Assembly (NCBI RefSeq): GCF_011046735.1
Contig: NZ_CP049258.1
Coordinates: forward strand, 3,862,001 to 3,926,000
Source: Nordella sp. HKS 07
GTDB lineage: Bacteria > Pseudomonadota > Alphaproteobacteria > Rhizobiales > Aestuariivirgaceae
Length of the DNA: 64,000 bases
Reading direction: 5' to 3'
The position numbers were made by a program, and so were the translations under genes. The notes beneath the pieces were generated by a model. The model saw only the letters and a list, made by a program, of their open reading frames with translations, searched no databases and was not told where the DNA came from. This document shows, in pieces, positions 1 through 64,000 of the stretch. How positions within the stretch are numbered: the first letter of the stretch is position 1; every line of letters starts with the position of its first letter.

Positions 1-825
1 CTCACCGAGAGGAACGGGATGGTCAAGATCGAAAGACATCAGTACACCGGTCCCCAAGATATGGGGTCCATTCCGAAAGTGACCGTCTCCACCTCCGCGC
101 ATCTCGTATGTCGCCGAACCCGACCAGACGGAAAGCGAGCCGTGGTTCTTCCGAAGGATTTCGAGACTGCCGGCCATTCCGTTTCCCTGGCCAATCGCCT
201 TGTCGCGCGTGATGCCCCGACGTAGAGCCATCTCGATCGCGTCTTTATCGCTGTCGAGGGAGAAGGATCCCGAGAGGGATCCTCGGATCCCGATCCCACC
301 ATCGCAAATCGCTATGTCGAGGTGTTTCTCTTGGGGGAAAAGCTGCGCGCAGACCACACCGGGGCTCATGGAATTGGCATGGATAAAGATGTTGTCGATG
401 ATTTCATTTACCGCCCATTCGAAGGCTGGCAGGAATGCGGGCGCGTCATCGAATTGCTGAAGCACCATATCGGCGATCCTGTTGACGGCCTCGAAGACCG
501 CCTCGCCGTCCTTCACTAGGAGGATAGGAATGAAACGGCCGGCCTCCGGCAAACGTCGATGGTTAGGTTCCGCCAGCCCAAGAGACTGGTGGAAGTTCAT
601 TCGCGCAAGATAAATGATAGATGGCCCATCGCCCGAAACATGAATCGTGCGTCCGGCAGACTTCTGGCTGAGCAGCCAACTCGTCAGGAGCCCAATTGCC
701 CCTGTCTCTAGAAAGCAGTCGCTGGCGACGCGTACTACGATGGATTGGTCAGCGGGCTCACATTGTCCAATAGCCGCTTGAATCTCGTCAACGCCAGCCC
801 TACCAGCAAGTGCGATCGTCGCCAT
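1..825 (-). CDS. STAS-like/GHKL ATPase, 3' end outside window
   Basis: From the ATG at 825 the frame stays open for 275 codons to the window edge, so the C-terminus is missing. The Bergerat-fold ATP-binding signature is visible: an N box NEIIDNIFIHA at residues 140-150, a G1 loop DGGIGI at 175-180 and a glycine-rich lid GQGNGMAG at 212-219. The first ~100 residues look like a STAS-type alpha/beta domain (my reading, less certain). It starts 6 bp after the stop of the endonuclease gene, so it belongs to the same leftward defence operon. GHKL ATPases use ATP binding or hydrolysis to change conformation or phosphorylate partners. Its role here is unknown, but an ATPase next to a helicase and a methylase suggests part of the defence machine. 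It could also be an anti-sigma-type kinase. Confidence 0.75.
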   Translation of the reverse strand, partial: MATIALAGRAGVDEIQAAIGQCEPADQSIVVRVASDCFLETGAIGLLTSWLLSQKSAGRTIHVSGDGPSIIYLARMNFHQSLGLAEPNHRRLPEAGRFIPILLVKDGEAVFEAVNRIADMVLQQFDDAPAFLPAFEWAVNEIIDNIFIHANSMSPGVVCAQLFPQEKHLDIAICDGGIGIRGSLSGSFSLDSDKDAIEMALRRGITRDKAIGQGNGMAGSLEILRKNHGSLSVWSGSATYEMRGGGDGHFRNGPHILGTGVLMSFDLDHPVPLGE

Positions 826-831
826 GGGTCG

Positions 832-2037
832 CTATTCCAACGGAAACTCTGTATGGAGAAAGGCTCTTACACTGTCCAGCGTGTTGTAGCCATGAGTCAC
901 CAGGATATCGGCAATGTCCTTGCCGGAAAGAAAGATGATCGGATGGCGATCTTCGCGGACTTCCTCATAAGCTTGCCTGGCAATCACCGACGTCGTGACT
1001 AGCACGCCGAATTGCCGGTGGCGAATGCGGGAGATCAACCGTGACACCTCCCTGATCCCGACCGTGTTAGGCCCTCGATCATCAAGTGGGGGGCGGTAAC
1101 ATTTGGCTTCGAGGGAAAACTCCGCATAGACGGGATCGTCCGACAAACCGAGCAGATAGCGTCCAACCGCATCGCGTCCGCCATCGACGCTTCCGCGTGT
1201 AATTTCATCGACTATGGCCCGCTGGTCATGCATCTGGAAGATGCGGGCCGCAAAGAATTCGAACGAATGGGGCGAGTTCTCAAAGTGGCTGTATACGATC
1301 CCCAGTATTGACTTCTTTGCGTCAGTTTCCGGCGTCTGCGCCTCCTGGCTTCGAATAACTGTCGTGCTTTCGGCGCAGAGTGGTCGGCTTCGGCCTGTAC
1401 GGACCCATTCGGTCCAAGTGCCTGGTGCATTTGCGGACATTGGGCTTCCGGCGGCTACGTCTGCCAGCCAGGCGCGTGGAACCACAGCTACGTCCAGCAC
1501 AGTGAAGACGGCTTGGTAGTTCTGAAAGCGCTTGCCTTCGGTCGTCTTCCAGACAGCGACGAGATCAGCATTTGATGTGAGCCCCGGAAAGCCGGGAATA
1601 GCCAGTCCTTTGAACTGCACGGATCTCGAGCTGATCGGCGTCGCATATTTTTGGAAAACAAGAAATGGTGGGATCGACGCGCGATCTGGTGGTGTGCCGT
1701 GGAGATTATCGAAAGCGCGCCGGAGGATCATATTGCCGCCCCGCCGTGTATCATGAAGCTCGTGACCGGGGCTTTTGTTGTCGCCGAAATAGCTGAATTT
1801 GCCAGTGCTCGTATCCAAATTGTCGGGCCAATCGGGATCCTCGCCGCTCGTATAAAGGATTACCAGGCTCTTTCTCTCACCACGGCCCGCAGCACGAAAG
1901 CCGCCTCGGTTTCCGATTCCAGGCAGTAGTCTCGAGAGCGCTTCGCCGACCAGCTGTCCGCCCGCATCACCTTCATAGACGGCATCAACAAAAAGGTCGG
2001 CGTTCGGTAGTGCCGAATATGGAATAATTCGAGGCAT
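832..2037 (-). CDS. AspBHI-like type IV (5mC-dependent) restriction endonuclease
   Basis: A 401-residue protein with two parts. Residues 1 to about 200 match the DNA-binding half of AspBHI-type enzymes, with the ordered features LLPGIGNRGGF, LYTSGEDPDWPD, GDNKSPG and HDTRRGGN. Residues from about 250 to 400 form an Mrr-like PD-(D/E)xK nuclease: FEFFAARIF, then SVDGGRDAVG giving the catalytic aspartate, then FSLEAKCY giving the E-x-K pair. Enzymes of this kind cut DNA at a distance from 5-methylcytosine sites. The ATG at 2037 directly abuts the TAG stop of the preceding gene, with no gap. Its presence in an operon that also encodes a cytosine-5 methyltransferase is odd, because the host site must escape recognition. 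The family call is fairly firm; the exact target sequence cannot be read. Confidence 0.85.
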   Translation of the reverse strand: MPRIIPYSALPNADLFVDAVYEGDAGGQLVGEALSRLLPGIGNRGGFRAAGRGERKSLVILYTSGEDPDWPDNLDTSTGKFSYFGDNKSPGHELHDTRRGGNMILRRAFDNLHGTPPDRASIPPFLVFQKYATPISSRSVQFKGLAIPGFPGLTSNADLVAVWKTTEGKRFQNYQAVFTVLDVAVVPRAWLADVAAGSPMSANAPGTWTEWVRTGRSRPLCAESTTVIRSQEAQTPETDAKKSILGIVYSHFENSPHSFEFFAARIFQMHDQRAIVDEITRGSVDGGRDAVGRYLLGLSDDPVYAEFSLEAKCYRPPLDDRGPNTVGIREVSRLISRIRHRQFGVLVTTSVIARQAYEEVREDRHPIIFLSGKDIADILVTHGYNTLDSVRAFLHTEFPLE

Positions 2038-2490
2038 CTAGTTCGACCGTCCGATCGAGCGACCACGCTTGATGATCGATTCCTCTGGCTTAGCGGATTC
2101 CAAACCGTGCGGAACTTGTTTGATTTCGTCCTTGTGCCCCTCATCGATGCACGCGAGCAGGGCACATTTGGGATCGTTGACAAGGATGTCGCTGGATGAG
2201 CGCAGCCTCAACGCCACAATCCCCGCTCTTTGAGCGGCATCATTGGATCTAAGGGGGCGATGGTGGAAATCGATCGTGACGGCATCGAGGTCCGAGCGGA
2301 TGCGAGGGATACGACCCACCTCGGAGACGTTGACGCTATCGTCCAGAACGACGGCCCATTGGTCCTCCTCGATTGCACTGTGAGTTGTCGGCCCGACGCC
2401 GATACGCACGGAATAACGGGGCGAGCCGGGCACCCTCTTGACGATCCAAGCCCTGACGGGTGGCTCGGTGGTCAGACCGGCCATTGTCAA
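2038..2490 (-). CDS. hypothetical protein of defence operon
   Basis: A 150-residue protein of no family I recognise. Its start overlaps the end of the methyltransferase gene by 4 bp (ATGA), and its stop abuts the endonuclease start, so it is translated as part of the operon. The sequence is rich in arginine, valine and isoleucine in its first 110 residues, with short beta-like stretches such as VTIDFHHRP and AGIVALRLR. The tail is charged and contains KPEESIIKRGRS. No signal peptide, membrane segment or catalytic motif is visible. It may be a small adaptor or specificity protein for the neighbouring methyltransferase or nuclease, but that is only inferred from position. Confidence 0.7.
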   Translation of the reverse strand: MTMAGLTTEPPVRAWIVKRVPGSPRYSVRIGVGPTTHSAIEEDQWAVVLDDSVNVSEVGRIPRIRSDLDAVTIDFHHRPLRSNDAAQRAGIVALRLRSSSDILVNDPKCALLACIDEGHKDEIKQVPHGLESAKPEESIIKRGRSIGRSN

Positions 2491-5400
2491 GCACCCCTCT
2501 CAAAAGTCGTCGGACGAGTGTCTTCGAGGTCAAGCGTCGACTCGGACGCGGATACGACGCGTGATCGGCGCCCACGCGCCTTGCCTGAGCCAGGCCTCCC
2601 TTCGTGCAGGCCTTGCTCGACCTCTTCCTGGTAACGCTGACGGTTCAGCTCGGCCAAGCGACCCAGAACTTCTCGGCGGGCTGTCCCCGAGATCGTGAAC
2701 CGGACTCGATCATTCTCGAGTAGGTACGAAACCTCGTGAAAGCCGTGGCCTAGATCAAGATCGTCCCATCCGTAAGAGTCGGCGAGACTTCGGTCGATTT
2801 GCCGTTGAATCCCGCGCAATTCGATTATTGCATCATCTGCAGAATCCGGACGATGGAAGTGATTGTAGAACCCAGTTAAGCCGCAACTGTTCATGGTCAT
2901 GAAGTCCAAGCGGCTTTTCTCCAACTGCTCCCCGAGGCTGAGTAGCCTCGTAGGAATCTCCGTCGGAAATGGGAAAGTCTCGAATGCGTTTCCCGGCGAA
3001 TATTTTAGCCGCGTTTCCAAGCGGGAGCAGTATTGCCGTGCCCATATTTCATGAATGCTAGATTGCAGAACGCAAAAAAGATTGATATCGGAAAAAATAT
3101 CAAGATTGGCTGAAAATACAAACTGGTTCGGCACAAGCGCAAATGCGAGGTGCTTTGTAACCTCACTGCACACCAGGACTCTGTCTGGCGTTGGCCGATC
3201 CCGGTTCCAGTCATCTGGATGTTTCTCGAAAAGATGACCGCGTCCGATGGCGTGGTAAAGCTCGGGTCTGGCGCGCAGTGGCAACCACCATTTTTCTCGA
3301 GCGACCCGATCATTTTTGACGAGTCGCTCCTCCTTTACATGATCCTCCAACCAAACATACGGCAATGGATATTTGCGTGCCCGATCCTCAGGCCAGTCCC
3401 AGAAATTGATCACCCATCTGCTGGGACGCTGCTCCGAGTCTGAATTAAGATCTTCACCGTTCAGATAAGGAAAAATTACATCAGCATTGCGCGGGTCGGC
3501 ATCTAACATTCGCTGTGCATCATCTGGCGTAAGTACAAAGCCCATACCGAGAACTATAGAGCCCTGGAACGCGATTCCTTCGTTGGCCTTCAATTTCTTA
3601 GGGCTCCATTCCTCCCGATCTGAGAGAAATGGTGAGATGTAGCGTGCAGGTCGCCCAAGTAGGCTACGTGCTGCATTCCATATGCCCTTAAGGATATGAA
3701 CTCGACTGGTGACCACGGCCGCGGCACCTGGCCAAGGTTCGTTCGGATAAGCTGCATGGATGACAGCGCCCGATTTCAGCATGGACTCGAGCCCCACCTG
3801 CCTTGTATCGCCCTCCGCGATCGTGTTGACGGCTAAGAAACCGAGATGCCCTCTCTCTCTCATCAAAGTGAATGTACGCAGGAAGAAGTACGCCACTAGA
3901 TCGGCCGAGCCACGGCGTCCTTGTGCTATTTGATCCACGAGCCAATTCCGGAAGGCAGTGCCCATCGCTCCGGTGATCCTCTGACCGCCCAGGAAAGGCG
4001 GATTTCCTACGAAAGCATCAAAGCCTCCGTTCTCGCGCAGAAACACTTCGGGGAATTCCAGTGGCCAGTGGAATGGCTGTCGCGCCACTCCGTCGGACAC
4101 ATCTTTGGCCAAGTCATTTAATGCATCCTGCAGGAGACGGACTTTTGCCGGCGTGTCGCCGCTTGCGGCGGCGTCGGCGAATGCAGCCAACGTCTGGATC
4201 CGAGCGGCCCGCTCTCCCGCACGCTCTTCGGCGAGGATGATTCCGACGAACGCATCAGCGACCCGTGTGGGCAGCTCCAACTCCCCGCGTGACTGCGCAT
4301 TGAGCGCCGCCATCGCCTCGACGTCATGAATATCGCGAATAGGGATCTCCCGCAGACGCGCGCGAAGCCCGAGCGCTTGGTCGACAGCCGAACGGATGGT
4401 TCGACCGAACAGGCGTAACTGCGCCTTGCCCTTCGGGTTCATGTCGAGCTCGACGAGCTGGCCCAGATCATGGATGCCGAGAAGGCTGTCGCCGCTCCTT
4501 AGATTGTGGTCGAGGAAGCCGAAAGGCCGACCCTTGGACATGGTCGTCAGCCAGAGCGAAAGCTTGGCCAGCTCGACGGCGAGCGGATTGCGATCCACGC
4601 CATAGAGGCAGCGTTCCGCGATGAGACGCCGTGCGAGGATCGCACGCTCTTCGGCGTCCTGCGACAAGGGCTCGAAAGCCACGCCATCGCCTTCATCAAG
4701 AAGGCGGCCTTCACTGTCGATCCGCTTGCCACTCGCCTCGGTCACGGACCAGGCCTCGACCAGTCGGTCGGAGAGCCAGCGGCACGTCTGCACAAGGAAG
4801 GCGCCCGACCCCATCGTGGGATCGCAGAACTTAAGATCCAGCAATTCACAGGCGCTCTTCAGTTCCCACTCATCGGGCGCTTTGCCCTCGGCCGGCCCAC
4901 GATAGGCCACCGGCGTAAGCGTCTCCTCGACGATCTTCTCGGTCAGACTCTTCGGCGTGTAGTGCGTGCCGCTCTCGCGCCGATCGGCGCCGAGCACGAC
5001 GACGAAGGCACCCTCGTGGTGGACAAGCGGATAACCCCAAGGGTCCGTCCGCAGGAGGGGTGCGTAGGGCAGGATGCGGTCGCGCAGACCGATGTCTCCG
5101 CGGCAGATGGTGAGCAGCCGTCCGGTGAGACGATCGTCGGTCGTCCGCTCAAGGGCGTTGCGAATGGCGGATTCCGAGCGTTCGCTCCGTTCCTTCAACA
5201 GTTCGGCGATCCTCGCCGCGCCATCCAGGCGTGCCGAATCCATCTCGCCGAGCGTTACACGGGGGCTCTTGGCCTTCGCGCCGCTGTCGAGTTCGAGAGT
5301 CACGTCGTCGACGCGCTTCACCGTGCGTTCGAGGAGACCCTCGTATACATGGCCGATCTGCTCCACGTCGAGCGCGCGATAGGACAGCGTGTGACCTTCG

Positions 5401-6596
5401 AAGGTCTGGATCGCTTCCAGCAGGAGCAGAACGGTACGGTCGTCGATCGGCAGCGGTTCCGCAGGATCACTGCGCCAGCTCGTCCCCTTCTTGCGCCCTT
5501 CGAGGAAGGGGTAGCGATCGGGATCGAACAGGGAGCCGCCGAGCGCCGGGAGGCGCAGCATCGGATGATCGATCCCGCCATAGACGCCGCGAAACAGAGC
5601 GAGCAACCGCGACCAGGCAGATCGGCGACGCTCGAGGATTTCTTCGGAATCGGCACGCAACTGCGTCCGCAGGCTGGAGATGGCGTAGAAGGCGTCGTAG
5701 CGCGGATCGCCGAGCAGCAACAGGGCGCGTTCTTCGGCTGCCAGCAGGAAGACGAGCCGCATCATCATTGTCAGGCCGGCCTCGTAGAGCTCTCGCGGAT
5801 CGACGTCGCGCAGGAGATCACGATTGCGGTCCTGGTCGGCGCGATCGAGAGCCTGGACGAGCACTTCGACGGCGCGCCGGACCTGTTCGCCCAGAGCCTC
5901 CGTCACGTCGTCCTGGTGTTTCAGAGACCGTTCATAGAGCGCGGGGAGCTTGCCCTCGTCAGGCCCGAAGAAGCGGCGGACGCCCAGAAGACTGACAAAG
6001 GCGCGCAGCGTTTCCAGCTCCTGGCCCCATAGACGCGCGTACCAGCTCGCGAAGCCTGCCACGGCGCCGACAGGCGCGTGGACGAGCATCCAGCGCTCGC
6101 CATTGGTCAGGATGCCGATGGGGCATCCCGTCGCCCGGAGCAACCACACCATCCGATCTGCTGGTGTGATCGCAAGGCCGTCGAATCGGCGGGTCGCGTC
6201 CAGATCAGTGTCGGGATCATAGACGTGGATGAGTAGGAGCGGTTCATCGCCATTCGTTGGATTGACGACCGCGATATCGGGCGCGACCGTGACCCCGTGT
6301 TCAGGCATCGAGACCGTCAGGCGCGCAGCCAGAGTCGAGCCCTTGCGCAACACCGTGTCATCCATCTCAAGCGCGGTTAGCAGCACATCGTCGATCCAGG
6401 CCGCGTGCAGGGCTGCTAGGTCGACGTCGTCCATGTCTACCGCATCGCGCCATTCCTCATATGTTCGACGCAGCCGCTGGGACCGCCCGGAAGGCAGAAC
6501 TTCGAGACCTTGGGGAAAAACATCCCTTAGAATGGGCACCGCCAAGAAGGGCCCAGAGACTTCGACGAGGTTCAGCCATTCGTGATCGTTGCTCAT
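2487..6596 (-). CDS. drmMI-like: Eco57I/DrmMI-type DNA adenine methyltransferase (1369 aa)
   Basis: A very large N6-adenine DNA methyltransferase. The SAM-binding motif I appears as FCDPTMGSGAF near the middle, and the catalytic motif IV as NPPFLGG some 300 residues later; NPPF marks an amino-methyltransferase. The long N-terminal region (WLNLVEVSGPFLAVP, then FPQGLEVL) and the total length fit the DrmMI methylase of class 1 DISARM and the related PglX-like enzymes. A C-terminal target-recognition region follows the catalytic domain. The gene overlaps the helicase stop by 4 bp (ATGA), giving coupled translation. In DISARM, methylation by DrmMI marks self DNA. The drmA, drmB and drmC genes are not in view; they may lie left of the window or be absent. 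Confidence 0.85.
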   Translation of the reverse strand: MSNDHEWLNLVEVSGPFLAVPILRDVFPQGLEVLPSGRSQRLRRTYEEWRDAVDMDDVDLAALHAAWIDDVLLTALEMDDTVLRKGSTLAARLTVSMPEHGVTVAPDIAVVNPTNGDEPLLLIHVYDPDTDLDATRRFDGLAITPADRMVWLLRATGCPIGILTNGERWMLVHAPVGAVAGFASWYARLWGQELETLRAFVSLLGVRRFFGPDEGKLPALYERSLKHQDDVTEALGEQVRRAVEVLVQALDRADQDRNRDLLRDVDPRELYEAGLTMMMRLVFLLAAEERALLLLGDPRYDAFYAISSLRTQLRADSEEILERRRSAWSRLLALFRGVYGGIDHPMLRLPALGGSLFDPDRYPFLEGRKKGTSWRSDPAEPLPIDDRTVLLLLEAIQTFEGHTLSYRALDVEQIGHVYEGLLERTVKRVDDVTLELDSGAKAKSPRVTLGEMDSARLDGAARIAELLKERSERSESAIRNALERTTDDRLTGRLLTICRGDIGLRDRILPYAPLLRTDPWGYPLVHHEGAFVVVLGADRRESGTHYTPKSLTEKIVEETLTPVAYRGPAEGKAPDEWELKSACELLDLKFCDPTMGSGAFLVQTCRWLSDRLVEAWSVTEASGKRIDSEGRLLDEGDGVAFEPLSQDAEERAILARRLIAERCLYGVDRNPLAVELAKLSLWLTTMSKGRPFGFLDHNLRSGDSLLGIHDLGQLVELDMNPKGKAQLRLFGRTIRSAVDQALGLRARLREIPIRDIHDVEAMAALNAQSRGELELPTRVADAFVGIILAEERAGERAARIQTLAAFADAAASGDTPAKVRLLQDALNDLAKDVSDGVARQPFHWPLEFPEVFLRENGGFDAFVGNPPFLGGQRITGAMGTAFRNWLVDQIAQGRRGSADLVAYFFLRTFTLMRERGHLGFLAVNTIAEGDTRQVGLESMLKSGAVIHAAYPNEPWPGAAAVVTSRVHILKGIWNAARSLLGRPARYISPFLSDREEWSPKKLKANEGIAFQGSIVLGMGFVLTPDDAQRMLDADPRNADVIFPYLNGEDLNSDSEQRPSRWVINFWDWPEDRARKYPLPYVWLEDHVKEERLVKNDRVAREKWWLPLRARPELYHAIGRGHLFEKHPDDWNRDRPTPDRVLVCSEVTKHLAFALVPNQFVFSANLDIFSDINLFCVLQSSIHEIWARQYCSRLETRLKYSPGNAFETFPFPTEIPTRLLSLGEQLEKSRLDFMTMNSCGLTGFYNHFHRPDSADDAIIELRGIQRQIDRSLADSYGWDDLDLGHGFHEVSYLLENDRVRFTISGTARREVLGRLAELNRQRYQEEVEQGLHEGRPGSGKARGRRSRVVSASESTLDLEDTRPTTFERGA

Positions 6597-9500
6597 TCGC
6601 GCTTCTCCGTCGCGACGGACTTCGGCACCAACAGCACGACGGCCACCGGGAAGGTGTGCTCGATAGCGTTGGAGTGCCGTTCCTCGATCGCGCGCAACTC
6701 TTGTTCTCGTTCCTTCGGGATCCGGGTCAGGCGCGCTTCGAGGGCCGCCCGGTCGCGCTTGAGCTGCGTGAGCTCATCCTCGGAGAAGGGCAGCATGGGT
6801 CGTTCTTCCGCGGCGATCTCTGTCTTCAAGGCTCGTTCGAGGTCGTCCAGAACCTGCCGGATGTCATCGGCCTCCTTGCGCTTTCGGGTTTCGATCGTGT
6901 TCACGAGGAAACGCAACCGATCCTTCGAGCGAGCCTCGACGGCGGCCAAAACGGCGTTATGCTGCTTGTCGAACCGGGTCCGCAAGGCGCCGAACGTCGA
7001 ATCCGACAGGGTTGCGGGTTGCGATTCCTCAAGCCAACGGCGAACCTCCGTAACCCGATCCTCCCGCCGGAAACCGGAATCGCGCAGATAGCCCCCGGCC
7101 TCGGTGAGTTCCTCGTGCAGGCGATGATGGTTCCCGCCGGTCACAACGAGCCGCGACATTACCACTACGGCCGGACCCTCAATCCACCCATCCGGAAGTG
7201 AGCGAACGGTCACACGGTGCAGTCTCTTGACATCGTCACGAGCCCAGATCTCCGCGCGCAGGAGCCGGAGACTCATCTGGACCAGCCGATGGTTCAGGTG
7301 GACGAGGACAACGTCGTCACGTCCTTTGGCGACATCGTGGTCGAAAGTGATGGGGCGGATCCTCTGGGTGTAGGGATGTTCGAGCCCCTCGAGGCATCGA
7401 GACCACGACCCTGACAAGACGGGAATTCGAAAGACGGTCCCGTCCGGCGCCCCCGACAGTGAGACCGGTTCTAGATCGGGCTTGTCTGCAAGACGCAGAG
7501 CAGTACGCACGGCCCGTTCGATGTGAGCAGGCACGAGGCTCTGTTCCCGCCGGGTCTCGTTCAGCCGTTCGTGGAGTTTGGCTACACGTTCGCGAAGATC
7601 ACGCTCGGCCTTCATGAAACGGCGCGATTTCTCCATTCGAATTTCGGCTTGTCGCGTGTCGAGATCGCGGCGGCGACCCTCGAGGAGGTCCGGTAGTTGA
7701 GGTGCGATGACCGGGTTGACGCTGCCCATGTCGTCACGCATGGCATCCAGTTTGCGAAGCGCACGCAGGATATCCTCTCCATGGCCACCCTTGGCATCCA
7801 CCGGGTGCCAGATGACAACCTCGCTGGCGCGTTGCCCATGGCGGTCGATGCGGCCGTTCCGCTGTTCCATCACATTCGGGTTGTACGGAATTTCGAGGTG
7901 GATCATCAGGTGGCAGTGGTTCTGAAGATCGATGCCCTCGGAAGCCGCATCGGTCGCCAGCAGGATCCTCACCGGGGATTCCGAGGGATTGGCCTGGAAC
8001 GCGGCCTTCACGGTCTCGCGTTCCTTCGGATCCATGCCCCCATAGATCAGAGCCAGTCGCCCGGCCCCGAAATCTTGGGCCGCGAGGATATCATGCATCC
8101 ATTGCTGAGTGGCGCGGTACTCGGTGAATAAGATCACCCGCTCGTTCTTCCACCTGTCACCGTCCTTCAGGTGTCGGGCCAACCAATCCAGCACAGCGCT
8201 GGCCTTGGCATCTGTTCGACGAGCCGCCTGCTGAGCCCATGACCGTAACCGGTCGAGCATCCGCCGCTCTTCGTCAGTTGGTGGACGAACGTGTTTGCCG
8301 GATTCCTCGATCGCTTCAGCCTCGGCGGCGTCCCGCTGTGCGTCGTCTGCATAGTCTTCCTCGGTCTTCGCAATCGCCCGCCGGAGGATACGGTCATCGA
8401 ATTTCTTCTGGCTGCACCCGCTGGACGCCCGGCCCTCGATTGTCGCGATATGCCGCTCCAGTGTGGTTGTGAACGCCGCAGGGGACGATGAGAGGCGCTT
8501 GCGCAGTAATTGGTGCACGAAGTGATCGACGGCCCGCCCGCCACCGGCACCGCTTTCGCGACTCTTGATGTATGCTTCCAGCTGCCGCCGAACGCTCCTC
8601 TCGTCTTCGGTATACTCGACCGGCAGCGCTTCAAGTAGCCTCTTGGGGTAGATGCGCTTGCCATTTGCATCGACCAGATCGCTCTTCAGCCTACGGACCA
8701 TGACCCGGGCGAGTTGGAGGTCGCTTGGGAGCACGTTTCTCGCGAACCGCTGATCATCGAGGAGTTCAAGGAGCGCGGTGAAGGATTCGGTGTAACCATC
8801 GTGCGGCGTGGCGGTCAGAAACAGCTTGTGCTGGAAGTGTGGCGCGGCTAGACGGACCAGCCGTGTCCTAAGACTCTCGACGGGATAACGGCCGACGGTC
8901 GGAGCGACGTTGTGAGCCTCGTCGATGATCAAAAGATCGAACTTCCTGGGATGACCGACGTGCGGGGGCAATGCGTCCCGCAGAAGACGCAAACCTTCAC
9001 CCTGCTTGGCCCAGTCCATCGACGTGATGAGACGGGGAAAAGAAGTCCACGGATTGGCGTGCAGTCCCCGCTCTCGGCGCAAATGCTTGATGTATTCAGT
9101 GTCGACGATCCGGAATTCGAGCCCGAATTTCTCCTGCATCTCGATACGCCACTTTTCCTGCAATGAGGCTGGGCAAAGCACCAGCACGGTGCGAGCGCGA
9201 TGGCGAAGGAGCATTTCTTGCACGACGAGGCCGGCTTCAATGGTTTTGCCGAGGCCGACGTCATCGGCGATCAGCAAACTGGCACGGGCCATGTCGATGG
9301 CGCGCACCAAGGGATCAAGCTGGAAGTCCTCGATGCTGGCGCCACTGCGGAAGGGTGCCTGCAGGTAGCCGCGGTCGGCATTGGTAGCCGCACCCCAACG
9401 AACAGCATCAAGAAATGCTTGCAGGGTCACCGGATCGTCCAAGCCGGTAACTCGGGGCAGCCCGGCCCGCTCAATGACGTGAGCGCCCGGTTCGAGCTCC

Positions 9501-9706
9501 CACAGAACTTCGATTTCCTCTCCGAGTGCGTCCTCATCGATCGATGCGAGACGGACGAGGTGTCGCTTCGGGAGATTTGGCGCAACGGAACCGCCGTCCA
9601 CCTCTGAAACGATCCACTGGCGGCGCCGTGCTTCAACCAACTGTCCAGGCTCGGGAGCCGTGTGAAGCGCGACCGGTGTTGCGGGGCCGCTTGCACCTGT
9701 AATCAT
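6593..9706 (-). CDS. drmD-like: SNF2-family helicase, DISARM DrmD-like
   Basis: A 1037-residue superfamily 2 DNA translocase. The Walker A motif DVGLGKTIEAG lies near residue 150, the Walker B box IIDEAHN near 265, and motif III reads LTATPHDG. The second RecA-like domain contains LFTEYRATQQW and ATDAASEGIDLQ, followed by QRNGRIDRHGQ (motif VI). The C-terminal 350 residues are charged and partly coiled-coil. Length and domain order match DrmD of class 1 DISARM, where the helicase works with the DrmMI methylase encoded next door, as here. The start at 9706 overlaps the Vsr stop by 4 bp and is preceded by a GGAGG ribosome-binding site. The helicase identity is secure; assignment to DISARM rather than to a related helicase-methylase-ATPase system is inferred. 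Confidence 0.88.
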   Translation of the reverse strand: MITGASGPATPVALHTAPEPGQLVEARRRQWIVSEVDGGSVAPNLPKRHLVRLASIDEDALGEEIEVLWELEPGAHVIERAGLPRVTGLDDPVTLQAFLDAVRWGAATNADRGYLQAPFRSGASIEDFQLDPLVRAIDMARASLLIADDVGLGKTIEAGLVVQEMLLRHRARTVLVLCPASLQEKWRIEMQEKFGLEFRIVDTEYIKHLRRERGLHANPWTSFPRLITSMDWAKQGEGLRLLRDALPPHVGHPRKFDLLIIDEAHNVAPTVGRYPVESLRTRLVRLAAPHFQHKLFLTATPHDGYTESFTALLELLDDQRFARNVLPSDLQLARVMVRRLKSDLVDANGKRIYPKRLLEALPVEYTEDERSVRRQLEAYIKSRESGAGGGRAVDHFVHQLLRKRLSSSPAAFTTTLERHIATIEGRASSGCSQKKFDDRILRRAIAKTEEDYADDAQRDAAEAEAIEESGKHVRPPTDEERRMLDRLRSWAQQAARRTDAKASAVLDWLARHLKDGDRWKNERVILFTEYRATQQWMHDILAAQDFGAGRLALIYGGMDPKERETVKAAFQANPSESPVRILLATDAASEGIDLQNHCHLMIHLEIPYNPNVMEQRNGRIDRHGQRASEVVIWHPVDAKGGHGEDILRALRKLDAMRDDMGSVNPVIAPQLPDLLEGRRRDLDTRQAEIRMEKSRRFMKAERDLRERVAKLHERLNETRREQSLVPAHIERAVRTALRLADKPDLEPVSLSGAPDGTVFRIPVLSGSWSRCLEGLEHPYTQRIRPITFDHDVAKGRDDVVLVHLNHRLVQMSLRLLRAEIWARDDVKRLHRVTVRSLPDGWIEGPAVVVMSRLVVTGGNHHRLHEELTEAGGYLRDSGFRREDRVTEVRRWLEESQPATLSDSTFGALRTRFDKQHNAVLAAVEARSKDRLRFLVNTIETRKRKEADDIRQVLDDLERALKTEIAAEERPMLPFSEDELTQLKRDRAALEARLTRIPKEREQELRAIEERHSNAIEHTFPVAVVLLVPKSVATEKRE

Positions 9707-10137
9707 GAAAGGCCTCCGCCATGCTTGCGAGCTTCGACTATCTGGGCAATGCGGTGGGCTGCATCGTCGGCGTTTTCATGAGCCCAGACACGGACAACCC
9801 TCCAGCCCAGCGACTGCAGTAGCCGATCGGTTTCGGCGTCTCGCGCGCGGTTGGTCTCGATCTTTTCGCGCCAAAAGTCTGCATTGCTCTTTGGCCAAGA
9901 GGCGTGTTCCGGACAGCCATGCCAGAAACAGCCATCGACAAAGATGGCGACACGAGTGCGGGAGAAGACGATGTCGGCCACGCGACGTGGCTTAGTCAGC
10001 AGCGGCACGTGCAAGCGATAGCGAAGGCGTTTTGTGTGCAACGCCTTCCGCAAGTCGATTTCGGCCTTTGTGCCCTTCTGCCGGACGCGGGCCATCCGGA
10101 GACTTGCTTCATGCGACGAGGGGCTTACGCGCGACAT
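9703..10137 (-). CDS. vsr: very short patch repair endonuclease (Vsr)
   Basis: A 144-residue Vsr-family endonuclease. The family core is complete: KGTKAEIDLRKAL near residue 22, then the zinc/active-site segment FVDGCFWHGCPEH, and the downstream N-FW-K-N-RD pattern ending in LGWRVVRVWAHE. Vsr nicks 5' to the thymine of T:G mismatches that arise when 5-methylcytosine deaminates, so it is usually paired with a cytosine-5 methyltransferase, exactly as here. I keep the ATG at 10137 because GGGAGG stands 9 bases upstream. This start lies inside the end of the methyltransferase gene, a 29-bp overlap. An internal ATG at 10095 is possible but has no good ribosome-binding site. Confidence 0.92.
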   Translation of the reverse strand: MSRVSPSSHEASLRMARVRQKGTKAEIDLRKALHTKRLRYRLHVPLLTKPRRVADIVFSRTRVAIFVDGCFWHGCPEHASWPKSNADFWREKIETNRARDAETDRLLQSLGWRVVRVWAHENADDAAHRIAQIVEARKHGGGLS

Positions 10138-11209
10138 CCGCGATGCCTCCCTTCTTACCCATGGAATTCGTTTTGCCGGGCTTGATGCCGAGGTGCGCCG
10201 AAATGCTCTGCCCGATTACCTTGCCGAGGGTGACCGGAACCGCGTTGCCGATCATGCGGCCCAGTGCTTTGAAATGGATGGGATCACCTTCGGGAACAAA
10301 GGAATATGAGGGCGGAAATCCTTGGAGAATTGCGCCCTCTCGCAGCGATATGGCGCGGTCCTGCTCTGGGTGCCCAAATCGACCATTTCCGAACCCATAA
10401 AATTGGGTTGTCAAAGTTGGGGCGGGCTCATCCCAGACCATTCGACCGTACACACCCGGATACGTGTAACCCGTCTCGCGCCGATGACACTCAGCGACCA
10501 GATGTCTCGGCCAATCACGCCAAGTGCCTCCAGGGCGCGACGCACGGATTCGCTTGAAGTTCAGATCGGACAGCATGGAAGCCGAATGCAGAGGATCCTT
10601 AGCGTGAGCAGCTCCCTGCCGGATGGACGGCAATTTCCCGATAGCCCCGCGGACGGTCGCCGGCCGCTCATGCGTAGGCCCAATCAGCTCGATCGGGCCG
10701 ATGAGAGAGGCGAGGAGCACCATACGACGTCGACTTTGGGGTAGTCCGTAAAGTGTGCAATCGACGATGTCTTGGTAGACCCAGTACCCCAATTTCATTA
10801 GCGCTTTGACGAAATCGTCGAACACGGAGTGCTGGGTGACCGCCGGAACATTCTCCATCGTTACCAACTCGGGGCGGATAGTCTTGATCAGTCGCGCAAA
10901 CCGGTACAGGAGGCCCCATCGGGCGCTGCCGACTACATCGTACCGCTGCGCGTATGTCGAAAATGGTTGGCAAGGCGCGCACCCAGCCAGGACGCGAACG
11001 TCAGCGCCCCTGAAGAGCTTGTTGATCCGACTCGGGGATACTCGTCCGACGTCTTCTTTTAAGAATAGGGCCGCGTTATTTGTTTCAAAGGGATACCGAC
11101 ACGCTTCGTCGACATCAATACCCGCGACGACCTTAATTCCCTCCAAAATCAGACCATGCGTTAGACCTCCTGCACCACAAAACAAGTCGACGCATGCAAC
11201 ATCACCCAT
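10109..11209 (-). CDS. dcm: DNA (cytosine-5-)-methyltransferase
   Basis: A 366-residue m5C methyltransferase with the ordered family motifs: I (DLFCGAGGLT), IV with the catalytic cysteine (CAPCQPFS), VI (ENV), VIII (QSRRR), then LQGFP and the motif X IGNAVP near the end. It transfers a methyl group from SAM to cytosine C5 in a specific sequence set by the variable region between motifs VIII and IX, which cannot be read here. I place the start at 11209, where GGGGGAGAG sits about 6 bases upstream; a frame extension to 11263 has no such site. It is the first gene of the leftward defence operon and is followed by an overlapping vsr. The 236 bp upstream should contain the operon promoter. Confidence 0.93.
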   Translation of the reverse strand: MGDVACVDLFCGAGGLTHGLILEGIKVVAGIDVDEACRYPFETNNAALFLKEDVGRVSPSRINKLFRGADVRVLAGCAPCQPFSTYAQRYDVVGSARWGLLYRFARLIKTIRPELVTMENVPAVTQHSVFDDFVKALMKLGYWVYQDIVDCTLYGLPQSRRRMVLLASLIGPIELIGPTHERPATVRGAIGKLPSIRQGAAHAKDPLHSASMLSDLNFKRIRASRPGGTWRDWPRHLVAECHRRETGYTYPGVYGRMVWDEPAPTLTTQFYGFGNGRFGHPEQDRAISLREGAILQGFPPSYSFVPEGDPIHFKALGRMIGNAVPVTLGKVIGQSISAHLGIKPGKTNSMGKKGGIADVARKPLVA

Positions 11210-11263
11210 CCGTATTCTCTCCCCCGAATGCTCCTGTTTTCTGCCACGGCGGGCTAGCCTCAA

Positions 11264-11499
11264 TTAGCTTCTTTTGATCGCCAATTGTTACACGAGACAG
11301 TGCGACCCTCGCAAATTAGCTGCAAGCCGATGCTCGTCGTAGAGGCACTTATGTCGCATTCATGTCGCATGGAGCTGCCGTTGCTTGCTAAAAATCCTTG
11401 AAAATCAATGGTAGCCGTTGAGAGGGACATCGTTCAAAATGACGGAGCAAACATGTTGCCATAGTTCTGCTAATCATTTGATTTTGCGCCGGAAATGAA
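11264..11499. other. intergenic region upstream of the defence operon
   Basis: No coding sequence is supported here. The segment lies between the start of the dcm gene and the island boundary and must contain the operon promoter. A short near-repeat (atgtcgcattc / atgtcgcatgg) occurs around 11350-11372. I could not assign -35 and -10 boxes with confidence. Confidence 0.4.
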
Positions 11500-11545
11500 T
11501 GGTGCCCAGGGGCGGAATCGAACCACCGACACGCGGATTTTCAGT
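11500..11545 (-). repeat. attachment site: 46-bp copy of the tRNA-Phe 3' half (left end of island)
   Basis: These 46 bases are identical to 49398-49443, which form the 3' part of the intact tRNA-Phe gene from the anticodon loop to the CCA end. The identity stops abruptly on both sides: the base before differs, and the sequence departs at 11546 just where the tRNA anticodon stem would continue. Both copies point the same way. This is the classic footprint of a tyrosine-integrase element that inserted into tRNA-Phe, rebuilding the gene at one end and leaving a partial copy at the other. Confidence 0.93.
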
Positions 11546-11922
11546 GCTTATGCCGGACAATCTATCTGATTCTATTTGGTCCTTGCCCATTCTTAGATGA
11601 TTGATATTGGAGGATATTTCTCTTGTGGGGTGCATTTCCAGTCCTATGGGGTTCTGCGTTTTGGTGTAATTTTCTGAGCATGCCTACACAGAAATTACAC
11701 GCAAACCGTCCGGTAGCATGCATCGCCGGAGAATCGAGCCCAAATCTGAACGCTAGATAGACTTAGCGGCCTTTGGCGTAGGAAAGTCGCGGAGGCTATC
11801 CTTTGCCTCAGAGCGCTAAGCCATAACCGCATGTGACGTATTTCATCTCGAGCCCCTGCGAATGCTGTGTCGCCGCCTTGGTCTCAGCGGTGGCTTAGTT
11901 GGGCGTTCCGGGCTCGCGCACA
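11546..11922. other. gene-free stretch inside left end of island
   Basis: No convincing coding frame or RNA gene is visible between the left attachment site and the small phage-like gene. The base composition is more AT-rich at 11560-11700 than in the core chromosome. It may hold the non-transcribed end of the element. Confidence 0.4.
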
Positions 11923-12276
11923 CTAGTCTTTGGCTGTGTTCGTCGCATCAGCGTAGCCCTGTCGGCCAGCATGGGAGTGATCCTCGAGAAGATCAGAATA
12001 TCGCACGATCTCGATGGTCAGAGGCTGTTCGTCGTGACCGGTGAGCGGGGGCGGAAGTACCTTACCGAGGAGTTGCACGAATGCTTTCGGCTGGTCTCTT
12101 GCCAGGAAGCGGCAATAACCCACGAGGCCGTCCGTGCCCTCCCCATCGAGCCCGTGCTGAGTGGCTGCCGTCAAGATTGCGTCCTTTAGGAGGACGGTGG
12201 TCCTGTTGGGCGAGCCCTTCGGCCGGCCTTTCCCGGCATTACCCCTATTTGGACCTATTTTAGGCATTACGGGCAT
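11923..12276 (-). CDS. small phage-like protein (GKGRPKGSPN motif)
   Basis: A 117-residue protein whose N-terminus GNAGKGRPKGSPNRTTVLLK is a basic, proline- and glycine-rich motif typical of small conserved proteins found beside terminase genes in prophages and phage-derived islands. The rest (DGLVGYCRFLARDQP, then LLGKVLPPPLTG) also fits that family. The ATG at 12276 is preceded by AAGGAG at a good distance. No terminase or capsid gene is nearby, so it is probably an orphan left from an older prophage. The function is unknown; DNA binding is likely from the basic N-terminus. Confidence 0.7.
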   Translation of the reverse strand: MPVMPKIGPNRGNAGKGRPKGSPNRTTVLLKDAILTAATQHGLDGEGTDGLVGYCRFLARDQPKAFVQLLGKVLPPPLTGHDEQPLTIEIVRYSDLLEDHSHAGRQGYADATNTAKD

Positions 12277-12432
12277 AGGGCGTGCTCCTTACTGAAGGCA
12301 CAGTGGAATTGTCGCGGGCCGGGGGCTCAGTAGTCGATATTTGTCTGCTTTAGAGAAGCGGACCCGGACACGGACCGTCCAGCAGACTCCCGACGCCCTG
12401 ATAATATATTCAGTGGTTAGAGGACTCAAAAC

Positions 12433-12483
12433 GGCTGACTCTTAATCAGCGGGTCCAAGGCTCGAGTCCTTGTGCGCCCACCA
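12433..12483 (+). pseudogene. tRNA-Lys(CUU) 3' fragment
   Basis: The sequence has a proper anticodon stem-loop with CTT in the loop, a variable region, a T-arm (CAAGG/CCTTG) and an acceptor strand TGCGCCC followed by ACCA. The matching 5' acceptor strand (GGGCGCA) is absent upstream, where the sequence is unrelated and AT-rich. It is therefore only the 3' half of a tRNA-Lys, the form left behind when an element integrates into a tRNA gene. It is probably the scar of an older insertion. Confidence 0.65.
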
Positions 12484-12658
12484 AGAAAATCAAAGACTTA
12501 CACCCCAGAAATCGATCGCGGAATTCGCCAAAAGCAGGTTGGGTAACGTCTCGGGTAATACCAATAGCCCCGCTGTAGGTGACTTTTAGACGTTCGCGAA
12601 TGTAATACAGAAAGGTCACCGTTGGGCTTGTAGAGCCGGCTCCGGCTATCCTTCGGAG

Positions 12659-12735
12659 GCAGCCGTAGCTCAGCTGGACAGAGCGCTGCCCTCCGAAGGC
12701 AGAGGTCACAGGTTCGAATCCTGTCGGGTGCGCCA
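12659..12735 (+). tRNA. tRNA-Arg(CCG)
   Basis: A 77-base cloverleaf with D-arm GTAGCTCAGCTGGACAGAGC, anticodon stem CTGCC/GGCAG enclosing the loop CTCCGAA (anticodon CCG), T-arm ACAGG/CCTGT and encoded CCA. The acceptor stem has one mismatch: position 4 is G against G at position 69, where related genes have C. The gene may still work or may be the first sign of decay. An integrase fragment begins just downstream, so this tRNA was probably an integration target as well. Confidence 0.8.
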
Positions 12736-12813
12736 TCACATCAAGCGCTTAGCCGATTCCTGTGAGGGGTCCGGCCTTGGAGTCACCAAGGAGTCACCAC
12801 GAATTCTAGCGAC

Positions 12814-13068
12814 GTGGTCAACATCCTACGTTATTGCCGGCGAGCGCGCAGGCACCATCTTGTGAACCTCCGTAAGCCATGGCTTCGCCTTTGCAAGATC
12901 GCCCGCCTTAATGGCGTTCGGCTTCGCGACCTGCGGCACAGTTTCGCCAGCGTCGGCGCCGGCGGTGGCGTCTCGCTGCCGATCATCGGCCCACTGCTTG
13001 GGCACACCAAGAGGTCGACGACCGAGCGCTACAGTTATCTTTCGGCCGATCCAGTGCGGGCAGCTAAC
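12814..13068 (+). pseudogene. tyrosine integrase, C-terminal fragment
   Basis: The frame encodes the catalytic C-terminal end of a phage-type integrase: RLRDLRHSFAS (the H-x-x-R motif), PIIGPLLGHTKRSTT and the tyrosine region ERYSYLSADPVRAAN. Everything N-terminal to this is missing. After VRAAN the frame runs straight into primase sequence (GLRHPSGAE, then a stop), so the two genes were fused by a deletion. It lies right after tRNA-Arg(CCG), the expected place for an integrase of an element that used that tRNA. Confidence 0.8.
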
Positions 13069-13528
13069 GGACTGAGGCATCCCTCGGGTGCCGAATAGCC
13101 GGCGATGGTCGCGCTGGTTACCCACGGCGTGGACGGGATTCCGATAGGCATCCACCGAACTTTTCTTCGGCTCGATGGCAGTGGAAAGGCCGCGGTCAAG
13201 CCAGCCAAGATGATGCTGGGACCGTGTCGCGGCGGCGTTGTCCGTCTTGCAGAACTTGGAGAAGTCCTGATGGTTGGCGAAGGCATCGAGACATGCCTTG
13301 CGGCTATGCAGGCAAGCGGTCACACGGCATGGGCCGCTCTCTCGACCTCGGGTCTTCGCACTCTCGACCTGCCGCGCGAGGTTCGTGACGTTATCGTGAT
13401 CGTCGATGGCGACGATCCCGGCGAAGCGGCGGCGCGGGAATGCGCCTGGCGCTGGAAGCGGGAAGGGCGGCGTGTGCGCATCGCCCGAGCTGGTTCGCCG
13501 CACGCATGGCAACGAGGAGGCCGCGTGA
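13069..13528 (+). pseudogene. Toprim primase-like gene, truncated and broken
   Basis: This is a decayed relative of the intact Toprim gene at 44889-45767. The shared core is clear: MVALVT, the RPAKMMLG segment, CRGGVVRLA, VLMVGEGIETCL and the metal-binding VDGDDPGEAAA. The first ~150 residues are missing. A TAG at 13096-13098 replaces the tryptophan found in the intact copy (TEWPAMVA). Near 13485-13510 the frame departs from the intact copy; the old stop (TGA 13526-13528) is in another frame and overlaps the next start as TGATG. It cannot make a full primase. Confidence 0.8.
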
Positions 13529-15363
13529 TGAATACGTTCGATGCGGGCAGAGATGCAGTCCGCGGGGCCATTGTTGGCGCCGAGGAAGTTACCGACCCGC
13601 TGGACGGCCTCGTCGACAGGATTACTGCCGATCCCGGTGCCGCCTTCGTGCCAGAGGTGGTCGAACGCCTCGCGACACTCAAGCGGGACGATCGCGCCGC
13701 TTTCGAAGCGCTTCGAACGCAACTCAAGAAAGCCGGATGTCGTGTTACAGTCCTCGATGACGCGATCGCCAAGGAAAGCGGCGAAGCGGGTGGGCGCCGG
13801 CCGACGCAAGCGGATATCCTTATTGAGCTTGCGCGGAGCGCCGAGTTCTTCCACGCGCCAGATGGGACGGGGTTTGCTGACATCGAGGTCAACGGCCACC
13901 GGGAGACCTGGCCAATCCGCGCCAGGGGCTTTCGGCGATGGCTTTTTCGTCGCTTTTTCGAGGCTACCGGTGGTGGGCCGAGCTCCGAAGCATTGCAATC
14001 GGCCCTCAACGTGATCGAGGCCAATGCACATTACGATGCGCCAGAGCGTATCGTACATGTTCGCATTGGTGGGCAAGACGGACGGCCTTATCTCGACCTC
14101 TGCAACGATACATGGCAGGCGTTGGAAATCAATCCGGACGGCTGGCGGATAGTTGACAATCCGCCGGTGCGTTTTCGTCGCGCTGCCGGGATGCAGGCGC
14201 TGCCGTCGCCTGTTCCGGGCGGATCGGTTGATGCGCTGCGATCGTTCCTGAATGTGCGATCCGATGCCGATTTCGTGCTGGTGATCGCTTGGGCGCTTGC
14301 CTGCTTGCGCGACCGCGGTCCCTATCCGGTGATGGTACTGTCCGGCGAGCAGGGCTCGGCCAAATCTACCTTCTCGGCATGACTGCGAGCATTGATTGAT
14401 CCTAACATCGCACCTTTGCGTGCTTTGCCGCGCGACGATCGCGACTTGTTCATCGCCGCAGGTAATGGTCATATACTCGCTTTCGACAACGTTTCGGGTC
14501 TTCCAGCATGGCTTTCCGACACGTTCTGCCGTCTGGCCACCGGCGGCGGTTTCGCAGTCCGGCAGCTTTATACAGACCAGGAAGAGGTGCTGTTCGACGC
14601 CACCCGGCCGGTGATCCTAAATGGCATTGAGGACTTCGTGACGCGGCCCGACCTTGCGGACCGTTCCCTACTCCTGCCGTTGGAACAGATATCTGAGGAA
14701 CGCCGCCGACCTGAACAGGAGTTATGGGTAGCATTCGAGGCCGAGTGCCCGCGCATTATCGGTGCGCTTCTCGACGCGGTAGTTAAGGGTCTAGCGATGC
14801 TGCCGCACACCCGGCTCGAACGGTTGCCGCGCATGGCCGACTTGGCGCTCTGGGCGACGGCCTGCGAAACGGCGCGATGGGCAGCCGGCACATTCTGGTC
14901 GGCATATTGCGGCAATCGCGATGCGGCGGTGGAGGGCGTGATCGAGGCGGATCCGATCGCCGCCGCTCTGCGAGCGATGATGGTGGCACAAACGGAGTGG
15001 ACCGGCACCGCGTCGGAGCTTTTGGAAGCTCTTGACCAGAAGGCGGGTGCGCGAGTCGCCAACTCGAAGGCCTGGCCTAGCAGCCCGCAGGCGCTGGCAG
15101 GCCGCGTGCGCCGAGCGGCGGCCTTCCTGCGCAAGATCGGCATCGAGATTAGCTTAGGGCGTGATGGCCGGGCGCGGACCCGTGTCATCCGCATCAGCAT
15201 GACGGAGCCTCCCTCGCCAGAAACTGGAGGAGCGCAACCGTCCGCATCGTCCGTATCGTCCGCGCTTCCACCGAACGACAATCCTTCGCAGGTTCAGAAC
15301 CACAATCCGTGCAGACCGTTGCGGACGAAGCAGGGGGTAAAAACGACTTACCGTCCGCACTAA
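13528..15363 (+). pseudogene. phage/plasmid helicase-like ATPase gene with an in-frame TGA
   Basis: The frame starts at MNTFDAGRDAV with GAGGAGG upstream and encodes about 611 residues, interrupted by a TGA at 14380-14382. The stop falls 4 residues after the Walker A motif GEQGSAKST; beyond it the same frame continues with RALIDPNIAPLRALPRDDRD, the Walker B-like HILAFDNVSG and an arginine-rich region NGIEDFVTRPDLADRS. Related proteins are helicase partners of the Toprim primase in integrated elements. A single C-to-T change (CGA to TGA) would explain the stop. It is very likely inactive, although the downstream part has an ATG-less reopening that could not make a P-loop. Confidence 0.8.
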
Positions 15364-15379
15364 CGCATTGATATTCAAT

Positions 15380-15527
15380 CGCATCGCTCCATTTGAGCGA
15401 CCGCACCTCGCTAGACCGCATACCGGTGGCGAGCAGAAGCCGCAGCGCTGCCTATGCGAGTAGTTGGCGCGGCTTCTCGCTCATGAGGCTGACGAGCGCC
15501 GCACTCGAGACGGGCCAACTCGTCAGC
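15380..15527 (-). pseudogene. tyrosine integrase central fragment
   Basis: Reading leftward, the frame encodes ALVSLMSEKPRQLLA, then a stop (TAG 15454-15452), then AALRLLLATGMRSSEVRSLK, which holds the first catalytic arginine of tyrosine recombinases (TGMRSSEV). A glutamine codon CAG to TAG change explains the stop. Sequence before and after is unrelated, so this is an internal scrap of an integrase on the strand opposite to the fragment at 12814. Confidence 0.65.
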
Positions 15528-15763
15528 CTTGATAAAATTAGCTGCGCTATCTGATGACTCCGCGTTCCGGCCTGTTGCCCCACCCGCCCAAAAAAGGCAT
15601 ACAGCTTACCGAGGTCCCAATCCACACTGGGTGAAACTTCAACGGCAGGTCATTTCGGAGCCGCGCAGATGCTATTACATTGGCGGCGTTAACGCATAGT
15701 ATTGGACATTACCCATAGAAGTTTGCTGTTTTGGTGCGGTCTTACATTGGCGGAGCGACATCA

Positions 15764-16537
15764 ATGGCTGCCCAGCCGAGCCTCTCCCTCAGACACGCTG
15801 ACTTTTGGATTGCCAGACTCTGCCTTAGTGTCGTTGTAATATTACAATTCGCTGTCCGCGAGGATTTTCAACTAGAACCAGGTGACTACCGTGTTTCGTT
15901 TCTAAAGTGGGTTCCACGGATGGTAGCAATATTACTGGCTCTGTTATTCTTCGCTACTGGATGGAATCAATTTCGAGCGAATCGCGCGACGAGCGACGAA
16001 AATCGATATCTCATAGCCCGCTGGCATAGATTCATCCGGTATTCATCGCTTTTGCTGACTATTGCTGTTGTTCTTATCAATTTTGTTGCCCTCTTAGCCC
16101 TCATTCTTGATCTGGCTGACACTAGAGAAAGTATGTGCAGTCTTTTATTTCACGGTTTTGAAATTTGGTTGATCAACATTGTTGGATTTGCACTACTATA
16201 TTGGGAACTTGATCGCGGCGGTCCAACTGCTAGCCCCTTCAAACATCGAGAGAGATACGACTTTCTGTTTCCTCAGATGCTCTCAGACAATCCAAACAAG
16301 CCAAGTTCATTTACCCCCGGCTTTATTGACTATCTATTCCTTGCGTTTACGACAGCTACCGCTTTCTCCCCAACCGACACGCTCCCTCTATCCAATCGTG
16401 CTAAGTTGTTAATAATGCTCGAATCGAGCATTGCCCTGGTGGCGATCGCGCTCGTCATTGCACGCGCAGTCAATGTAGGCCAAGGAGATTGCCCGCCTAG
16501 CGTTGCATTTCTACGCGAATTCCTGACATGTCACTAA
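15764..16537 (+). CDS. multi-pass membrane protein, DUF1345-like / channel-like
   Basis: A 257-residue integral membrane protein of unknown function. Hydrophobic helices lie at about 14-32, 48-68, 98-125, 132-155 and 225-245. The C-terminal part DYLFLAFTTATAFSPTD, then R-A-K-L-L-x-M-L-E, resembles the arrangement of a two-helix ion-channel pore (helix, filter, helix), but the filter-like segment TATAFSPTD replaces the usual TVGYGD. DUF1345-type membrane proteins show a comparable pattern. I use the ATG at 15764 rather than weaker upstream codons. The gene is more AT-rich than its neighbours, a sign of transfer. It stands alone and is convergent with the following operon. Confidence 0.7.
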   Translation: MAAQPSLSLRHADFWIARLCLSVVVILQFAVREDFQLEPGDYRVSFLKWVPRMVAILLALLFFATGWNQFRANRATSDENRYLIARWHRFIRYSSLLLTIAVVLINFVALLALILDLADTRESMCSLLFHGFEIWLINIVGFALLYWELDRGGPTASPFKHRERYDFLFPQMLSDNPNKPSSFTPGFIDYLFLAFTTATAFSPTDTLPLSNRAKLLIMLESSIALVAIALVIARAVNVGQGDCPPSVAFLREFLTCH

Positions 16538-16638
16538 TCGGCTGGCCGCCCGACGGTTCGAGTCACCTCAGTTGCGGTGATCCACTCCGCTCTTTGTCCG
16601 GCGTGGAGCGGGCGTCTATTCGTCGATTCATCCTGCAT

Positions 16639-17991
16639 CTATGACTCCTCTCCATGCCATAATTCACGGTGTTGTGCCTGACTGTCGGAGTACCCGTGAG
16701 CGTACAAAGTATCGTAGTAGTCTAGCGCGAGGTGATGTGTCTGCACCCAAATGCCAGGCACATGAAAGGCGTCGACATGTGCAGGAAACCGTCCATAGGT
16801 CTCATAAATGTAAGTGCAGATCTCTTTCGTGCACGCGACGACGTCAGGATCGTAATGCGGCACCTCATCGATGAAGGTTTGTGCGAGGCCCGGCTTGAAT
16901 GAGGGCGCGAAAGCTTCGGGGGTGCTGTAGAGGCCTCCTGGGCCGTATTTCTCTGCCAACACTGCATCGACGGCGCTCGCCATATCGGAATAATTTGGCG
17001 GGCAGAACGCTTTTAAATGGTCACCAAGGGCGATTGGATTGGGACTCCAGGCAGGCAGGGGTGTGACGGGCCGGAGAAAAACACGCCAGTCCAGTTTCGG
17101 CTTGGAAAAATCGAAGCCGAGGCCTGGCCCGTAACGCGCACGATAGCTTGGGTCGCCCAGCAGGAATGGTCCCGGAAAGCCAGCATGAACCCACCCGCCG
17201 AGCCCCATAGCCTGGATTGTCAGCAGCAGATTTTGCACCAGTAGGTCGGCTTCCACATGGATGCGAAATGTCCCGAGATAGCCAAGTGGAAGCTTCAAGT
17301 TGGGATTAAGAAAGCCGTTTTTGATCCAGCGTTTGCAGCCGGCCCAGCGATAAAAGTTCCAATCATCAATAAAGGCTGGCCGCTGCCCGTCAGCCTGCGA
17401 GAGAAGATACATCATGCCATTGATGTACTGCCGGCTGAGATCGACGATGGGCATGAAGATGGTGGTGCCCGGAAGATTCGACACCATTCGATTTCGTCCG
17501 ACGTAGCAGGGAAAGCGCCGGGGAAATTCCAGGCGCCGGCCAAGAATGCGCCGCTTGGCTTGCTGCGCGGCACGCACAAGATCATCGGCCGCCGGCACCG
17601 TTCCAGGCGGCAAGGTAAAATCGGGCTTGCGGAGCAGGTACGTTCCACTGTCATCGATCATGATAAAGACAGTCGCCTGTGCGTTGTCGGGACTGCTGGC
17701 GGCGCGGCCTATGGCATTTACCATCGGCGAACCGAGCAGCTGGCTACCCGCTTCGGTTCGATCGGGCATGTCCGGCATCGTGATGCCGGTTATTCCAGTC
17801 GCGGCAATCAAAATTGACTGCTCGAGTTCCGTCAGCGGATGAGGTTTGTCGTTCGAGTGCCAAGTCAGGCTGCCGGCCGAAACCTCGCCAATGCCCTGAC
17901 TGATCCGGCGCGAGCGCCGCTTGAATATCGCATCGACCAGTGGATATCGCAGGTACCGCTCGAAACCCGAATTTGGCGTCGCGGCGCTCAT
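16639..17991 (-). CDS. nitroreductase-like protein
   Basis: A 450-residue protein, last gene of a four-gene leftward operon; its ATG overlaps the stop of the upstream gene (ATGA at 17991-17988). The N-terminal YPLVDAIFKRRSRRIS followed by the LTELEQSILIAATG segment recalls the FMN-binding entrance of nitroreductase/SagB-like dehydrogenases, and LLLTIQAMGLGGWVHAG fits the conserved helix of that fold. The C-terminal part is rich in aromatic residues (HVDAFHVPGIWVQTHHLAL) and has no known motif. It probably binds a flavin and performs a redox step together with the GMC oxidoreductase encoded upstream. The fold assignment is moderate; the substrate is unknown. Confidence 0.6.
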   Translation of the reverse strand: MSAATPNSGFERYLRYPLVDAIFKRRSRRISQGIGEVSAGSLTWHSNDKPHPLTELEQSILIAATGITGITMPDMPDRTEAGSQLLGSPMVNAIGRAASSPDNAQATVFIMIDDSGTYLLRKPDFTLPPGTVPAADDLVRAAQQAKRRILGRRLEFPRRFPCYVGRNRMVSNLPGTTIFMPIVDLSRQYINGMMYLLSQADGQRPAFIDDWNFYRWAGCKRWIKNGFLNPNLKLPLGYLGTFRIHVEADLLVQNLLLTIQAMGLGGWVHAGFPGPFLLGDPSYRARYGPGLGFDFSKPKLDWRVFLRPVTPLPAWSPNPIALGDHLKAFCPPNYSDMASAVDAVLAEKYGPGGLYSTPEAFAPSFKPGLAQTFIDEVPHYDPDVVACTKEICTYIYETYGRFPAHVDAFHVPGIWVQTHHLALDYYDTLYAHGYSDSQAQHRELWHGEES

Positions 17992-19466
17992 TGCGAGCTT
18001 GCCGTGAGACGCCATGCCGCCTTGGCGTTGCTGGCCTTTGTTGCCCAAGCCAGTTTGCCTTCGTGGAAGGACGGGAGAATCAGCAAGTTCCAGCGGCGTA
18101 GATCAATGCGGCGTACGGCATCGGTTTCCGTTCCGCCGGAGGCCCGCACGTCCTTCGCCTGCTTCAGCAGATCCTCGATGAAGTCCGCGGCGCGTAATAG
18201 ATCGTTCGCACGCGCGAGCTGGCCGTGCCCAGGCATGAAGATGGCATCTGGCCACTGCGCCACGAGCCAGCGCAGCTTATCGACATTCCCCATGAGATCG
18301 ACACCCTCGCGGCCCTCGTCAAAAAACATATAGTAGCCGTTGAATATCAGATCACCCGTTGCGATCACGTTGAATTTCGGCACACGCACGATGAGATCGC
18401 CATGCGTGTGGCCCGGCCCCAGGTGGAGTAACTCTACTTGTTGACCGCCGACCTGGATGGTCGTGCCGGCCGGCGAGACCAGACGATCGGGCAACACCTC
18501 CGCGTGGCGACTCCACCATGCGCCGTCGCGGGCCCTCATGAAATCCGGCGCTTTGTCGAAGGCGAAGCGTTCGGCATTAGGGAACAGCACGTTCCCGTGC
18601 GAATGGTCGTAGTGATAGTGCGTGTTGACGGTCATCGTGACCGGCAATAGCGTGCTCTTCCGCAGCCAGCGCATCAGCGCGTGCGAAGCCGGTGGGAATT
18701 TTGTGTCGACAAGAAGCACGTCGTCGCCATCTTCCACGACCAAGGTATTACCGCCGCCATTGAGGGCGACGTGGATGCCGGGCGCAACTCGCTGGCAATC
18801 AAGCCGCACGTAGAGGTCGTAGAAAGCGTATGCAAGTCGCCCCGCAAGGAGAGCAATGGCGACGATGAGCGTCGCAATGTTCAATGACGCCAAACCATAG
18901 ATCCAGGCGGCCCAGACGATGATCGAGAACAGGAATCCAAAGTAATTGCGGCGCGGCAGCGTATCGCCATCGATCCGATCGCCGGCGAGATGACGAATCT
19001 CAAGTTGCCGCGCGCCGCTGAGCGAGCGGTCCTTCACGAAAGTGAAGTGCGAAAGCCAGAATTTCCGCAGCACACGAAATCCCCAGCCATAGGCCTGTTC
19101 GCAGGAGCTGAAGCGGCTGCGCCCGTCGGGCAATGGTTCTACCGAATAAGTATGCCGCGCATAGAAGCCGGGCAGAGCTGTAACCTCCCAGGTCACCTTA
19201 CGTCCCGGCTCCAGCTCGACAACCTTTGCGATCGCCGGAAACTTGTAGCCGTACCATGGCCGGATTGGCTCGAAACACCAGACGAGTTGGCGTCCGAGCT
19301 CCAGGCGTCGATTGGCACACCAGAAGAAGCATGTGTTCCAACGCGGCCACAGTCGAGGCTGATCGAAGGCCTGCCATAGCTGATCGGCGGAAACGGCGAG
19401 CTCTATCGAACCGTGCACCGGCTGCATGTCTTTCGATCGTTCAAGTGTGTCCTTGTTGCCTCGCAT
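17988..19466 (-). CDS. SRPBCC domain - membrane helix - metallo-beta-lactamase-fold hydrolase fusion
   Basis: A 492-residue fusion. Residues 1-150 look like an SRPBCC (START-like) hydrophobic-ligand domain: IELAVSADQLWQAFDQPRLWP and the GRKVTWEV strand. Two hydrophobic stretches (about 175-215) suggest membrane anchoring. The C-terminal half is a metallo-beta-lactamase fold with all zinc motifs: THYHYDHSHGN, GPGHTHGD, ATGDLIFNG and PGHG. The SRPBCC half would bind a lipid-like ligand and the other half hydrolyse an ester, lactone or similar bond. The start at 19466 is 3 bp after the GMC gene stop; an internal ATG at 19427 is an alternative. The nitroreductase-like gene follows with a 4-bp overlap. 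Confidence 0.82.
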   Translation of the reverse strand: MRGNKDTLERSKDMQPVHGSIELAVSADQLWQAFDQPRLWPRWNTCFFWCANRRLELGRQLVWCFEPIRPWYGYKFPAIAKVVELEPGRKVTWEVTALPGFYARHTYSVEPLPDGRSRFSSCEQAYGWGFRVLRKFWLSHFTFVKDRSLSGARQLEIRHLAGDRIDGDTLPRRNYFGFLFSIIVWAAWIYGLASLNIATLIVAIALLAGRLAYAFYDLYVRLDCQRVAPGIHVALNGGGNTLVVEDGDDVLLVDTKFPPASHALMRWLRKSTLLPVTMTVNTHYHYDHSHGNVLFPNAERFAFDKAPDFMRARDGAWWSRHAEVLPDRLVSPAGTTIQVGGQQVELLHLGPGHTHGDLIVRVPKFNVIATGDLIFNGYYMFFDEGREGVDLMGNVDKLRWLVAQWPDAIFMPGHGQLARANDLLRAADFIEDLLKQAKDVRASGGTETDAVRRIDLRRWNLLILPSFHEGKLAWATKASNAKAAWRLTASSQ

Positions 19467-19469
19467 CCG

Positions 19470-22400
19470 TCATTCCCGTGCCGTCTGGTTGAGATGAGAC
19501 ACGACCGCCGGATAGACATCGCGGGCGGCGTTCTTGCCAAAGATGCTGTCGAGATGCCCTGTTTCTGCAATGACGTGGCGCTCGTATAGATGGCGGCCGT
19601 TGGTGCCAGCGAGCAGTTCCATAGTTTTGATGGTGCCGGGGGGCGCGAAGCAGTGGTTCAGCGTACCATGGAAGAACAGTGTCGGTATGGCGAAGTTGCG
19701 CAGGTTGGCGTCGCACAAATAGTCGTCGGTGCCGTCGGCCCGAATAACATGGCCCGCCCGCGCGATGGCTGAAAGGTGGCGAAACGCCGTGACGTTCGCA
19801 GTGCCGAACATTTCCGGCATTGCCTCGAGAGTACCTTCGTTGAGCTGTTGGAGCTGATAGAGCTGCCCATAGAGGGCTGTAATACGCCGGCTGGTCAGAT
19901 TGTGGCTTCGGTCGTCGGATCGGAACGGATAACCGAAGCCTATGATCACGTCGACAATGCGTTCGAAAAGAGGACGATCGACACTCGAGCGCGCGTCCAC
20001 CAGCTTGATTCCGATGAGGTGAAGCAGATCGGGTGCGTGCAGGTATGCCAGAATCCGCTGTGGCAACCATGGAACCACCGCATGTGTAGAAATTTGTGAG
20101 ATCGCGGCCGCCCGGACATATTTCAAACCCGTCAACATGGCCATGCTGAAGGTCATTGCCCCGTAGCAGTGAGTGAGCATTTGCACGGTGTTGCTTCCGG
20201 ACCTGTTGCGCACATAGTCGACAGCTGGCTGATAGTCGTATTTGGCGACGACATCAGCATTCCATTGCTCGTGTGAATATTGTAAATCGGTGCTCGCCCG
20301 GTAGTCCAGGAGCCAGCAATCGTAGCCAGCGGCGTAGACGAATTCGAGCATATTGGTGTCGATCGTGTCGATCGAGAAGATCAAGCTCGATACGCCAAGG
20401 CCGTGAACGAAGATAACCGGTCCCTTGCGGCCCCCCTTATAGCGCGTCAGGCGCAGCTTCTTGCCATCGGCGGTATCGAAGAAATGCACTTCCGGAGCGC
20501 TGACGCGCAACGGCCGCTTGATCCGTGTCGTGTGCGGGTCGAAGGCGACGGGGCGGGCGATCGGACCACCGAAACTATCGAATATCCGCCCAGCGAAGAA
20601 ACGGCCGAAGTCTGCGGCCATTTTGAGGCGCGCAGACAGGTTTGGAGCGTCGGTCACCACCATCGTGCGCAACTGGTTGATAAAATCATGCGCGGCAATA
20701 TTCAAAATTCCTTCGTAGAGCACTGGCCCGGATTCATCGGCGCCTTGATGGATGGTCACGGCGAGCGTCGTCGTGTCTCGCCAAAGATCGAAGCCGCGGT
20801 CGTCATGGATGCTCTTGATGCCGCGCATGAAGTAACGGCCGCCGTCGCGCGCCGTCAGCGGCATCGCATAGTTCATCTGCTTGGTCTCGACGCGGCCGGG
20901 ATCGACGATGAACAGGTTGAAGCGACCGCCCGAAACGGTGAGGGGATCGGGCGAGAGCGCGTGGGCCTCGAAGGTCCCAATCAACTCGGCTTCATGGTCG
21001 CGTTCGTTGATAAAACGGTTAGCATCCTGTGCATGCACGGTGCAAATGAATGAGGCATCGGACTTGGGGCCACCATTCGCAGGTTGAATGGTTCCGCTCA
21101 TCCGCTCTGTGAACTGAATGCCGGTGGTTCTAACCGCAGCCGCATCTGCTGCGGGCTGCCGGGGTGTGAGATCGATATTGCGCTTCTCCCGCTGCGCCAG
21201 GCGGATCATCGCGCGTTCCGAAATCGCGGAGATGGTGAGGAGCGGGTTGACCCCGAGCGAACGGGGTATCATTGAGCCGTCGCAAACATAGAGGCCGGGA
21301 TGGATGGCGGTTCCGCTGTTGCCGGCATAGACACGGCAATCGCCATCGAGCACGCCAAGGGAGGCTTCCTTGCCCATTGGGCAGCCGCCGAGGGGATGTA
21401 CGGTAACGAGCCGATGTTGCATCAGCTTGCTCCATATTGGGTTGGGAACATAGGTGCCGCCGGTCGCCTGCACGGCGGTGCGGATCTTCTCAGCAATGCG
21501 GCCGTACGTTGCGGAGCTCCCTATCGCCGGCCAATCGACCACGAGGCGGTCCTGAGCCAGCCGCATCTCGCCATTCGATCCATCATGCGCCATCGCGAGG
21601 AAGGTCTGGGTTTGGTTGACCGCTCCGCGATAGGGGCCGAAGGTGAGGCTTTCCACTTCCCGGCTGATTTCCGATAGACGGTCACCCTCGTCGGTGTCGC
21701 GGCCGAGAGCCACCGAGGCGATCGCCATGACATCTGGAAGAAACGATCCGAGGCCTCCCGGTATGACGCCTTCCTCGATGACTATGCCGTCGTCCAGCTC
21801 CGGCGTGGCGCGTAAATCGATTAGGCCGGCAATGGTCGGGCCGACCGGGCGCTTGTTCGATTTTGCCGGATCATAGTCAGCCGCTTCGACGCCAATGCCG
21901 ATCCCGTCGATTGGCATGTCGTTGTTATAACCGAAAGCGAGCACGTCGCCATTGCCGGTGAAGCCCGTGCCGATCCTGCTTGACACGGAAAGTCCGCGGT
22001 CACGCGAGCGGAGCAAAATTTCTGTCGAGCCGAGCGTGCCGGCGGCGAGCACGACGATACGCGCCGACACAGTACTCTCATCATCCGCGAATAGTTGGCG
22101 GCCGAAGCCCAAAGGAACATAGGCGATGCGCCAGCCGCCGGCAGCGCGTCCGACCGCACGGACGCGAACGCCGCAGAAGACCTCCGCGCCGCCAGCGGCT
22201 GCATCAGCAACGTAATTCATCAGCGTCGTGTTCTTCGCTCCGACGTTACAGCCCGAACAGCAGTCTCCACATAAGGTGCACGCCCGCTGATGCACGCCGG
22301 CGCTGTTAACTCGTTCCTCGAACGTCACATTTATGGGCGGGCGCTCATAGGTGACGCCCAGTGCCGTGGCAGCCCTTTCAAGCGCCTTTAGTTTGTTAAG

Positions 22401-22859
22401 TTGAGTCATGTTGAGCGGGTAGGGCTCAGGCGACAGCATTGTTCTCGCGCGGCGGTAGCCTTCCTCGAGATCAGCGTCCACGATACCTGAAGGCCATTTA
22501 GGATCCTCGAAAACGCGTTTGTCGACTTCGATTGCCACGTTGGCGTTGATCAGCGAGGTTCCACCCAACCCGCAGCCGACCAGCACGTTCATGTCCGGGT
22601 TGACATGGAGGTCGAAAATTGCCGTCGGCCTGCCGTAACGCCCGATCTGGGAGCCACTGATCTGAATTTGCGCAAGCGCCTTCGTCGGCGTGTCGGGATA
22701 TTCGCCCGGCAAGTGTTCGAGGCCGCGTTCAAGGATCGCCACGCGATAGCCCATGCGGGTGAGTCGGCTAGCGGAGACGCCACCGCCATAGCCCGAGCCT
22801 ACAACGACGACGTCGTAAGCAGGCTTCATCTGAGACAACTGCCGAGACAAACGTCGCAT
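19470..22859 (-). CDS. GMC oxidoreductase (cholesterol oxidase-like) fused to alpha/beta hydrolase
   Basis: A 1129-residue two-enzyme fusion. The N-terminus has the FAD-binding motif VVVGSGYGGGVSASRL and ILERG, then VGCGLGGTSLINANV of the GMC/cholesterol-oxidase group, a Cys-rich insert CTLCGDCCSGCNVGAKN (residues ~215-230) that may bind an iron-sulphur cluster, and the GMC C-terminal HPLGGCPMG with DGSMIPRSLGVNP. The C-terminal ~300 residues are an alpha/beta hydrolase: VIFVHGLGVS, a possible nucleophile region in MLTHCYGAM, and a histidine in ETGHLDS. It would oxidise an alcohol (sterol- or terpenoid-like) and hydrolyse an ester. In the hydrolase the nucleophile elbow reads H-C-Y-G, with Cys instead of Ser. 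The gene lies 31 bp after the phosphoesterase gene. Confidence 0.88.
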   Translation of the reverse strand: MRRLSRQLSQMKPAYDVVVVGSGYGGGVSASRLTRMGYRVAILERGLEHLPGEYPDTPTKALAQIQISGSQIGRYGRPTAIFDLHVNPDMNVLVGCGLGGTSLINANVAIEVDKRVFEDPKWPSGIVDADLEEGYRRARTMLSPEPYPLNMTQLNKLKALERAATALGVTYERPPINVTFEERVNSAGVHQRACTLCGDCCSGCNVGAKNTTLMNYVADAAAGGAEVFCGVRVRAVGRAAGGWRIAYVPLGFGRQLFADDESTVSARIVVLAAGTLGSTEILLRSRDRGLSVSSRIGTGFTGNGDVLAFGYNNDMPIDGIGIGVEAADYDPAKSNKRPVGPTIAGLIDLRATPELDDGIVIEEGVIPGGLGSFLPDVMAIASVALGRDTDEGDRLSEISREVESLTFGPYRGAVNQTQTFLAMAHDGSNGEMRLAQDRLVVDWPAIGSSATYGRIAEKIRTAVQATGGTYVPNPIWSKLMQHRLVTVHPLGGCPMGKEASLGVLDGDCRVYAGNSGTAIHPGLYVCDGSMIPRSLGVNPLLTISAISERAMIRLAQREKRNIDLTPRQPAADAAAVRTTGIQFTERMSGTIQPANGGPKSDASFICTVHAQDANRFINERDHEAELIGTFEAHALSPDPLTVSGGRFNLFIVDPGRVETKQMNYAMPLTARDGGRYFMRGIKSIHDDRGFDLWRDTTTLAVTIHQGADESGPVLYEGILNIAAHDFINQLRTMVVTDAPNLSARLKMAADFGRFFAGRIFDSFGGPIARPVAFDPHTTRIKRPLRVSAPEVHFFDTADGKKLRLTRYKGGRKGPVIFVHGLGVSSLIFSIDTIDTNMLEFVYAAGYDCWLLDYRASTDLQYSHEQWNADVVAKYDYQPAVDYVRNRSGSNTVQMLTHCYGAMTFSMAMLTGLKYVRAAAISQISTHAVVPWLPQRILAYLHAPDLLHLIGIKLVDARSSVDRPLFERIVDVIIGFGYPFRSDDRSHNLTSRRITALYGQLYQLQQLNEGTLEAMPEMFGTANVTAFRHLSAIARAGHVIRADGTDDYLCDANLRNFAIPTLFFHGTLNHCFAPPGTIKTMELLAGTNGRHLYERHVIAETGHLDSIFGKNAARDVYPAVVSHLNQTARE

Positions 22860-22890
22860 AACTATACTCCCGCGCCTTGCGACGCTGCAT

Positions 22891-24642
22891 TTAGTTGATC
22901 TCGATAGGGCCTTCGATCAGATGCGGTTTGAGTGGTGGGTTGCGCAGTGTCCCACTCCGTGGTTCGCGCGGCACCTGTTTCAGACCAATGGGATAGATCA
23001 TAAGCCTGCCGGCAGGTCCGAAGCGCAGGCGAAGGAAACACTTATAGTCTTGGATCCGGAGCGCCGCGAACGCCTCGTCCCAATGTCTGCCAAAGAGAGT
23101 GAGCGAGAGCAGGAAATAGATGCCAAGGGTTGTTGCTGATAGCACACCGGCGGCGAGTCCGGTCGCGATGATGAAGCAGCCGGCTGGGATGGCCGAAAAC
23201 CATCGCGCAAGAATACATGTCGCGATCATCACAAGGATTGCGTGGATCGCGCCGTGCAGCGCGCCGACGACCAAACGCCAATATGAGGGAAAGTCTGCCA
23301 AATAGAAGTAGCCGGCGATGGAAAGTAGAAGCAGTAGGGTCGGCCATGGGGAGATCAGCCCGAGTGCCATGTAGTTCTGCGCCGTGACGGCAAATGACGG
23401 CAGCGGCTGTGGCACCAGTGACGCCTGCAACGACGTACCGAGATAGGCGGCCTGGGCATTGAGAAGCCAAATGAAGAAGGCATAGAAACCTGCGACAGTC
23501 GCGGTGTATTGCCAGTTCAAGGCCGCGAAGAAAAAATTTCGGAGCGTCAGCGTCTTGGACACCGCTTGGTCGGGGAACGTTGCAGGCTTTTTGTTGACCT
23601 GGTCACGCGCAAGGCTGAATTTCCGCGTGTAGGTCTGGCCAGCGACGCCTGGCACGCCAGGGTGCGGGTATGGCCAGGCGAATATTCTATCCGTCAGTTG
23701 ATGCGTCGGGTGCAGAAAGGCTCCACCGCCACCGGCGGTAATATAGTTGCAATCGCCCTCAACGAAGCGGCAGTAGTGATGACTATCGCCGGTTAGGATG
23801 AGACACAAGCGGTGCCCCTTTCCGGCAAGACCGGCGAGGGACTCGAGATAGGAGAAATTCCTGAATTTTGGCTCAGGATCTTGCGGGTCCACATAAGCCC
23901 AGCTTGGCTGACCTGTGCATAGGATGAGCCGGGAGCCCGGCTTCATCCATTCTCTCGCGATATGAGAAAAGTAGTCAATCTGCGGCTGGTCGATGTAGCC
24001 GCTCAATTGAACATCCGCACCCCAGAGCCACCATTCGTGCGGCAGCTCGATGGCAAAATAGCTGCGAACCTGCTGGGTCGCTCGTCCACCGACATTTCGA
24101 CCTGGCCGCGCACTCGCCCAGTTGTCAGAGTTCCGGCGGCGACAGAATAGACCAAGAAAGGCAAGCAGACCATCGTACCAATCGTGATTGCCTGGCACGG
24201 CATAAACATGGGGCGGATGAGCCGGGTCGATTTTCCCTGCCGCGGCTTCTCTGAACGGAGCTTCGAGGCGTTCCTGGTAACTGTCACGCGATGCTGTCGG
24301 ATAGATCTGGTCGCCGCCCATCACAAGGATGCGTCCGCGTAACAGCGGCTCATTTACGCCCCCAACCGTCAACTGAGGATCGGCAAGCAGCCGCGCCATG
24401 GCGTAGGTCGAATTCCAGCCGTCGCCAGTATCGGCTATGAAGTCGAGCCAGAAATCGTCATTGGCGCTTTCCTGGCTGTAATCGTGCGCGTGATCGATGG
24501 CATCGGGGTCAATCGGTCGCGATGCTGCCACGGACTCTCGCCGATCGGCAAATTCACCAAAGACCGTCGAAATGGCGACGCGGATAGCGATAGCAATGAG
24601 TCGCGGTGGATCGTACCACCCCACCATTCTAGGCCGAGGCAC
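22891..24642 (-). CDS. metallophosphoesterase with C-terminal membrane domain
   Basis: A 583-residue calcineurin-like phosphoesterase. Metal-binding motifs are present in order: IADTGDGWN, VMGGDQIYP, VPGNHDWYDG and LTGDSHHYCRF, with a final glycine-rich ITAGGGGAF. The C-terminal half contains five or six hydrophobic helices (about 365-545), so the catalytic part would be tethered to the membrane. It is the first gene of the four-gene operon (phosphoesterase, GMC-hydrolase, SRPBCC-MBL, nitroreductase-like). A membrane-bound phosphatase in front of lipid-type oxidoreductases suggests dephosphorylation of a lipid or prenyl phosphate, but that is inference. The divergent 150-bp gap to the HTH gene should hold both promoters. 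Confidence 0.85.
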   Translation of the reverse strand: MPRPRMVGWYDPPRLIAIAIRVAISTVFGEFADRRESVAASRPIDPDAIDHAHDYSQESANDDFWLDFIADTGDGWNSTYAMARLLADPQLTVGGVNEPLLRGRILVMGGDQIYPTASRDSYQERLEAPFREAAAGKIDPAHPPHVYAVPGNHDWYDGLLAFLGLFCRRRNSDNWASARPGRNVGGRATQQVRSYFAIELPHEWWLWGADVQLSGYIDQPQIDYFSHIAREWMKPGSRLILCTGQPSWAYVDPQDPEPKFRNFSYLESLAGLAGKGHRLCLILTGDSHHYCRFVEGDCNYITAGGGGAFLHPTHQLTDRIFAWPYPHPGVPGVAGQTYTRKFSLARDQVNKKPATFPDQAVSKTLTLRNFFFAALNWQYTATVAGFYAFFIWLLNAQAAYLGTSLQASLVPQPLPSFAVTAQNYMALGLISPWPTLLLLLSIAGYFYLADFPSYWRLVVGALHGAIHAILVMIATCILARWFSAIPAGCFIIATGLAAGVLSATTLGIYFLLSLTLFGRHWDEAFAALRIQDYKCFLRLRFGPAGRLMIYPIGLKQVPREPRSGTLRNPPLKPHLIEGPIEIN

Positions 24643-24793
24643 GCGATGTTCCCATTACAACAGAACACGGTAATTCAGTGTAACCGCTGTCTGCCCAAAC
24701 GTAAATTGTGAATATCTCATAACGTGCTCATCAGATCATTGGACGAACAATCTTAATTTGATTTTTTCGCCGATATCATATATTTCCTATGAC

Positions 24794-27700
24794 ATGAATG
24801 AGTCTAATCATCCCGATGAGCTCACGCCCAAACACATACGGGCGGCTCGCGCCCTTCTAGCGTGGTCGCAGCAGGATCTGGCGAAAGCAGCGCGTGTTGG
24901 AACGTCCACTGTCGCCGACTTCGAGCGCGGCTCGCGTACGCCCGTCACCAACAACGCCCAGGCCATCCGCGCGGCACTGGAGGGCGCGGGTATCAACTTC
25001 CTACCGACAGGCGCTGTGCTCGGCCCACTCGTAGCGCCCATTAACGGCGCGGACATTACAAGCACTTCGGTTCGCTGGGTCAGCGCCCAAGACCTTTCGG
25101 ATTGGGCGAACCGCACCGATGGTCCAGTCAGCCTCCCGACACTGATGGCCAAACTGGTCCAAGCCACGCCGGATCCCAACATTGAACTACGTTTCCCATC
25201 TGACGAAGGGGTTCGCCTTCCCGGGTGGGACGGCATTACCAGAGCGGCCACCGGCAACGCTTACGTCCCGAAAGGGCGCGCCGGTTGGGAGCTCGGCGTC
25301 CAGCGGCGCAACATCCAGCAGAAGGCCACCGAAGACTACGAGAAGCGGACAGCCGCCCCGAGCCCACTCGATCCCGCCGTCTCCACCTACATTTTTGTTA
25401 CCCTGCGCCATTGGCCGGGGAAAGACGCCTGGGCCAGGGCCCGCCAGGCGGAGGGCCCATGGCGCGAGGTCCGGGTCTATGATGCAGACGATCTGGTGCA
25501 TTGGATCGAGCAGCACCCAGCTGTCGGCCTCTGGATCGCGGCGCGCCTAAACAAGCGGCCGCTCGGGACGCGGGAACTCGATGAAATTTGGGAGGAGTGG
25601 TCGCTCGCCACCGAGTGGCGGCTGCCCGAGGACCTTGTGCTCACTGACCGGAGCGAGGATTCAGCCGAGGTCCTCCGATGGCTGCGCGGCGAGCCAGCCG
25701 TCCTTTCCCTGCAGGCGACCACGACCGATGAGGTGGCGGCGTTTTTTCACGCCACGCTAAGCGAACTGCCGAACGAACTCGCGGCCGCCTATCGTGCCCG
25801 CACCCTGGTGGTGACGACGGCTGAGGCGGCCCGAGCTCTAAGCAACGCGCCAGCGCCTCTGATCCTTCTTCTCACCGAGCCTGATCCGGGCCTCGCCCGC
25901 GCCCTCGCCAAGAGGGGCCACTTCGTGCTCCAGGCCTATGACGAGCGCCTGATCGGCCGTGGTGAGATCCGGGCCTTGGCACGTCCCTCGCGGGAAGGCA
26001 TCGCCACCGCCCTCCAGGCGACCGGCATAGCTGAGCCGCGGGCGAAAGCACTGGCCCACGACAGTGCGCGTAATCTTGCCGTCCTGCGTCGGCTGATCCC
26101 GGGCGCCCCTGGGCGCCTACCTTGGTGGGCGGAAGGGACTCCGCCGAAGGCGCTGCTGGCGGCGCTGCTTGCCGGCGGCTGGGTGGAGACTAGCGAGGGC
26201 GACCGCGCTCGCCTGGCCGAACTCGCTGACAAACCCTACGAGGGTGTCATCGCCGACCTAGCGCCGCTCGTGGGCTCGTTCGACAGCCCGCTGCAGAAGG
26301 TCGGGCCGGCGTGGCGCATCGCCTCGCCGTCGGACGCCTGGATTCTGCTGGCCCATCATCTGACGCGCGCCGATCTCAACCACTTTGAAAACATCGCCCA
26401 CGCGGTACTCGGCGCCCCCGATCCTCGCTTCGACATGGAGCCCGACGACCGCTGGAAGGCCGATATCCATGGCGTTCGGCCGGATTATTCGAGCCTGCTG
26501 CGGCATGGCGTGGGCCAAGTGCTGATCCTCCTGGCCCTCTGGGGGGACAAGATCCGCACAGTCGCGGACGCGCCGCGACGCGCGGACACGATCGTCGCGC
26601 GCTTGCTCCGTGACGCAGATGCACGGCGCTGGTGGTCACTCTCCGGCGACTTCCGGCTACTAGCCGAAGCTTCGCCGGATGCTTTTCTGACCGCCATCGA
26701 AGACAGTCTCGACCAGGACGATCCGCAAGTCGGTGCCCTGTTCGGCGACGAGGACGGTGGGTTATTCGGGACAGAGCGCCTGTCTGACCTGATGTGGGCG
26801 CTGGAATCCCTCGCCTGGTCGCCTGAGTGGATGCCGCGCGTGGTCCATGTCCTGGCGCGTCTCGACGCGATCGACGTCAAGCCGCGCAAATATGTTAACG
26901 GGCCGATGAACAGCCTGAGGGAAGTTCACCTCCTTTGGATTCCCCAGACCTACGCCACGCAGGAGCTTCGCATCCGTGCGCTCGACCTGATCCGCAAACG
27001 CGAGCCGGCCACAGCGTGGAAGGTGATGCTTGGTGTGCTGCCGACAGGAGGCGACACATCAAGTCCGTCGCCCCTACCGCGCTGGCGCGACTTCAGTGTC
27101 GACACGCCGGAGGTGGTGACTTGGAACCTAATCCGCCAGGGCGCGGCGAAGATCACCGAGCGGCTGATTGCCGACGTCGGCCTCGATCCTCAGCGATGGT
27201 CTGGGCTACTGGATCGGCTTGGCGACCTTGCCCCCGACCTGGACCCGGCCCTCGCAGCGCTCGAGGCGGCCGAAGCTAAGGTCAAGGACGGCGCGGATCG
27301 CGCCGCCTTCTGGGAAAAACTTCGGCGCGTCCTGCACCACCATCGACAGTTCCCCAACGCCAAGTGGTCGCTGTCGGAGGATGTGCTGAGTCGGCTGGAG
27401 GCGGTCTATGAGCGTTTCGCACCCACAGATCCGCTGGCGCGGGCGGCCTGGCTGTTCATAGGCTTTGTCGCGCTACCCAAACCAACGAGCAATGGGTGGG
27501 AAGCCGACCAGCGCGAAGTCGAGGTTGCACGACAGGTGGCGACCCAAGCCCTCTTCAAGAACGGAGGTATTTCAGCGATCCTCGGCCTAGCTCGGCTGGT
27601 GGACAGCGGCGGCTACATCGGCAAGGCGCTCTACGATAGTCGCCTCTCCGCGGCAGACGTGAACGCCCTGATCGAAACCGCGGCCCGCAGTAGCGACGCC

Positions 27701-28858
27701 CAGGAGCGCGATGTTGCCCTCGGACTCATCATCTCGGCATTCAGAGATCGGAGGGAGGCATGGGCTGAGGCATTGATCGCACAGGCGCAAGCCGAGTCCT
27801 GGGGCGATGAAGCGCTGATAACGATCCTGCGGGGCCTGCCGATTAACCGGTGGACCTGGGACCAGGTCGCGGAGATCGGCGGCGAAATTCTGACGACCTA
27901 CTGGCGCATGGCGCCGGTCTTCTGGATTGACGAAGACAGCGACGAAATCGCCTACGCTATCGGCCAGCTGATCGACGTCGGCCGGGCGCGTCACGCCCTC
28001 GCCCTCGTCGGCCGTCGCGATAAGAAGGCGCGTACGCCGTCGGCTGTGCTCCTGCAGGTGCTAGAGCAGGCCGCGCGCCAGCCCATCGAGAACCAGGCGG
28101 ACGGCAACGAGGCTACCATGTTCCAGCACTACGTAGCCGAGACGTTGACGGAGCTGGACACCCGCGACGACGTCGACCGCAACGCGCTGGCGACGCTGGA
28201 ATGGAAGTACCTGCGCGTCATTGAGCACTCGCGCCGTCCAGCGAAGGTGCTGCTCTCGGTCCTATCGGAACAGCCGAAGCTTTTCATTGAAATGCTCAGC
28301 GCAGTGTATAAGGCCAGCGCGGAAAGCGGAATCGAAGAGCCCGAGCCGTCCGATTCCGAACAGGCGCGCGCGATGGCCGACCAAGCTTACCGGCTGCTCG
28401 AACTGTGGAACCACATCCCAGGTCAGCGCCACGATAACACCATTGACGGCGAAGCGCTGGAGGGCTGGATCAAGGAGGCGCGCGCCCTGGCCAAGGAGTC
28501 CGGTCGCGAGGACATCGCCGACAGCAAGATCGGCCAGATGCTCTCCGCGTCACCCAAGGGCGCGGACGGCAATTGGCCAGCGGTGCCAGTGCGCGAGGCG
28601 CTCGATGTCTTTCGGAGCAAACCCATGCTGGAGGGATTCCGCGTCGGCAAGGCAAATCGGCGCGGCGTTACGACCCGCATGCCAAGCGACGGCGGCAATC
28701 TGGAGCGGGACGAGGCGGCGACGTACCGGGGCTGGGCCAAGGCAATTGCCTTCGAGCATCCGCACACGGCTAAGGCGCTGAACGAACTCGCCGACGACTA
28801 CGAGCGGCAAGCCAAGCGGGAGGATGAGGACGCCGAGCGGCGCGACTGGTCCTACTGA
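24794..28858 (+). CDS. large HTH-XRE protein with nuclease-like and helical-repeat regions; candidate defence protein
   Basis: A 1354-residue protein not belonging to a named family I know. Residues ~13-68 are an XRE helix-turn-helix (ALLAWSQQDLAKAARVG, TVADFERGSRTP). Next comes a region that resembles a PD-(D/E)xK nuclease: LPGWDGITR, GRAGWELGVQ and a lysine in QQKATEDYEKR, then YIFVTLRHWPGKD and the aspartate-rich VYDADDLVHWIEQ. A middle alpha/beta segment (AVLSLQATTTDEVAAFF, then LILLLTEPDPG) sits where related large proteins carry an NTPase, but no Walker A is visible. The last ~800 residues are helical, HEAT-like. I chose the ATG at 24794; a TTG at 24758 is possible. It stands alone, divergent from the phosphoesterase gene. 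Confidence 0.8.
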   Translation: MNESNHPDELTPKHIRAARALLAWSQQDLAKAARVGTSTVADFERGSRTPVTNNAQAIRAALEGAGINFLPTGAVLGPLVAPINGADITSTSVRWVSAQDLSDWANRTDGPVSLPTLMAKLVQATPDPNIELRFPSDEGVRLPGWDGITRAATGNAYVPKGRAGWELGVQRRNIQQKATEDYEKRTAAPSPLDPAVSTYIFVTLRHWPGKDAWARARQAEGPWREVRVYDADDLVHWIEQHPAVGLWIAARLNKRPLGTRELDEIWEEWSLATEWRLPEDLVLTDRSEDSAEVLRWLRGEPAVLSLQATTTDEVAAFFHATLSELPNELAAAYRARTLVVTTAEAARALSNAPAPLILLLTEPDPGLARALAKRGHFVLQAYDERLIGRGEIRALARPSREGIATALQATGIAEPRAKALAHDSARNLAVLRRLIPGAPGRLPWWAEGTPPKALLAALLAGGWVETSEGDRARLAELADKPYEGVIADLAPLVGSFDSPLQKVGPAWRIASPSDAWILLAHHLTRADLNHFENIAHAVLGAPDPRFDMEPDDRWKADIHGVRPDYSSLLRHGVGQVLILLALWGDKIRTVADAPRRADTIVARLLRDADARRWWSLSGDFRLLAEASPDAFLTAIEDSLDQDDPQVGALFGDEDGGLFGTERLSDLMWALESLAWSPEWMPRVVHVLARLDAIDVKPRKYVNGPMNSLREVHLLWIPQTYATQELRIRALDLIRKREPATAWKVMLGVLPTGGDTSSPSPLPRWRDFSVDTPEVVTWNLIRQGAAKITERLIADVGLDPQRWSGLLDRLGDLAPDLDPALAALEAAEAKVKDGADRAAFWEKLRRVLHHHRQFPNAKWSLSEDVLSRLEAVYERFAPTDPLARAAWLFIGFVALPKPTSNGWEADQREVEVARQVATQALFKNGGISAILGLARLVDSGGYIGKALYDSRLSAADVNALIETAARSSDAQERDVALGLIISAFRDRREAWAEALIAQAQAESWGDEALITILRGLPINRWTWDQVAEIGGEILTTYWRMAPVFWIDEDSDEIAYAIGQLIDVGRARHALALVGRRDKKARTPSAVLLQVLEQAARQPIENQADGNEATMFQHYVAETLTELDTRDDVDRNALATLEWKYLRVIEHSRRPAKVLLSVLSEQPKLFIEMLSAVYKASAESGIEEPEPSDSEQARAMADQAYRLLELWNHIPGQRHDNTIDGEALEGWIKEARALAKESGREDIADSKIGQMLSASPKGADGNWPAVPVREALDVFRSKPMLEGFRVGKANRRGVTTRMPSDGGNLERDEAATYRGWAKAIAFEHPHTAKALNELADDYERQAKREDEDAERRDWSY

Positions 28859-29151
28859 GCCAATGGAACAGGCGTTAAAGTGGCTAGGTGCCGGATCAAA
28901 TCGAAGACGCTTGCTCATGGCCGAGAAAGCAAGGCGAGTTGCAAGTACAAAACTGTGCGGCGGTAGCAATGGACGCCCATGTATCTTAGCTATTTAAGAG
29001 GAGTAGTTGCTTCGGTGTTCTTGATAGCGAAAGAAACCGGTCACTTGCGAAGAGTGCCTTGTCTGCATAAGCTCTGTTCAAACAGTGCATGGGTTCGATC
29101 CGTAACCAGACGCGTCGATTGGAAGAGGTATAAAGGTTTTAGGGAAATCTG
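28859..29151. other. gene-free stretch
   Basis: No coding frame, RNA or repeat is supported between the large HTH gene and the following membrane protein gene. It is AT-richer than the HTH gene and probably contains the promoter of the membrane protein. Confidence 0.4.
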
Positions 29152-29874
29152 ATGCAAGAGATTCTTTATCGAACTTTATCCCTCCTGCCTCCACGGCCTC
29201 TTCTGGGGGCTTTAGCGTTGGGCGTGATTTCGGGGCTAGTTTGTTCAATTCCCTGGCTTATTTTGATCAATCCCTTTTTTTACATCGGTTGGGGCCTGTC
29301 CACTATCTTGCCCGACCTCCTGGCGGGGACATTGGGTGTCTCCCACCCCGGACTCATATTTGGCATAATATTCTGGATACTTCTTTGGCGCTACAAATTC
29401 ATCTCGCACAATCAATACGTTGGAATAATCCTGGCAAGCGTTTTGGCTTGGAGCGTTGCCGTCAATTTGGGCCATTATCTTGTCGCCCCCACTTCTACAG
29501 ATATAGGTGGCGCACTAAAGAACTGGGGAAATGGTCCAACCATTGATCAACAACGAGCGGGAACCATTAAGGGGTACCTCGATAATTTCGCTGGCCCGAT
29601 ATGTGGTGGTGTTGGAGCAGCAATTCTATCTATTGCTACCGCAATTCAAATTCGATCAATGAACAAGGTACCCTTCATACTCAGCGCGATCTTGATCGGT
29701 GCTGTCTCTGGTTTTATCCCAGTTAATTGGTCTTCGTTCGTATTCATGGAATTTGATCTTGGGTGGACTCTTTTGTTCATAGCATGGCAAACGGGTATTT
29801 TCGTCCTGTCAGCGGCATCGCTTGTGAAACTGTCTTCGCGCGCAGATGCGTCGAATATCTCGAACTCCTTCTGA
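29152..29874 (+). CDS. multi-pass membrane protein of unknown function
   Basis: A 240-residue integral membrane protein with about six hydrophobic helices (near 18-42, 62-80, 88-108, 145-165, 172-195 and 203-225). No conserved motif is recognised; the loop between helices 3 and 4 (STDIGGALKNWGNGP) is polar and presumably external. The codon use is AT-richer than the core chromosome, indicating acquired DNA. It stands alone between the HTH gene and the decayed peroxidase region, and its frame has no visible damage. Confidence 0.6.
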   Translation: MQEILYRTLSLLPPRPLLGALALGVISGLVCSIPWLILINPFFYIGWGLSTILPDLLAGTLGVSHPGLIFGIIFWILLWRYKFISHNQYVGIILASVLAWSVAVNLGHYLVAPTSTDIGGALKNWGNGPTIDQQRAGTIKGYLDNFAGPICGGVGAAILSIATAIQIRSMNKVPFILSAILIGAVSGFIPVNWSSFVFMEFDLGWTLLFIAWQTGIFVLSAASLVKLSSRADASNISNSF

Positions 29875-30103
29875 CTTGATACCTTCGTCCGCTCATGTCG
29901 GAGTTCACTTCCTTCGCAAATCGAAGAAGGCCGTTGCGCCGCTGCCCTTTGAGAGGTCGGTCGTGTCTAAATTGGTAAACTTTAACTGGGGTCACGTTCC
30001 CTCCAACTGTACCTAGGCGCATGCGTTATTGCAAAGCGCCTAATGGAAAGCATCACTGGGAGGGTCACTGCGGATCCCAAGTTTCTGCCCATTCCCTTGA
30101 TTT

Positions 30104-30292
30104 CTCGCGCTCAGCCCCAACGCCCTTCTCAAAGCCAAATTTCAGCTCGCCAATATCGAAGTGCGCAAGCGCCCGCAAAAGAGCGATTCGGCTGAAGTCT
30201 ATATCGGCGATGAATTCATCGGCGTGATCTTCCGCGATGATGAGGATGGCGAGCTCTCTTATAATTTCTCGATGGCTATCTTCTATGCCAAC
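30104..30292 (+). pseudogene. DUF3126 protein fragment
   Basis: The frame encodes ALLKAKFQLANIEVRKRPQK and SDSAEVYIGDEFIGVIFRDD followed by EDGELSYNFSMAI, the signature of the ~70-residue DUF3126 proteins common in alphaproteobacteria. The normal N-terminus is missing (a TGA precedes it in frame) and the conserved C-terminal end ILDIDL is replaced by unrelated sequence. It is a scrap without the proper ends, fused to unrelated DNA on both sides. Confidence 0.7.
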
Positions 30293-30386
30293 AATCATTT
30301 GCCTCAGATGCGCGCGAATTCAATGCTTTCACGCGTCAATCACCAAGCTAAGACCCACCTCGTCACGAACTGCAAGAACTGGGCGC

Positions 30387-32273
30387 ATCTCTTTAGAAGG
30401 ATGGAAGGCCATCGATGATAATCAATGTGACTTCGTCGAGGAGGCTCACGACGGCGTCACCGGCATCTGGAGCAACACCATCGGCTTCCCGAAGACATCG
30501 AACCTGTTCGGACAGGGGGCAGCGGACGGTGACCGCCTGCGCCGATGGACGCGCCGGCAGCAATATCCGTCCCGTGCCTGGTACACGGCCTATCCAACCC
30601 TCAGTCTGGCGCGCATTCGCACCAATGCGGCGATCCGGCAAGGCTTTGTTCTGGCATCGACCGAAGCAGACGCCGCCGACTGGCTGTCGCTGTTCGGATC
30701 GGCTCCGAGACCTGCAGATTCGTTGGAAACGAGCGAAATCCCAACGCTAGTCTTCGGCGGCCTGTCCCGGCTTCGCTTCGCGACCTCCCCCATCTTCCAG
30801 TTCGATGAAGATCCGAAACGCAACAAGGCCTGGCTTGCCGAGATCGAGAAGCACATAAGTTACGGCGACTCCCTCCTCGTGACGGAGGCGCTGGTCGTCG
30901 GCCTTTCGCAAACTGGCCTGCAACGCCTCGGATTGAGCGCGGAAGATCTCAAGACGTTCCCCGTTCCGTTCCAGCATGGCAGCGACGCCGAATGGCGCGC
31001 GCGGGCGATGGGCGATACGGAAATCGATGACCCGAAAAACTGGTGGTGGGGCGGTCCGGGGACGCGGGCCGACGCCATCATACTGATCTAGGCCAATTCT
31101 CAAGAGCATCTGGATAAGGTCGTCGCGCAGCGAAAGCATATTCTTCACGGAGCTACTGTTGCTTATGAGCTTCCTCTCGAGATCTTGCCGCCGCGGCCAA
31201 AGGGACCGCGCGGGCAAGAGCCGCGGGAACCCTATGTGAAGGAGCCGTTCGGATTTGTCGACGGCGTTTCGCAGCCGCTTATTCGCGGAACGCTGCAAGC
31301 GAAACGCGCGGAGGAAAGCATCCATCTCGTCTCGCCCGGCGAGTTCATCATCGGCTACCCCGACAATCTCGGATACCTGCCCCCCACTGCCTCGGTCGGA
31401 CGGAATGACGATCCCCTCGACCTCTTACCGACCTTGGGATTCGATCCCTTCCGGCAGCGTCCGTACTTCTCGTCACCGCAGACCACGGACCGGCGGGATA
31501 TCGGCCGGAACGGCACTTTCCTGGTCGTCCGTCACCTGGAACAGAACGTGGATAGCTTCGATGCATTCGTCGCCGAGGCAGCTGGGCAACTTCACGGAAA
31601 TCCGCGAATACCACCCAATCTTCAGACAGGCCTCAGCGAGTGGATTTCAGCCAAGATGGTCGGACGCTGGAAGGACGGGACCTCGCTGGTGCGATACCCT
31701 TTTGCGCCTGGAACCAAGGGACGGCCCTGGGTGCAACCGGACAACGAATTTCTGCTCGGTGGTGAAGACCCGCGCGGCTTGCGTTGTCCATTCGGCGCTC
31801 ATATTCGTCGCGCGAATCCGCGTGAGAGCTTTGATCCGGGTTCCCCCGTCCAGCTTTCTATTAGCAACAAGCACCGCATTCTCCGCGTCGGCCGGCCCTA
31901 TCCGTCAAATATCATCACATCGGCCAAGCCAGGCTTGCTGTTCATGTGCCTCAATGTCGACATCGAACGTCAGTTCGAATTTATCCAACAGGTGTGGGGA
32001 CGCGCGCCGAGCTTCCACGGACTGGAGAGTGAGTTCGATTCGATCCTCGGCTATCAGGGCACGGAAAATCAGCTCACCATTCCAACCGCGACAGGTCCAA
32101 TCTATTTGAAGGGTATGCGTGATTTCGTCACCGTTCGCGGCAGCGGCTATTTCTTCCTTCCGGGCAGAACCGCCATGCGCTACCTGGCACTGACCGCCGG
32201 CTCTGCCACGGTCGCCGGCAAGCCCGAGCCGGCCGAACTCATGGCCGCGGCAGCGATACTGGAGCCCTCCTAG
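30387..32273 (+). pseudogene. Dyp-type heme peroxidase gene with in-frame TAG
   Basis: One frame runs across the whole region, broken only by a TAG at 31089-31091 between ADAIILI and ANSQEHL, where a tyrosine codon is likely in the intact gene. Downstream are the Dyp hallmarks: FGFVDGVSQP (the GxxDG motif with the distal aspartate) and CPFGAHIRRANPR with the proximal heme-ligand histidine, followed by GSGYFFLPG. Dyp peroxidases oxidise dyes, phenols or porphyrin-type substrates with peroxide. The 5' end is unclear because the upstream DNA is a DUF3126 scrap. A start downstream of the stop could make a 362-residue product lacking the N-terminal domain, so activity is unlikely. Confidence 0.82.
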
Positions 32274-32710
32274 ACATGGCTCATCGCCCGGCGCCTTGAG
32301 CGGGGCTCTGGCCGTGGGACGGCCCGCTCCAAGATCATTCTTCAGTGCCAAATGGTGCTACACCGGGCCACATACTAAAAGGCGTCACCACGTATATGCC
32401 TCTAGCTACCAGCCTAACAGTTGGACGCATGTTGATCGCCAAGCGCCTTGAGGCCTTTCTCGTAAATGCCGTAAAATATTGCGGCTGCTTGGTCGTCACT
32501 CATCCCGTCCGGCACAAACTGTGCACTCTTGCCGTCGAGCTCCTGCACTCGAAGAGTCGACAGGTATCTCGGGCTTGGCGTTAATGGCTCGCGCATACAA
32601 TCAGGCCCAGAAGTTCTGCGTTGAGATGGCCAGTCCCAATGAGGTCATCGCCTTGGTTTAGAACAAAGCACAGAATCCAACTTCACTCTGGACGTCGGCG
32701 ATGAGGAGAG
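32274..32710. other. gene-free stretch in decayed region
   Basis: No convincing gene. A 60-codon leftward frame at 32414-32596 has no good ribosome-binding site and no recognisable family. The stretch follows the broken peroxidase gene. Confidence 0.35.
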
Positions 32711-32900
32711 ATGAGCTATAGCGAAAAACCGGTCGGCTTCGCAGAGGTCAAGGCCATCCTCGATTTATTGGTGAAGGGACGCGAGGATGACATTGCCTTT
32801 GTGCACGGGGACGCGTTCGGCTGGGCGGATAAGGCCATGCTGACGAATGCGGTGGCCCGCCCATTTGGCTCTGATCCCGCCTTTCGCTTGATTGATCCGT
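32711..32900 (+). pseudogene. 5' fragment of an unidentified gene
   Basis: A frame beginning MSYSEKPVGFAEVKAILDLL with GAGGAGAG just upstream looks like a genuine gene start and reads normally for about 65 codons (KGREDDIAFVHGDAFGWADK, then RPFGSDPAFRLIDP). At about 32900 it runs into the complement of WD40 repeat DNA and loses sense. The rest of the gene has been replaced. I do not recognise the family; its place behind the peroxidase gene suggests they were once neighbours in one operon. Confidence 0.5.
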
Positions 32901-34300
32901 TGCTTGTGGCCATCCGCCACCGCCACGATCCGCGCTCTCTTGCCCCGGCTGGCGGTAGTGAGCAGCTTGCTGTCCGGGCTGAAAACCAACGCATTGACCG
33001 CACCGTCGTGGCTGACCCGGACGAGCTCGTGGCCATCCGCCCCGCCACGATCCGCGCCTCTCCCCTTGAATTGTCGAAATTCCACTGGCAATGGCCAGCA
33101 GCTTGCCATCCGGGCTGAACGTCACTGCCCAGACCCAATCGTCGTGGGCGAGCTCATGGCCATCCGCCCCGCCACGATCCGCGCCGTCTTGTCCCGGCTG
33201 GCGGTAGCGAGCAGTTTGCTGTCCGGGCTGAAAACCAACGCATTGACCGCACCGTCGTGGCTGACCCGGACGAGCTCGTGGCCATCCGCCCCGCCACGAT
33301 CCGCGCCTCTCCCCTTGAATTGTCGAAATTCCACTGGCAATGGCCAGCAGCTTGCCATCCGGGCTGAACGTCACTGCCCAGACCCAATCGTCGTGGGCGA
33401 GCTCATGGCCATCCGCCCCGCCACGATCCGCGCCGTCTTGTCCCGGCTGGCGGTAGCGAGCAGTTTGCTGTGCGGGCTGAAAACCAACGCATTGACCGCA
33501 CCGTCGTGGCTGACCCGGACGAGCTCGTGGCCATCCGCCCCGCCACGATCCGCGCCTCTCCCCTTGAATTGTCGAAATTCCACTGGCAATGGCCAGCAGC
33601 TTGCCATCCGGGCTGAACGTCACTGCCCAGACCCAATCGTCGTGGGCGAGCTCATGGCCATCCGCCCCGCCACGATCCGCGCCGTCTTGCCCCGGCTGGC
33701 GGTAGTGAGCAGCTTGCTGTGCGGGCTGAAAACCAACGCATTGACCGCACCGTCGTGGCTGACCCGGACGAGCTCGTGGCCATCCGCCCCGCCACGATCC
33801 GCGCCTCTCCCCTTGAATTGTCGAAATTCCACTGGCAATGGCCAGCAGCTTGCCATCCGGGCTGAACGTCACTGCCCAGACCCAATCGTCGTGGGCGAGC
33901 TCATGGCCATCCGCCCCGCCACGATCCGCGCCGTCTTGTCCCGGCTGGCGGTAGCGAGCAGTTTGCTGTGCGGGCTGAAAACCAACGCATTGACCGCACC
34001 GTCGTGGCTGACCCGGACGAGCTCGTGGCCATCCGCCCCGCCACGATCCGCGCCTCTCCCCTTGAATTGTCGAAATTCCACTGGCAATGGCCAGCAGCTT
34101 GCCATCCGGGCTGAACGTCACTGCCCAGACCCAATCGTCGTGGGCGAGCTCATGGCCATCCGCCCCGCCACGATCCGCGCCGTCTTGTCCCGGCTGGCGG
34201 TAGCGAGCAGTTTGCTGTGCGGGCTGAAAACCAACGCATTGACCGCACCGTCGTGGCTGACCCGGACGAGCTCGTGGCCATCCGCCCCCCGCCAGATCCG
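32895..34300. repeat. tandem array of 249-bp WD40 units (about 5.6 copies)
   Basis: The landmark gggctgaacg recurs at 33112, 33361, 33610, 33859 and 34108, exactly 249 bp apart. Copies differ by only a few bases. Each unit holds two WD40 blades in two different frames. Because 249 is a multiple of three, long meaningless frames stay open through the array on both strands. The near-identity points to recent expansion or gene conversion after the frame had already been lost. Confidence 0.95.
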
Positions 34301-34519
34301 CTCCGTGTTGTCGTAGCTCGCAATGGCAAGGAGCTTGCCATCCGGACTGAACGCCACTGCCGAGACCCAACCGTCGTGTTTGACGCGGGCGAGTTCGCGG
34401 CCACCGTCCACCTTCACGATCCGCGCCGTCTTGTCCTCGCTGGCGGTAGCGAGCAGCTTGCCGTCCGAGCTGAACGCCACTGCCATGACCACAGCGTCGT
34501 GGGTCCCCGACACACTCAA
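32895..34519 (-). pseudogene. WD40-repeat protein gene, frameshifted in every repeat
   Basis: Reading leftward from about 34519, WD40 blades are obvious: VAFSSDGKLLATASEDKTAR, then AVAFSPDGKLLAIASYDNTE, then LVFSPHSKLLATASRDKTAR. After that the blades alternate between two reading frames: GADGHELVRVSHDGAVNALV in one, and GADGHELAHDDWVWAVTFSP in the other. The linker between RIV and ADGHE carries five extra bases compared with the intact linker seen at 42909-42925, which shifts the frame at each junction. It cannot encode a continuous propeller. WD40 proteins are scaffold propellers. The upstream part of the gene is missing, replaced at 34519 by an RTX-repeat scrap. Confidence 0.85.
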
Positions 34520-34610
34520 TGGTTATGACGGCAGCGACTGGCTTTATGGCTCCTTGGCAACGACACGCTGAACGGTGATGCCGGAAATGATCAACTCTAC
34601 GACTGTGACG
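34515..34610 (+). pseudogene. RTX (haemolysin-type calcium-binding) repeat scrap
   Basis: Rightward translation gives NGYDGSDWLYGS and, after a one-step frame change, LGNDTLNGDAGNDQLYD. These are G-x-D-x-L nonapeptide repeats of secreted calcium-binding RTX proteins. Only about 30 residues remain, joined to WD40 DNA on the left and an IS5 transposase fragment on the right. Confidence 0.6.
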
Positions 34611-34644
34611 TTGTTGGCTTAGTCAGTTTCCTCGATTTAATTTC

Positions 34645-35078
34645 AGGCGCGGCGTGGCGTCAATCAGGCCATCGGACGCTCGCGCGGCGGCTTGACGACC
34701 AAAATTCATCTTGTGGTTCGAGGCCTTGGCTGTCCGGTACGGTTTGTACTCACCCCCGGCCAGGCTGGCGATGCGCCGCAGGCAGGGCCACTTCTCAAGT
34801 ATTTGCCCGCCGCCTTCGTCGTTGCCGACACCGCCTATGATGCAGATGCCTTGCGCAACGACATCGCAGCCAAAAACGCTATAGCCGTCATTCCCAACAA
34901 TCCGTCGCGATCAAAGAAGCATCCGGTCGATGACGCCCTCTACGCCCAGCGCCATCTCGTTGAGTGCTGCTTCAGCAAACTCAAGCAATTCCACCGCGTC
35001 GCCATCCGATACGAGAAGACCGCAAGAAACTATCTCGCCGTCGTTACTCTCGCCGCAATCGTCTTGTGGCTGCGATAA
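34645..35078 (+). pseudogene. IS5-family transposase, C-terminal fragment
   Basis: The frame reads GVNQAIGRSRGGLTTKIHLV and continues to a natural stop. Two DDE residues are visible: the aspartate in VVADTAYDADALR and the glutamate in HLVECCFSKLKQFHRVAIRY, followed by the family ending ARNYLAVVTLAAIVLWLR. The N-terminal third with the first catalytic aspartate is missing, so it is inactive. It resembles the IS427 group of IS5. Confidence 0.85.
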
Positions 35079-35794
35079 GTGTCCGCAGAACCTAAGGGGT
35101 GCGTAAGGTTTTGGGAAAACAACCACTTAGCTGAAAGTGGGACAGACAATCGCTCCACGCAATCATTGGGCTTTTTGCCGTTGGTGTCCCGCCGTCAGAA
35201 AAAGGGGGCAACCATGGACCTCGTTCCAGAACAAATTATCCGACGTCGAGACCTGCATGATCAATTGTCCGGGCAGAGCCAAGGCGGGATATCCACGCCG
35301 GCGGATCACCCGATCATTCTGCTATTCACCGGAAGGCGGCTGAAGCGTCAGCAAATGACGCGCCTGAAAAAAGTCGAATGAGGCTCTGCTGACCTACTTC
35401 AGAGGAGTTTCACCGTGTGGCACCGCCTAGGGAGACGGCAGCGAACCATCTAAGCATTTGATAAAAATTTATTTATATATGCAGCAATCTGATCGGGCAA
35501 TGTCAACGACCCTACCGACACCTCCTCAGTTGATCCCCTACCTGAGGAATACAGGGATGAACTGGGCGCGTAAGCGACCTTTCCTCCATCACCGCCCTAC
35601 CACCTAATCTGTTGGTCGCGCGTGCGCCTATTTTTATGGAATTCGTTCTTTAAATGAGAAGGAGAGGGTATCGATAAGTGTCGATTGCGCTTGTTCCAAC
35701 CCCACAACTAGAAATAGCATTATGAAGATTGACAACCATACCAATTGATATACCCTCACGGCAATTGAGGGGGCTTAAGCGGTAGGGACTAATC
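35079..35794. other. gene-poor AT-rich stretch
   Basis: No firm gene. A 55-codon frame at 35214-35381 (starting MDLVPEQIIRRRDL) has an AAGGGGG ribosome-binding site and could be a small protein or a 5' scrap; I do not recognise it. From 35450 to 35794 the DNA is AT-rich and likely contains the promoter for the next gene. Confidence 0.4.
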
Positions 35795-37327
35795 ATGGCA
35801 ACTTCGCCGATCAATGATGTCACCTTCGGACAAGCTCTGCAAATCTCACTGGATAACTATTACGACCTCCTCAAAACCCAGACTGGTGGTCTTTCAGCTA
35901 AAGAATACCTTCAACTGAAGCTAGTTGCGGATAGCATCGACATTTCAGAAGATAAACTAGCCTCCCAGCACGGCTATAAATGGCTTTCTTATCACAACGT
36001 TGCAAGACGATGTGATCTATCCATTGAGCCTGTGCCAGTATCGGGCCAGATCATGACCGCAATGGCGAGGCTCACTCAAGTCTACGGCGAGTTTCTGCAA
36101 AAGCTTCGAGAATTTGCCACGGTGCGAGATTTGACTGGGCCGGAACAGAAGGAGGTTGCGGATATCACAACTGACATAAATTATCTTCGTCGCCAGGCAA
36201 TGGATTTAGCGTTGGCTGATCGAGTGGATTGGGAGGTTTACGCTACCGCCTATCAATTGGCGATAGGAAATACCTCCGCTTATGTTCAGTGGAGCAGCGC
36301 CTACGGCAGACTGAATGAAATCCAATCAAAAATGGGCGAAATTGGCACAAAGGACTACAGGCGCAGGACTATTTTGAATCGTCAGTATGGCGACGCGCAT
36401 GACAAAACGATTGTTGATACAGAGATTCTTTTCAATAGCCAAGGTATGAAGCTTAGGTACCCTACCTTCCCAGACTACGAATATCCGGAAGGCGACATCT
36501 TCAGCCCCGGGTATTTGGGAGCTCTCCCCCCTGGGTCAACTGCTCAGTATGAAGACAGATGGGCAATTGGAACAGATAAGACCCTTTCCTACATCAAGAC
36601 GGGAGTCCAAGGCGCCTTCCGCGCTACCTTCGATCGGACCACAACGAAGTCAACATCGATTTCCACCGACTGGGGTGGCTCAGCCAGTGCATCATATGCC
36701 TATGTCAGGGTGAGTGCATCGGTAAGTCAACACACCGCAATCCAGGACGAATTCAACCGTGGTGTAAGCATGGTGCTTTCAGCGGAATCGGCATTCCGAG
36801 CAAATATTTCGTATCCTTCGTGGTTTAATCCAACCTTGTTTTCCAGTCATTATGTAAAAGAGAATCCTCAGGTATTCCTCGATTTCTTTGGCGAAAACGG
36901 CTCACTGAGGTATTACCCAACAGCGCTCATTCTAGTGAGAGGGTTCTCTATAACCTTCACCTCAACGCAAAACTGGACTTATGACTATAAGAGCCATTTT
37001 AGTGCTTCCGGAGGTGGTGGCTTCAACGCATTTGGAATTGGCTTCGGAGGAAGCTCCAGTTACAGTAAGGACGAGCATCAGCACCAGGTCGATCAGCAAA
37101 ATACCAGTCTGACTATTAAGGACGATCCATCCACCATCCGATTTGTGGGATTTGCGGTCCTGCAAAATACTGTAATGCGTGCGGCAATCAGTGACTTCCA
37201 GAAAAAACATTTGGGGAATGTCTTTGCAAGCGCTACTTGGGAAGGTAAGGACTCGGACGGGCAAAAGGACGGGCGCAGAGTGCGTGCAAAAAAGAACGGG
37301 CGCAGAGTGCGTGCAAAAAAGGCTTAG
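35795..37327 (+). CDS. 510-residue protein of unknown function, Ser/Thr- and Gly-rich C-half
   Basis: The N-terminal ~200 residues are helical and soluble-looking. The C-terminal half is beta-rich: an alternating Ser/Thr tract (TTTKSTSISTDWGGSASASY), a glycine-rich segment SASGGGGFNAFGIGFGGSSS and the closing SLTIKDDPSTIRFVGFAVLQ. Such amphipathic Ser/Thr tracts are typical of aerolysin-like pore-forming proteins, but I see no family signature, so that is only a suggestion. There is no signal peptide. The last residues are a basic duplicated motif (GRRVRAKK twice) created by a 27-bp tandem duplication. A lipoprotein gene overlaps the 3' end by 17 bp. Low GC compared with the core suggests transfer. 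Confidence 0.7.
   Translation: MATSPINDVTFGQALQISLDNYYDLLKTQTGGLSAKEYLQLKLVADSIDISEDKLASQHGYKWLSYHNVARRCDLSIEPVPVSGQIMTAMARLTQVYGEFLQKLREFATVRDLTGPEQKEVADITTDINYLRRQAMDLALADRVDWEVYATAYQLAIGNTSAYVQWSSAYGRLNEIQSKMGEIGTKDYRRRTILNRQYGDAHDKTIVDTEILFNSQGMKLRYPTFPDYEYPEGDIFSPGYLGALPPGSTAQYEDRWAIGTDKTLSYIKTGVQGAFRATFDRTTTKSTSISTDWGGSASASYAYVRVSASVSQHTAIQDEFNRGVSMVLSAESAFRANISYPSWFNPTLFSSHYVKENPQVFLDFFGENGSLRYYPTALILVRGFSITFTSTQNWTYDYKSHFSASGGGGFNAFGIGFGGSSSYSKDEHQHQVDQQNTSLTIKDDPSTIRFVGFAVLQNTVMRAAISDFQKKHLGNVFASATWEGKDSDGQKDGRRVRAKKNGRRVRAKKA
37271..37324 (+). repeat. 27-bp tandem duplication
   Basis: The block gggcgcagagtgcgtgcaaa occurs at 37271 and again 27 bp later at 37298. It adds nine codons to the end of the 510-residue protein and doubles the GTG start region of the overlapping lipoprotein gene (GTG at 37284 and 37311). 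Confidence 0.9.
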
Positions 37328-37751
37328 CATCTGCATTGTGGCGGTCATTCTAGGCGGATGCGCAACAGGTCCATTGGTGTCATCGGTGCGTCTGCCGCTT
37401 TGTCCTCGAATCGCGACTCAAAGCTACTATCCAGTGGAATCGCGCGCGATTGTAAATAAGTTCATTGCAGATCAAGCGATGCTTAGGCACATTCGGGTTC
37501 GCCCAATGTCATCATTCACAGCGGAATTCTTGGGAGCGCCCTGGCAAGTGGCATGGTTGAAAAGAAACTATCGATTTATGTTGTGTGCTTTCGACCCGAA
37601 ACAGGAACTATATGATCGTGAGACTTACATCACGTGTATGACCCATGCTGATGAATGGGCCGCAATTGTCCAATCTGGTCACCCTGAGGACTTGATGTTG
37701 GAGGGAACACACTTTACAGAAACTTGTGCAACGCCTAACTACGGGCGTTAG
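37311..37751 (+). CDS. putative lipoprotein
   Basis: A 146-residue protein from the GTG at 37311. The N-terminus VQKRLSICIVAVILGGCATG is a typical lipoprotein signal peptide: positive residues, a hydrophobic core and a lipobox LGGC with the acylated cysteine at position 17. The mature part holds several cysteines (LPLCPR, FMLCAFD, YITCMT, TETCAT) that could form disulphides in the periplasm. It overlaps the end of the 510-residue gene by 17 bp, so the two are probably co-translated and may act together. No family recognised. Confidence 0.65.
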   Translation: MQKRLSICIVAVILGGCATGPLVSSVRLPLCPRIATQSYYPVESRAIVNKFIADQAMLRHIRVRPMSSFTAEFLGAPWQVAWLKRNYRFMLCAFDPKQELYDRETYITCMTHADEWAAIVQSGHPEDLMLEGTHFTETCATPNYGR

Positions 37752-38250
37752 TCTCGCGGTGACCTACAATTGACGTTTCACCGGTGGCCATTTGAGCCTC
37801 AGCAGATTTGCACCGCTCCCGGTCCTTGGATCACGTGAGACCAGCAAGGCACTCTTTCGGATCTTCGTAGACCCTGACAACCATCCTCCGAGGCTATCGC
37901 GTTCTCACCGATTTTGCGCCCGCCAGCGAGCAGCCCTAGCTTCGGCGAATCCTCGGTCGGCGGTTCAAATGCCGCGGTCTCGCAACTCGCGGTTGAGATT
38001 CTCGACGGCTCGTATCTCAGTCTATTTGGCTGACTCACATCCTGCTAGGTATTGCAAGTCCGTAATGCTCAACAACCTTTTATCCGAGCAGAGCTCATCT
38101 ACTTGGAATGACCTGGAAGTTGCAGATTTTATCCCATCAGTTTTCTGAAAAGGGAGAACAGCTGCCGACAAATTGGCTCTTCTCTGTTTCCAAAATTAAC
38201 GCACTCGGGCTGCAACACATGGCCCGTTCGATGAAAACGCGCTCGTTACC
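37752..38250. other. gene-free stretch
   Basis: Between two convergent genes. Short frames on the plus strand (37792-38148, 38108-38386) show no family resemblance, no good ribosome-binding site and overlap the end of the next gene, so I do not call them. No clear terminator hairpin was found. Confidence 0.35.
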
Positions 38251-38733
38251 TTACTTTGCGGGTGGAGTACTCAAGATGATTGTGCACCAATCTGGCCGGG
38301 GCTTCCTATTGCAAGCCTCCAACGCAAGTTTGCTTAGTTTGGACGTATCAGCGGTCGCAAAGTTCTTCAACTTTATAGTGATCTGATTTCCTCTATTCGA
38401 ATCGGCGACTAGCGTATTTTCGGCAGTAGCTCCGAGTGTTCCCCCACCCAGTAACCCGCCAGTAAGCGGTATGCTGGCCGGATTTAATGTCAGCTTGCCG
38501 GTGTTTGTGGCGTGGGCGCTGATATTGAATACCACGGTAACTTCGTCAACGATTTGTCCGAAGCGCTGGCGACCTTCCGTCCGGCGATGTAATTCATCCA
38601 GGCTGTCTGCTGTTTGGATCATCGCTGACTTGAGCGTTATAGCCCGTGGATCGGCAACCTCCTTCGGGGTGTAGGTGCATCCTGCAAGCACAAGCACCAC
38701 CCCAATGGACATGATTATACGATAGCCCGACAT
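38251..38733 (-). CDS. putative lipoprotein
   Basis: A 160-residue protein starting at the ATG at 38733, which has GGGAGGG about 6 bases upstream. The signal peptide MSGYRIIMSIGVVLVLAGC ends in a lipobox LAGC, cysteine 19. The mature part contains a helical segment (SAMIQTADSLDELHRR) followed by a beta-rich region, including SIPLTGGLLGGGTLGATAEN and a C-terminal pair of cysteines (EACNRKPRPDWC). It would be anchored in a membrane facing the periplasm. No family recognised. It is convergent with the preceding lipoprotein gene. Confidence 0.65.
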   Translation of the reverse strand: MSGYRIIMSIGVVLVLAGCTYTPKEVADPRAITLKSAMIQTADSLDELHRRTEGRQRFGQIVDEVTVVFNISAHATNTGKLTLNPASIPLTGGLLGGGTLGATAENTLVADSNRGNQITIKLKNFATADTSKLSKLALEACNRKPRPDWCTIILSTPPAK

Positions 38734-39203
38734 ATTATCCCTCCCCTGTTTGCCCTCCGCACTGCGCAAGTTTGAAATTAATTTGGCAGCTTCAACCTCG
38801 ATTCTCCCCGCCGACACAAAGAGGGGGCCTTGAGCGCTACCGCAATAGTTGCGGCGTCGGCCATCATTGCCTCCGTCGGCTCTGGTCGTTGTTTTAGGTA
38901 AGGTCAACCACGTGCATCCCTCCCCCCTTGGAGCAAGATTGGATAAACATGCCCGACGCGTGTGGAGCGCTGCTTTTGTCAGTATGCAGACTTACGGTAA
39001 GTTAATGATGCGCTTGACTCTAATTGGAGTCAATACGCTGATCCGAATTCGCCATCGCCGAGTAGTGCGGGACGGGCGCTGTTTGATTACGGTACAGACG
39101 GTGATTATAGGTGAGTGATCCGAACACAAGGAGACGCTCGACATGTCATGCGGGATGAGCAAAACCGCTGGCATGGCGGGAGCGAATATGATTCCATCCG
39201 GAC
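38734..39203. other. gene-free stretch before IS66 remnant
   Basis: No gene supported. The tnpA and tnpB genes that normally precede tnpC in IS66 elements are not present here, so the left part of the insertion sequence has been lost or was never acquired. Confidence 0.4.
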
Positions 39204-40838
39204 ATGACCGATGCGGCCGATCAGCTTCCTCATGGCCTTGCCAGTGCGCATGCGATGATCCTCGTCGAGCGTGCGGCTCGTCGTGAAGCGGAGGCGCTCG
39301 CCGCCCGCGCCCAGGCGGTGAACTCGCATTCGGATGCGCTGATCGCCCGGCTCAGGCTGGAGATCGAGAAGCTGAAGCGCGACATCAATGGCAGCCGCTC
39401 GGAGCGCAAAGCTCGGCTTCTTGAACAGATGGAATTGCAGCTCGAGGAACTGGAGGCCGACGCCGGCGAAGACGAACTGGCGGCGGAGCTCGCGGCACGC
39501 TCCCCGGCGGTCAGGGCCTTCGAGCGCAAGCGTCCATCGCGGAAGCCTTTCCCAGAGCATCTGCCGCGCCAACGTGTCGTCATTGCCTCACCAGCCAACT
39601 GCCCGTGCTGCGGTTCGGCCGAACTGGCGAAGCTGGGTGAAGAAGTCACCGAGACGCTGGAGGTGATCCCGCGCCAGTGGAAGGTGATCCAGACGGTGCG
39701 CGAGAAGTTCTCCTGCCGCGAACGCGAGAAGATCACCCAGCCGCCGGCACCCTTCCACGTGACGCCGCGCGGCTTTGCCGGGCCGAACCTTTTGGCGATG
39801 ATCCTGTTCGAGAAGTTCGGTCAGCACCAGCGGCTGAACCGGCAGAGCGAGCGCTACGCCCGCGAAGGCATCGACCTCAGCCTGTCGACGCTTGCCGACC
39901 GGGTCGGGGCCTGCGCCGCGGCACTGAAGCCGGTGCATGCGCTGATCGAGGCGCATGTGCTTGCTGCCGAACGGCTGTATGGTGACGGCACCACTGTGCC
40001 GATCCTGGCGAAGGGCAAGACCGATAGGGGGCGCATCTGGACCTATGTCAGAGATGACCGGCCGTTCGGCGGACAATCGCCGCCGGCGGCGCTCTACTAT
40101 GCCTCGCGCGATCGGCGGCAGGAACATCCAGAGCGCTATCTGAAGAGCTTCACCGGCATTCTGCAGGCGGACGCCTATGGCGGCTACAACCCGCTGTTCA
40201 AGGTGGACCGCGATCCTGTTCCGCTGACGCAGGCGCTGTGCTGGGCCCATTCACGGCGCAAATTCTTCGCGCTTGCTGATATCGCCAGCAATGCCAAACG
40301 CGGAAACAATGCTGCCACGATCTCGCCGGTTACGCTGGAGGCGGTCAAGCGCATCGACGCGCTGTTCGACATCGAGCGCGACGTTAATGGTCTTTCAGCC
40401 AACGAGCGGCTGCAACGACGTCAGAAGGACAGTCGTCCGCTCGTTGATGAGCTTCAGACCTGGCTTCGATCTGAGCGAGGAAAGCTGTCGCGCAGTTCAC
40501 CGGTCACCGAGCCGATCGATTACATGCTGAAGCGCTGGGACGGGTTTACAGCCTTCCTCGGCGACGGCTGGGTCTGCCTGACGAATAATGTCGCCGAACG
40601 GGCGCAGCGTGGCTTCGCTCTCGGCAGATAATCGTGGCTCTTCGCCGGCTCCGATCGTGGTGCCGATCGCGCCGCCTTCATGGCGACGCTGATCATGAGC
40701 GCCAAGCTCAACGACGTCGATCCGCAAGCCTGGCTCGCCGATGTGCTCGCTCGCATCGCTGACATGCCTATCACACGACTTGAGGTGTTACTTCCGTGGA
40801 ATTGGCAGTCAGCCAAAGTTACGCCAAATGCGGAAAGG
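39204..40838 (+). pseudogene. tnpC: IS66-family transposase (tnpC) with in-frame TAA
   Basis: The frame encodes an almost complete IS66 TnpC: a leucine-zipper-like N-terminus (LRLEIEKLKRDINGSRSERK), the zinc-finger NCPCCGS, the conserved LAMILFEKFGQHQRLNRQSE, the DDE core with YGDGTTVPIL, LQADAYGGYN and the glutamate in NNVAERAQRGFALGR. A TAA at 40629-40631 interrupts the strongly conserved GR-K-SWLFAGSDRGADRAA; one A-to-T change from a lysine codon explains it. The frame continues to the normal C-terminal LPWNW. tnpA and tnpB are absent. It is therefore inactive. Confidence 0.9.
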
Positions 40839-40870
40839 CCGCGTAAACTCAGAACGCCAGGATTGTTATA

Positions 40871-41718
40871 GTGAGACCCGGAACAACAAAATTTTCATTC
40901 CAGCAGGTTGATGTTTTCTCTTCCAGAGCATTGCTAGGTAACCCGTTGGCGGTTGTCATCGGAGCAGATACCTTGACCGCGTCTGAGATGGCTGCTTTCA
41001 CGAGTTGGACAACCTCAGCGAAACGACCTTCCTTCAACAGCCGAAGTCGGCGGATGCTGACTACCGCGTTCGAATCTTTACGCCTGTTTCTGAATTGCCC
41101 TTCGCGGGCCACCCTACCTTAGGGAGTTGTCACGTCTGGCTGTCTTCCGGTGGGCGGCCAAAGAGTGGTGACATTATCCAAGAGTGCGATGCAGGACTTA
41201 TCCGAATTCGGCGTGACAATGAGCGGCTATCTTTCGAAGCCCCCAAGCTACGCCGCTCGGGCCCAGTGGAACTCGACACGCTGACGCGAGCCATCGAAGG
41301 TCTGCGATTGACCTCTGATGTCATCGTCGACGCCAACTGGGTGGACAATGGCCCAGGTTGGCTTGCTGTCCTGCTACGCTCCAGGGCTGACGTCTTGGCG
41401 CTGCGCCCGGATTTTGCCGTGCTGTCCGGATTGCGGGTCGGTGTCGTTGCTCCCTGGGATCCTATGAAGGATGGGCGGGATGCGGATTTCGAGATGCGCG
41501 CCTTTTCCGCGGCCGGTTTTGAAGATCCTGTAACCGGCAGCCTAAACGCTGGCATCGCGCAATGGTTGATAGGAAATGGCATCGCGCCCTCGTCGTACAT
41601 TGCCAGCCAGGGTACCGTCCTTGGAAGGAAAGGCCGTGTTCATGTCGAGCAGGTCGAGAACCAGGTTTGGATCGGCGGCGACGTTACGACGTGTATCGAG
41701 GGAGTTGCAGCCGTTTAA
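40871..41718 (+). pseudogene. PhzF-family isomerase/epimerase gene with frameshift
   Basis: The N-terminal frame reads FSFQQVDVFSSRALLGNPLA, typical of PhzF proteins, then loses sense near 41009. A second frame resumes at once with NLSETTFLQQP, including the catalytic glutamate, and continues through SELPFAGHPTLGS and the C-terminal AAGFEDPVTGSLNAGIAQWL to a normal stop. A single-base deletion in the tggacaacctc region accounts for this. PhzF enzymes catalyse isomerisation/epimerisation of small metabolites. The gene directly follows the IS66 remnant, and the start is a GTG at 40871. It is probably inactive, unless the lesion is a sequencing error. Confidence 0.85.
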
Positions 41719-42502
41719 TTTGAACTAGTACTGGCAGCATCGAAGTCTCTGCCAGAGAGGCAGCCTACCTGCGGCCTTCGCCGGATGGTTACGCAGGGCG
41801 GGCAACCGGCGCAGGTGCTTGCTGGCGGAGGAATGCCGCGATCGAGTTGTGGATGCCTTCGCTCAGCTGGCCGAAGCTTCCGCACAGGTTGGCATTCCGT
41901 CCGGCGGTAAAGCCACGGCGTTCGGCTTCCTCGATCGCCTTCGGGTCGGGCATGTGCGGTTCTGGACTTTTATTTAATTCTGCGAGCTGCCGCTTCAGCG
42001 CCGCGATCTCGGCTCGGAGCGCCTGGGTCGCTCGCGGCCGTCCCGGCTTCGATCGTCGCAAGCTTGCCCTTGAGGGCATCCAGATTGATAGTCGCCAGCG
42101 TCGGCTCGTGAACCTCAACGTCGTCCGGCGCCTGCTGCTGTCAATGCCGCTTGGTCTCGGCGTTTCGCCTTCGCTCCGCAATCGCCGCCTTGCTCCGCCA
42201 GCCATGACGAATCATGATTTCGGTACGCGGCAAGCAACGGAGAGATATCGAATCATGCGCTTGGTATGCGGTATTTGTAACGGCTGCGGCGGCGCGCCGG
42301 CGTGGGCTGCAAAGCAAGCTCGCATTTCGCCGGGACCGCTGTCGGCAACGGCGTGACCTACGGGACGACCAAAAAGCAAGGTCAACAAGAAGTGGCACAA
42401 GCAGGTCGTCAAATAGTTCAGCTCCGAGCCGCTGGGCACGATGGTCGTCGGAACGTTCCACCACATGCTCCACATGATCATGGAGAACAAGACGGCGATC
42501 AG
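41719..42502. other. degenerate stretch with hypothetical-gene scraps
   Basis: Leftward translation shows gene-like pieces in two frames: VEVHEPTLATINLDALKGKL near 42040-42125 and, nearer the end, a coiled-coil-like AEIAALKRQLAELNK with DPKAIEEAERRGFTAGRNAN (about 41795-42030). Together they could be one frameshifted hypothetical gene that ends at 41789. A rightward scrap ending ISYVVGRDGFKW at about 42535 also looks protein-like. Nothing intact or recognisable. Confidence 0.4.
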
Positions 42503-43033
42503 TTATGTCGTCGGGCGGGACGGCTTCAAGTGGTAATCGAGCCACACTCCGCCAGGCGGGGTGGTCCAGCTTTCGCAAGTGGGCTGCCAGGTTAGATCGC
42601 CGACGTAGCGGCGCCACTCGCTGGGGGACAGATTGCGGCCGGGCCCAGTGCAGAGCTGTTGGAGCATGTCATCGAGATTGGTGTTCCAGAGCCGTGCCGT
42701 CTTGTCATCGCACGCGGTGGCGAGCAGCTTACCGTCCGGGCTGAACGTCACTGCCCAGACCCAATTGTCGTGGGCGAGCTCATGGCCATCCGCCCCGCCA
42801 CGATCCGCGCCGTCTTGTCCCGGCTGGCGGTAGCGAGCAGTTTGTCATCCAGGCTGAACGCCACTGCCATGACCACAGCGTCGTGGGTGACGCGGACGAG
42901 CTCGCGGCCATCCGCCACGATCCGCGCCGTCTTGTCCTCGCTGGCGGTAGGAGCAGCTTGTCATCCGGGCTGAACGCTACCGCACGGACCTGCGAGATGC
43001 GAGCGAGCTCGCGGCCGTCGTCCACCGCCATGA
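42503..43033 (-). pseudogene. WD40-repeat gene, C-terminal part with frameshifts
   Basis: Leftward, blades RISQVRAVAFSPDDKLL, AVAFSLDDKLLATASRDKTA and AVTFSPDGKLLATACDDKTA are followed by the genuine C-terminus LWNTNLDDMLQQLCTGPGRN and LSPSEWRRYVGDLTWQPTC. The frame changes near 42950 (two bases missing) and near 42795 (the same five-base insertion as in the array at 33-34 kb). About 105 bp (42737-42842) match the 249-bp array almost exactly. It is likely the other part of the same ancestral WD40 gene, split from the array by rearrangement. Confidence 0.8.
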
Positions 43034-43150
43034 TCCGGCCATGGTCGCGATGAGCGTCCTGCGAATGAACTGATAGCCCCCGCATGCGGTCGATTCCGAG
43101 CCTGCCGTTATCATAGCGTGCTGATATTCCCAGATGTCTTTCAGTGTCAT
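43034..43150 (-). pseudogene. possible phage muramidase (lysozyme) fragment
   Basis: Leftward from the ATG at 43150 the frame reads MTLKDIWEYQHAMITAGSES followed by TACGGYQFIRRTL, a pattern like that of small phage muramidases (a tryptophan-containing helix, then STAxGxYQFI-TL). Only about 39 residues remain before the sequence passes into WD40 DNA. Confidence 0.35.
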
Positions 43151-43374
43151 CCTCGAGACATCGGTCCTGAGCGAAACGCCCCTTGCACCTCCGTAAATCT
43201 GGCCATCGCCCCCGGCGCTTCCACCTCGAACGCGCGCTCACCGAGCCGGTTCAAATCATGATCGTGTCTTTGAAAACTGGCATTTGCCGTTTCAGCCTGA
43301 CGGGGCAGCCAGCAGTCGCGACTCAAATTCCTCTGCTAAGTATTCTGATTTGATCCAGTTCATCCTCGCTTTTC

Positions 43375-44892
43375 TTACACCGTTCTGTTGGACGTTCGGC
43401 GAAAAACATCCGGCAGTTCCGGCCAGTCATTGGTCTGCTGCGCGTTACGGCCGCTACTTGCCGTCACAGCGTCACAAGACCGGTGATTGTTGACTTTCAG
43501 CCCCGTTTGATCCGACACAACGTTCGCAGGTGTGACGGCACCTACACTCTGGCTCCCCTTAATTTCATTGAGTTGTGACGGTGTGACGGATGTGTCGCGG
43601 ATATACCTCCCAAAGGCGTCGTTGAAATCGTCCATCTTGTAGCCCTTGGCCGTCTTGTGGCCCTCACGTATCCCACTCGGTTTGATGCCGAATGGCTCCA
43701 GCAATTTCGCGATCTGTCGTGGCGTAATGGGTTTATCCTTGGACCATTCTGGCCAGGGCCGGTCCTCCATCTTCGACAATTCTTGGGCCACCTCTGCAGA
43801 GAAAAGTCGGTCACCGCCGCTGGAGGCAAAGATGTGCCTTATGTCTTCAAGCAGCATGATGCTATATGTCTGCTCATTCTGGCCACTGAGTTCCTGGGCA
43901 ATCCTGCGGACCCGGGCTGGCCACTCGCCGCCGGCCAGATCGCCAATGGCTATCAGTGGCCGCCAGTTGTCGGCGGCTCTCCGTCGGAGAGTCGTGGGCA
44001 TCATGGGATCAGCGGAACTCAGATTGATATGATTGTCTGCGACCCAACGTGCCGCCTTTTGGCGTAACGGCTCAAGGTGATCGAGGCGATCTGGACGAAG
44101 CGGTTCGACACTTTCGCTCCCCAACATCCGCCGCAACTCGATGTGAATGGTCCGGCTTGCCAGGGTCGCCGGCAGCTTGCCGATCAGTGCTATCGCCTTT
44201 GGCGCCCAAGTGCGGAATGGCCTCGGCTCATGATCATCCCCCGTGGTCCGGAGAACATATGCGTTGGCCCGCTGGTGACCACTGTTGAGCACACCTCGAA
44301 GCTCATCACTGTCCCGCAGGAAGGTGTCGGCCTCGTCGATCAAGAGCGTCGGCTTATACTTCTCGACTACACGGAAAAGCGCCGCGGCAGTAATATTGGA
44401 AACCGGACACGGACGCGGTACCAGCGCATTAAGAAGGGTTAGGCAAGTGGTCTTGCCGCATTCGGGAGTCGGACTTGTGATGCCGAGCACCGGGCTAATG
44501 CCAAAACAGTCATGGGCATGGGCATGAATCACCCAAAGGGCAATGAGCTCGGCGGTGCCGCTCAGAAGCACCAAATATCTGTCAGCCGTGCTAGTAAGGC
44601 TATCTAGAAGGTCGCCGAGCAATACCGGCGATGGCCACGGCTCTGGATCGGCCAGGAAGCCCACAGCACTCGGCTCGTTGGCACTGGCTTGATGACCGCG
44701 GAGGTTGTCTACCTCCTTGTCAAGGGTGCCAACCCGAACCTTCAATCGGTCAGCCTCGTCCTGGCGGACTCGATCGTATTCGAAAAGCGGCAGTGCAGCG
44801 AGCCTCGCAAAACTCTCCTGAGGCGTTTCCGCGGCGGATTCCACGTTCGCGGCCGTGTCGATGGCCGCCACTATGTCCTTCTCTCCGGTCAT
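43375..44892 (-). CDS. DUF3631 ATPase-like protein of mobile element
   Basis: A 505-residue protein. The Walker A-like SPTPECGKTTCL near residue 145 and the Walker B PTLLIDEADTFL near 190 mark a P-loop ATPase, followed by the DUF3631 region with LRRRAADNWRPLIAIGDLAG. These proteins accompany Toprim primases in integrated elements and plasmids and probably act as the helicase/loader in replication of the excised element. The start overlaps the Toprim gene stop by 4 bp (ATGA), so the pair is co-translated. The C-terminal ~80 residues look disordered. Unlike the broken pair at the island's left end, this one is intact. Confidence 0.83.
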   Translation of the reverse strand: MTGEKDIVAAIDTAANVESAAETPQESFARLAALPLFEYDRVRQDEADRLKVRVGTLDKEVDNLRGHQASANEPSAVGFLADPEPWPSPVLLGDLLDSLTSTADRYLVLLSGTAELIALWVIHAHAHDCFGISPVLGITSPTPECGKTTCLTLLNALVPRPCPVSNITAAALFRVVEKYKPTLLIDEADTFLRDSDELRGVLNSGHQRANAYVLRTTGDDHEPRPFRTWAPKAIALIGKLPATLASRTIHIELRRMLGSESVEPLRPDRLDHLEPLRQKAARWVADNHINLSSADPMMPTTLRRRAADNWRPLIAIGDLAGGEWPARVRRIAQELSGQNEQTYSIMLLEDIRHIFASSGGDRLFSAEVAQELSKMEDRPWPEWSKDKPITPRQIAKLLEPFGIKPSGIREGHKTAKGYKMDDFNDAFGRYIRDTSVTPSQLNEIKGSQSVGAVTPANVVSDQTGLKVNNHRSCDAVTASSGRNAQQTNDWPELPDVFRRTSNRTV

Positions 44893-45767
44893 GCAGCCGC
44901 CTCCCGAAGCAGATCGTTGAAGTCAGTACCTCGCGGCGGACGTGCAATACGCACGCGCCGCCCCTCCCTGAACCAGCGCAAAGCGGCATCACGCGCTGCA
45001 GCTTCGCCGGCATCGTCGCCGTCGGCCAACACGATCACGTCGCGAACCTTGCCCGGGAGGTCGAGAGTGCGAAGACCCGAGGTTGAGAGTGCAGCCCACG
45101 CGGCGTGGCCGCTCGCCTGCATCGCAGATAGGCATGTCTCGATGCCTTCGCCGACCATCAGGACATCTCCGGGTACGGCGAGACGGACAACGCCGCCGCG
45201 ACATAGCCCGAGCATCATCTTCGCCGGCCGAACCGGCGCCTTCGCACTTCCGTCGCTTGTCAAAAATGTGCGGTGAAGGCCGGTGGGCTTGCCATCAGCG
45301 CCGCTCGTCACCAGCGCCACCATCGCCGGCCATTCGGTACCCGTGGGGTGCTTCAGTCCGGCATGGTACCGAAGTGTCAGCGGGGGAACCAGGTCCAGAC
45401 CGCGTGAGCGGAGATAGACTTCGACTGCAGTGCCTACCGCATCCATCGCAGACCGCCAAATGGCAAGTGCATCCTCGCTGCGCTTGGCGGCGTCGTAATC
45501 CAGGTGGGCGCAGTTGGCGGCAACTGGCCTGCGGGGCGCGAACCGGCGCTGGTGCCGGCCAATCTCGTACCATAGTCCGCGTGAGCAAAGTGCAGCGATG
45601 ACCCGGCTCTGACCGCAGCCGGCAAAGCAGTGTACCAGTACCGTGCCGTCGTTTCCCTCGCTAATCGCAAGGCTCGGCTTTTGGTCGTCATGAGCCGGAC
45701 AGCACGCCATCCAGGCGTAGCCCGCCTTGTGCCCGCGCAGCGCTTTGGCGATGAACTCAGCTCTCAT
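44889..45767 (-). CDS. Toprim-domain primase-like protein
   Basis: A 292-residue protein. An N-terminal zinc-finger-like part has CCPAHDDQKPS and HCFAGC (as in phage/plasmid primases), then a helical linker and a Toprim domain: MVGEGIETCLSAMQ supplies the catalytic glutamate, and LADGDDAGEAAA the metal-binding aspartates. The ending GTDFNDLLREAAA is typical. It would start DNA synthesis for the excised island together with the DUF3631 protein. It is co-directional with, and 48 bp behind, the excisionase-like gene. About 150 of its residues are mirrored in the decayed copy at 13069-13528. Confidence 0.85.
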   Translation of the reverse strand: MRAEFIAKALRGHKAGYAWMACCPAHDDQKPSLAISEGNDGTVLVHCFAGCGQSRVIAALCSRGLWYEIGRHQRRFAPRRPVAANCAHLDYDAAKRSEDALAIWRSAMDAVGTAVEVYLRSRGLDLVPPLTLRYHAGLKHPTGTEWPAMVALVTSGADGKPTGLHRTFLTSDGSAKAPVRPAKMMLGLCRGGVVRLAVPGDVLMVGEGIETCLSAMQASGHAAWAALSTSGLRTLDLPGKVRDVIVLADGDDAGEAAARDAALRWFREGRRVRIARPPRGTDFNDLLREAAA

Positions 45768-45815
45768 TGCGCGCCCCTTCCCGATGACCTGTGAGGTCCC
45801 ACGAAATCACCTACC

Positions 45816-46055
45816 TCAGCCTATTTGCTGGGCTTGGGCGGTGCTGATTACGCGGCCCCCGGCGTTGACCCACAAGTCCAGGTCTTCTCGGAAGTAAAAT
45901 ACTCGGCCGAGCTTCACGAAGCGTGGACCAGTCCCTCGGCAGGCGTGCATAGCAAGCGTCTTCTCGGACATGCCGAGGTATCGCGCTGCATTTCTTCGGT
46001 CCATGCGGCCGTCCGGTAGAACCAGAACATCTAAGCTCTTGATTTCTCTCATCAT
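45816..46055 (-). CDS. excisionase-like helix-turn-helix protein
   Basis: A 79-residue protein from the ATG at 46055 (46052 is an equally good start). MDRRNAARYLGMSEKTLAMH is a winged-helix start of the MerR/AlpA-Xis type, and FVKLGRVFYFREDLDLWVN is the conserved second half that fixes the wing. Such proteins bind attachment sites or promoters and steer integrase toward excision. Longer upstream extension of the frame would overlap the divergent gene and is not believable. It is the first of three leftward genes (Xis-like, Toprim, DUF3631). Confidence 0.8.
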   Translation of the reverse strand: MMREIKSLDVLVLPDGRMDRRNAARYLGMSEKTLAMHACRGTGPRFVKLGRVFYFREDLDLWVNAGGRVISTAQAQQIG

Positions 46056-46110
46056 ACTTAACTCATGTGTGGTGTTAGATAATACAAGAATAACTCCAAA
46101 CAAAATGTAT

Positions 46111-46138
46111 TGCAATAGAATACACATGCGATAGAATA
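46111..46138. promoter_or_regulatory. probable operator: 12-bp direct repeat between divergent genes
   Basis: TGCAATAGAATA at 46111-46122 and TGCGATAGAATA at 46127-46138 form a direct repeat with a 16-bp period in the 121-bp gap between the excisionase-like gene and the divergent ribbon-helix-helix-like gene. The first copy lies in an inverted motif gtatt-N7-aatac. Direct repeats of this kind are typical binding sites for small regulators, so one of the two flanking proteins probably binds here. This is inference from sequence pattern only. Confidence 0.5.
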
Positions 46139-46176
46139 ATGCGGAACATCCGAGAAACTTTGATCCAAAGGACATT

Positions 46177-46719
46177 ATGATCACAGAACACAAGGGCCGT
46201 GGGCCAGCTGGCAAACGTGCAGGTGGGGGAGGCAAGCTATCGCGATCTGAAATCGTGACGGTTCGCCTTGATCCCAAGCTTCGATACCTCACAGAGCTCG
46301 CGGCAAGGAGACAGCGTCGAACAGTATCCAGTTTTATAGAGTGGGTGATCGAGGAAGGCTTGAAGCGCGTCTTTCTGACGGTAGAGGCCGGCGATAACGT
46401 CAACACCAGCGTTGCAGGTCAAGCCTCCCGACTTTGGGACGTGGACGAGCCTGATCGTTTTGTGAAGCTGGCACTTAGTTGGCCTGAACTCTTGACACAC
46501 GAGGAGCAGGTTCTCTGGAAGCTAATTCGCGAGAACGGCTATCTTTGGCGTGGCAATTACCCCGCGGTCACGCACGAATGGTCGTGGACCACTGACGAAA
46601 GGAGTATGCGTTTCGAAAGACTCCGCGAGCATTGGGAGATCTTCTGCGCGGTCGCCAAAGGGAATGCTGCGAAATCGGCGCTTCCCACTTGGGACAAGAG
46701 AGACAGCGATCGGATTTGA
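46177..46719 (+). CDS. ribbon-helix-helix-like protein, possible regulator
   Basis: A 180-residue protein. After a basic, glycine-rich lead, residues ~22-65 (SRSEIVTVRLDPKLRYLTEL, then RRTVSSFIEWVIEEGLKRV) fit a ribbon-helix-helix fold: a beta strand of V-T-V-R-L-D and two helices. The rest is acidic and tryptophan-rich without known motif. It lies 13 bp upstream of the integrase start and reads the same way, so it probably controls or is co-expressed with integrase, and may bind the direct repeat upstream of it. Confidence 0.65.
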   Translation: MITEHKGRGPAGKRAGGGGKLSRSEIVTVRLDPKLRYLTELAARRQRRTVSSFIEWVIEEGLKRVFLTVEAGDNVNTSVAGQASRLWDVDEPDRFVKLALSWPELLTHEEQVLWKLIRENGYLWRGNYPAVTHEWSWTTDERSMRFERLREHWEIFCAVAKGNAAKSALPTWDKRDSDRI

Positions 46720-46732
46720 GGGAGTTCAGATC

Positions 46733-47926
46733 ATGGCCAAGACCTTCATCAAGATGACCAGACCCTGCATGCGCAAACTGCCCGCGAACGGGAGGATCAA
46801 CGAGCACGGGATCAGTTTCGAGAGGCTATCCAACGGCGATGGCGTCTTCGCAGTCAATATCATGGTCGATGGTCGGCGTATTCACAGGGTTGTGGGTCGA
46901 GAGTCTGACGGGACTACCCGCACGCAGGTCGAGGAGTTCATTGCCAAAGTGCGCAACGACGCCAAGCTTGATCGTCTCGATCTCCCTCGCGGAAGAAAAA
47001 CGGCACTATCGTTTCGGGTTACTGCCGAGAGATACCTCGGGCGGTTGGTCGAAGAGGGCGGCAGAGACCTTAGGATGAAGCGCGTCCGTTTGAATCAGCA
47101 CCTTGTTCCATTCTTCGGCGACTTGCCACTCACCAAGATCACCGGGTTTGATCTTGAACGATACAAGCGCCATCGTCGCGGTGAGCCGGCTGTCAAGAGC
47201 AACAGTCGCGGAAAAGGTCGGCTTACGCATAGGAGCTTCGGCGCGGCGCCCGGCACAATAAATCGCGAACTTGCGGTCCTCTCTCACCTGTTGAACAAAG
47301 CAATCGAATGGCGTTGGATCCTCCAGCGCCCGGTTAAGATCAATCGGTTCAAAGAGGAAAGCGGGCGCATCGTGTACCTCACTGTGGAGCAGATTGCGCG
47401 GCTCGTCGAGTGCGCCAAGGCCGACGCCAATCCACAAATTTATCCTTTCATTGTCGTTGGGCTCGAGACGTCAATGCGGGCGATGGAAATTCTCTCAATC
47501 CGCACACAGGACATCGACATCGAGAAGAGAACGATTTACATCCCAAATGCCAAGGCAGGCCCCCGGACACAGCCGATGACGGCACATCTTTCGGAGTTTC
47601 TGGCGGCCCATTTGGATGCACTTCCCGCTGGCACCCCCTGGCTTTTTCCTTCCATCTCTGCAAAAGACGGTCACACGGTCACTGTACGCAAGCCGTTCCG
47701 ACGCGTGGTGGCTGCGGCGGGCCTCGACCCAGATCGAGTCGTCCGCCACACATTGCGCCACACTGCAATAACGCACCTGGTACAGGCCGGCGTTGACCTT
47801 CCGACCGTCAAGCGGATTAGTGGGCACAAAACCTTGGCAATGGTCGAGCGCTACGCCCACGCAAACGGGGAACATATCAAGACAGCAATGGACAAATTGG
47901 ACAGCCGTTATCGACGGACAGCATAG
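46733..47926 (+). CDS. int: tyrosine recombinase (island integrase)
   Basis: A 397-residue phage-type integrase from the ATG at 46733, with GGGAG upstream. A SAM-like core-binding domain spans about 115-215 (RVTAERYLGRLVEEGGRDLR). The catalytic domain has arginine in LETSMRAMEIL, H-x-x-R in RHTLRHTAITHL, histidine in ISGHKTLAM and the nucleophile tyrosine in VERYAHANG. It stands about 1.5 kb from the tRNA-Phe attachment site, with only a gene scrap and an IS630 copy between, so it is the enzyme that placed this island in tRNA-Phe. All catalytic residues are present, so it may still be active. Confidence 0.93.
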   Translation: MAKTFIKMTRPCMRKLPANGRINEHGISFERLSNGDGVFAVNIMVDGRRIHRVVGRESDGTTRTQVEEFIAKVRNDAKLDRLDLPRGRKTALSFRVTAERYLGRLVEEGGRDLRMKRVRLNQHLVPFFGDLPLTKITGFDLERYKRHRRGEPAVKSNSRGKGRLTHRSFGAAPGTINRELAVLSHLLNKAIEWRWILQRPVKINRFKEESGRIVYLTVEQIARLVECAKADANPQIYPFIVVGLETSMRAMEILSIRTQDIDIEKRTIYIPNAKAGPRTQPMTAHLSEFLAAHLDALPAGTPWLFPSISAKDGHTVTVRKPFRRVVAAAGLDPDRVVRHTLRHTAITHLVQAGVDLPTVKRISGHKTLAMVERYAHANGEHIKTAMDKLDSRYRRTA

Positions 47927-48034
47927 TTCTGCCTTACCTTCCTGTAAGGGGGTGGAACCCGAAGCATTAAATTATTCTCAGTCAGCTGTCCTGAGGCCAA
48001 GAATGCGGGCATTTCCCCAACCGCCCGTTTTGCA

Positions 48035-48250
48035 GTGTCGCTCGCTCCCTTTTGCGAAGCCCAAGGAACTCTACTGGAAGGCGGTCAAAACGCCACGAGC
48101 GCACCCAGGTTCTTCGAGGACGCGTTGCGTTACCTTTATATGCCGCGCTTCAAGACCCGCGAGGTTTCGCACAAACTGTCTATGGGCGCCGCTAGCATGG
48201 ATTTCTTCAGAACTGCCTACGGGCAGGCCAATGGCAAGTTTGAGGGCTTA
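48035..48250 (+). pseudogene. DUF499-like ATPase C-terminal scrap, cut by IS630
   Basis: The frame reads FFEDALRYLYMPRFKTREV and ASMDFFRTAYGQANGKFEG, which resembles the C-terminal part of large DUF499 ATP-binding proteins that occur in phage-defence loci. The frame enters the IS630 left end at 48251. Only about 65 codons remain and no ATPase motifs are left. The family match is from memory of short motifs and is tentative. Confidence 0.45.
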
Positions 48251-49300
48251 GAGCGTTTTCGTGATTGATGGAATCTGGGGGATTCTCAGGGGGAGGGTTT
48301 TCTGATTCCTTGTTCTTGTGGTTGATTCGGCACGAGGACCCCATGGGCAAGCCCTATTCCCAGGATTTACGTGATCGCGTGTTGGCGGCGGTTGACGGCG
48401 GGCTGAAGCCCGGCGCGGTGGCTGAGCTGTTTCATGTCGATGTGTCCTACGTCTATAAGATTCTGATCCGGCGTCGGACCAGCGGAATGACGACAGCGCT
48501 GCCGTGGGCTGGTGGTCCCCAGCCCAAGCTCAAGGGCCATCATGAAGTTCTACGCCAGCATGTGAGTGAGAACTGTGATGCCACGCTAGCGGAGATCCGG
48601 ACCTTCTTACTGGCTGAGCATGGTATCGAGGTCAGTGTTGGTTGCCTTTGGAATGCTCTCAAGCAGTTGAAGCTGCCGCTCAAAAAAAGACACAACGCGC
48701 CACCGAGCAGGAGCGCGAAGACATCGCCGAAGCGCGCCGAGCCTGGCACGAGGCTCAGAGCGATCTAAACGCGGCGCGCCTTGTCTTCATCGATGAGACC
48801 GGCGCTCAAACTAACATGGCACGCCGCTATGGCCGCGCTCCCCGCGGACAGCGCCTGCTGTGCAAAGTCCCGTGGGGACATTGGAAAACGATAACCTTCG
48901 TCGCCGCTCTCAGATGCGACGGTATCACCGCACCTGCCGTCTTCGATGGTCCGATGGATGGCGAGTGCTTCCGCGCCTATGTCGAACAGATCCTTGCGCC
49001 CACACTCTCAACCGGCGACATCGTCATCATGGACAATCTCGCCAGCCACAAGGTTCCCGGCATCAAGGATGCGATCGAAGCCGCCGGTGCTGCTCTGCGT
49101 TACCTGCCCCCTTACTCACCCGATCTCAACCCCATCGAGCAGGCAATCGCCAAGTTCAAATCACACCTGCGAAAGGAAGCTGCCCGTACTCTCGAAACCC
49201 TCATCCAGGCTATCGCCCGCACTCTCAACACCTTCACACTGAAAGAGTGCGAAAACTATATCCGCGCCGCTGGCTATCGCCATCAACTATGAAAATGCTC
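48251..49300 (+). mobile_element. IS630-family insertion sequence, complete
   Basis: The element is 1050 bp with terminal inverted repeats: gagcgttttcgtgattgatg at the left matches, with four differences, the reverse complement of the right end (gagcattttcatagttgatg). TA dinucleotides flank both ends (48249-48250 and 49301-49302), the TA target duplication of IS630/Tc1-type elements. It sits inside the scrap of a DUF499-like gene, between the integrase and tRNA-Phe. Confidence 0.9.
48343..49292 (+). CDS. IS630 transposase, produced by -1 frameshifting
   Basis: Two overlapping frames encode one transposase. The first (48343-48768) has the helix-turn-helix part: MGKPYSQDLRDRVLAAVDGG and DVSYVYKILIRRR. 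The second, in the -1 frame, carries the DDE core: VFIDETGAQTNMARRYG, IVIMDNLASHKV and PPYSPDLNPIEQAIAKFKS. They join at a run of seven A at 48682-48688, a typical slippery site at which IS630-family elements shift -1. No damage is visible, so the element is probably functional. It is a Tc1/mariner-like enzyme that cuts and pastes at TA. Confidence 0.88.
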
Positions 49301-49397
49301 TAGTTGAACCTCATCTGTCTTTCAAATGCACAATTACACGAAACTTACACTGGCAAATTGCCCGCGTAGAAGAAGAGGTAATTAAGTGATTGAATTC

Positions 49398-49473
<76 letters not shown>

Positions 49474-49646
49474 GCTGAAGCCTCGCCGCAGGGGGACGGC
49501 GGCCGTCTCAGAATTTAGGGCGCGTCGTACACAAAGCAATTTACTGCCTTTGATACGCGCGAGTGGAACCCCAATGGAACCCCAAGCCTATTTCGCAACC
49601 CGCGAGATTAGCGCACAGATACCAGCTAATTTATTGATTTAATTAA

Positions 49647-49723
49647 TGGCGCGCCCGAAAGGATTCGAACCTCTGACCCCCAGATTCGTAGTCTGGTGCT
49701 CTATCCAGCTGAGCTACGGGCGC
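49647..49723 (-). tRNA. tRNA-Arg(ACG)
   Basis: A 77-base cloverleaf on the minus strand: acceptor GCGCCCG pairs with CGGGCGC, anticodon stem CAGAC/ATCTG-type region with loop CTACGAA (anticodon ACG), T-arm AGAGG-TTCGAAT-CCTTT, encoded CCA. It lies 173 bp beyond tRNA-Phe in the core chromosome. Confidence 0.95.
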
Positions 49724-50035
49724 GCATTGGAATAAGGGGGCGGCAAGGCCGCCCGCGGGCGCAGTCTCTAATACGGCTTTTCGGCAAAGGCAAGCCACGG
49801 ATTTCGCCGATCTTTTTTCTGGCCTTTTTGGCCGCAAAAGCGCGATCTTCTGGCGCTGGATTGGTAACGGGCCGTGGTCGAAAGGTGAAAATGAATGGAA
49901 ATGAAACGGAGGATATGTCGAGGCGAAGGCTTGATTCTGCTCAAATCCCTGCAAATCCCTGCAAATCCGCTGCTAATCCCCTGTTAAATCCCCTGTAGCC
50001 TGGGCTGGTATTCCCTGAACCCGGGAGCCCGGCCC
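49724..50035. other. intergenic stretch with a 10-bp direct repeat
   Basis: No gene supported. At 49941-49996 a short unit close to caaatccctg is repeated about five times with drift (tcaaatccct, gcaaatccct, gcaaatccgc, tgctaatccc, taaatcccct). Its role is unknown; it lies downstream of the P1 peptidase gene. Confidence 0.5.
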
Positions 50036-51064
50036 TCAGAGCCGGAATTTCTCCCGGTAGCCCGTAAATCCGCCTGCCGTCTCTGCCGCCCACAGCGCCC
50101 GGCCAATAGCGCGGGTCAGCGTATCGGCGGCGATGCTCCCCAGGGCCGCCACGCCCAGGGAATGCTGCTCGGGCAGGGGCTTCCTGCCCGTCGACAGCGC
50201 GAAGACCGTGTCGCCGTCGAAGGGCGTGTGGATCGGCCGGATCGCCCGCGCCATGCCGTCTCTGGCCATGACGGCGAAGCGTTTCGCCTCGATTCGGCTC
50301 AAGATGGCGTCCGTCGCCACTACCGCGATGGTGGTGTTCTGTAGCGGCTTGGGCTCGAACTTGCTGTCGGCCAGCGGCGAAGTGTCCGGCCTGGCGCCGT
50401 CGCGCGGCGTGTCGGGGCCCATTTCGTCGCCCAGCGCCAGGTCGCGCGCCCACAGGCGCGCCGTGCCGGGAATGACGCAGGACCCGACGGAGTTGACCGC
50501 CACGATCGCCCCCACTGTGAAATCGCGCCAGCGCGCCGAGGCACTGCCGAGCCCGCCTTTGAGCCTCCCGGCAATGGCGCCGAGGCCGGCGCCCTTGTTG
50601 CCGATCTCGAATTCGGTCTTCGCCGCTTTCAGCGCCTCGAGGCCGAGATCGCGATAGGGCGGTTCCTTGTCCGGCCATTTGGCCCCGCCATTCATGATGT
50701 CGAACAAGATGGCCGACGGCACCACGGGGCAGGGCACCGGTTGCGCGCCGAAGGTGAAGCCGACTCCTCGCTTCGACAATTCGATGACGACGCTCGATGC
50801 CGCATCGAGGCCGAAGACCGAGCCGCCCGACAGCACCACCGCATGCACCTGCTCGACCAGATTGGCGGCATCGAGTGCTGCCGTCTCGCGGCTGCCCGGC
50901 GCCCCGCCGCCGATCTCGACCGCCGCCACCGCGGGCTCCTCGGGCAGGATCACGGTCGTGCCGGTGAGCGCCAGCCAGTTCTCGGCATTGCCGACGCGCA
51001 AGCCCGCCACATCGGTGATGAGATTGCGCGGGCCCGGCCTTATGTCGTCGGGCTTAGCCGTCAA
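50036..51064 (-). CDS. P1 (S58) family peptidase / aminopeptidase DmpA-like
   Basis: A 342-residue peptidase of the DmpA/L-aminopeptidase type. The N-terminal ITDVAGLRVGNAENW, the TAALDAANLVEQVHAVVLSG block with GGSVFGLDAASSVV, and the later IGNKGAGLGAIAGRLKGGLG and VGAIVAVNSVGSC match the family, which matures by self-cleavage to expose a nucleophilic Ser or Thr near the centre. It releases N-terminal amino acids from peptides or amides. It overlaps the end of the histidine kinase gene by 11 bp and is co-transcribed with it. The precise substrate is not predictable. Confidence 0.88.
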   Translation of the reverse strand: MTAKPDDIRPGPRNLITDVAGLRVGNAENWLALTGTTVILPEEPAVAAVEIGGGAPGSRETAALDAANLVEQVHAVVLSGGSVFGLDAASSVVIELSKRGVGFTFGAQPVPCPVVPSAILFDIMNGGAKWPDKEPPYRDLGLEALKAAKTEFEIGNKGAGLGAIAGRLKGGLGSASARWRDFTVGAIVAVNSVGSCVIPGTARLWARDLALGDEMGPDTPRDGARPDTSPLADSKFEPKPLQNTTIAVVATDAILSRIEAKRFAVMARDGMARAIRPIHTPFDGDTVFALSTGRKPLPEQHSLGVAALGSIAADTLTRAIGRALWAAETAGGFTGYREKFRL

Positions 51065-52544
51065 GGGCGGACCTGCGTTCGCCGCGTTTGCCGCTGCGCA
51101 ATTCGCTCACCCGGTCGGGCAGTGTCATCATGAAGGTCGAGCCTTCGGTGCCGGTGGTCGAGAGCCACAATTCGCCGCCATGGGCGCGCACCAGGTCGAA
51201 GGCGATGGCGAGGCCGAGACCCGTGCCGCCGGGCTTCGCCGTGCTCTGGAACGCCTCGAACAAGCGGCCCCGCACATGCTCAGGAATACCGGGACCATTG
51301 TCGCTGACGCTCGCCGTGACGACGGAGCCTTCGCGCCAGGCCTTTATCGTCACCATGCCTTCCTGACCGGCCGGCGTCTCCTTGTCGCGCTGCTCGAGCG
51401 CCTCCACCGCATTGCGCACGAGATTGGTCAGGACCCGGAACAGCTGGTCGCGGTCGGCATCGGCCGACAGTGTCTGCGGCACGTTGTTGTAAAGCACGAT
51501 GCGGCTCGACGCTTCGACCGCGATGCTCTCGATCACCTCATCGACCAGCAGCGCCAGAATGAACTTGTCGCGCCGCGGCTGCGGCTCCTCGGCGCGGCCA
51601 TATTTGAGGGTCTGCACGCACAGCGAGATCGCCCGGTCGAGCGAGACGATGAGCTTGGGCGCGAATTTCTGCACCGTAGGATCGTTCACCATGGACAATC
51701 GGTCGGAAATGAGATGCGCCGAGGACAGCATGTTGCGCAGATCATGGCTGATCTTGCTGACCGCCAGGCCCAGCGCCGCCAGATGGTTCTTCTGGTTGAG
51801 CGCGGTGGCGAGCTCGATCTGCATGTGGCGCAGCTCGCGCTCGGCGATGCCGATCTCGTCGCTGCGTTGCGAGGGCGCGATGATGCGGCCGGGATTTTCC
51901 GGCGCGCCGGCGAATTCCTCCATATTGGCGGACAGCCGGCGCATCGGCTTCACCAGAACCTGGTTGAGGGCCAGGAAGACGAGGCCGGCGACGAGGGCGG
52001 ACAGGAACAGCGACAGGAGGAAGATGTTGAGCGCATAGCGCAGCATCGCGGCGCGCAAGGGCGCCTCTTCCAGCGCCACGTCGATGGTCTCGCCCGAGCT
52101 GTTGGGCGGCGTGTCGGTGACGCCGATGACCCGGCCGCTGCCGGCGATGAGGGCGCTGAAGGCATCGAAGATGGCGGGAATGATCGAGCTCTCGCGCAGG
52201 TCGAAGCTCTCATCGATCATGTCGTAGCTGTCGCTGCGCAGGATGAGCTGGCGCGAATCGCCTTTCTTGAGCGAGACGACCAGCACACCCGCCCCGGCGA
52301 GCAACTCGGTCTTGAGATCATCCGACAGCATCTTGTCGGGTGCGGCCTCGACGGCAAGGGCGGCGATTTCGGCCTGCGCCACCCGGTTTTTCAGCCAGTT
52401 CAGCCGGAAATTCGCGATCGAGGGCAAAAATATCATGATTTCGCCCAGCATCACGAACAAGAGCGTCAGGCGCAGCAGCTTGCCGGAAAGGCCCTGGAAC
52501 AGGCCCGGCGTCCTGGCGCTGGATGTCTTGGCGGCGTCCGTCAT
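51054..52544 (-). CDS. sensor histidine kinase
   Basis: A 496-residue membrane sensor kinase. A first membrane helix lies at about 25-48 and a second at about 175-200, enclosing a ~125-residue periplasmic sensor part. A HAMP linker (NQVLVKPMRRLSANMEEFAG) precedes the phospho-acceptor box VSKISHDLRNML. The ATP-binding domain shows the N box TNLVRNAVEAL, G1 VSDNGPGIPEH and G2 GGTGLGLAIAFDLVR. No response regulator gene is next to it; the peptidase gene follows with an 11-bp overlap. The signal is unknown. Confidence 0.92.
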   Translation of the reverse strand: MTDAAKTSSARTPGLFQGLSGKLLRLTLLFVMLGEIMIFLPSIANFRLNWLKNRVAQAEIAALAVEAAPDKMLSDDLKTELLAGAGVLVVSLKKGDSRQLILRSDSYDMIDESFDLRESSIIPAIFDAFSALIAGSGRVIGVTDTPPNSSGETIDVALEEAPLRAAMLRYALNIFLLSLFLSALVAGLVFLALNQVLVKPMRRLSANMEEFAGAPENPGRIIAPSQRSDEIGIAERELRHMQIELATALNQKNHLAALGLAVSKISHDLRNMLSSAHLISDRLSMVNDPTVQKFAPKLIVSLDRAISLCVQTLKYGRAEEPQPRRDKFILALLVDEVIESIAVEASSRIVLYNNVPQTLSADADRDQLFRVLTNLVRNAVEALEQRDKETPAGQEGMVTIKAWREGSVVTASVSDNGPGIPEHVRGRLFEAFQSTAKPGGTGLGLAIAFDLVRAHGGELWLSTTGTEGSTFMMTLPDRVSELRSGKRGERRSALDG

Positions 52545-52668
52545 GAGTGGCGTGACATTAACACCCGGGGCACGGCTCCGCCAAGTTGCCCCGGCAGCAC
52601 AGTTAAGCGCCTGATTCCCATGGTTTTCCGAGGACCGGAACGGACGATCACACGGGCAGCGTTAGAAG

Positions 52669-52698
52669 TTGACTTTGCTTGCTTTTTCACCCTATATG
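52669..52698 (+). promoter_or_regulatory. probable sigma-70 promoter of rpmH-rnpA-yidC
   Basis: TTGACT at 52669-52674 and TATATG at 52693-52698 with an 18-bp spacer, about 110 bp upstream of rpmH. This is a good match to the housekeeping promoter and is well placed for the ribosomal protein operon. The spacer is one base over the optimum. Confidence 0.55.
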
Positions 52699-52808
52699 CC
52701 GCGCCATTCCATAAGCGAGAGAGATTAACCCCTCGCGGCGCCCTCCGGGCCGGCTGCCCGGTCCAAGGATTGAGCGCCAGAGCGGGGGGCTGACGACGGA
52801 GAAAGACT

Positions 52809-52943
52809 GTGAAGCGCACTTATCAACCCTCGAAGCTTGTCCGCAAGCGCCGCCATGGCTTCCGCGCCCGCATGGCCACGACAGGCGGTCGCAAGGTGAT
52901 CGCGCGCCGCCGGTCGCAAGGCCGCAAGCGGCTGTCCGCTTAA
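52809..52943 (+). CDS. rpmH: 50S ribosomal protein L34
   Basis: A 44-residue basic protein starting at a [23 protein letters not shown], then [20 protein letters not shown] and RLSA. This is the full-length L34, which binds 23S rRNA in the large subunit. It is followed after 13 bp by rnpA, the almost universal rpmH-rnpA order. A GGAGAAAG ribosome-binding site lies just upstream. Confidence 0.98.
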
Positions 52944-52956
52944 AGCGGGCGGGGCA

Positions 52957-53307
52957 TTGAGCCCCAACCAGCCGATCGAACGCATCGTCAAGCGGCAGGA
53001 TTTTCTCGCCGCGGCGAAATCGAGTTCATTCGCTGCCAGGGGCGTGGTCGTGCAGATGCGCGACCGCAAGGATGAAAAGCCGGCGCGCGCCGGCTTTACC
53101 GTCACCAAGAAACTCGGTGGCGCGGTGACGCGCAACCGGATCAAGCGGCGCTTGCGCGAGGCGGCCCGCCTCACGCTGCCTGAGCTTGCCGAACCGGGCC
53201 GTGATTATGTGCTGATCGGCAGGGCCAAGGGCCTCGAAAGGCCGTTTTCAAGCCTTCAAAACGACATTAGGACAGCCTTGAAAAGGCTGCACACCACCGA
53301 CCGGTGA
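52957..53307 (+). CDS. rnpA: ribonuclease P protein component
   Basis: A 116-residue basic protein, probably from the TTG at 52957. The RNP motif GFTVTKKLGGAVTRNRIKRR and LREAARL is the family hallmark, and FLAAAKSSSF the usual N-terminal strand. It helps the RNase P RNA cleave the 5' leaders of tRNA precursors. It sits between rpmH and yidC, 12 bp before the latter, within the same transcript. Confidence 0.96.
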   Translation: MSPNQPIERIVKRQDFLAAAKSSSFAARGVVVQMRDRKDEKPARAGFTVTKKLGGAVTRNRIKRRLREAARLTLPELAEPGRDYVLIGRAKGLERPFSSLQNDIRTALKRLHTTDR

Positions 53308-53319
53308 ACGGGACTGCCC

Positions 53320-55098
53320 ATGCAGCATGACAACAAGAACTTCATTATCGCCATCGTCCTATCCATGGCGATCATTTTCGGGTGGCAATATTTCTACGCC
53401 ACGCCGATGCAGAAGAAGCTCGAGCAGCAGCCCCCGCAGCAGCAGACTCAGGTAACGGGCGGCCAGCAGCAACCGGGTTCGTCGGTGCCGGGCAGCACCG
53501 AGGCGCAGATCGTCCCGCGCGAGACCGCCATCGCCGCCGGCAAGCGGATCACGATCGAGACCCCGGTCATCGACGGCTCGATCAACCTCATCGGCGCCCA
53601 GTTCGACGACATCCGTTTCAAGAACTACCGCGAGACGGTGGACCCCAAGAGCCCCGAAATCGCGCTGCTCAGCCCCTCGGGCACGCCACAGGGCTATTTC
53701 GCCGAGCAGGGCTTCGTCGCCGCGACCGGCACCACGGCCAATCTGCCCGGTCCCAAAACAGAATGGCAGGCGCCGGCGGACGCGGTGCTCGCTCCCGGCA
53801 AGCCCGTCACCCTCACCTGGGACAATGGCGAGGGACTTGTCTTCACCCGCACCATCTCGGTCGATGAGGACTATCTCTTCTCGATCAAGCAGGAGGTCCA
53901 CAACAAGACCGCCGAACCGATTTCGCTCTTCCCCTATGCCCGCATTCAGCGCCAGGGCACGCCCAAGGTCGCCGGCATCTATGTGCTGTTCGAGGGCCTG
54001 ATCGGCGTCCTCAATGGCGAACTCGACGAGATCCATTATAAGGACCTCAAGGACGAGACCAAGAAGATCACCAAGGACGGCACCGGCGGCTGGCTGGGCT
54101 TCACCGACAAATATTGGGCTTCGGCGCTCATTCCTGACCAGGCCACGGGCCTCGCCGGGACGTTCCAGCACATCACGCAAGGTACCTCCGACGTCTATCA
54201 GACCGACTATCTCGGCAAGACCGCCATCACCATTCCGGCCGGTGGCAGTGCTGCCTATACGGACCGCCTCTTCGCCGGCGCCAAGGTGGTGCAGAACATC
54301 AATGCCATCGGCGAGAAATACGGTGTCGACCGCTTCGACCTGATGATCGACTGGGGCTGGTTCTACTTCCTGACCAAGCCGCTCTTCTGGCTCCTCGAAT
54401 ACATCAAGGGCATCGTCGGCAATTTCGGCCTCGCCATTCTCATCGTCACCGTCATCGTCAAGCTCCTGTTCTTCCCGCTGCAGAACAAGTCCTACGAGTC
54501 GATGAGCAAGATGAAGAAGCTGCAGCCCGAGATGGAGAAGATCAAGCAGCAGAATCCCGACGACCGGATGAAGCAGCAGCAGGAGATGATGGCGCTCTAC
54601 AAGCGCGAGAAGGTCTCGCCCTTGTCGGGCTGCTTGCCGATCCTTATCGCCATCCCGGTGTTCTTCGCGCTCTACAAGGTGATCTATGTCACCATCGAGA
54701 TGCGCCACGCGCCCTTCTTCGGCTGGATCCAGGACCTCTCGGCGCCCGATCCGACCAGCCTGTTCAACCTGTTCGGGCTTCTGCCCTTCACCCCGCCGCA
54801 TCTCCTGATGGTCGGCGTGTGGCCGATCATCATGGGCATCACCATGTGGCTGCAGATGCGTCTCAACCCGACGCCGCCCGATCCGATCCAGGCTCAGCTC
54901 TTCAACTGGATGCCGCTCATCTTCACCTTCATGCTCGCCGCCTTCCCGGCCGGTCTGGTGATCTATTGGGCGTGGAACAACTTCCTCTCCATCCTGCAGC
55001 AGAGCTACATCATGCGGCGTCAGGGCGTTGAGGTTAACTTCTTCGGCAATATCCGCGACAGCCTGCCCTTCCTCAAACGCAAGAGCAGCACCGGGTGA
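53320..55098 (+). CDS. yidC: membrane protein insertase YidC
   Basis: A 592-residue inner-membrane insertase. The N-terminal helix IIAIVLSMAIIFGWQYFY is followed by a Gln-rich linker and the large periplasmic beta domain (to about 340). The conserved C-terminal insertase core holds five helices: WFYFLTKPLFWLLEYIKG, FGLAILIVTVIVKLLFFPL with the catalytic-groove arginine region after it in related proteins (here LQNKSYESMSKMKKLQPEME), then LSGCLPILIAIPVFFALYKV and later helices. It inserts membrane proteins with or without SecYEG. It overlaps engB by 4 bp. Confidence 0.97.
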   Translation: MQHDNKNFIIAIVLSMAIIFGWQYFYATPMQKKLEQQPPQQQTQVTGGQQQPGSSVPGSTEAQIVPRETAIAAGKRITIETPVIDGSINLIGAQFDDIRFKNYRETVDPKSPEIALLSPSGTPQGYFAEQGFVAATGTTANLPGPKTEWQAPADAVLAPGKPVTLTWDNGEGLVFTRTISVDEDYLFSIKQEVHNKTAEPISLFPYARIQRQGTPKVAGIYVLFEGLIGVLNGELDEIHYKDLKDETKKITKDGTGGWLGFTDKYWASALIPDQATGLAGTFQHITQGTSDVYQTDYLGKTAITIPAGGSAAYTDRLFAGAKVVQNINAIGEKYGVDRFDLMIDWGWFYFLTKPLFWLLEYIKGIVGNFGLAILIVTVIVKLLFFPLQNKSYESMSKMKKLQPEMEKIKQQNPDDRMKQQQEMMALYKREKVSPLSGCLPILIAIPVFFALYKVIYVTIEMRHAPFFGWIQDLSAPDPTSLFNLFGLLPFTPPHLLMVGVWPIIMGITMWLQMRLNPTPPDPIQAQLFNWMPLIFTFMLAAFPAGLVIYWAWNNFLSILQQSYIMRRQGVEVNFFGNIRDSLPFLKRKSSTG

Positions 55099-55742
55099 CG
55101 GTCGAGTGGACAGCCGATCAGCTTGAACGGGGCAGGCTCCTTTTCGCGGGGCCTGCCTCATTCGTCATGGGCGTGGCCAAGCCCGATCAGCTGCCGGCGA
55201 TCACGGGCGTCGAGATCGCCTTTGCCGGGCGCTCCAATGCCGGCAAGTCGTCGCTCATCAATGCATTGACGGGTCACAAGGAACTGGCGCGCGCCTCCAA
55301 TACGCCGGGCCGCACCCGCGAGCTCAATTTCTTCGACATCGGCGCCGGCAAGCTGACGCTGGTCGACATGCCGGGCTATGGCTATGCCAAGGCCGCCAAG
55401 TCGGACGTCAAGCAGTGGCAGGGATTGCTAAAGACCTATCTCAGGGGCAGGCCCGGCCTCACCCGGGTCTTCGTGCTGGTTGACGCCCGCCACGGCGTCA
55501 CCGCGACCGATCTCGAGATGTTCAATCTGCTCGATGAGAGCGCCGTCACCTTCCAGATCGTGCTGACCAAGGGTGACAAGATTCACGCCAAGGACGAGCC
55601 GCCTCTCCTCGAAAAGACCCGCGCCATCGCCAAGAAACGCCCCGCCGCCTTCCCCGAGGTGCATCTGACCTCGAGCGTGACGGGCCGCGGCTATCCGGAA
55701 TTGCGCGCCGAGATCGCGGGTCTTGTGAGCGGGCGCAATTGA
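55095..55742 (+). CDS. engB: ribosome biogenesis GTP-binding protein YihA/EngB
   Basis: A 215-residue GTPase. G1 GRSNAGKSSLINAL, G2/switch TPGRTRELNFF, G3 DMPGYGYAKA and G4 LTKGDK are all present, and the length is normal for EngB. It assists assembly of the large ribosomal subunit. The GTG start at 55095 overlaps the yidC stop (GTGA), so it is translated by coupling. Confidence 0.96.
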   Translation: MTVEWTADQLERGRLLFAGPASFVMGVAKPDQLPAITGVEIAFAGRSNAGKSSLINALTGHKELARASNTPGRTRELNFFDIGAGKLTLVDMPGYGYAKAAKSDVKQWQGLLKTYLRGRPGLTRVFVLVDARHGVTATDLEMFNLLDESAVTFQIVLTKGDKIHAKDEPPLLEKTRAIAKKRPAAFPEVHLTSSVTGRGYPELRAEIAGLVSGRN

Positions 55743-55782
55743 AGTATAAGCGCATCGGTTTTTAATCCGGGACTTCTCAACC

Positions 55783-56679
55783 ATGTCCGAAACTTCCTCC
55801 ACTGAAACCGCCCGCATTCTCTCCGAAGCCTTGCCGTTCCTGCAGCGCTATGACGATCAGGTCGTGGTGGTGAAATATGGCGGGCATGCCATGGTCGATC
55901 CCGAGCTTTCCCGCAAATTCGCCCGCGACATGGTGATGCTGAAGCTGTGCGGCATCCATCCGGTGGTCGTGCATGGCGGCGGTCCGCAGATCAACCGGCT
56001 GCTCGACAAGCTTCAGGTCAAGTCGGAGTTCCGCGAGGGTCTGCGCGTCACCGACAAGGACACGATGGAGGTTGTCGAGATGGTGCTCGCCGGCTCGATT
56101 AACAAGTCGATCGTCGGCCTGATCCAGGCGGCGGGCGGGCGTGCCGTCGGTATTTCCGGCAAGGACGGCAATCTGCTCATCGCCGAGCGCTTCACCAAGA
56201 CCAAGGTCGACCCCGTGACAGGCAAGACCGAGACGATCGATTTCGGCTTCGTCGGCGAGCCGCACCGGGTCAATATCGAGATCCTCACCACCATCATCAA
56301 GAGTGACGCCATTCCGGTCATAGCTCCCGTGGGCATCGGCCTGGACGGCGAAAGCTACAATGTGAATGCCGACACGGCGGCGGGCGCCATCGCCACGGCG
56401 CTTCACGCCAAGCGCCTGTTGCTCCTGACCGACGTGGCGGGCGTGCTCGACAAGAACAAGGAGCTCATCCACGAGCTCACTCTGTCCAACATACCGAAGC
56501 TCGTTGCCGAGGGCACCATCACCGGCGGCATGATCCCCAAGATCGAAAGCTGCGTGTCGGTGGTCGAATCGGGTGTCGAGGGCGTCATCATCCTCGATGG
56601 CCGGGTGCCGCACAGCGTGCTGCTCGAGCTCTTCACCCCGCATGGCGTCGGCACCCGCGTGTCGCGCTCGGGGATGTAA
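55783..56679 (+). CDS. argB: N-acetylglutamate kinase
   Basis: A 298-residue amino-acid kinase. VVKYGGHAM near residue 30 binds ATP phosphate, [16 protein letters not shown] binds the substrate, and the later [13 protein letters not shown] and [11 protein letters not shown] complete the kinase fold; [11 protein letters not shown] is the usual C-terminal lysine motif. It phosphorylates N-acetyl-L-glutamate, the second step in arginine synthesis. It follows engB after 40 bp. Length and motifs are normal. Confidence 0.97.
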
Positions 56680-56697
56680 GTGATGTATCCCAACTAT

Positions 56698-56847
56698 CCC
56701 CTCTCCCCCTGCGGGGGAGAGGGCTAGGGTGAGGGGGAACCGACGGAGAAACTCTGACAGATGCAAAAGGTCCCTGTCGTCTGTTCCCCCTCACCCTCCC
56801 AATGCTTTGCATTAGGCCCCTCCCTCTCCCCCGTTGGGGGCGAGGGT
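56698..56847. repeat. nested palindromic intergenic repeat
   Basis: Two hairpins, cctctccccctgcgggggag-type at 56698-56723 and ctctcccccgttgggggcga-type at 56823-56847, flank a second inverted pair: gggtgagggggaac (56727-56740) and gttccccctcaccc (56783-56796). The whole can fold into a compact structure between argB and the nucleotidase gene. It looks like a REP-type element of the kind dispersed in alphaproteobacterial genomes and may also end or attenuate transcription. Confidence 0.7.
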
Positions 56848-56867
56848 ATGAGAGAAGGTGCTGCAAC

Positions 56868-57569
56868 TTGACGAACAAACACACCAGAGGCTTCGACCAC
56901 GTCGACACCTGGATCTTCGATCTGGACAATACGCTCTATCCGGCGAGCTGCCGGCTGTTCGATCAGATTGATGTCAAGATCGGCGCCTTCGTCTCGAACC
57001 TCTTGGGCATCGACCCATCCGAGGCGCGGCGCATCCAGAAAGCCTACTTCTACGAATATGGCACGACGCTGCGTGGCCTCATGAGTGAGCACAAGGTAGC
57101 GCCGGAGGAGTTCCTGGACTTCGTGCACGACATCGACCACTCCCCGGTGCCGGCCAACCGGCTTCTCGACGAAGCCCTCCATGCGCTGCCCGGCCGCAAG
57201 CTGATCTTCACCAACGGCACCGTCGCCCATGCCCGGAAGGTGCTGGCCCGCATCGGCGTCACTCATCATTTTGGCGACATATTCGACATCGTCCATTCGG
57301 ACTACATCCCGAAACCGGCCATCGGGCCCTATCGCAAATTCATCGGCCAGACCGGCATCGACCCGACCCGCTCGGCCATGTTCGAGGACATCGCCCGCAA
57401 TCTCGAGGCTCCGCATGAGCTCGGCATGACGACCGTGCTGGTGACGTCCCCAGACAATACCGATGCCAAGCACCTCAATAGCCTGGATGGCGGGGCGGGC
57501 GCCCATGTCCACCATGTCACCGACGATATCGCCGCTTTCCTCAGCCGCCTGGTCGCCGATCGCAATTGA
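56868..57569 (+). CDS. HAD-family pyrimidine 5'-nucleotidase-like phosphatase
   Basis: A 233-residue haloacid-dehalogenase protein. Motif I is IFDLDNTLYP with the nucleophile aspartate, motif II LIFTNGT, the lysine region SDYIPKPAIGPYRKF, and motif IV FEDIARNLEAPHELGM. This spacing fits the Sdt1/Phm8 pyrimidine 5'-nucleotidase group. The start is a TTG at 56868 with GAGAAGG upstream, because the longer frame would run into the palindromic repeat. It lies between argB and dapD as in related Hyphomicrobiales. Confidence 0.87.
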   Translation: MTNKHTRGFDHVDTWIFDLDNTLYPASCRLFDQIDVKIGAFVSNLLGIDPSEARRIQKAYFYEYGTTLRGLMSEHKVAPEEFLDFVHDIDHSPVPANRLLDEALHALPGRKLIFTNGTVAHARKVLARIGVTHHFGDIFDIVHSDYIPKPAIGPYRKFIGQTGIDPTRSAMFEDIARNLEAPHELGMTTVLVTSPDNTDAKHLNSLDGGAGAHVHHVTDDIAAFLSRLVADRN

Positions 57570-57622
57570 CTTCGAACCGGTGCGCGCTAGTTTCCGCCGG
57601 ATGACGATCTAGAGGGAAGAAC

Positions 57623-58459
<837 letters not shown>

Positions 58460-58475
58460 CGCGAGATTCGCGCCC

Positions 58476-58494
58476 CCACCTCACGCTGAGGTGG
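58476..58494. terminator. hairpin between convergent genes
   Basis: CCACCTCA-CGC-TGAGGTGG is a perfect 8-bp stem with a 3-base loop, followed by a second short hairpin (ccgcgaagcgg). It lies between dapD and the convergent deacylase gene. There is no T-run, so Rho-independent termination is uncertain. Confidence 0.4.
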
Positions 58495-58527
58495 CCGCGA
58501 AGCGGCCCTCGAAGCATCCTGCAGCCG

Positions 58528-58998
58528 CTACGCGTGGTGGCTGAATCGGGCCCGGCGGGCGTCCTTGGTCAGGACCCTGAAGGCATCGCCGCTGACATGC
58601 ACGAGGCTCTTGTGGTCTCCGCCTTCGAAATAGAGGTCGGGGGCACCATTCAGGCTGTCGTCGAGGATCACCGGCACGCCATAGGCCGCGCCGACGGGTG
58701 GGATGGCGCCTGTATCGCAGTCGTCGAAAAGCGTTGAGACTTCGTCTTCCGTCGCCAGCCCGAGCCTCTTGTCCAGGAGGTCTTGCAGCGTGCCCAGTTC
58801 GACCCGGTTGGTGCTCGGAACCACGGCGAGGACATAGCCAAGCTCGTGGTGGATCACGACGGATTTGGCCACCCGGTCGCCGGGAATATGCGCCGACTCG
58901 GCCGACTGGCTTGAGGTGGAGGTGCGCGGATGGGTGACGACGTCGTAGTGAACGCCTTTGCCATCCAGATATTGCCGGAGCTTGCTTGCGATTGTCAT
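58528..58998 (-). CDS. YbaK/ProX-type aminoacyl-tRNA deacylase
   Basis: A 156-residue protein of the YbaK/EbsC editing family. VAKSVVIHHELGYVLAVVPS contains the conserved lysine; GAIPPVGAAYGVPVILDDSL matches the family loop, and FEGGDHKSLVHVSGDAF the C-terminal part. These enzymes hydrolyse mischarged aminoacyl-tRNAs (for example Cys- or Ala-tRNA-Pro). It is convergent with dapD. The exact tRNA specificity cannot be read. Confidence 0.88.
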   Translation of the reverse strand: MTIASKLRQYLDGKGVHYDVVTHPRTSTSSQSAESAHIPGDRVAKSVVIHHELGYVLAVVPSTNRVELGTLQDLLDKRLGLATEDEVSTLFDDCDTGAIPPVGAAYGVPVILDDSLNGAPDLYFEGGDHKSLVHVSGDAFRVLTKDARRARFSHHA

Positions 58999-59219
58999 CG
59001 TCGGCCTCCTCGCGGAAATGCGGGTAAAGGAGCAGAACGAAGACGGCTATTCTCGCCCAACCGTCGTCATTGTCAACGATGTCGGCGATACCGTTGGATG
59101 GCACCAAGTGGTCATTAACAGACCGTTGCGTGACGGAACGAAAAATCAGTTCAAGACTTTACGCGGGTTTAAAGCGCCCTGAGGTAAGCGTCGCGCTTCA
59201 TCAAACGGGGCGACGATCC

Positions 59220-59717
59220 ATGAATCTGCTTTCACTGCTGTTCAGTCTTCACGGCCGCATCGGCCGCGGGCAATACTGGCTGGGCTATCTCGTGCTGCTG
59301 GCCTTGGCCGTGGTGTCCTGGCTGGCCCTCTTTGCGGGCCTGGGCAATGAGAGCATTCCGCTGCTTCTGGTTCCGATCGCTCTTCTGCCTTTCAGCCTGT
59401 GGATCGCCATCTGCGTCATGGGCAAGCGTTATCACGATCGCGGGAAATCGGCCTGGTGGATTCTCATCTGCCTCATCCCAGTCGTCGGTGGAATCTGGCA
59501 GTTCATCGAACTCGGCCTGCTGCGCGGTGATGATGGGACGAATGGTTATGGTCCCGACCCCGCCTTCTCCTTCAATGTCGCCGGCGACATCGAGGCGCTG
59601 CGGCGGCAGGCCGGCCATGGCGCGGGGAATGCCGTTACCGCCGTGGCTAGGACCGCAGCACCGCAACCTCACGCGCACTATGCGAACAGCCGCCCGGTCT
59701 TCGGCAAGCGTGTCTAG
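59220..59717 (+). CDS. DUF805 membrane protein
   Basis: A 165-residue small membrane protein from the ATG at 59220. The family signature is clear: LFSLHGRIGRGQYWLGYLVL at the start, then ICVMGKRYHDRGKSAWWILI and LGLLRGDDGTNGYGPDP. Three or four membrane helices occupy about 18-120; the C-terminal tail is cytoplasmic and disordered. The function of DUF805 proteins is unknown. An 84-bp inverted-repeat element begins at its stop codon. Confidence 0.9.
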   Translation: MNLLSLLFSLHGRIGRGQYWLGYLVLLALAVVSWLALFAGLGNESIPLLLVPIALLPFSLWIAICVMGKRYHDRGKSAWWILICLIPVVGGIWQFIELGLLRGDDGTNGYGPDPAFSFNVAGDIEALRRQAGHGAGNAVTAVARTAAPQPHAHYANSRPVFGKRV

Positions 59718-59797
59718 TGTCCCGAATCCGAAGTTCGCCACAGCCGGCGGGACCTTCCGAGCGACTGATATCAGGAACTTCGCGTTCAGCACACTAG
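59714..59797. repeat. 84-bp inverted-repeat mini-element
   Basis: The ends ctagtgtcccgaatccgaag and (reverse complement of the right end) ctagtgtgctgaacgcgaag match over most of 23 bp, so the block is an imperfect palindrome flanked by ctag. It starts at the DUF805 stop codon. It resembles non-coding dispersed mini-repeats of alphaproteobacteria. Confidence 0.6.
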
Positions 59798-59872
59798 CCT
59801 GCCCTAGAGACAGTGTGTGGCCGATCGCCGACGGACCGTCTCCTCTCGCGCAAGATATATTTCTCTTGAGGC

Positions 59873-59900
59873 GCCCGGCCGTGATATGGCCGGGCTCTTT
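59873..59900 (+). terminator. Rho-independent terminator
   Basis: GCCCGGCC (59873-59880), a 7-base loop, GGCCGGGC (59888-59895), then tcttt. A perfect 8-bp GC stem followed by a short T-rich tail on the plus strand, about 155 bp after the DUF805 gene and 21 bp before dapE. Confidence 0.55.
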
Positions 59901-59921
59901 GCCAATGGATAGATTGCGCCG

Positions 59922-61085
59922 ATGGACACAGACCCGCTTCCGCTTCTTGCCGACTTGATTCGATGCCCTTCGGTGACGCCCAGCGAGGCAGGCGCGCTTG
60001 ACGTTCTGGAGAGATATCTGAGCGCCGCGGGATTTCAGTGCCAGCGGCTTGTCTTCTCTGAAAAGGGGACGCCCGACGTCGACAATCTCTTCGCCCGCTT
60101 CGGCAAGGGCCGGCCGCATCTGTGTTTCGCCGGTCATATCGATGTCGTGCCGCCGGGACGTCTTGAAGATTGGTCGGCACCGCCCTTCACCGCCTATCAG
60201 GCCGACGGCTTTCTGTATGGCCGGGGCGCCGCCGACATGAAGGGCTCTGTCGCCGCTTTCGCCACCGCCGCTGCCGATGCGGTGCGTGCCGGTACATTCA
60301 CCGGCTCGCTGTCGCTGCTGATCACGGGCGACGAGGAGGGGCCCGCCCTCAATGGCACCGCCAAGGTCCTCGCCTGGATGAAGGAGAAGGGCCACATTCC
60401 CGACCACTGTCTGGTCGGTGAACCGACCTCGACCGACAGGCTCGGCGATACGATCAAGATCGGCCGGCGCGGCTCAATGAGCTTCGATGTGTCGGTCAGC
60501 GGCGTTCAGGGTCATGTCGCCTATCCGCACAAGGCCGACAATCCGATACCTAAGCTCGCCCGCCTGATCGATCGTCTCGCCGCCTACAAATTCGATGACG
60601 GCAATGATCGCTTCGATCCGACGACACTCGCCTTCACCACCGTCGATGTCGGAAATCCGGCCGGTAACGTCATTCCCGGCCACGCTAACGCCCGCTTCAA
60701 TATCCGCTACAACACCGAGCATACACGCGAGACGCTCACGACCATAGTACGCGATACCTGCGCCGGCGTGGAGGAGGAACTCGGTGGCGTCTTCACCATC
60801 GACGCGGTCAATCGCGCGGACGCCTTCGTCACCGAGCCCGGCGCATTTGTCGGCGTGGTGCTCGATGCCATCGAGGCGGAAACCGGTGTGCTGGCCAAGC
60901 TCTCGACCTCCGGCGGCACCTCGGACGCGCGCTTCATCAAGAATTATTGCCCGGTGCTCGAATTCGGCCCGATCAACGCGACCATCCATCACGTCAATGA
61001 GCGGATCGCCGTCGCCGATCTGCGCAATCTGGCCGACATCTACCGCGGCATCATCGAGGCCTATGTCGGACGGGCGCCAGGGTGA
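59922..61085 (+). CDS. dapE: succinyl-diaminopimelate desuccinylase
   Basis: A 387-residue M20-family metallohydrolase. Zinc ligands appear in CFAGHIDVVPPG and YGRGAADMKGSVAAF, the catalytic glutamates in ITGDEEGPALNGT, and later ligands in LVGEPTSTDRLGD and the C-terminal ATIHHVNERI. The dimerisation domain (GRRGSMSFDVSVSGVQGHVA) is complete. It removes succinate from N-succinyl-LL-diaminopimelate in lysine and cell-wall precursor synthesis. It overlaps the following membrane gene by 4 bp. Confidence 0.97.
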   Translation: MDTDPLPLLADLIRCPSVTPSEAGALDVLERYLSAAGFQCQRLVFSEKGTPDVDNLFARFGKGRPHLCFAGHIDVVPPGRLEDWSAPPFTAYQADGFLYGRGAADMKGSVAAFATAAADAVRAGTFTGSLSLLITGDEEGPALNGTAKVLAWMKEKGHIPDHCLVGEPTSTDRLGDTIKIGRRGSMSFDVSVSGVQGHVAYPHKADNPIPKLARLIDRLAAYKFDDGNDRFDPTTLAFTTVDVGNPAGNVIPGHANARFNIRYNTEHTRETLTTIVRDTCAGVEEELGGVFTIDAVNRADAFVTEPGAFVGVVLDAIEAETGVLAKLSTSGGTSDARFIKNYCPVLEFGPINATIHHVNERIAVADLRNLADIYRGIIEAYVGRAPG

Positions 61086-61651
61086 CGATAGTCCAGGAGG
61101 GCCTTGCCGCGGTCAGAGGGTGCTGGCGCCTGATCTGCCGCGATCCGCGGGCGGATGAGGATTTCAACCTGACCGTCGACGGCTTCTTGCGATCCTTCGC
61201 GATGGTCGTGCCGCTTCTTGCCATGATGTATCCGATCTTCGTGTCGGATCATCGCTTTGCCGGTGAACTCGCCGCGGAGAATGCGGAAGTGCCGCCGATG
61301 GACATCGGCCGCGACTATGCCTATCTGCTCATTTTCGTCTTCGCCTGGCCGTTCGCGGCGGCCCTTCAGGCCAAGCTTCTGGGCGTCGGCCAGAGTTACA
61401 TCCGCTATATGATCATCTATAACTGGATGACCTTGCCCGCCACCGCCCTGGCGATGCTGCCGCATCTCCTTCACCTCGCCTCCGGCACGGTCTATCCGGC
61501 TGTCATACTGGCGGAGATCGTGTTCCTGCTTCTGATCTATGTGAGCTGGTTCATCGCCAAGACGGCTCTGAGGACAACAACTTTGGTCGCCATTGCGTTC
61601 GTGCTCGCCGAGTTCGCGCTGACCGTCAGTCTCGACACCCTAATGCGTTGA
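61082..61651 (+). CDS. small integral membrane protein
   Basis: A 189-residue protein starting at a GTG that overlaps the dapE stop (GTGA). Hydrophobic helices at about 38-55, 78-95, 105-128, 135-155 and 165-185 make it a polytopic membrane protein. The N-terminal region (CWRLICRDPRADEDFNLTVD) is soluble and conserved-looking. No family name is certain. Tight coupling to dapE suggests co-expression rather than a shared function. Confidence 0.8.
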   Translation: MTIVQEGLAAVRGCWRLICRDPRADEDFNLTVDGFLRSFAMVVPLLAMMYPIFVSDHRFAGELAAENAEVPPMDIGRDYAYLLIFVFAWPFAAALQAKLLGVGQSYIRYMIIYNWMTLPATALAMLPHLLHLASGTVYPAVILAEIVFLLLIYVSWFIAKTALRTTTLVAIAFVLAEFALTVSLDTLMR

Positions 61652-61689
61652 CGTGACGCCCGGCGAAGGGGGCCCTTCAGCTGAGGCGG

Positions 61690-61812
61690 GATATCCTCTA
61701 GCGCGCATCCCGGCGAAGTGGGATCACTTCGCCGAAAAGGATTCGCGTCAGATCAATATGTTGGAGCAAATCCTCACCGCCAAAGTCTTCAACTTTGGCG
61801 GGATTTGATCTA
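61690..61812. repeat. dispersed intergenic repeat (hairpin-rich)
   Basis: A non-coding stretch with short inverted arms, such as ggcgaagtgggatcacttcgcc and ccgccaaagtcttcaacttt-ggcgg, ending in gatctaga. It resembles mosaic repeats common between genes of Hyphomicrobiales; a related piece is at 63500-63616 and also ends gatctaga. Confidence 0.5.
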
Positions 61813-61824
61813 GAAGCGCTGGCC

Positions 61825-62721
61825 ATGAAGCCGTTGTGGAATTCAGCTCTGGGACTCTTGATCGTGACCGGCGGCCTCCTGGGGCTGACTTTGCCTTTCG
61901 GCAAGCTCGCGACCGCAACGGGAGTCCCTCCCATTCTATGGGCTTTTGTCATATCCTGCGGGGCGGGCGGCGTCCTCTTCCTGGTTCTGCTCGCGCGCCG
62001 ACAGCCCATCGCGCTCACCCGGCATCGTCTGCGTTATTTCATCATCGCGGCGGCGATCTCCTACGCCATTCCCAATCTGCTGCTGTTCTCGGCCATTCCG
62101 CATCTGGGAGCGGGCTATGCCGGCATCATGTATACGCTCTCGCCGATCGTCACGCTGGTATTGTCGATTCTGCTTGGCGTGCGCCGGCCCAATGCCCTCG
62201 GCATTGCCGGAATTGTTGTCGGCTTCATCGGCGCGGTCATGGTGGCGACCACGCGCGGTGTCGCAGATAGGCCGGCGGACATATTCTGGGTCGCGATCGG
62301 GCTTCTGATGCCGGTTTGCCTGGCGGCCGGCAATGTCTATCGCAGCTATGACTGGCCGAAAGATACGGGACCGATCCAGCTTGCCGCCGGCAGCCATCTA
62401 GCCACCGCGGCGATGCTGATCGCGGGGGCGGTCGGCATGGGCCAGGCCGGCGCCTTCGCGACCCTTTCGGAGGTGCCGTGGCTGGTGGTGTTGCAGGTCC
62501 TTTCGGCCGCCGCGATGTTCGCCTTCTATTTTCGCCTGCAGGCGGTCGGCGGCCCGGTCTATCTGAGCCAGATCGGCTATGTGGCGGCGGCGATCGGCCT
62601 TGCCACCGGTGTCCTGTTCCTCGGCGAACACTATCAGCTGCTGACCTGGCTCGGCGCGGCCATCATCGTCATGGGCGTGATCATGACGACCAAGGCACAG
62701 AGCCAGACCAGCGTTCAATAA
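61825..62721 (+). CDS. EamA/DMT-family transporter
   Basis: A 298-residue membrane protein with ten predicted helices in two EamA halves; the second begins around 160. Typical segments are [40 protein letters not shown] and, in the second half, [20 protein letters not shown] followed by [19 protein letters not shown]. Such transporters export or import small metabolites or amino acids. I use the ATG at 61825; a TTG at 61795 falls in the repeat. It overlaps the convergent truA by 7 bp. Confidence 0.88.
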
Positions 62722-63455
62722 TCAACCTGGGTGAGATAGAGACCGGTCGGCGGCGCCACCGGTCCGCAACGGGTGCGGTCGTGCGCGTGAAGAGCGTTTC
62801 CGATCTCCTCGACCGGCCATTTGCCTTCGCCGACCAGCTTGAGCGAGCCCACCATCGAGCGAACCTGATGATGCAGGAAGGAGCGCGCCTCGACAAAGAT
62901 GTCGATGACGTCACTGTCGCGCGTCACATCGAGGCGGTCGAGCGTCTTGACCGGCGACTGCGCCTGGCAGGAGGAGGCACGGAAGGTGGTGAAGTCGTGC
63001 TTGCCGAGGAGCGCCTGGGCTGCTTCGTGCATGGCCTTGTGATCGAGGGGGACGGGATGCCACCAGGCCTTTCCCTGTTCGAGCGCCAAAGGCGCGGGCC
63101 GGTTGACGATCCGGTAGAGATAGTGCCGGCGTATGGCGCTGAAGCGGGCGTGGAAATTCGGTCCCACTTCCTCGACCGCCAGCACACTCACCGGATGCGG
63201 GCGCAAATGGGCGTTGATGGCATTCCGCAGGATTCGTGTCTGCCAGCTGCGCTCGAGATCGACATGCGCCACCTGTCCTATGGCGTGGACGCCGGCATCG
63301 GTGCGGCCGGCGGCGTGGACTACCGGCCGCTCGCCGCCGGCCAGGACGGAAACGGCGTCCTCGAGAACGCCCTGGACCGTCAGCGCATCGGCCTGCAACT
63401 GCCAGCCGGCGAAAGGTCCGCCGTCATATTCGATGATCATCTTGTAGCGCGCCAT
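62715..63455 (-). CDS. truA: tRNA pseudouridine synthase A
   Basis: A 246-residue enzyme. [20 protein letters not shown] at the N-terminus and the catalytic [20 protein letters not shown] with its aspartate are decisive, supported by [13 protein letters not shown] and [20 protein letters not shown]. It converts uridines 38-40 of the tRNA anticodon stem to pseudouridine. It is convergent with the transporter gene and overlaps it by 7 bp. Confidence 0.97.
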
Positions 63456-63499
63456 GGCACCTTATGCCCGCACGCACCCCCCGGATGAAAGCGATTTCG

Positions 63500-63616
63500 C
63501 CTGGCGCGGGATGCGAAAAAGTGGACACCGGTTTTTCGCAAGAATCCCGCGCCAATATAGGAATCGATCACGTTTATGAGTTTGGATTGATTCAATCCAA
63601 ACTCATCGTGATCTAG
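63500..63616. repeat. dispersed intergenic repeat
   Basis: Non-coding sequence upstream of truA containing aaaaagtggacaccggtttt and a long inverted pair tgagtttggattga / tcaatccaaactca (63577-63604), ending gatctaga. This is a well-known style of dispersed repeat in Hyphomicrobiales intergenic regions. It can form a stable stem. Confidence 0.6.
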
Positions 63617-63646
63617 AGGGCCGTCAAGGTCTGAGGCGATCGTGAC

Positions 63647-63916
63647 CTATTGCCGGGTCTTGTTAAGGGTAAACTCCCCCGCACGGATGCGCTCCGGCAA
63701 CCGTTCCGCCATGCGCGCCACCGGTTCCTCGCCATAGGTGGTGATGAGGTCGGAAAGGGCTGCGAAAATCGCCGCCGTCGCCACGCAATCGGGATCGATG
63801 CCGTCATACACGGCCTCCTCCCAGGCTTCCATGATATAGCGTAGCGCCACATATTTGGGCTCGGTATGCGGCGCGGGGGCCGGTGTCTTCAGAGCTTCTC
63901 TATCCATTCCATCCAC
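63647..63916 (-). CDS. conserved small hypothetical protein
   Basis: An 89-residue protein with a central helical part: KYVALRYIMEAWEEAVYDGI, then ATAAIFAALSDLITTYGEEP and VARMAERLPERIRAGEF. It has no signal peptide or membrane helix. The composition and codon use fit the core genome, so it is probably real. No family function known to me. The ATG at 63916 is used; 84 bp remain to the window edge without another gene. Confidence 0.7.
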   Translation of the reverse strand: MDGMDREALKTPAPAPHTEPKYVALRYIMEAWEEAVYDGIDPDCVATAAIFAALSDLITTYGEEPVARMAERLPERIRAGEFTLNKTRQ

Positions 63917-64000
63917 CTTGCAGTTCCCGGAACGCAGGGAAGCGCTTGCGAAGCCGACGCCCGGTACACCGGAGCCGGCGAGCCCACCAACCGAATCAGC

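Follow-up and report, generated by a model that had tools for sequence, protein, structure and literature searches.

What kind of system is encoded at the left end of the window (the 64,000-nucleotide stretch of DNA from Nordella sp. HKS 07 analysed here), where a helicase, methylases, a nuclease and an ATPase-like frame are packed together? Positions 1..11209 hold seven open reading frames (ORFs), which the preliminary description took for a DISARM variant, an Hma variant or an undescribed combination without drmA, drmB or drmC. The ORF coordinates bear out that all seven run leftward and overlap or abut one another. However, the window cuts the operon, and the remaining genes lie directly to the left in the same contig. 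The full gene order is dcm-vsr-drmD-drmMI-(stub-mREase)-drmA-drmB-drmC, with these features:

10109..11209, minus strand: dcm, DNA (cytosine-5) methylase, DrmMII-like (PF00145, 167.4 bits; PADLOC DrmMII, 291.1 bits; PCQ and ENV motifs)
9703..10137, minus strand: vsr, very-short-patch mismatch endonuclease (TIGR00632, 115.9 bits, cut-off 97.85)
6593..9706, minus strand: drmD, SNF2-like helicase (NF038317 DISARM_DrmD, 1345.3 bits, cut-off 610; GLGKT and DEAH motifs)
2487..6596, minus strand: drmMI, adenine-type MmeI/PglX-like methylase (PADLOC DrmMI, 1832.6 bits; DPTMGSG and NPPF motifs)
2038..2490, minus strand: stub, truncated 5' end of an ancestral drmA followed by unrelated sequence (by protein and DNA identity to drmA starts)
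832..2037, minus strand: cargo, putative AspBHI/MspJI-family modification-dependent restriction endonuclease, or mREase (PF18062, PF04471, PDB 4OC8, PADLOC mREase_II)
1..825, minus strand: 5' part of drmA; the gene (1723 aa) continues beyond the window as far as L003:1654
L002:13816-15696, minus strand, outside the window: drmB, DUF1998/MZB (NF038324, 745.6 bits, cut-off 240)
L002:13055-13819, minus strand, outside the window: drmC, PLD nuclease (NF038319, 238.1 bits, cut-off 133)

ATGA overlaps join vsr to drmD and drmD to drmMI, the mREase ATG directly follows the TAG of the 150-aa ORF, and the drmA ATG lies 6 nt behind the mREase stop. (The start of dcm could be ATG 11209 or TTG 11263; many relatives align to the longer reading only from residue 8-22 onward.)

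Ofir and colleagues reportedly described class 1 DISARM in 2018 as drmD-drmMI-drmA-drmB-drmC. The same five genes are found here in the same order and direction, contiguous save for a 1.66-kb insert between drmMI and drmA. DrmD, DrmA, DrmB and DrmC score above curated NCBIfam cut-offs; DrmMI was recognized by PADLOC, and no DrmMI family match appeared in the NCBIfam search of the operon proteins. With its whole five-gene core in canonical order, the operon counts as a complete class 1 DISARM. Extending the sequence to the left was the check that the preliminary description had proposed, and it had named this very outcome as pointing to an ordinary class 1 DISARM with added genes. Its statement that drmA, drmB and drmC are missing holds for the window and not for the whole operon. 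Its assignments of DrmD, DrmMI, the cytosine methylase, Vsr and the AspBHI-like nuclease were confirmed by family matches, and its mention of a plasmid-borne operon found no support, as the window is part of a single contig of 7,184,314 bases. Our comparison with class 1 DISARM also draws on the available part of Bravo 2022 (PMC9142583).

The window differs from class 1 DISARM in two ways: between drmMI and drmA it carries an additional AspBHI-like nuclease and a drmA stub, and its DrmA starts with an extra GHKL-STAS part, followed by an EVE-like region that has diverged. We propose that the junction of a complete class 1 DISARM received a cargo cassette consisting of the nuclease and a new GHKL-STAS-EVE-like front for DrmA. 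We further infer that recombination exchanges the cargo along with the start of drmA, which codes for the EVE-like region. Judging from the sequence comparisons below, we put the probability of this reading at roughly 80%.

Hma systems combine an HmaA helicase with HmaB and HmaC. It is scarcely credible that we are dealing with a variant of Hma, or with some undescribed system that has only parts in common with DISARM. The helicase does match HmaA weakly, and the operon has a helicase, a methylase and ATPase-like parts. But the match to HmaA is 230.8 bits, versus 1427.2 bits for DrmD in PADLOC (and the NCBIfam score given above), and neither HmaB nor HmaC was among the matches listed in PADLOC and NCBIfam profile searches of the operon proteins. 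With five class 1 DISARM proteins in canonical order, four above NCBIfam cut-offs and DrmMI by PADLOC, we rejected the Hma option. A DISARM variant was one of the three original options, and drmA-drmB-drmC follow to the left.

The genes ahead of drmD are not unusual: dcm and vsr are common there in relatives too. At 59 loci the sequence ahead of drmD extends for over 2.5 kb (threshold 2500 bp); of these, 48 have dcm within 3 kb (threshold 3000 bp) and 39 have vsr within 1.5 kb, a count that includes five matches far downstream. Also, AspBHI-like nucleases occur at the same drmMI/drmA junction in other DISARM operons. This linkage and the shared position of the nuclease argue against a chance assembly of genes, which we rejected. 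The exact arrangement of stub, mREase and GHKL-STAS-DrmA was seen in this genome only, among the 77 related loci and the other genomes searched.

The supposed separate STAS-GHKL ATPase is the first 275 aa of the 1723-aa DrmA; we rejected a separate ATPase gene because the frame is continuous with DrmA. This protein contains a GHKL-like region (~113-235), a STAS-like DUF4325 region (313-373), an EVE-like region (~391-500) and the helicase core (525-1700). It matches NF038325 DrmAS at 1464.9 bits (cut-off 950), and its alignment to PADLOC's PDLC02567 spans residues 27-1719. The original domain call stands for the STAS-like part (40.4 bits, cut-off 23) and falls short for the GHKL-like part, a label that rests on Pfam matches below the cut-off (18.5 bits versus 26.4), with the DGGIG and GQGNGM motifs present. 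At about codon 518 (nt ~1552) there is a recombination break; beyond it, the core regains ~90% identity to that of cargo-free relatives.

We took the assignment of the EVE-like region in the N-terminus of DrmA from the available part of a preprint (PMC12458937), which predicts that EVE-like domains recognize modified bases. A profile built from the EVE-like regions of 54 relatives (of 64 listed) aligns to residues 5-156 of DrmA 7S9V (E 4.1e-60). The window's own copy aligns weakly, with 20-25% identity to its nearest relatives, or about 26-40% in local tblastn matches.

The best match to GHKL-STAS in the 77 related loci had E 0.41. When we searched for the source of the GHKL-STAS front in 384 and 397 other genomes (the two samples overlap), we found only separate frames of at most 469 aa, about 28-33% identical to the front in the window. 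No DISARM proteins were found around seven GHKL-STAS places that we viewed more widely, some of which end at contig ends; three further places and three plasmid places were left out of this check.

The 150-aa ORF between drmMI and the nuclease had been described as an unknown protein, and family searches (PADLOC, Pfam and NCBIfam) found no match. (Its likelier start is the ATG at 2484.) However, its first 77-78 amino acids are 63-70% identical to the DrmA starts of seven cargo-free relatives. At the DNA level, it is 77-83% identical to the 5' ends of drmA in nine of the ten that we tried, and then the similarity breaks off sharply. By these identities, the ORF is the broken 5' end of an ancestral drmA, with the first ~80 of the ~130 codons of the EVE-like region; we rejected a new protein family. 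A second stub, in L044 from Bauldia litoralis, overlaps at its end by ATGA with the cargo of that locus, which is of another kind, so conservation of the stub is judged from two loci.

Could the stub be a working stand-alone EVE-like reader, or a partner of the nuclease, instead of a leftover? No stop interrupts the frame for 150 codons, its last base lies immediately ahead of the nuclease's ATG, and the predicted role of EVE-like domains (PMC12458937, available part) would suit a reader. But only the first ~80 of ~130 codons are present, the remainder is unrelated, and conserved positions have changed (for instance, RILRIRS became RIPRIRS). Also, we saw no separate copy beside the mREases of L008, L030, L046, L049 or L076, judging by the best tblastn match and ORFs of at least 80 aa. 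We consider a working reader very improbable. As a leftover, the stub may have kept an open frame as a translational link between drmMI and the first cargo gene, a role that demands no protein function.

With a chimeric drmA, a broken drmA start and a possibly incompatible nuclease and methylase, the operon might instead be decaying and without function. The stub is a real truncation, and there are mREase fragments at the same slot in L043 and L072. Against decay, every gene except the stub (eight in all) has an intact reading frame of full length, and most motifs that we searched for are present; two of our search patterns, including the one written for the GHKL N-box, had no match in the operon proteins. 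Furthermore, PADLOC has a DrmA model of 1750 positions whose alignment covers almost all of the chimeric protein, including the GHKL part, a hint that similarly built DrmA proteins occur elsewhere. We think decay improbable and favor an intact operon with a cargo cassette.

If the cassette entered at the drmMI/drmA junction, is this a regular site of insertion? We collected 77 loci with relatives of drmMI and dropped nine that lacked the drmA core or drmMI in the sequence covered. At 41 of the remaining 68 loci, which have both genes, the junction contains cargo ORFs of at least 80 aa. (ORFs were picked by length, without a gene finder, and some of those from L022 and L055 are doubtful; at L050 and L068 the gap exceeds 1 kb, with no ORF of that size.) Junctions of more than 900 bp are frequent between drmMI and drmA (40/66), as compared to drmD-drmMI (2/70), drmA-drmB (1/64) or drmB-drmC (0/57). 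Almost all cargo ORFs (69/71) are co-directional, and 30 of the 114 neighbouring ORF pairs, including those with drmMI and drmA, overlap by exactly 4 bases. A plasmid of Microvirga terrae has the same layout, with ATP-binding and O-methyltransferase cargo according to the record's annotation.

Several of the cargo families match PADLOC defence models (PifA, RT-nitrilase, PD-T7-1 and mREase), and representatives of a cargo pair, GHKL and Methyltransf_35, had no PADLOC match. On a tree of DrmA cores from 66 of the 68 loci and the window (two cores under 800 aa were left out), the cargo label must change at least 33 times. The seven mREase carriers, which include the window and the L072 fragment (the L043 fragment was labelled apart), account for seven separate changes. 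Nevertheless, the slot mREases and one non-DISARM homologue form one clade with support of 100/100. The cargo at 41 of 68 junctions, the repeated changes and the single nuclease clade suggest that class 1 DISARM has an exchangeable slot; with such varied genes there, several known from defence, the junction looks like a built-in site where weapons can be exchanged.

A full-text literature search, whose scope did not take in Ofir 2018, found no earlier account of this slot. Within that literature, the type of operon is already known and the specific internal slot is the new part. The closest precedent for cargo is ShdA, a stand-alone defence protein with about 70 homologues inside DISARM-like operons (PMC10270631). 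It differs in being one cargo family, from Pseudomonas only, and the available part of that paper names neither a common junction nor swapping. If the slot is real, then catalogues that recognize DISARM from the five core genes overlook the variable part, and searches for undescribed defence genes, such as the GHKL and Methyltransf_35 pair, could be aimed at this junction.

Does the EVE-like region change with the cargo? Nineteen loci have cores that are 83-90% identical to the window's: three with GHKL and Methyltransf_35 (MT35) cargo and 16 that are cargo-free. EVE-like regions are 58-94% identical among the three, versus 26-38% to the 16. Across all DISARM, we found no general support for tracking: the excess in EVE-like identity between loci with the same cargo is clear only among close relatives, and at most core distances it is small (for instance, 0.307 versus 0.299 at 62-68% core identity). 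When we shuffled labels, 0 of 2000 permutations reached the observed value if "none" was not counted as shared, and 6 of 2000 if it was; this comparison ignores phylogeny.

It is nearly an even bet that the cargo genes are unconnected passengers, at a junction that tolerates insertion and gives them a promoter, each a defence gene in its own right with no mechanistic link to DISARM. But insertion is almost wholly at one junction, the slot nucleases are nearly one clade, the EVE-like front changes with the cargo in one clade, and the window fuses GHKL-STAS to DrmA itself. A bolder and, to us, doubtful idea is that the junction is a dedicated module port, where the cargo and the EVE-like front of drmA are swapped as a unit and the cargo (notably the recurrent GHKL ATPases) acts via the DrmA N-terminus. 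If so, GHKL-STAS-EVE-DrmA would be a Rosetta-stone fusion that reveals the contact between cargo and DrmA, and DISARM would be a platform with interchangeable sensors or effectors instead of a fixed five-gene system.

The nuclease is above the cut-offs for PF18062 (AspBHI N-terminal, 213.3 bits) and PF04471 (Mrr_cat, 48.8 bits), scores 523.9 bits against PADLOC mREase_II, and matches AspBHI (PDB 4OC8) over residues 10-394 of 401 (E 4.8e-98). Its DGGRD and EAK motifs lie in the region that aligns with AspBHI; it differs from AspBHI and MspJI-family enzymes in being encoded inside a DISARM operon. The nuclease occurs in 20 plasmid records; we examined six, of which two lack annotation. (Next to a 5mC methylase, a nuclease that depends on 5mC carries a risk of self-cleavage.)

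Most likely, DISARM attacks unmodified phage DNA and the nuclease attacks cytosine-modified phage DNA. DrmMI and Dcm would mark self DNA, DrmABC would attack unmodified incoming DNA, and the nuclease would cover the complementary case, provided that the recognition context of the nuclease excludes the motif of the resident Dcm. The same pairing, with complementary protection, is described in the available part of PMC8565348 for BREX, a methylation-based system, and the type IV BrxU, a modified-cytosine-dependent nuclease. However, BREX is not DISARM, and BrxU belongs to the GmrSD family instead of AspBHI/MspJI. With both enzymes in one operon, it becomes testable how a system that methylates cytosines copes with a nuclease that depends on methylcytosine. 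Ahead of drmD, dcm is present in two of the five loci with an intact slot mREase, as compared to 46 of the 54 others (p 0.04, uncorrected for relatedness), which may mean that dcm and the mREase are often incompatible.

The window is bases 3862001-3926000 within a single contig of 7,184,314 bases, and its left edge cuts the operon. The seven leftward ORFs of the preliminary description are present (window 1-11263), with DrmD at 1345.3 bits (cut-off 610) and DrmMI at 1832.6 bits (PADLOC). The reported absence of drmA, drmB and drmC holds for the window only: 20 kb fetched leftward contains all three. What had been read as a separate STAS-GHKL ATPase turns out to be the N-terminal 275 residues of a frame 1723 residues long (L003:1654-6825 in the fetched DNA), which NCBIfam recognizes as DISARM_DrmAS over residues 525-1700 (1464.9 bits; cut-off 950). 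DrmB is next (745.6 bits; cut-off 240), followed by DrmC_I (238.1 bits; cut-off 133). A motif search of the operon's proteins found most of the expected motifs. DrmD, DrmMI, DrmA, DrmB and DrmC together make up the complete class 1 DISARM protein set, in canonical order. (The PADLOC model PDLC02572, which is labelled DrmA, matches the window's DrmD over its full length, at 1560.4 bits.)

We fetched 77 loci that encode relatives of DrmMI, and 68 of them have both drmMI and the helicase core of drmA. We call the junction of these two genes the slot, and genes found there cargo. Among the 66 loci within our score limits, 40 have a drmMI-drmA gap of more than 900 bp, versus 2/70 for drmD-drmMI, 1/64 for drmA-drmB, and 0/57 for drmB-drmC. 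Pooling the other three junctions (3/191) gives a Fisher p of 1e-25, which is descriptive, as the loci are related. The only such gaps elsewhere between drmD and drmC are inserts of ~2 kb in L024 and L053 (drmD-drmMI) and in L066 (drmA-drmB).

Cargo ORFs of at least 80 amino acids are found in 41 of the 68 loci. Nearly all of these ORFs (69/71) run in the operon's direction, and 30 of 114 spacings between neighboring ORFs, drmMI and drmA included, are exact 4-base overlaps. The Microvirga terrae plasmid pR24_2 has the same layout by its record, with an "ATP-binding protein" and an "O-methyltransferase" in the slot, while a Deinococcus plasmid is cargo-free and has vsr and a cytosine methylase behind drmC. 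We found no description of this slot in the main-text literature searched, which did not include the founding paper (Ofir 2018). There is precedent for defense genes inside DISARM: PMC10270631 describes ~70 homologs of ShdA.

Cargo of the drmMI/drmA slot. For most clusters, one representative was scanned. "Actin-like" and "TIR-like" are names based in part on our reading of the sequence.
GHKL ATPase with a part matching SpbK: 15
GHKL ATPase and Methyltransf_35 pair: 10
AspBHI-like nuclease: 6, one a fragment
PDC-S39 (DUF7380/DUF4209): 5
Actin-like protein: 4, three beside a SNF2 helicase (PADLOC label DrmD)
KAP/PifA-like: 3
AlbA_2 protein: two identical loci
RT_UG5-nitrilase: single find, L054:15948-19130 (948.1 bits)
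PD-T7-1 homolog: single find, L058:3711-5156 (586.5 bits)
NsnA/GmrS-like protein: single find
Single ORFs left out of the scan: ten

The slot helicase is matched by PDLC02623 (PADLOC label DrmD) at 2006.6 bits, and in L020 the true DrmD lies beside it.

In the window, the slot holds two minus-strand ORFs, a 150-residue ORF (2038..2490) whose TAG directly abuts the ATG of the AspBHI-like nuclease (832..2037). The 150-residue ORF has no family match in PADLOC, Pfam, or NCBIfam, and no match among plasmid records. When we ran tblastn against the 77 loci, its residues 1 to 77-78 matched the stretch directly ahead of the DrmA core, with 63-70% identity in seven cargo-free relatives (L004, L005, L007, L009, L015, L028, and L069). 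Ten drmA starts were compared with its DNA; nine of them show 77-83% identity as far as about codon 80, where the similarity ends. A profile built from 54 drmA front regions aligns to the solved DrmA structure 7S9V over residues 5-156 (E = 4.1e-60), and the N-terminal domain of class 1 DrmA is described as EVE-like, a predicted reader of modified bases, in a 2025 preprint (PMC12458937). The 150-residue ORF is thus the front part of the EVE-like region of the former drmA.

The present DrmA has a second, divergent EVE-like region (residues ~391-500) behind its GHKL-STAS part. This region is 20-25% identical to those of near relatives (~26-40% in local tblastn matches). Identity to five relatives resumes at about codon 518 of drmA, at 78-80% for the DNA and as much as 90% for the protein. 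The STAS-like part is above the Pfam cut-off (DUF4325, 40.4 bits), and the GHKL part is below it (18.5 bits vs. 26.4). Besides this weak match, the GHKL label draws on two motifs of the glycine-box type and on similarity to separate frames, including one annotated in its record as a DUF4325 protein; in the motif search, the N-box pattern as written and one other pattern had zero matches in DrmA. Separate GHKL-STAS frames in L098-L104 encode 414-469 amino acids, are ~27-33% identical to the DrmA front, and had no DISARM proteins found around them. PADLOC's 1750-position DrmA model aligns to the chimeric protein, GHKL part included, so such fusions have probably been seen by others, though apparently unremarked. 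A distant DrmA-DrmB pair (L097:475-7599, genome G364) has ~2 kb between two parts of its DrmB match.

In Bauldia litoralis (L044), a drmA stub likewise precedes the cargo, which differs from the window's; the stub's end overlaps the start of the first cargo gene as ATGA. We also compared 19 loci whose DrmA cores are 83-90% identical to the window's. Three of these carry the GHKL and Methyltransf_35 pair, and their EVE-like regions are 58-94% identical among themselves but only 26-38% identical to those of the 16 cargo-free loci; in all these comparisons, core identity is 85-95%. Two stubs and one clade fit a scenario in which recombination may import cargo jointly with the front of drmA, breaking on the right where the EVE-like region gives way to the core. 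At larger distances, the association of EVE-like region and cargo is weak. The best DrmMI segment aligns from residue 1 of the window's protein but stops short of its end in L042 (1-722, 89%), L068 (1-444, 90%), and L050 (1-926, 74%), which suggests that the target-recognition half was exchanged in these loci.

AspBHI-type enzymes cleave DNA containing modified cytosine, so a resident cytosine methylase is in tension with such a nuclease. Of the five loci whose slot nuclease is intact, two have a dcm gene ahead of drmD, compared with 46 of 54 others (p = 0.04, ignoring relatedness); a third intact-nuclease locus, L046, has an upstream Dcm match on the opposite strand. Since dcm and the nuclease coexist in the window, their sequence contexts would have to differ, or the system would have to be poorly active. 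According to PMC9142583, unmethylated DNA stimulates the ATPase of DISARM's DrmAB more strongly than methylated DNA does. The likeliest role of the slot nuclease would be complementary cover beside DISARM, on the model of BREX with BrxU, for which such cover is reported in PMC8565348.

We compared five genomes of the genus. DrmMI (E ≤ 1e-20) occurs in this one alone, and for the 13-14 kb on either side of the operon, the other four gave just matches of <100 bases among the candidates scored. A tRNA-Arg(ccg) and a weak match to the C-terminal end of a tyrosine recombinase (23 bits; cut-off 27.1) lie at window 12659-13098. On these observations, the operon is probably on acquired DNA. A Toprim/DUF7146 phage-type primase follows the recombinase end (tRNA to primase, 12659-14382), and window 13068-15274 has a 79% copy at G000:C1:1089589-1091830. 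Beside drmC, three rightward genes (L002:8719-12746) encode a 479-aa unknown protein, an SNF2-type helicase (561 aa) whose end has a weak SWIM match, and a 240-aa protein with no match in profile searches; they are possibly another defense module, convergent with DISARM. Window 19470-22859 encodes a 1129-aa fusion of a GMC oxidoreductase and an alpha/beta hydrolase, adjoining a beta-lactamase-fold/polyketide-cyclase protein and a metallophosphatase. In the 1366-aa ORF at window 24758-28858, Pfam recognizes only an N-terminal helix-turn-helix, and PADLOC gives a control-protein match of 48.7 bits.
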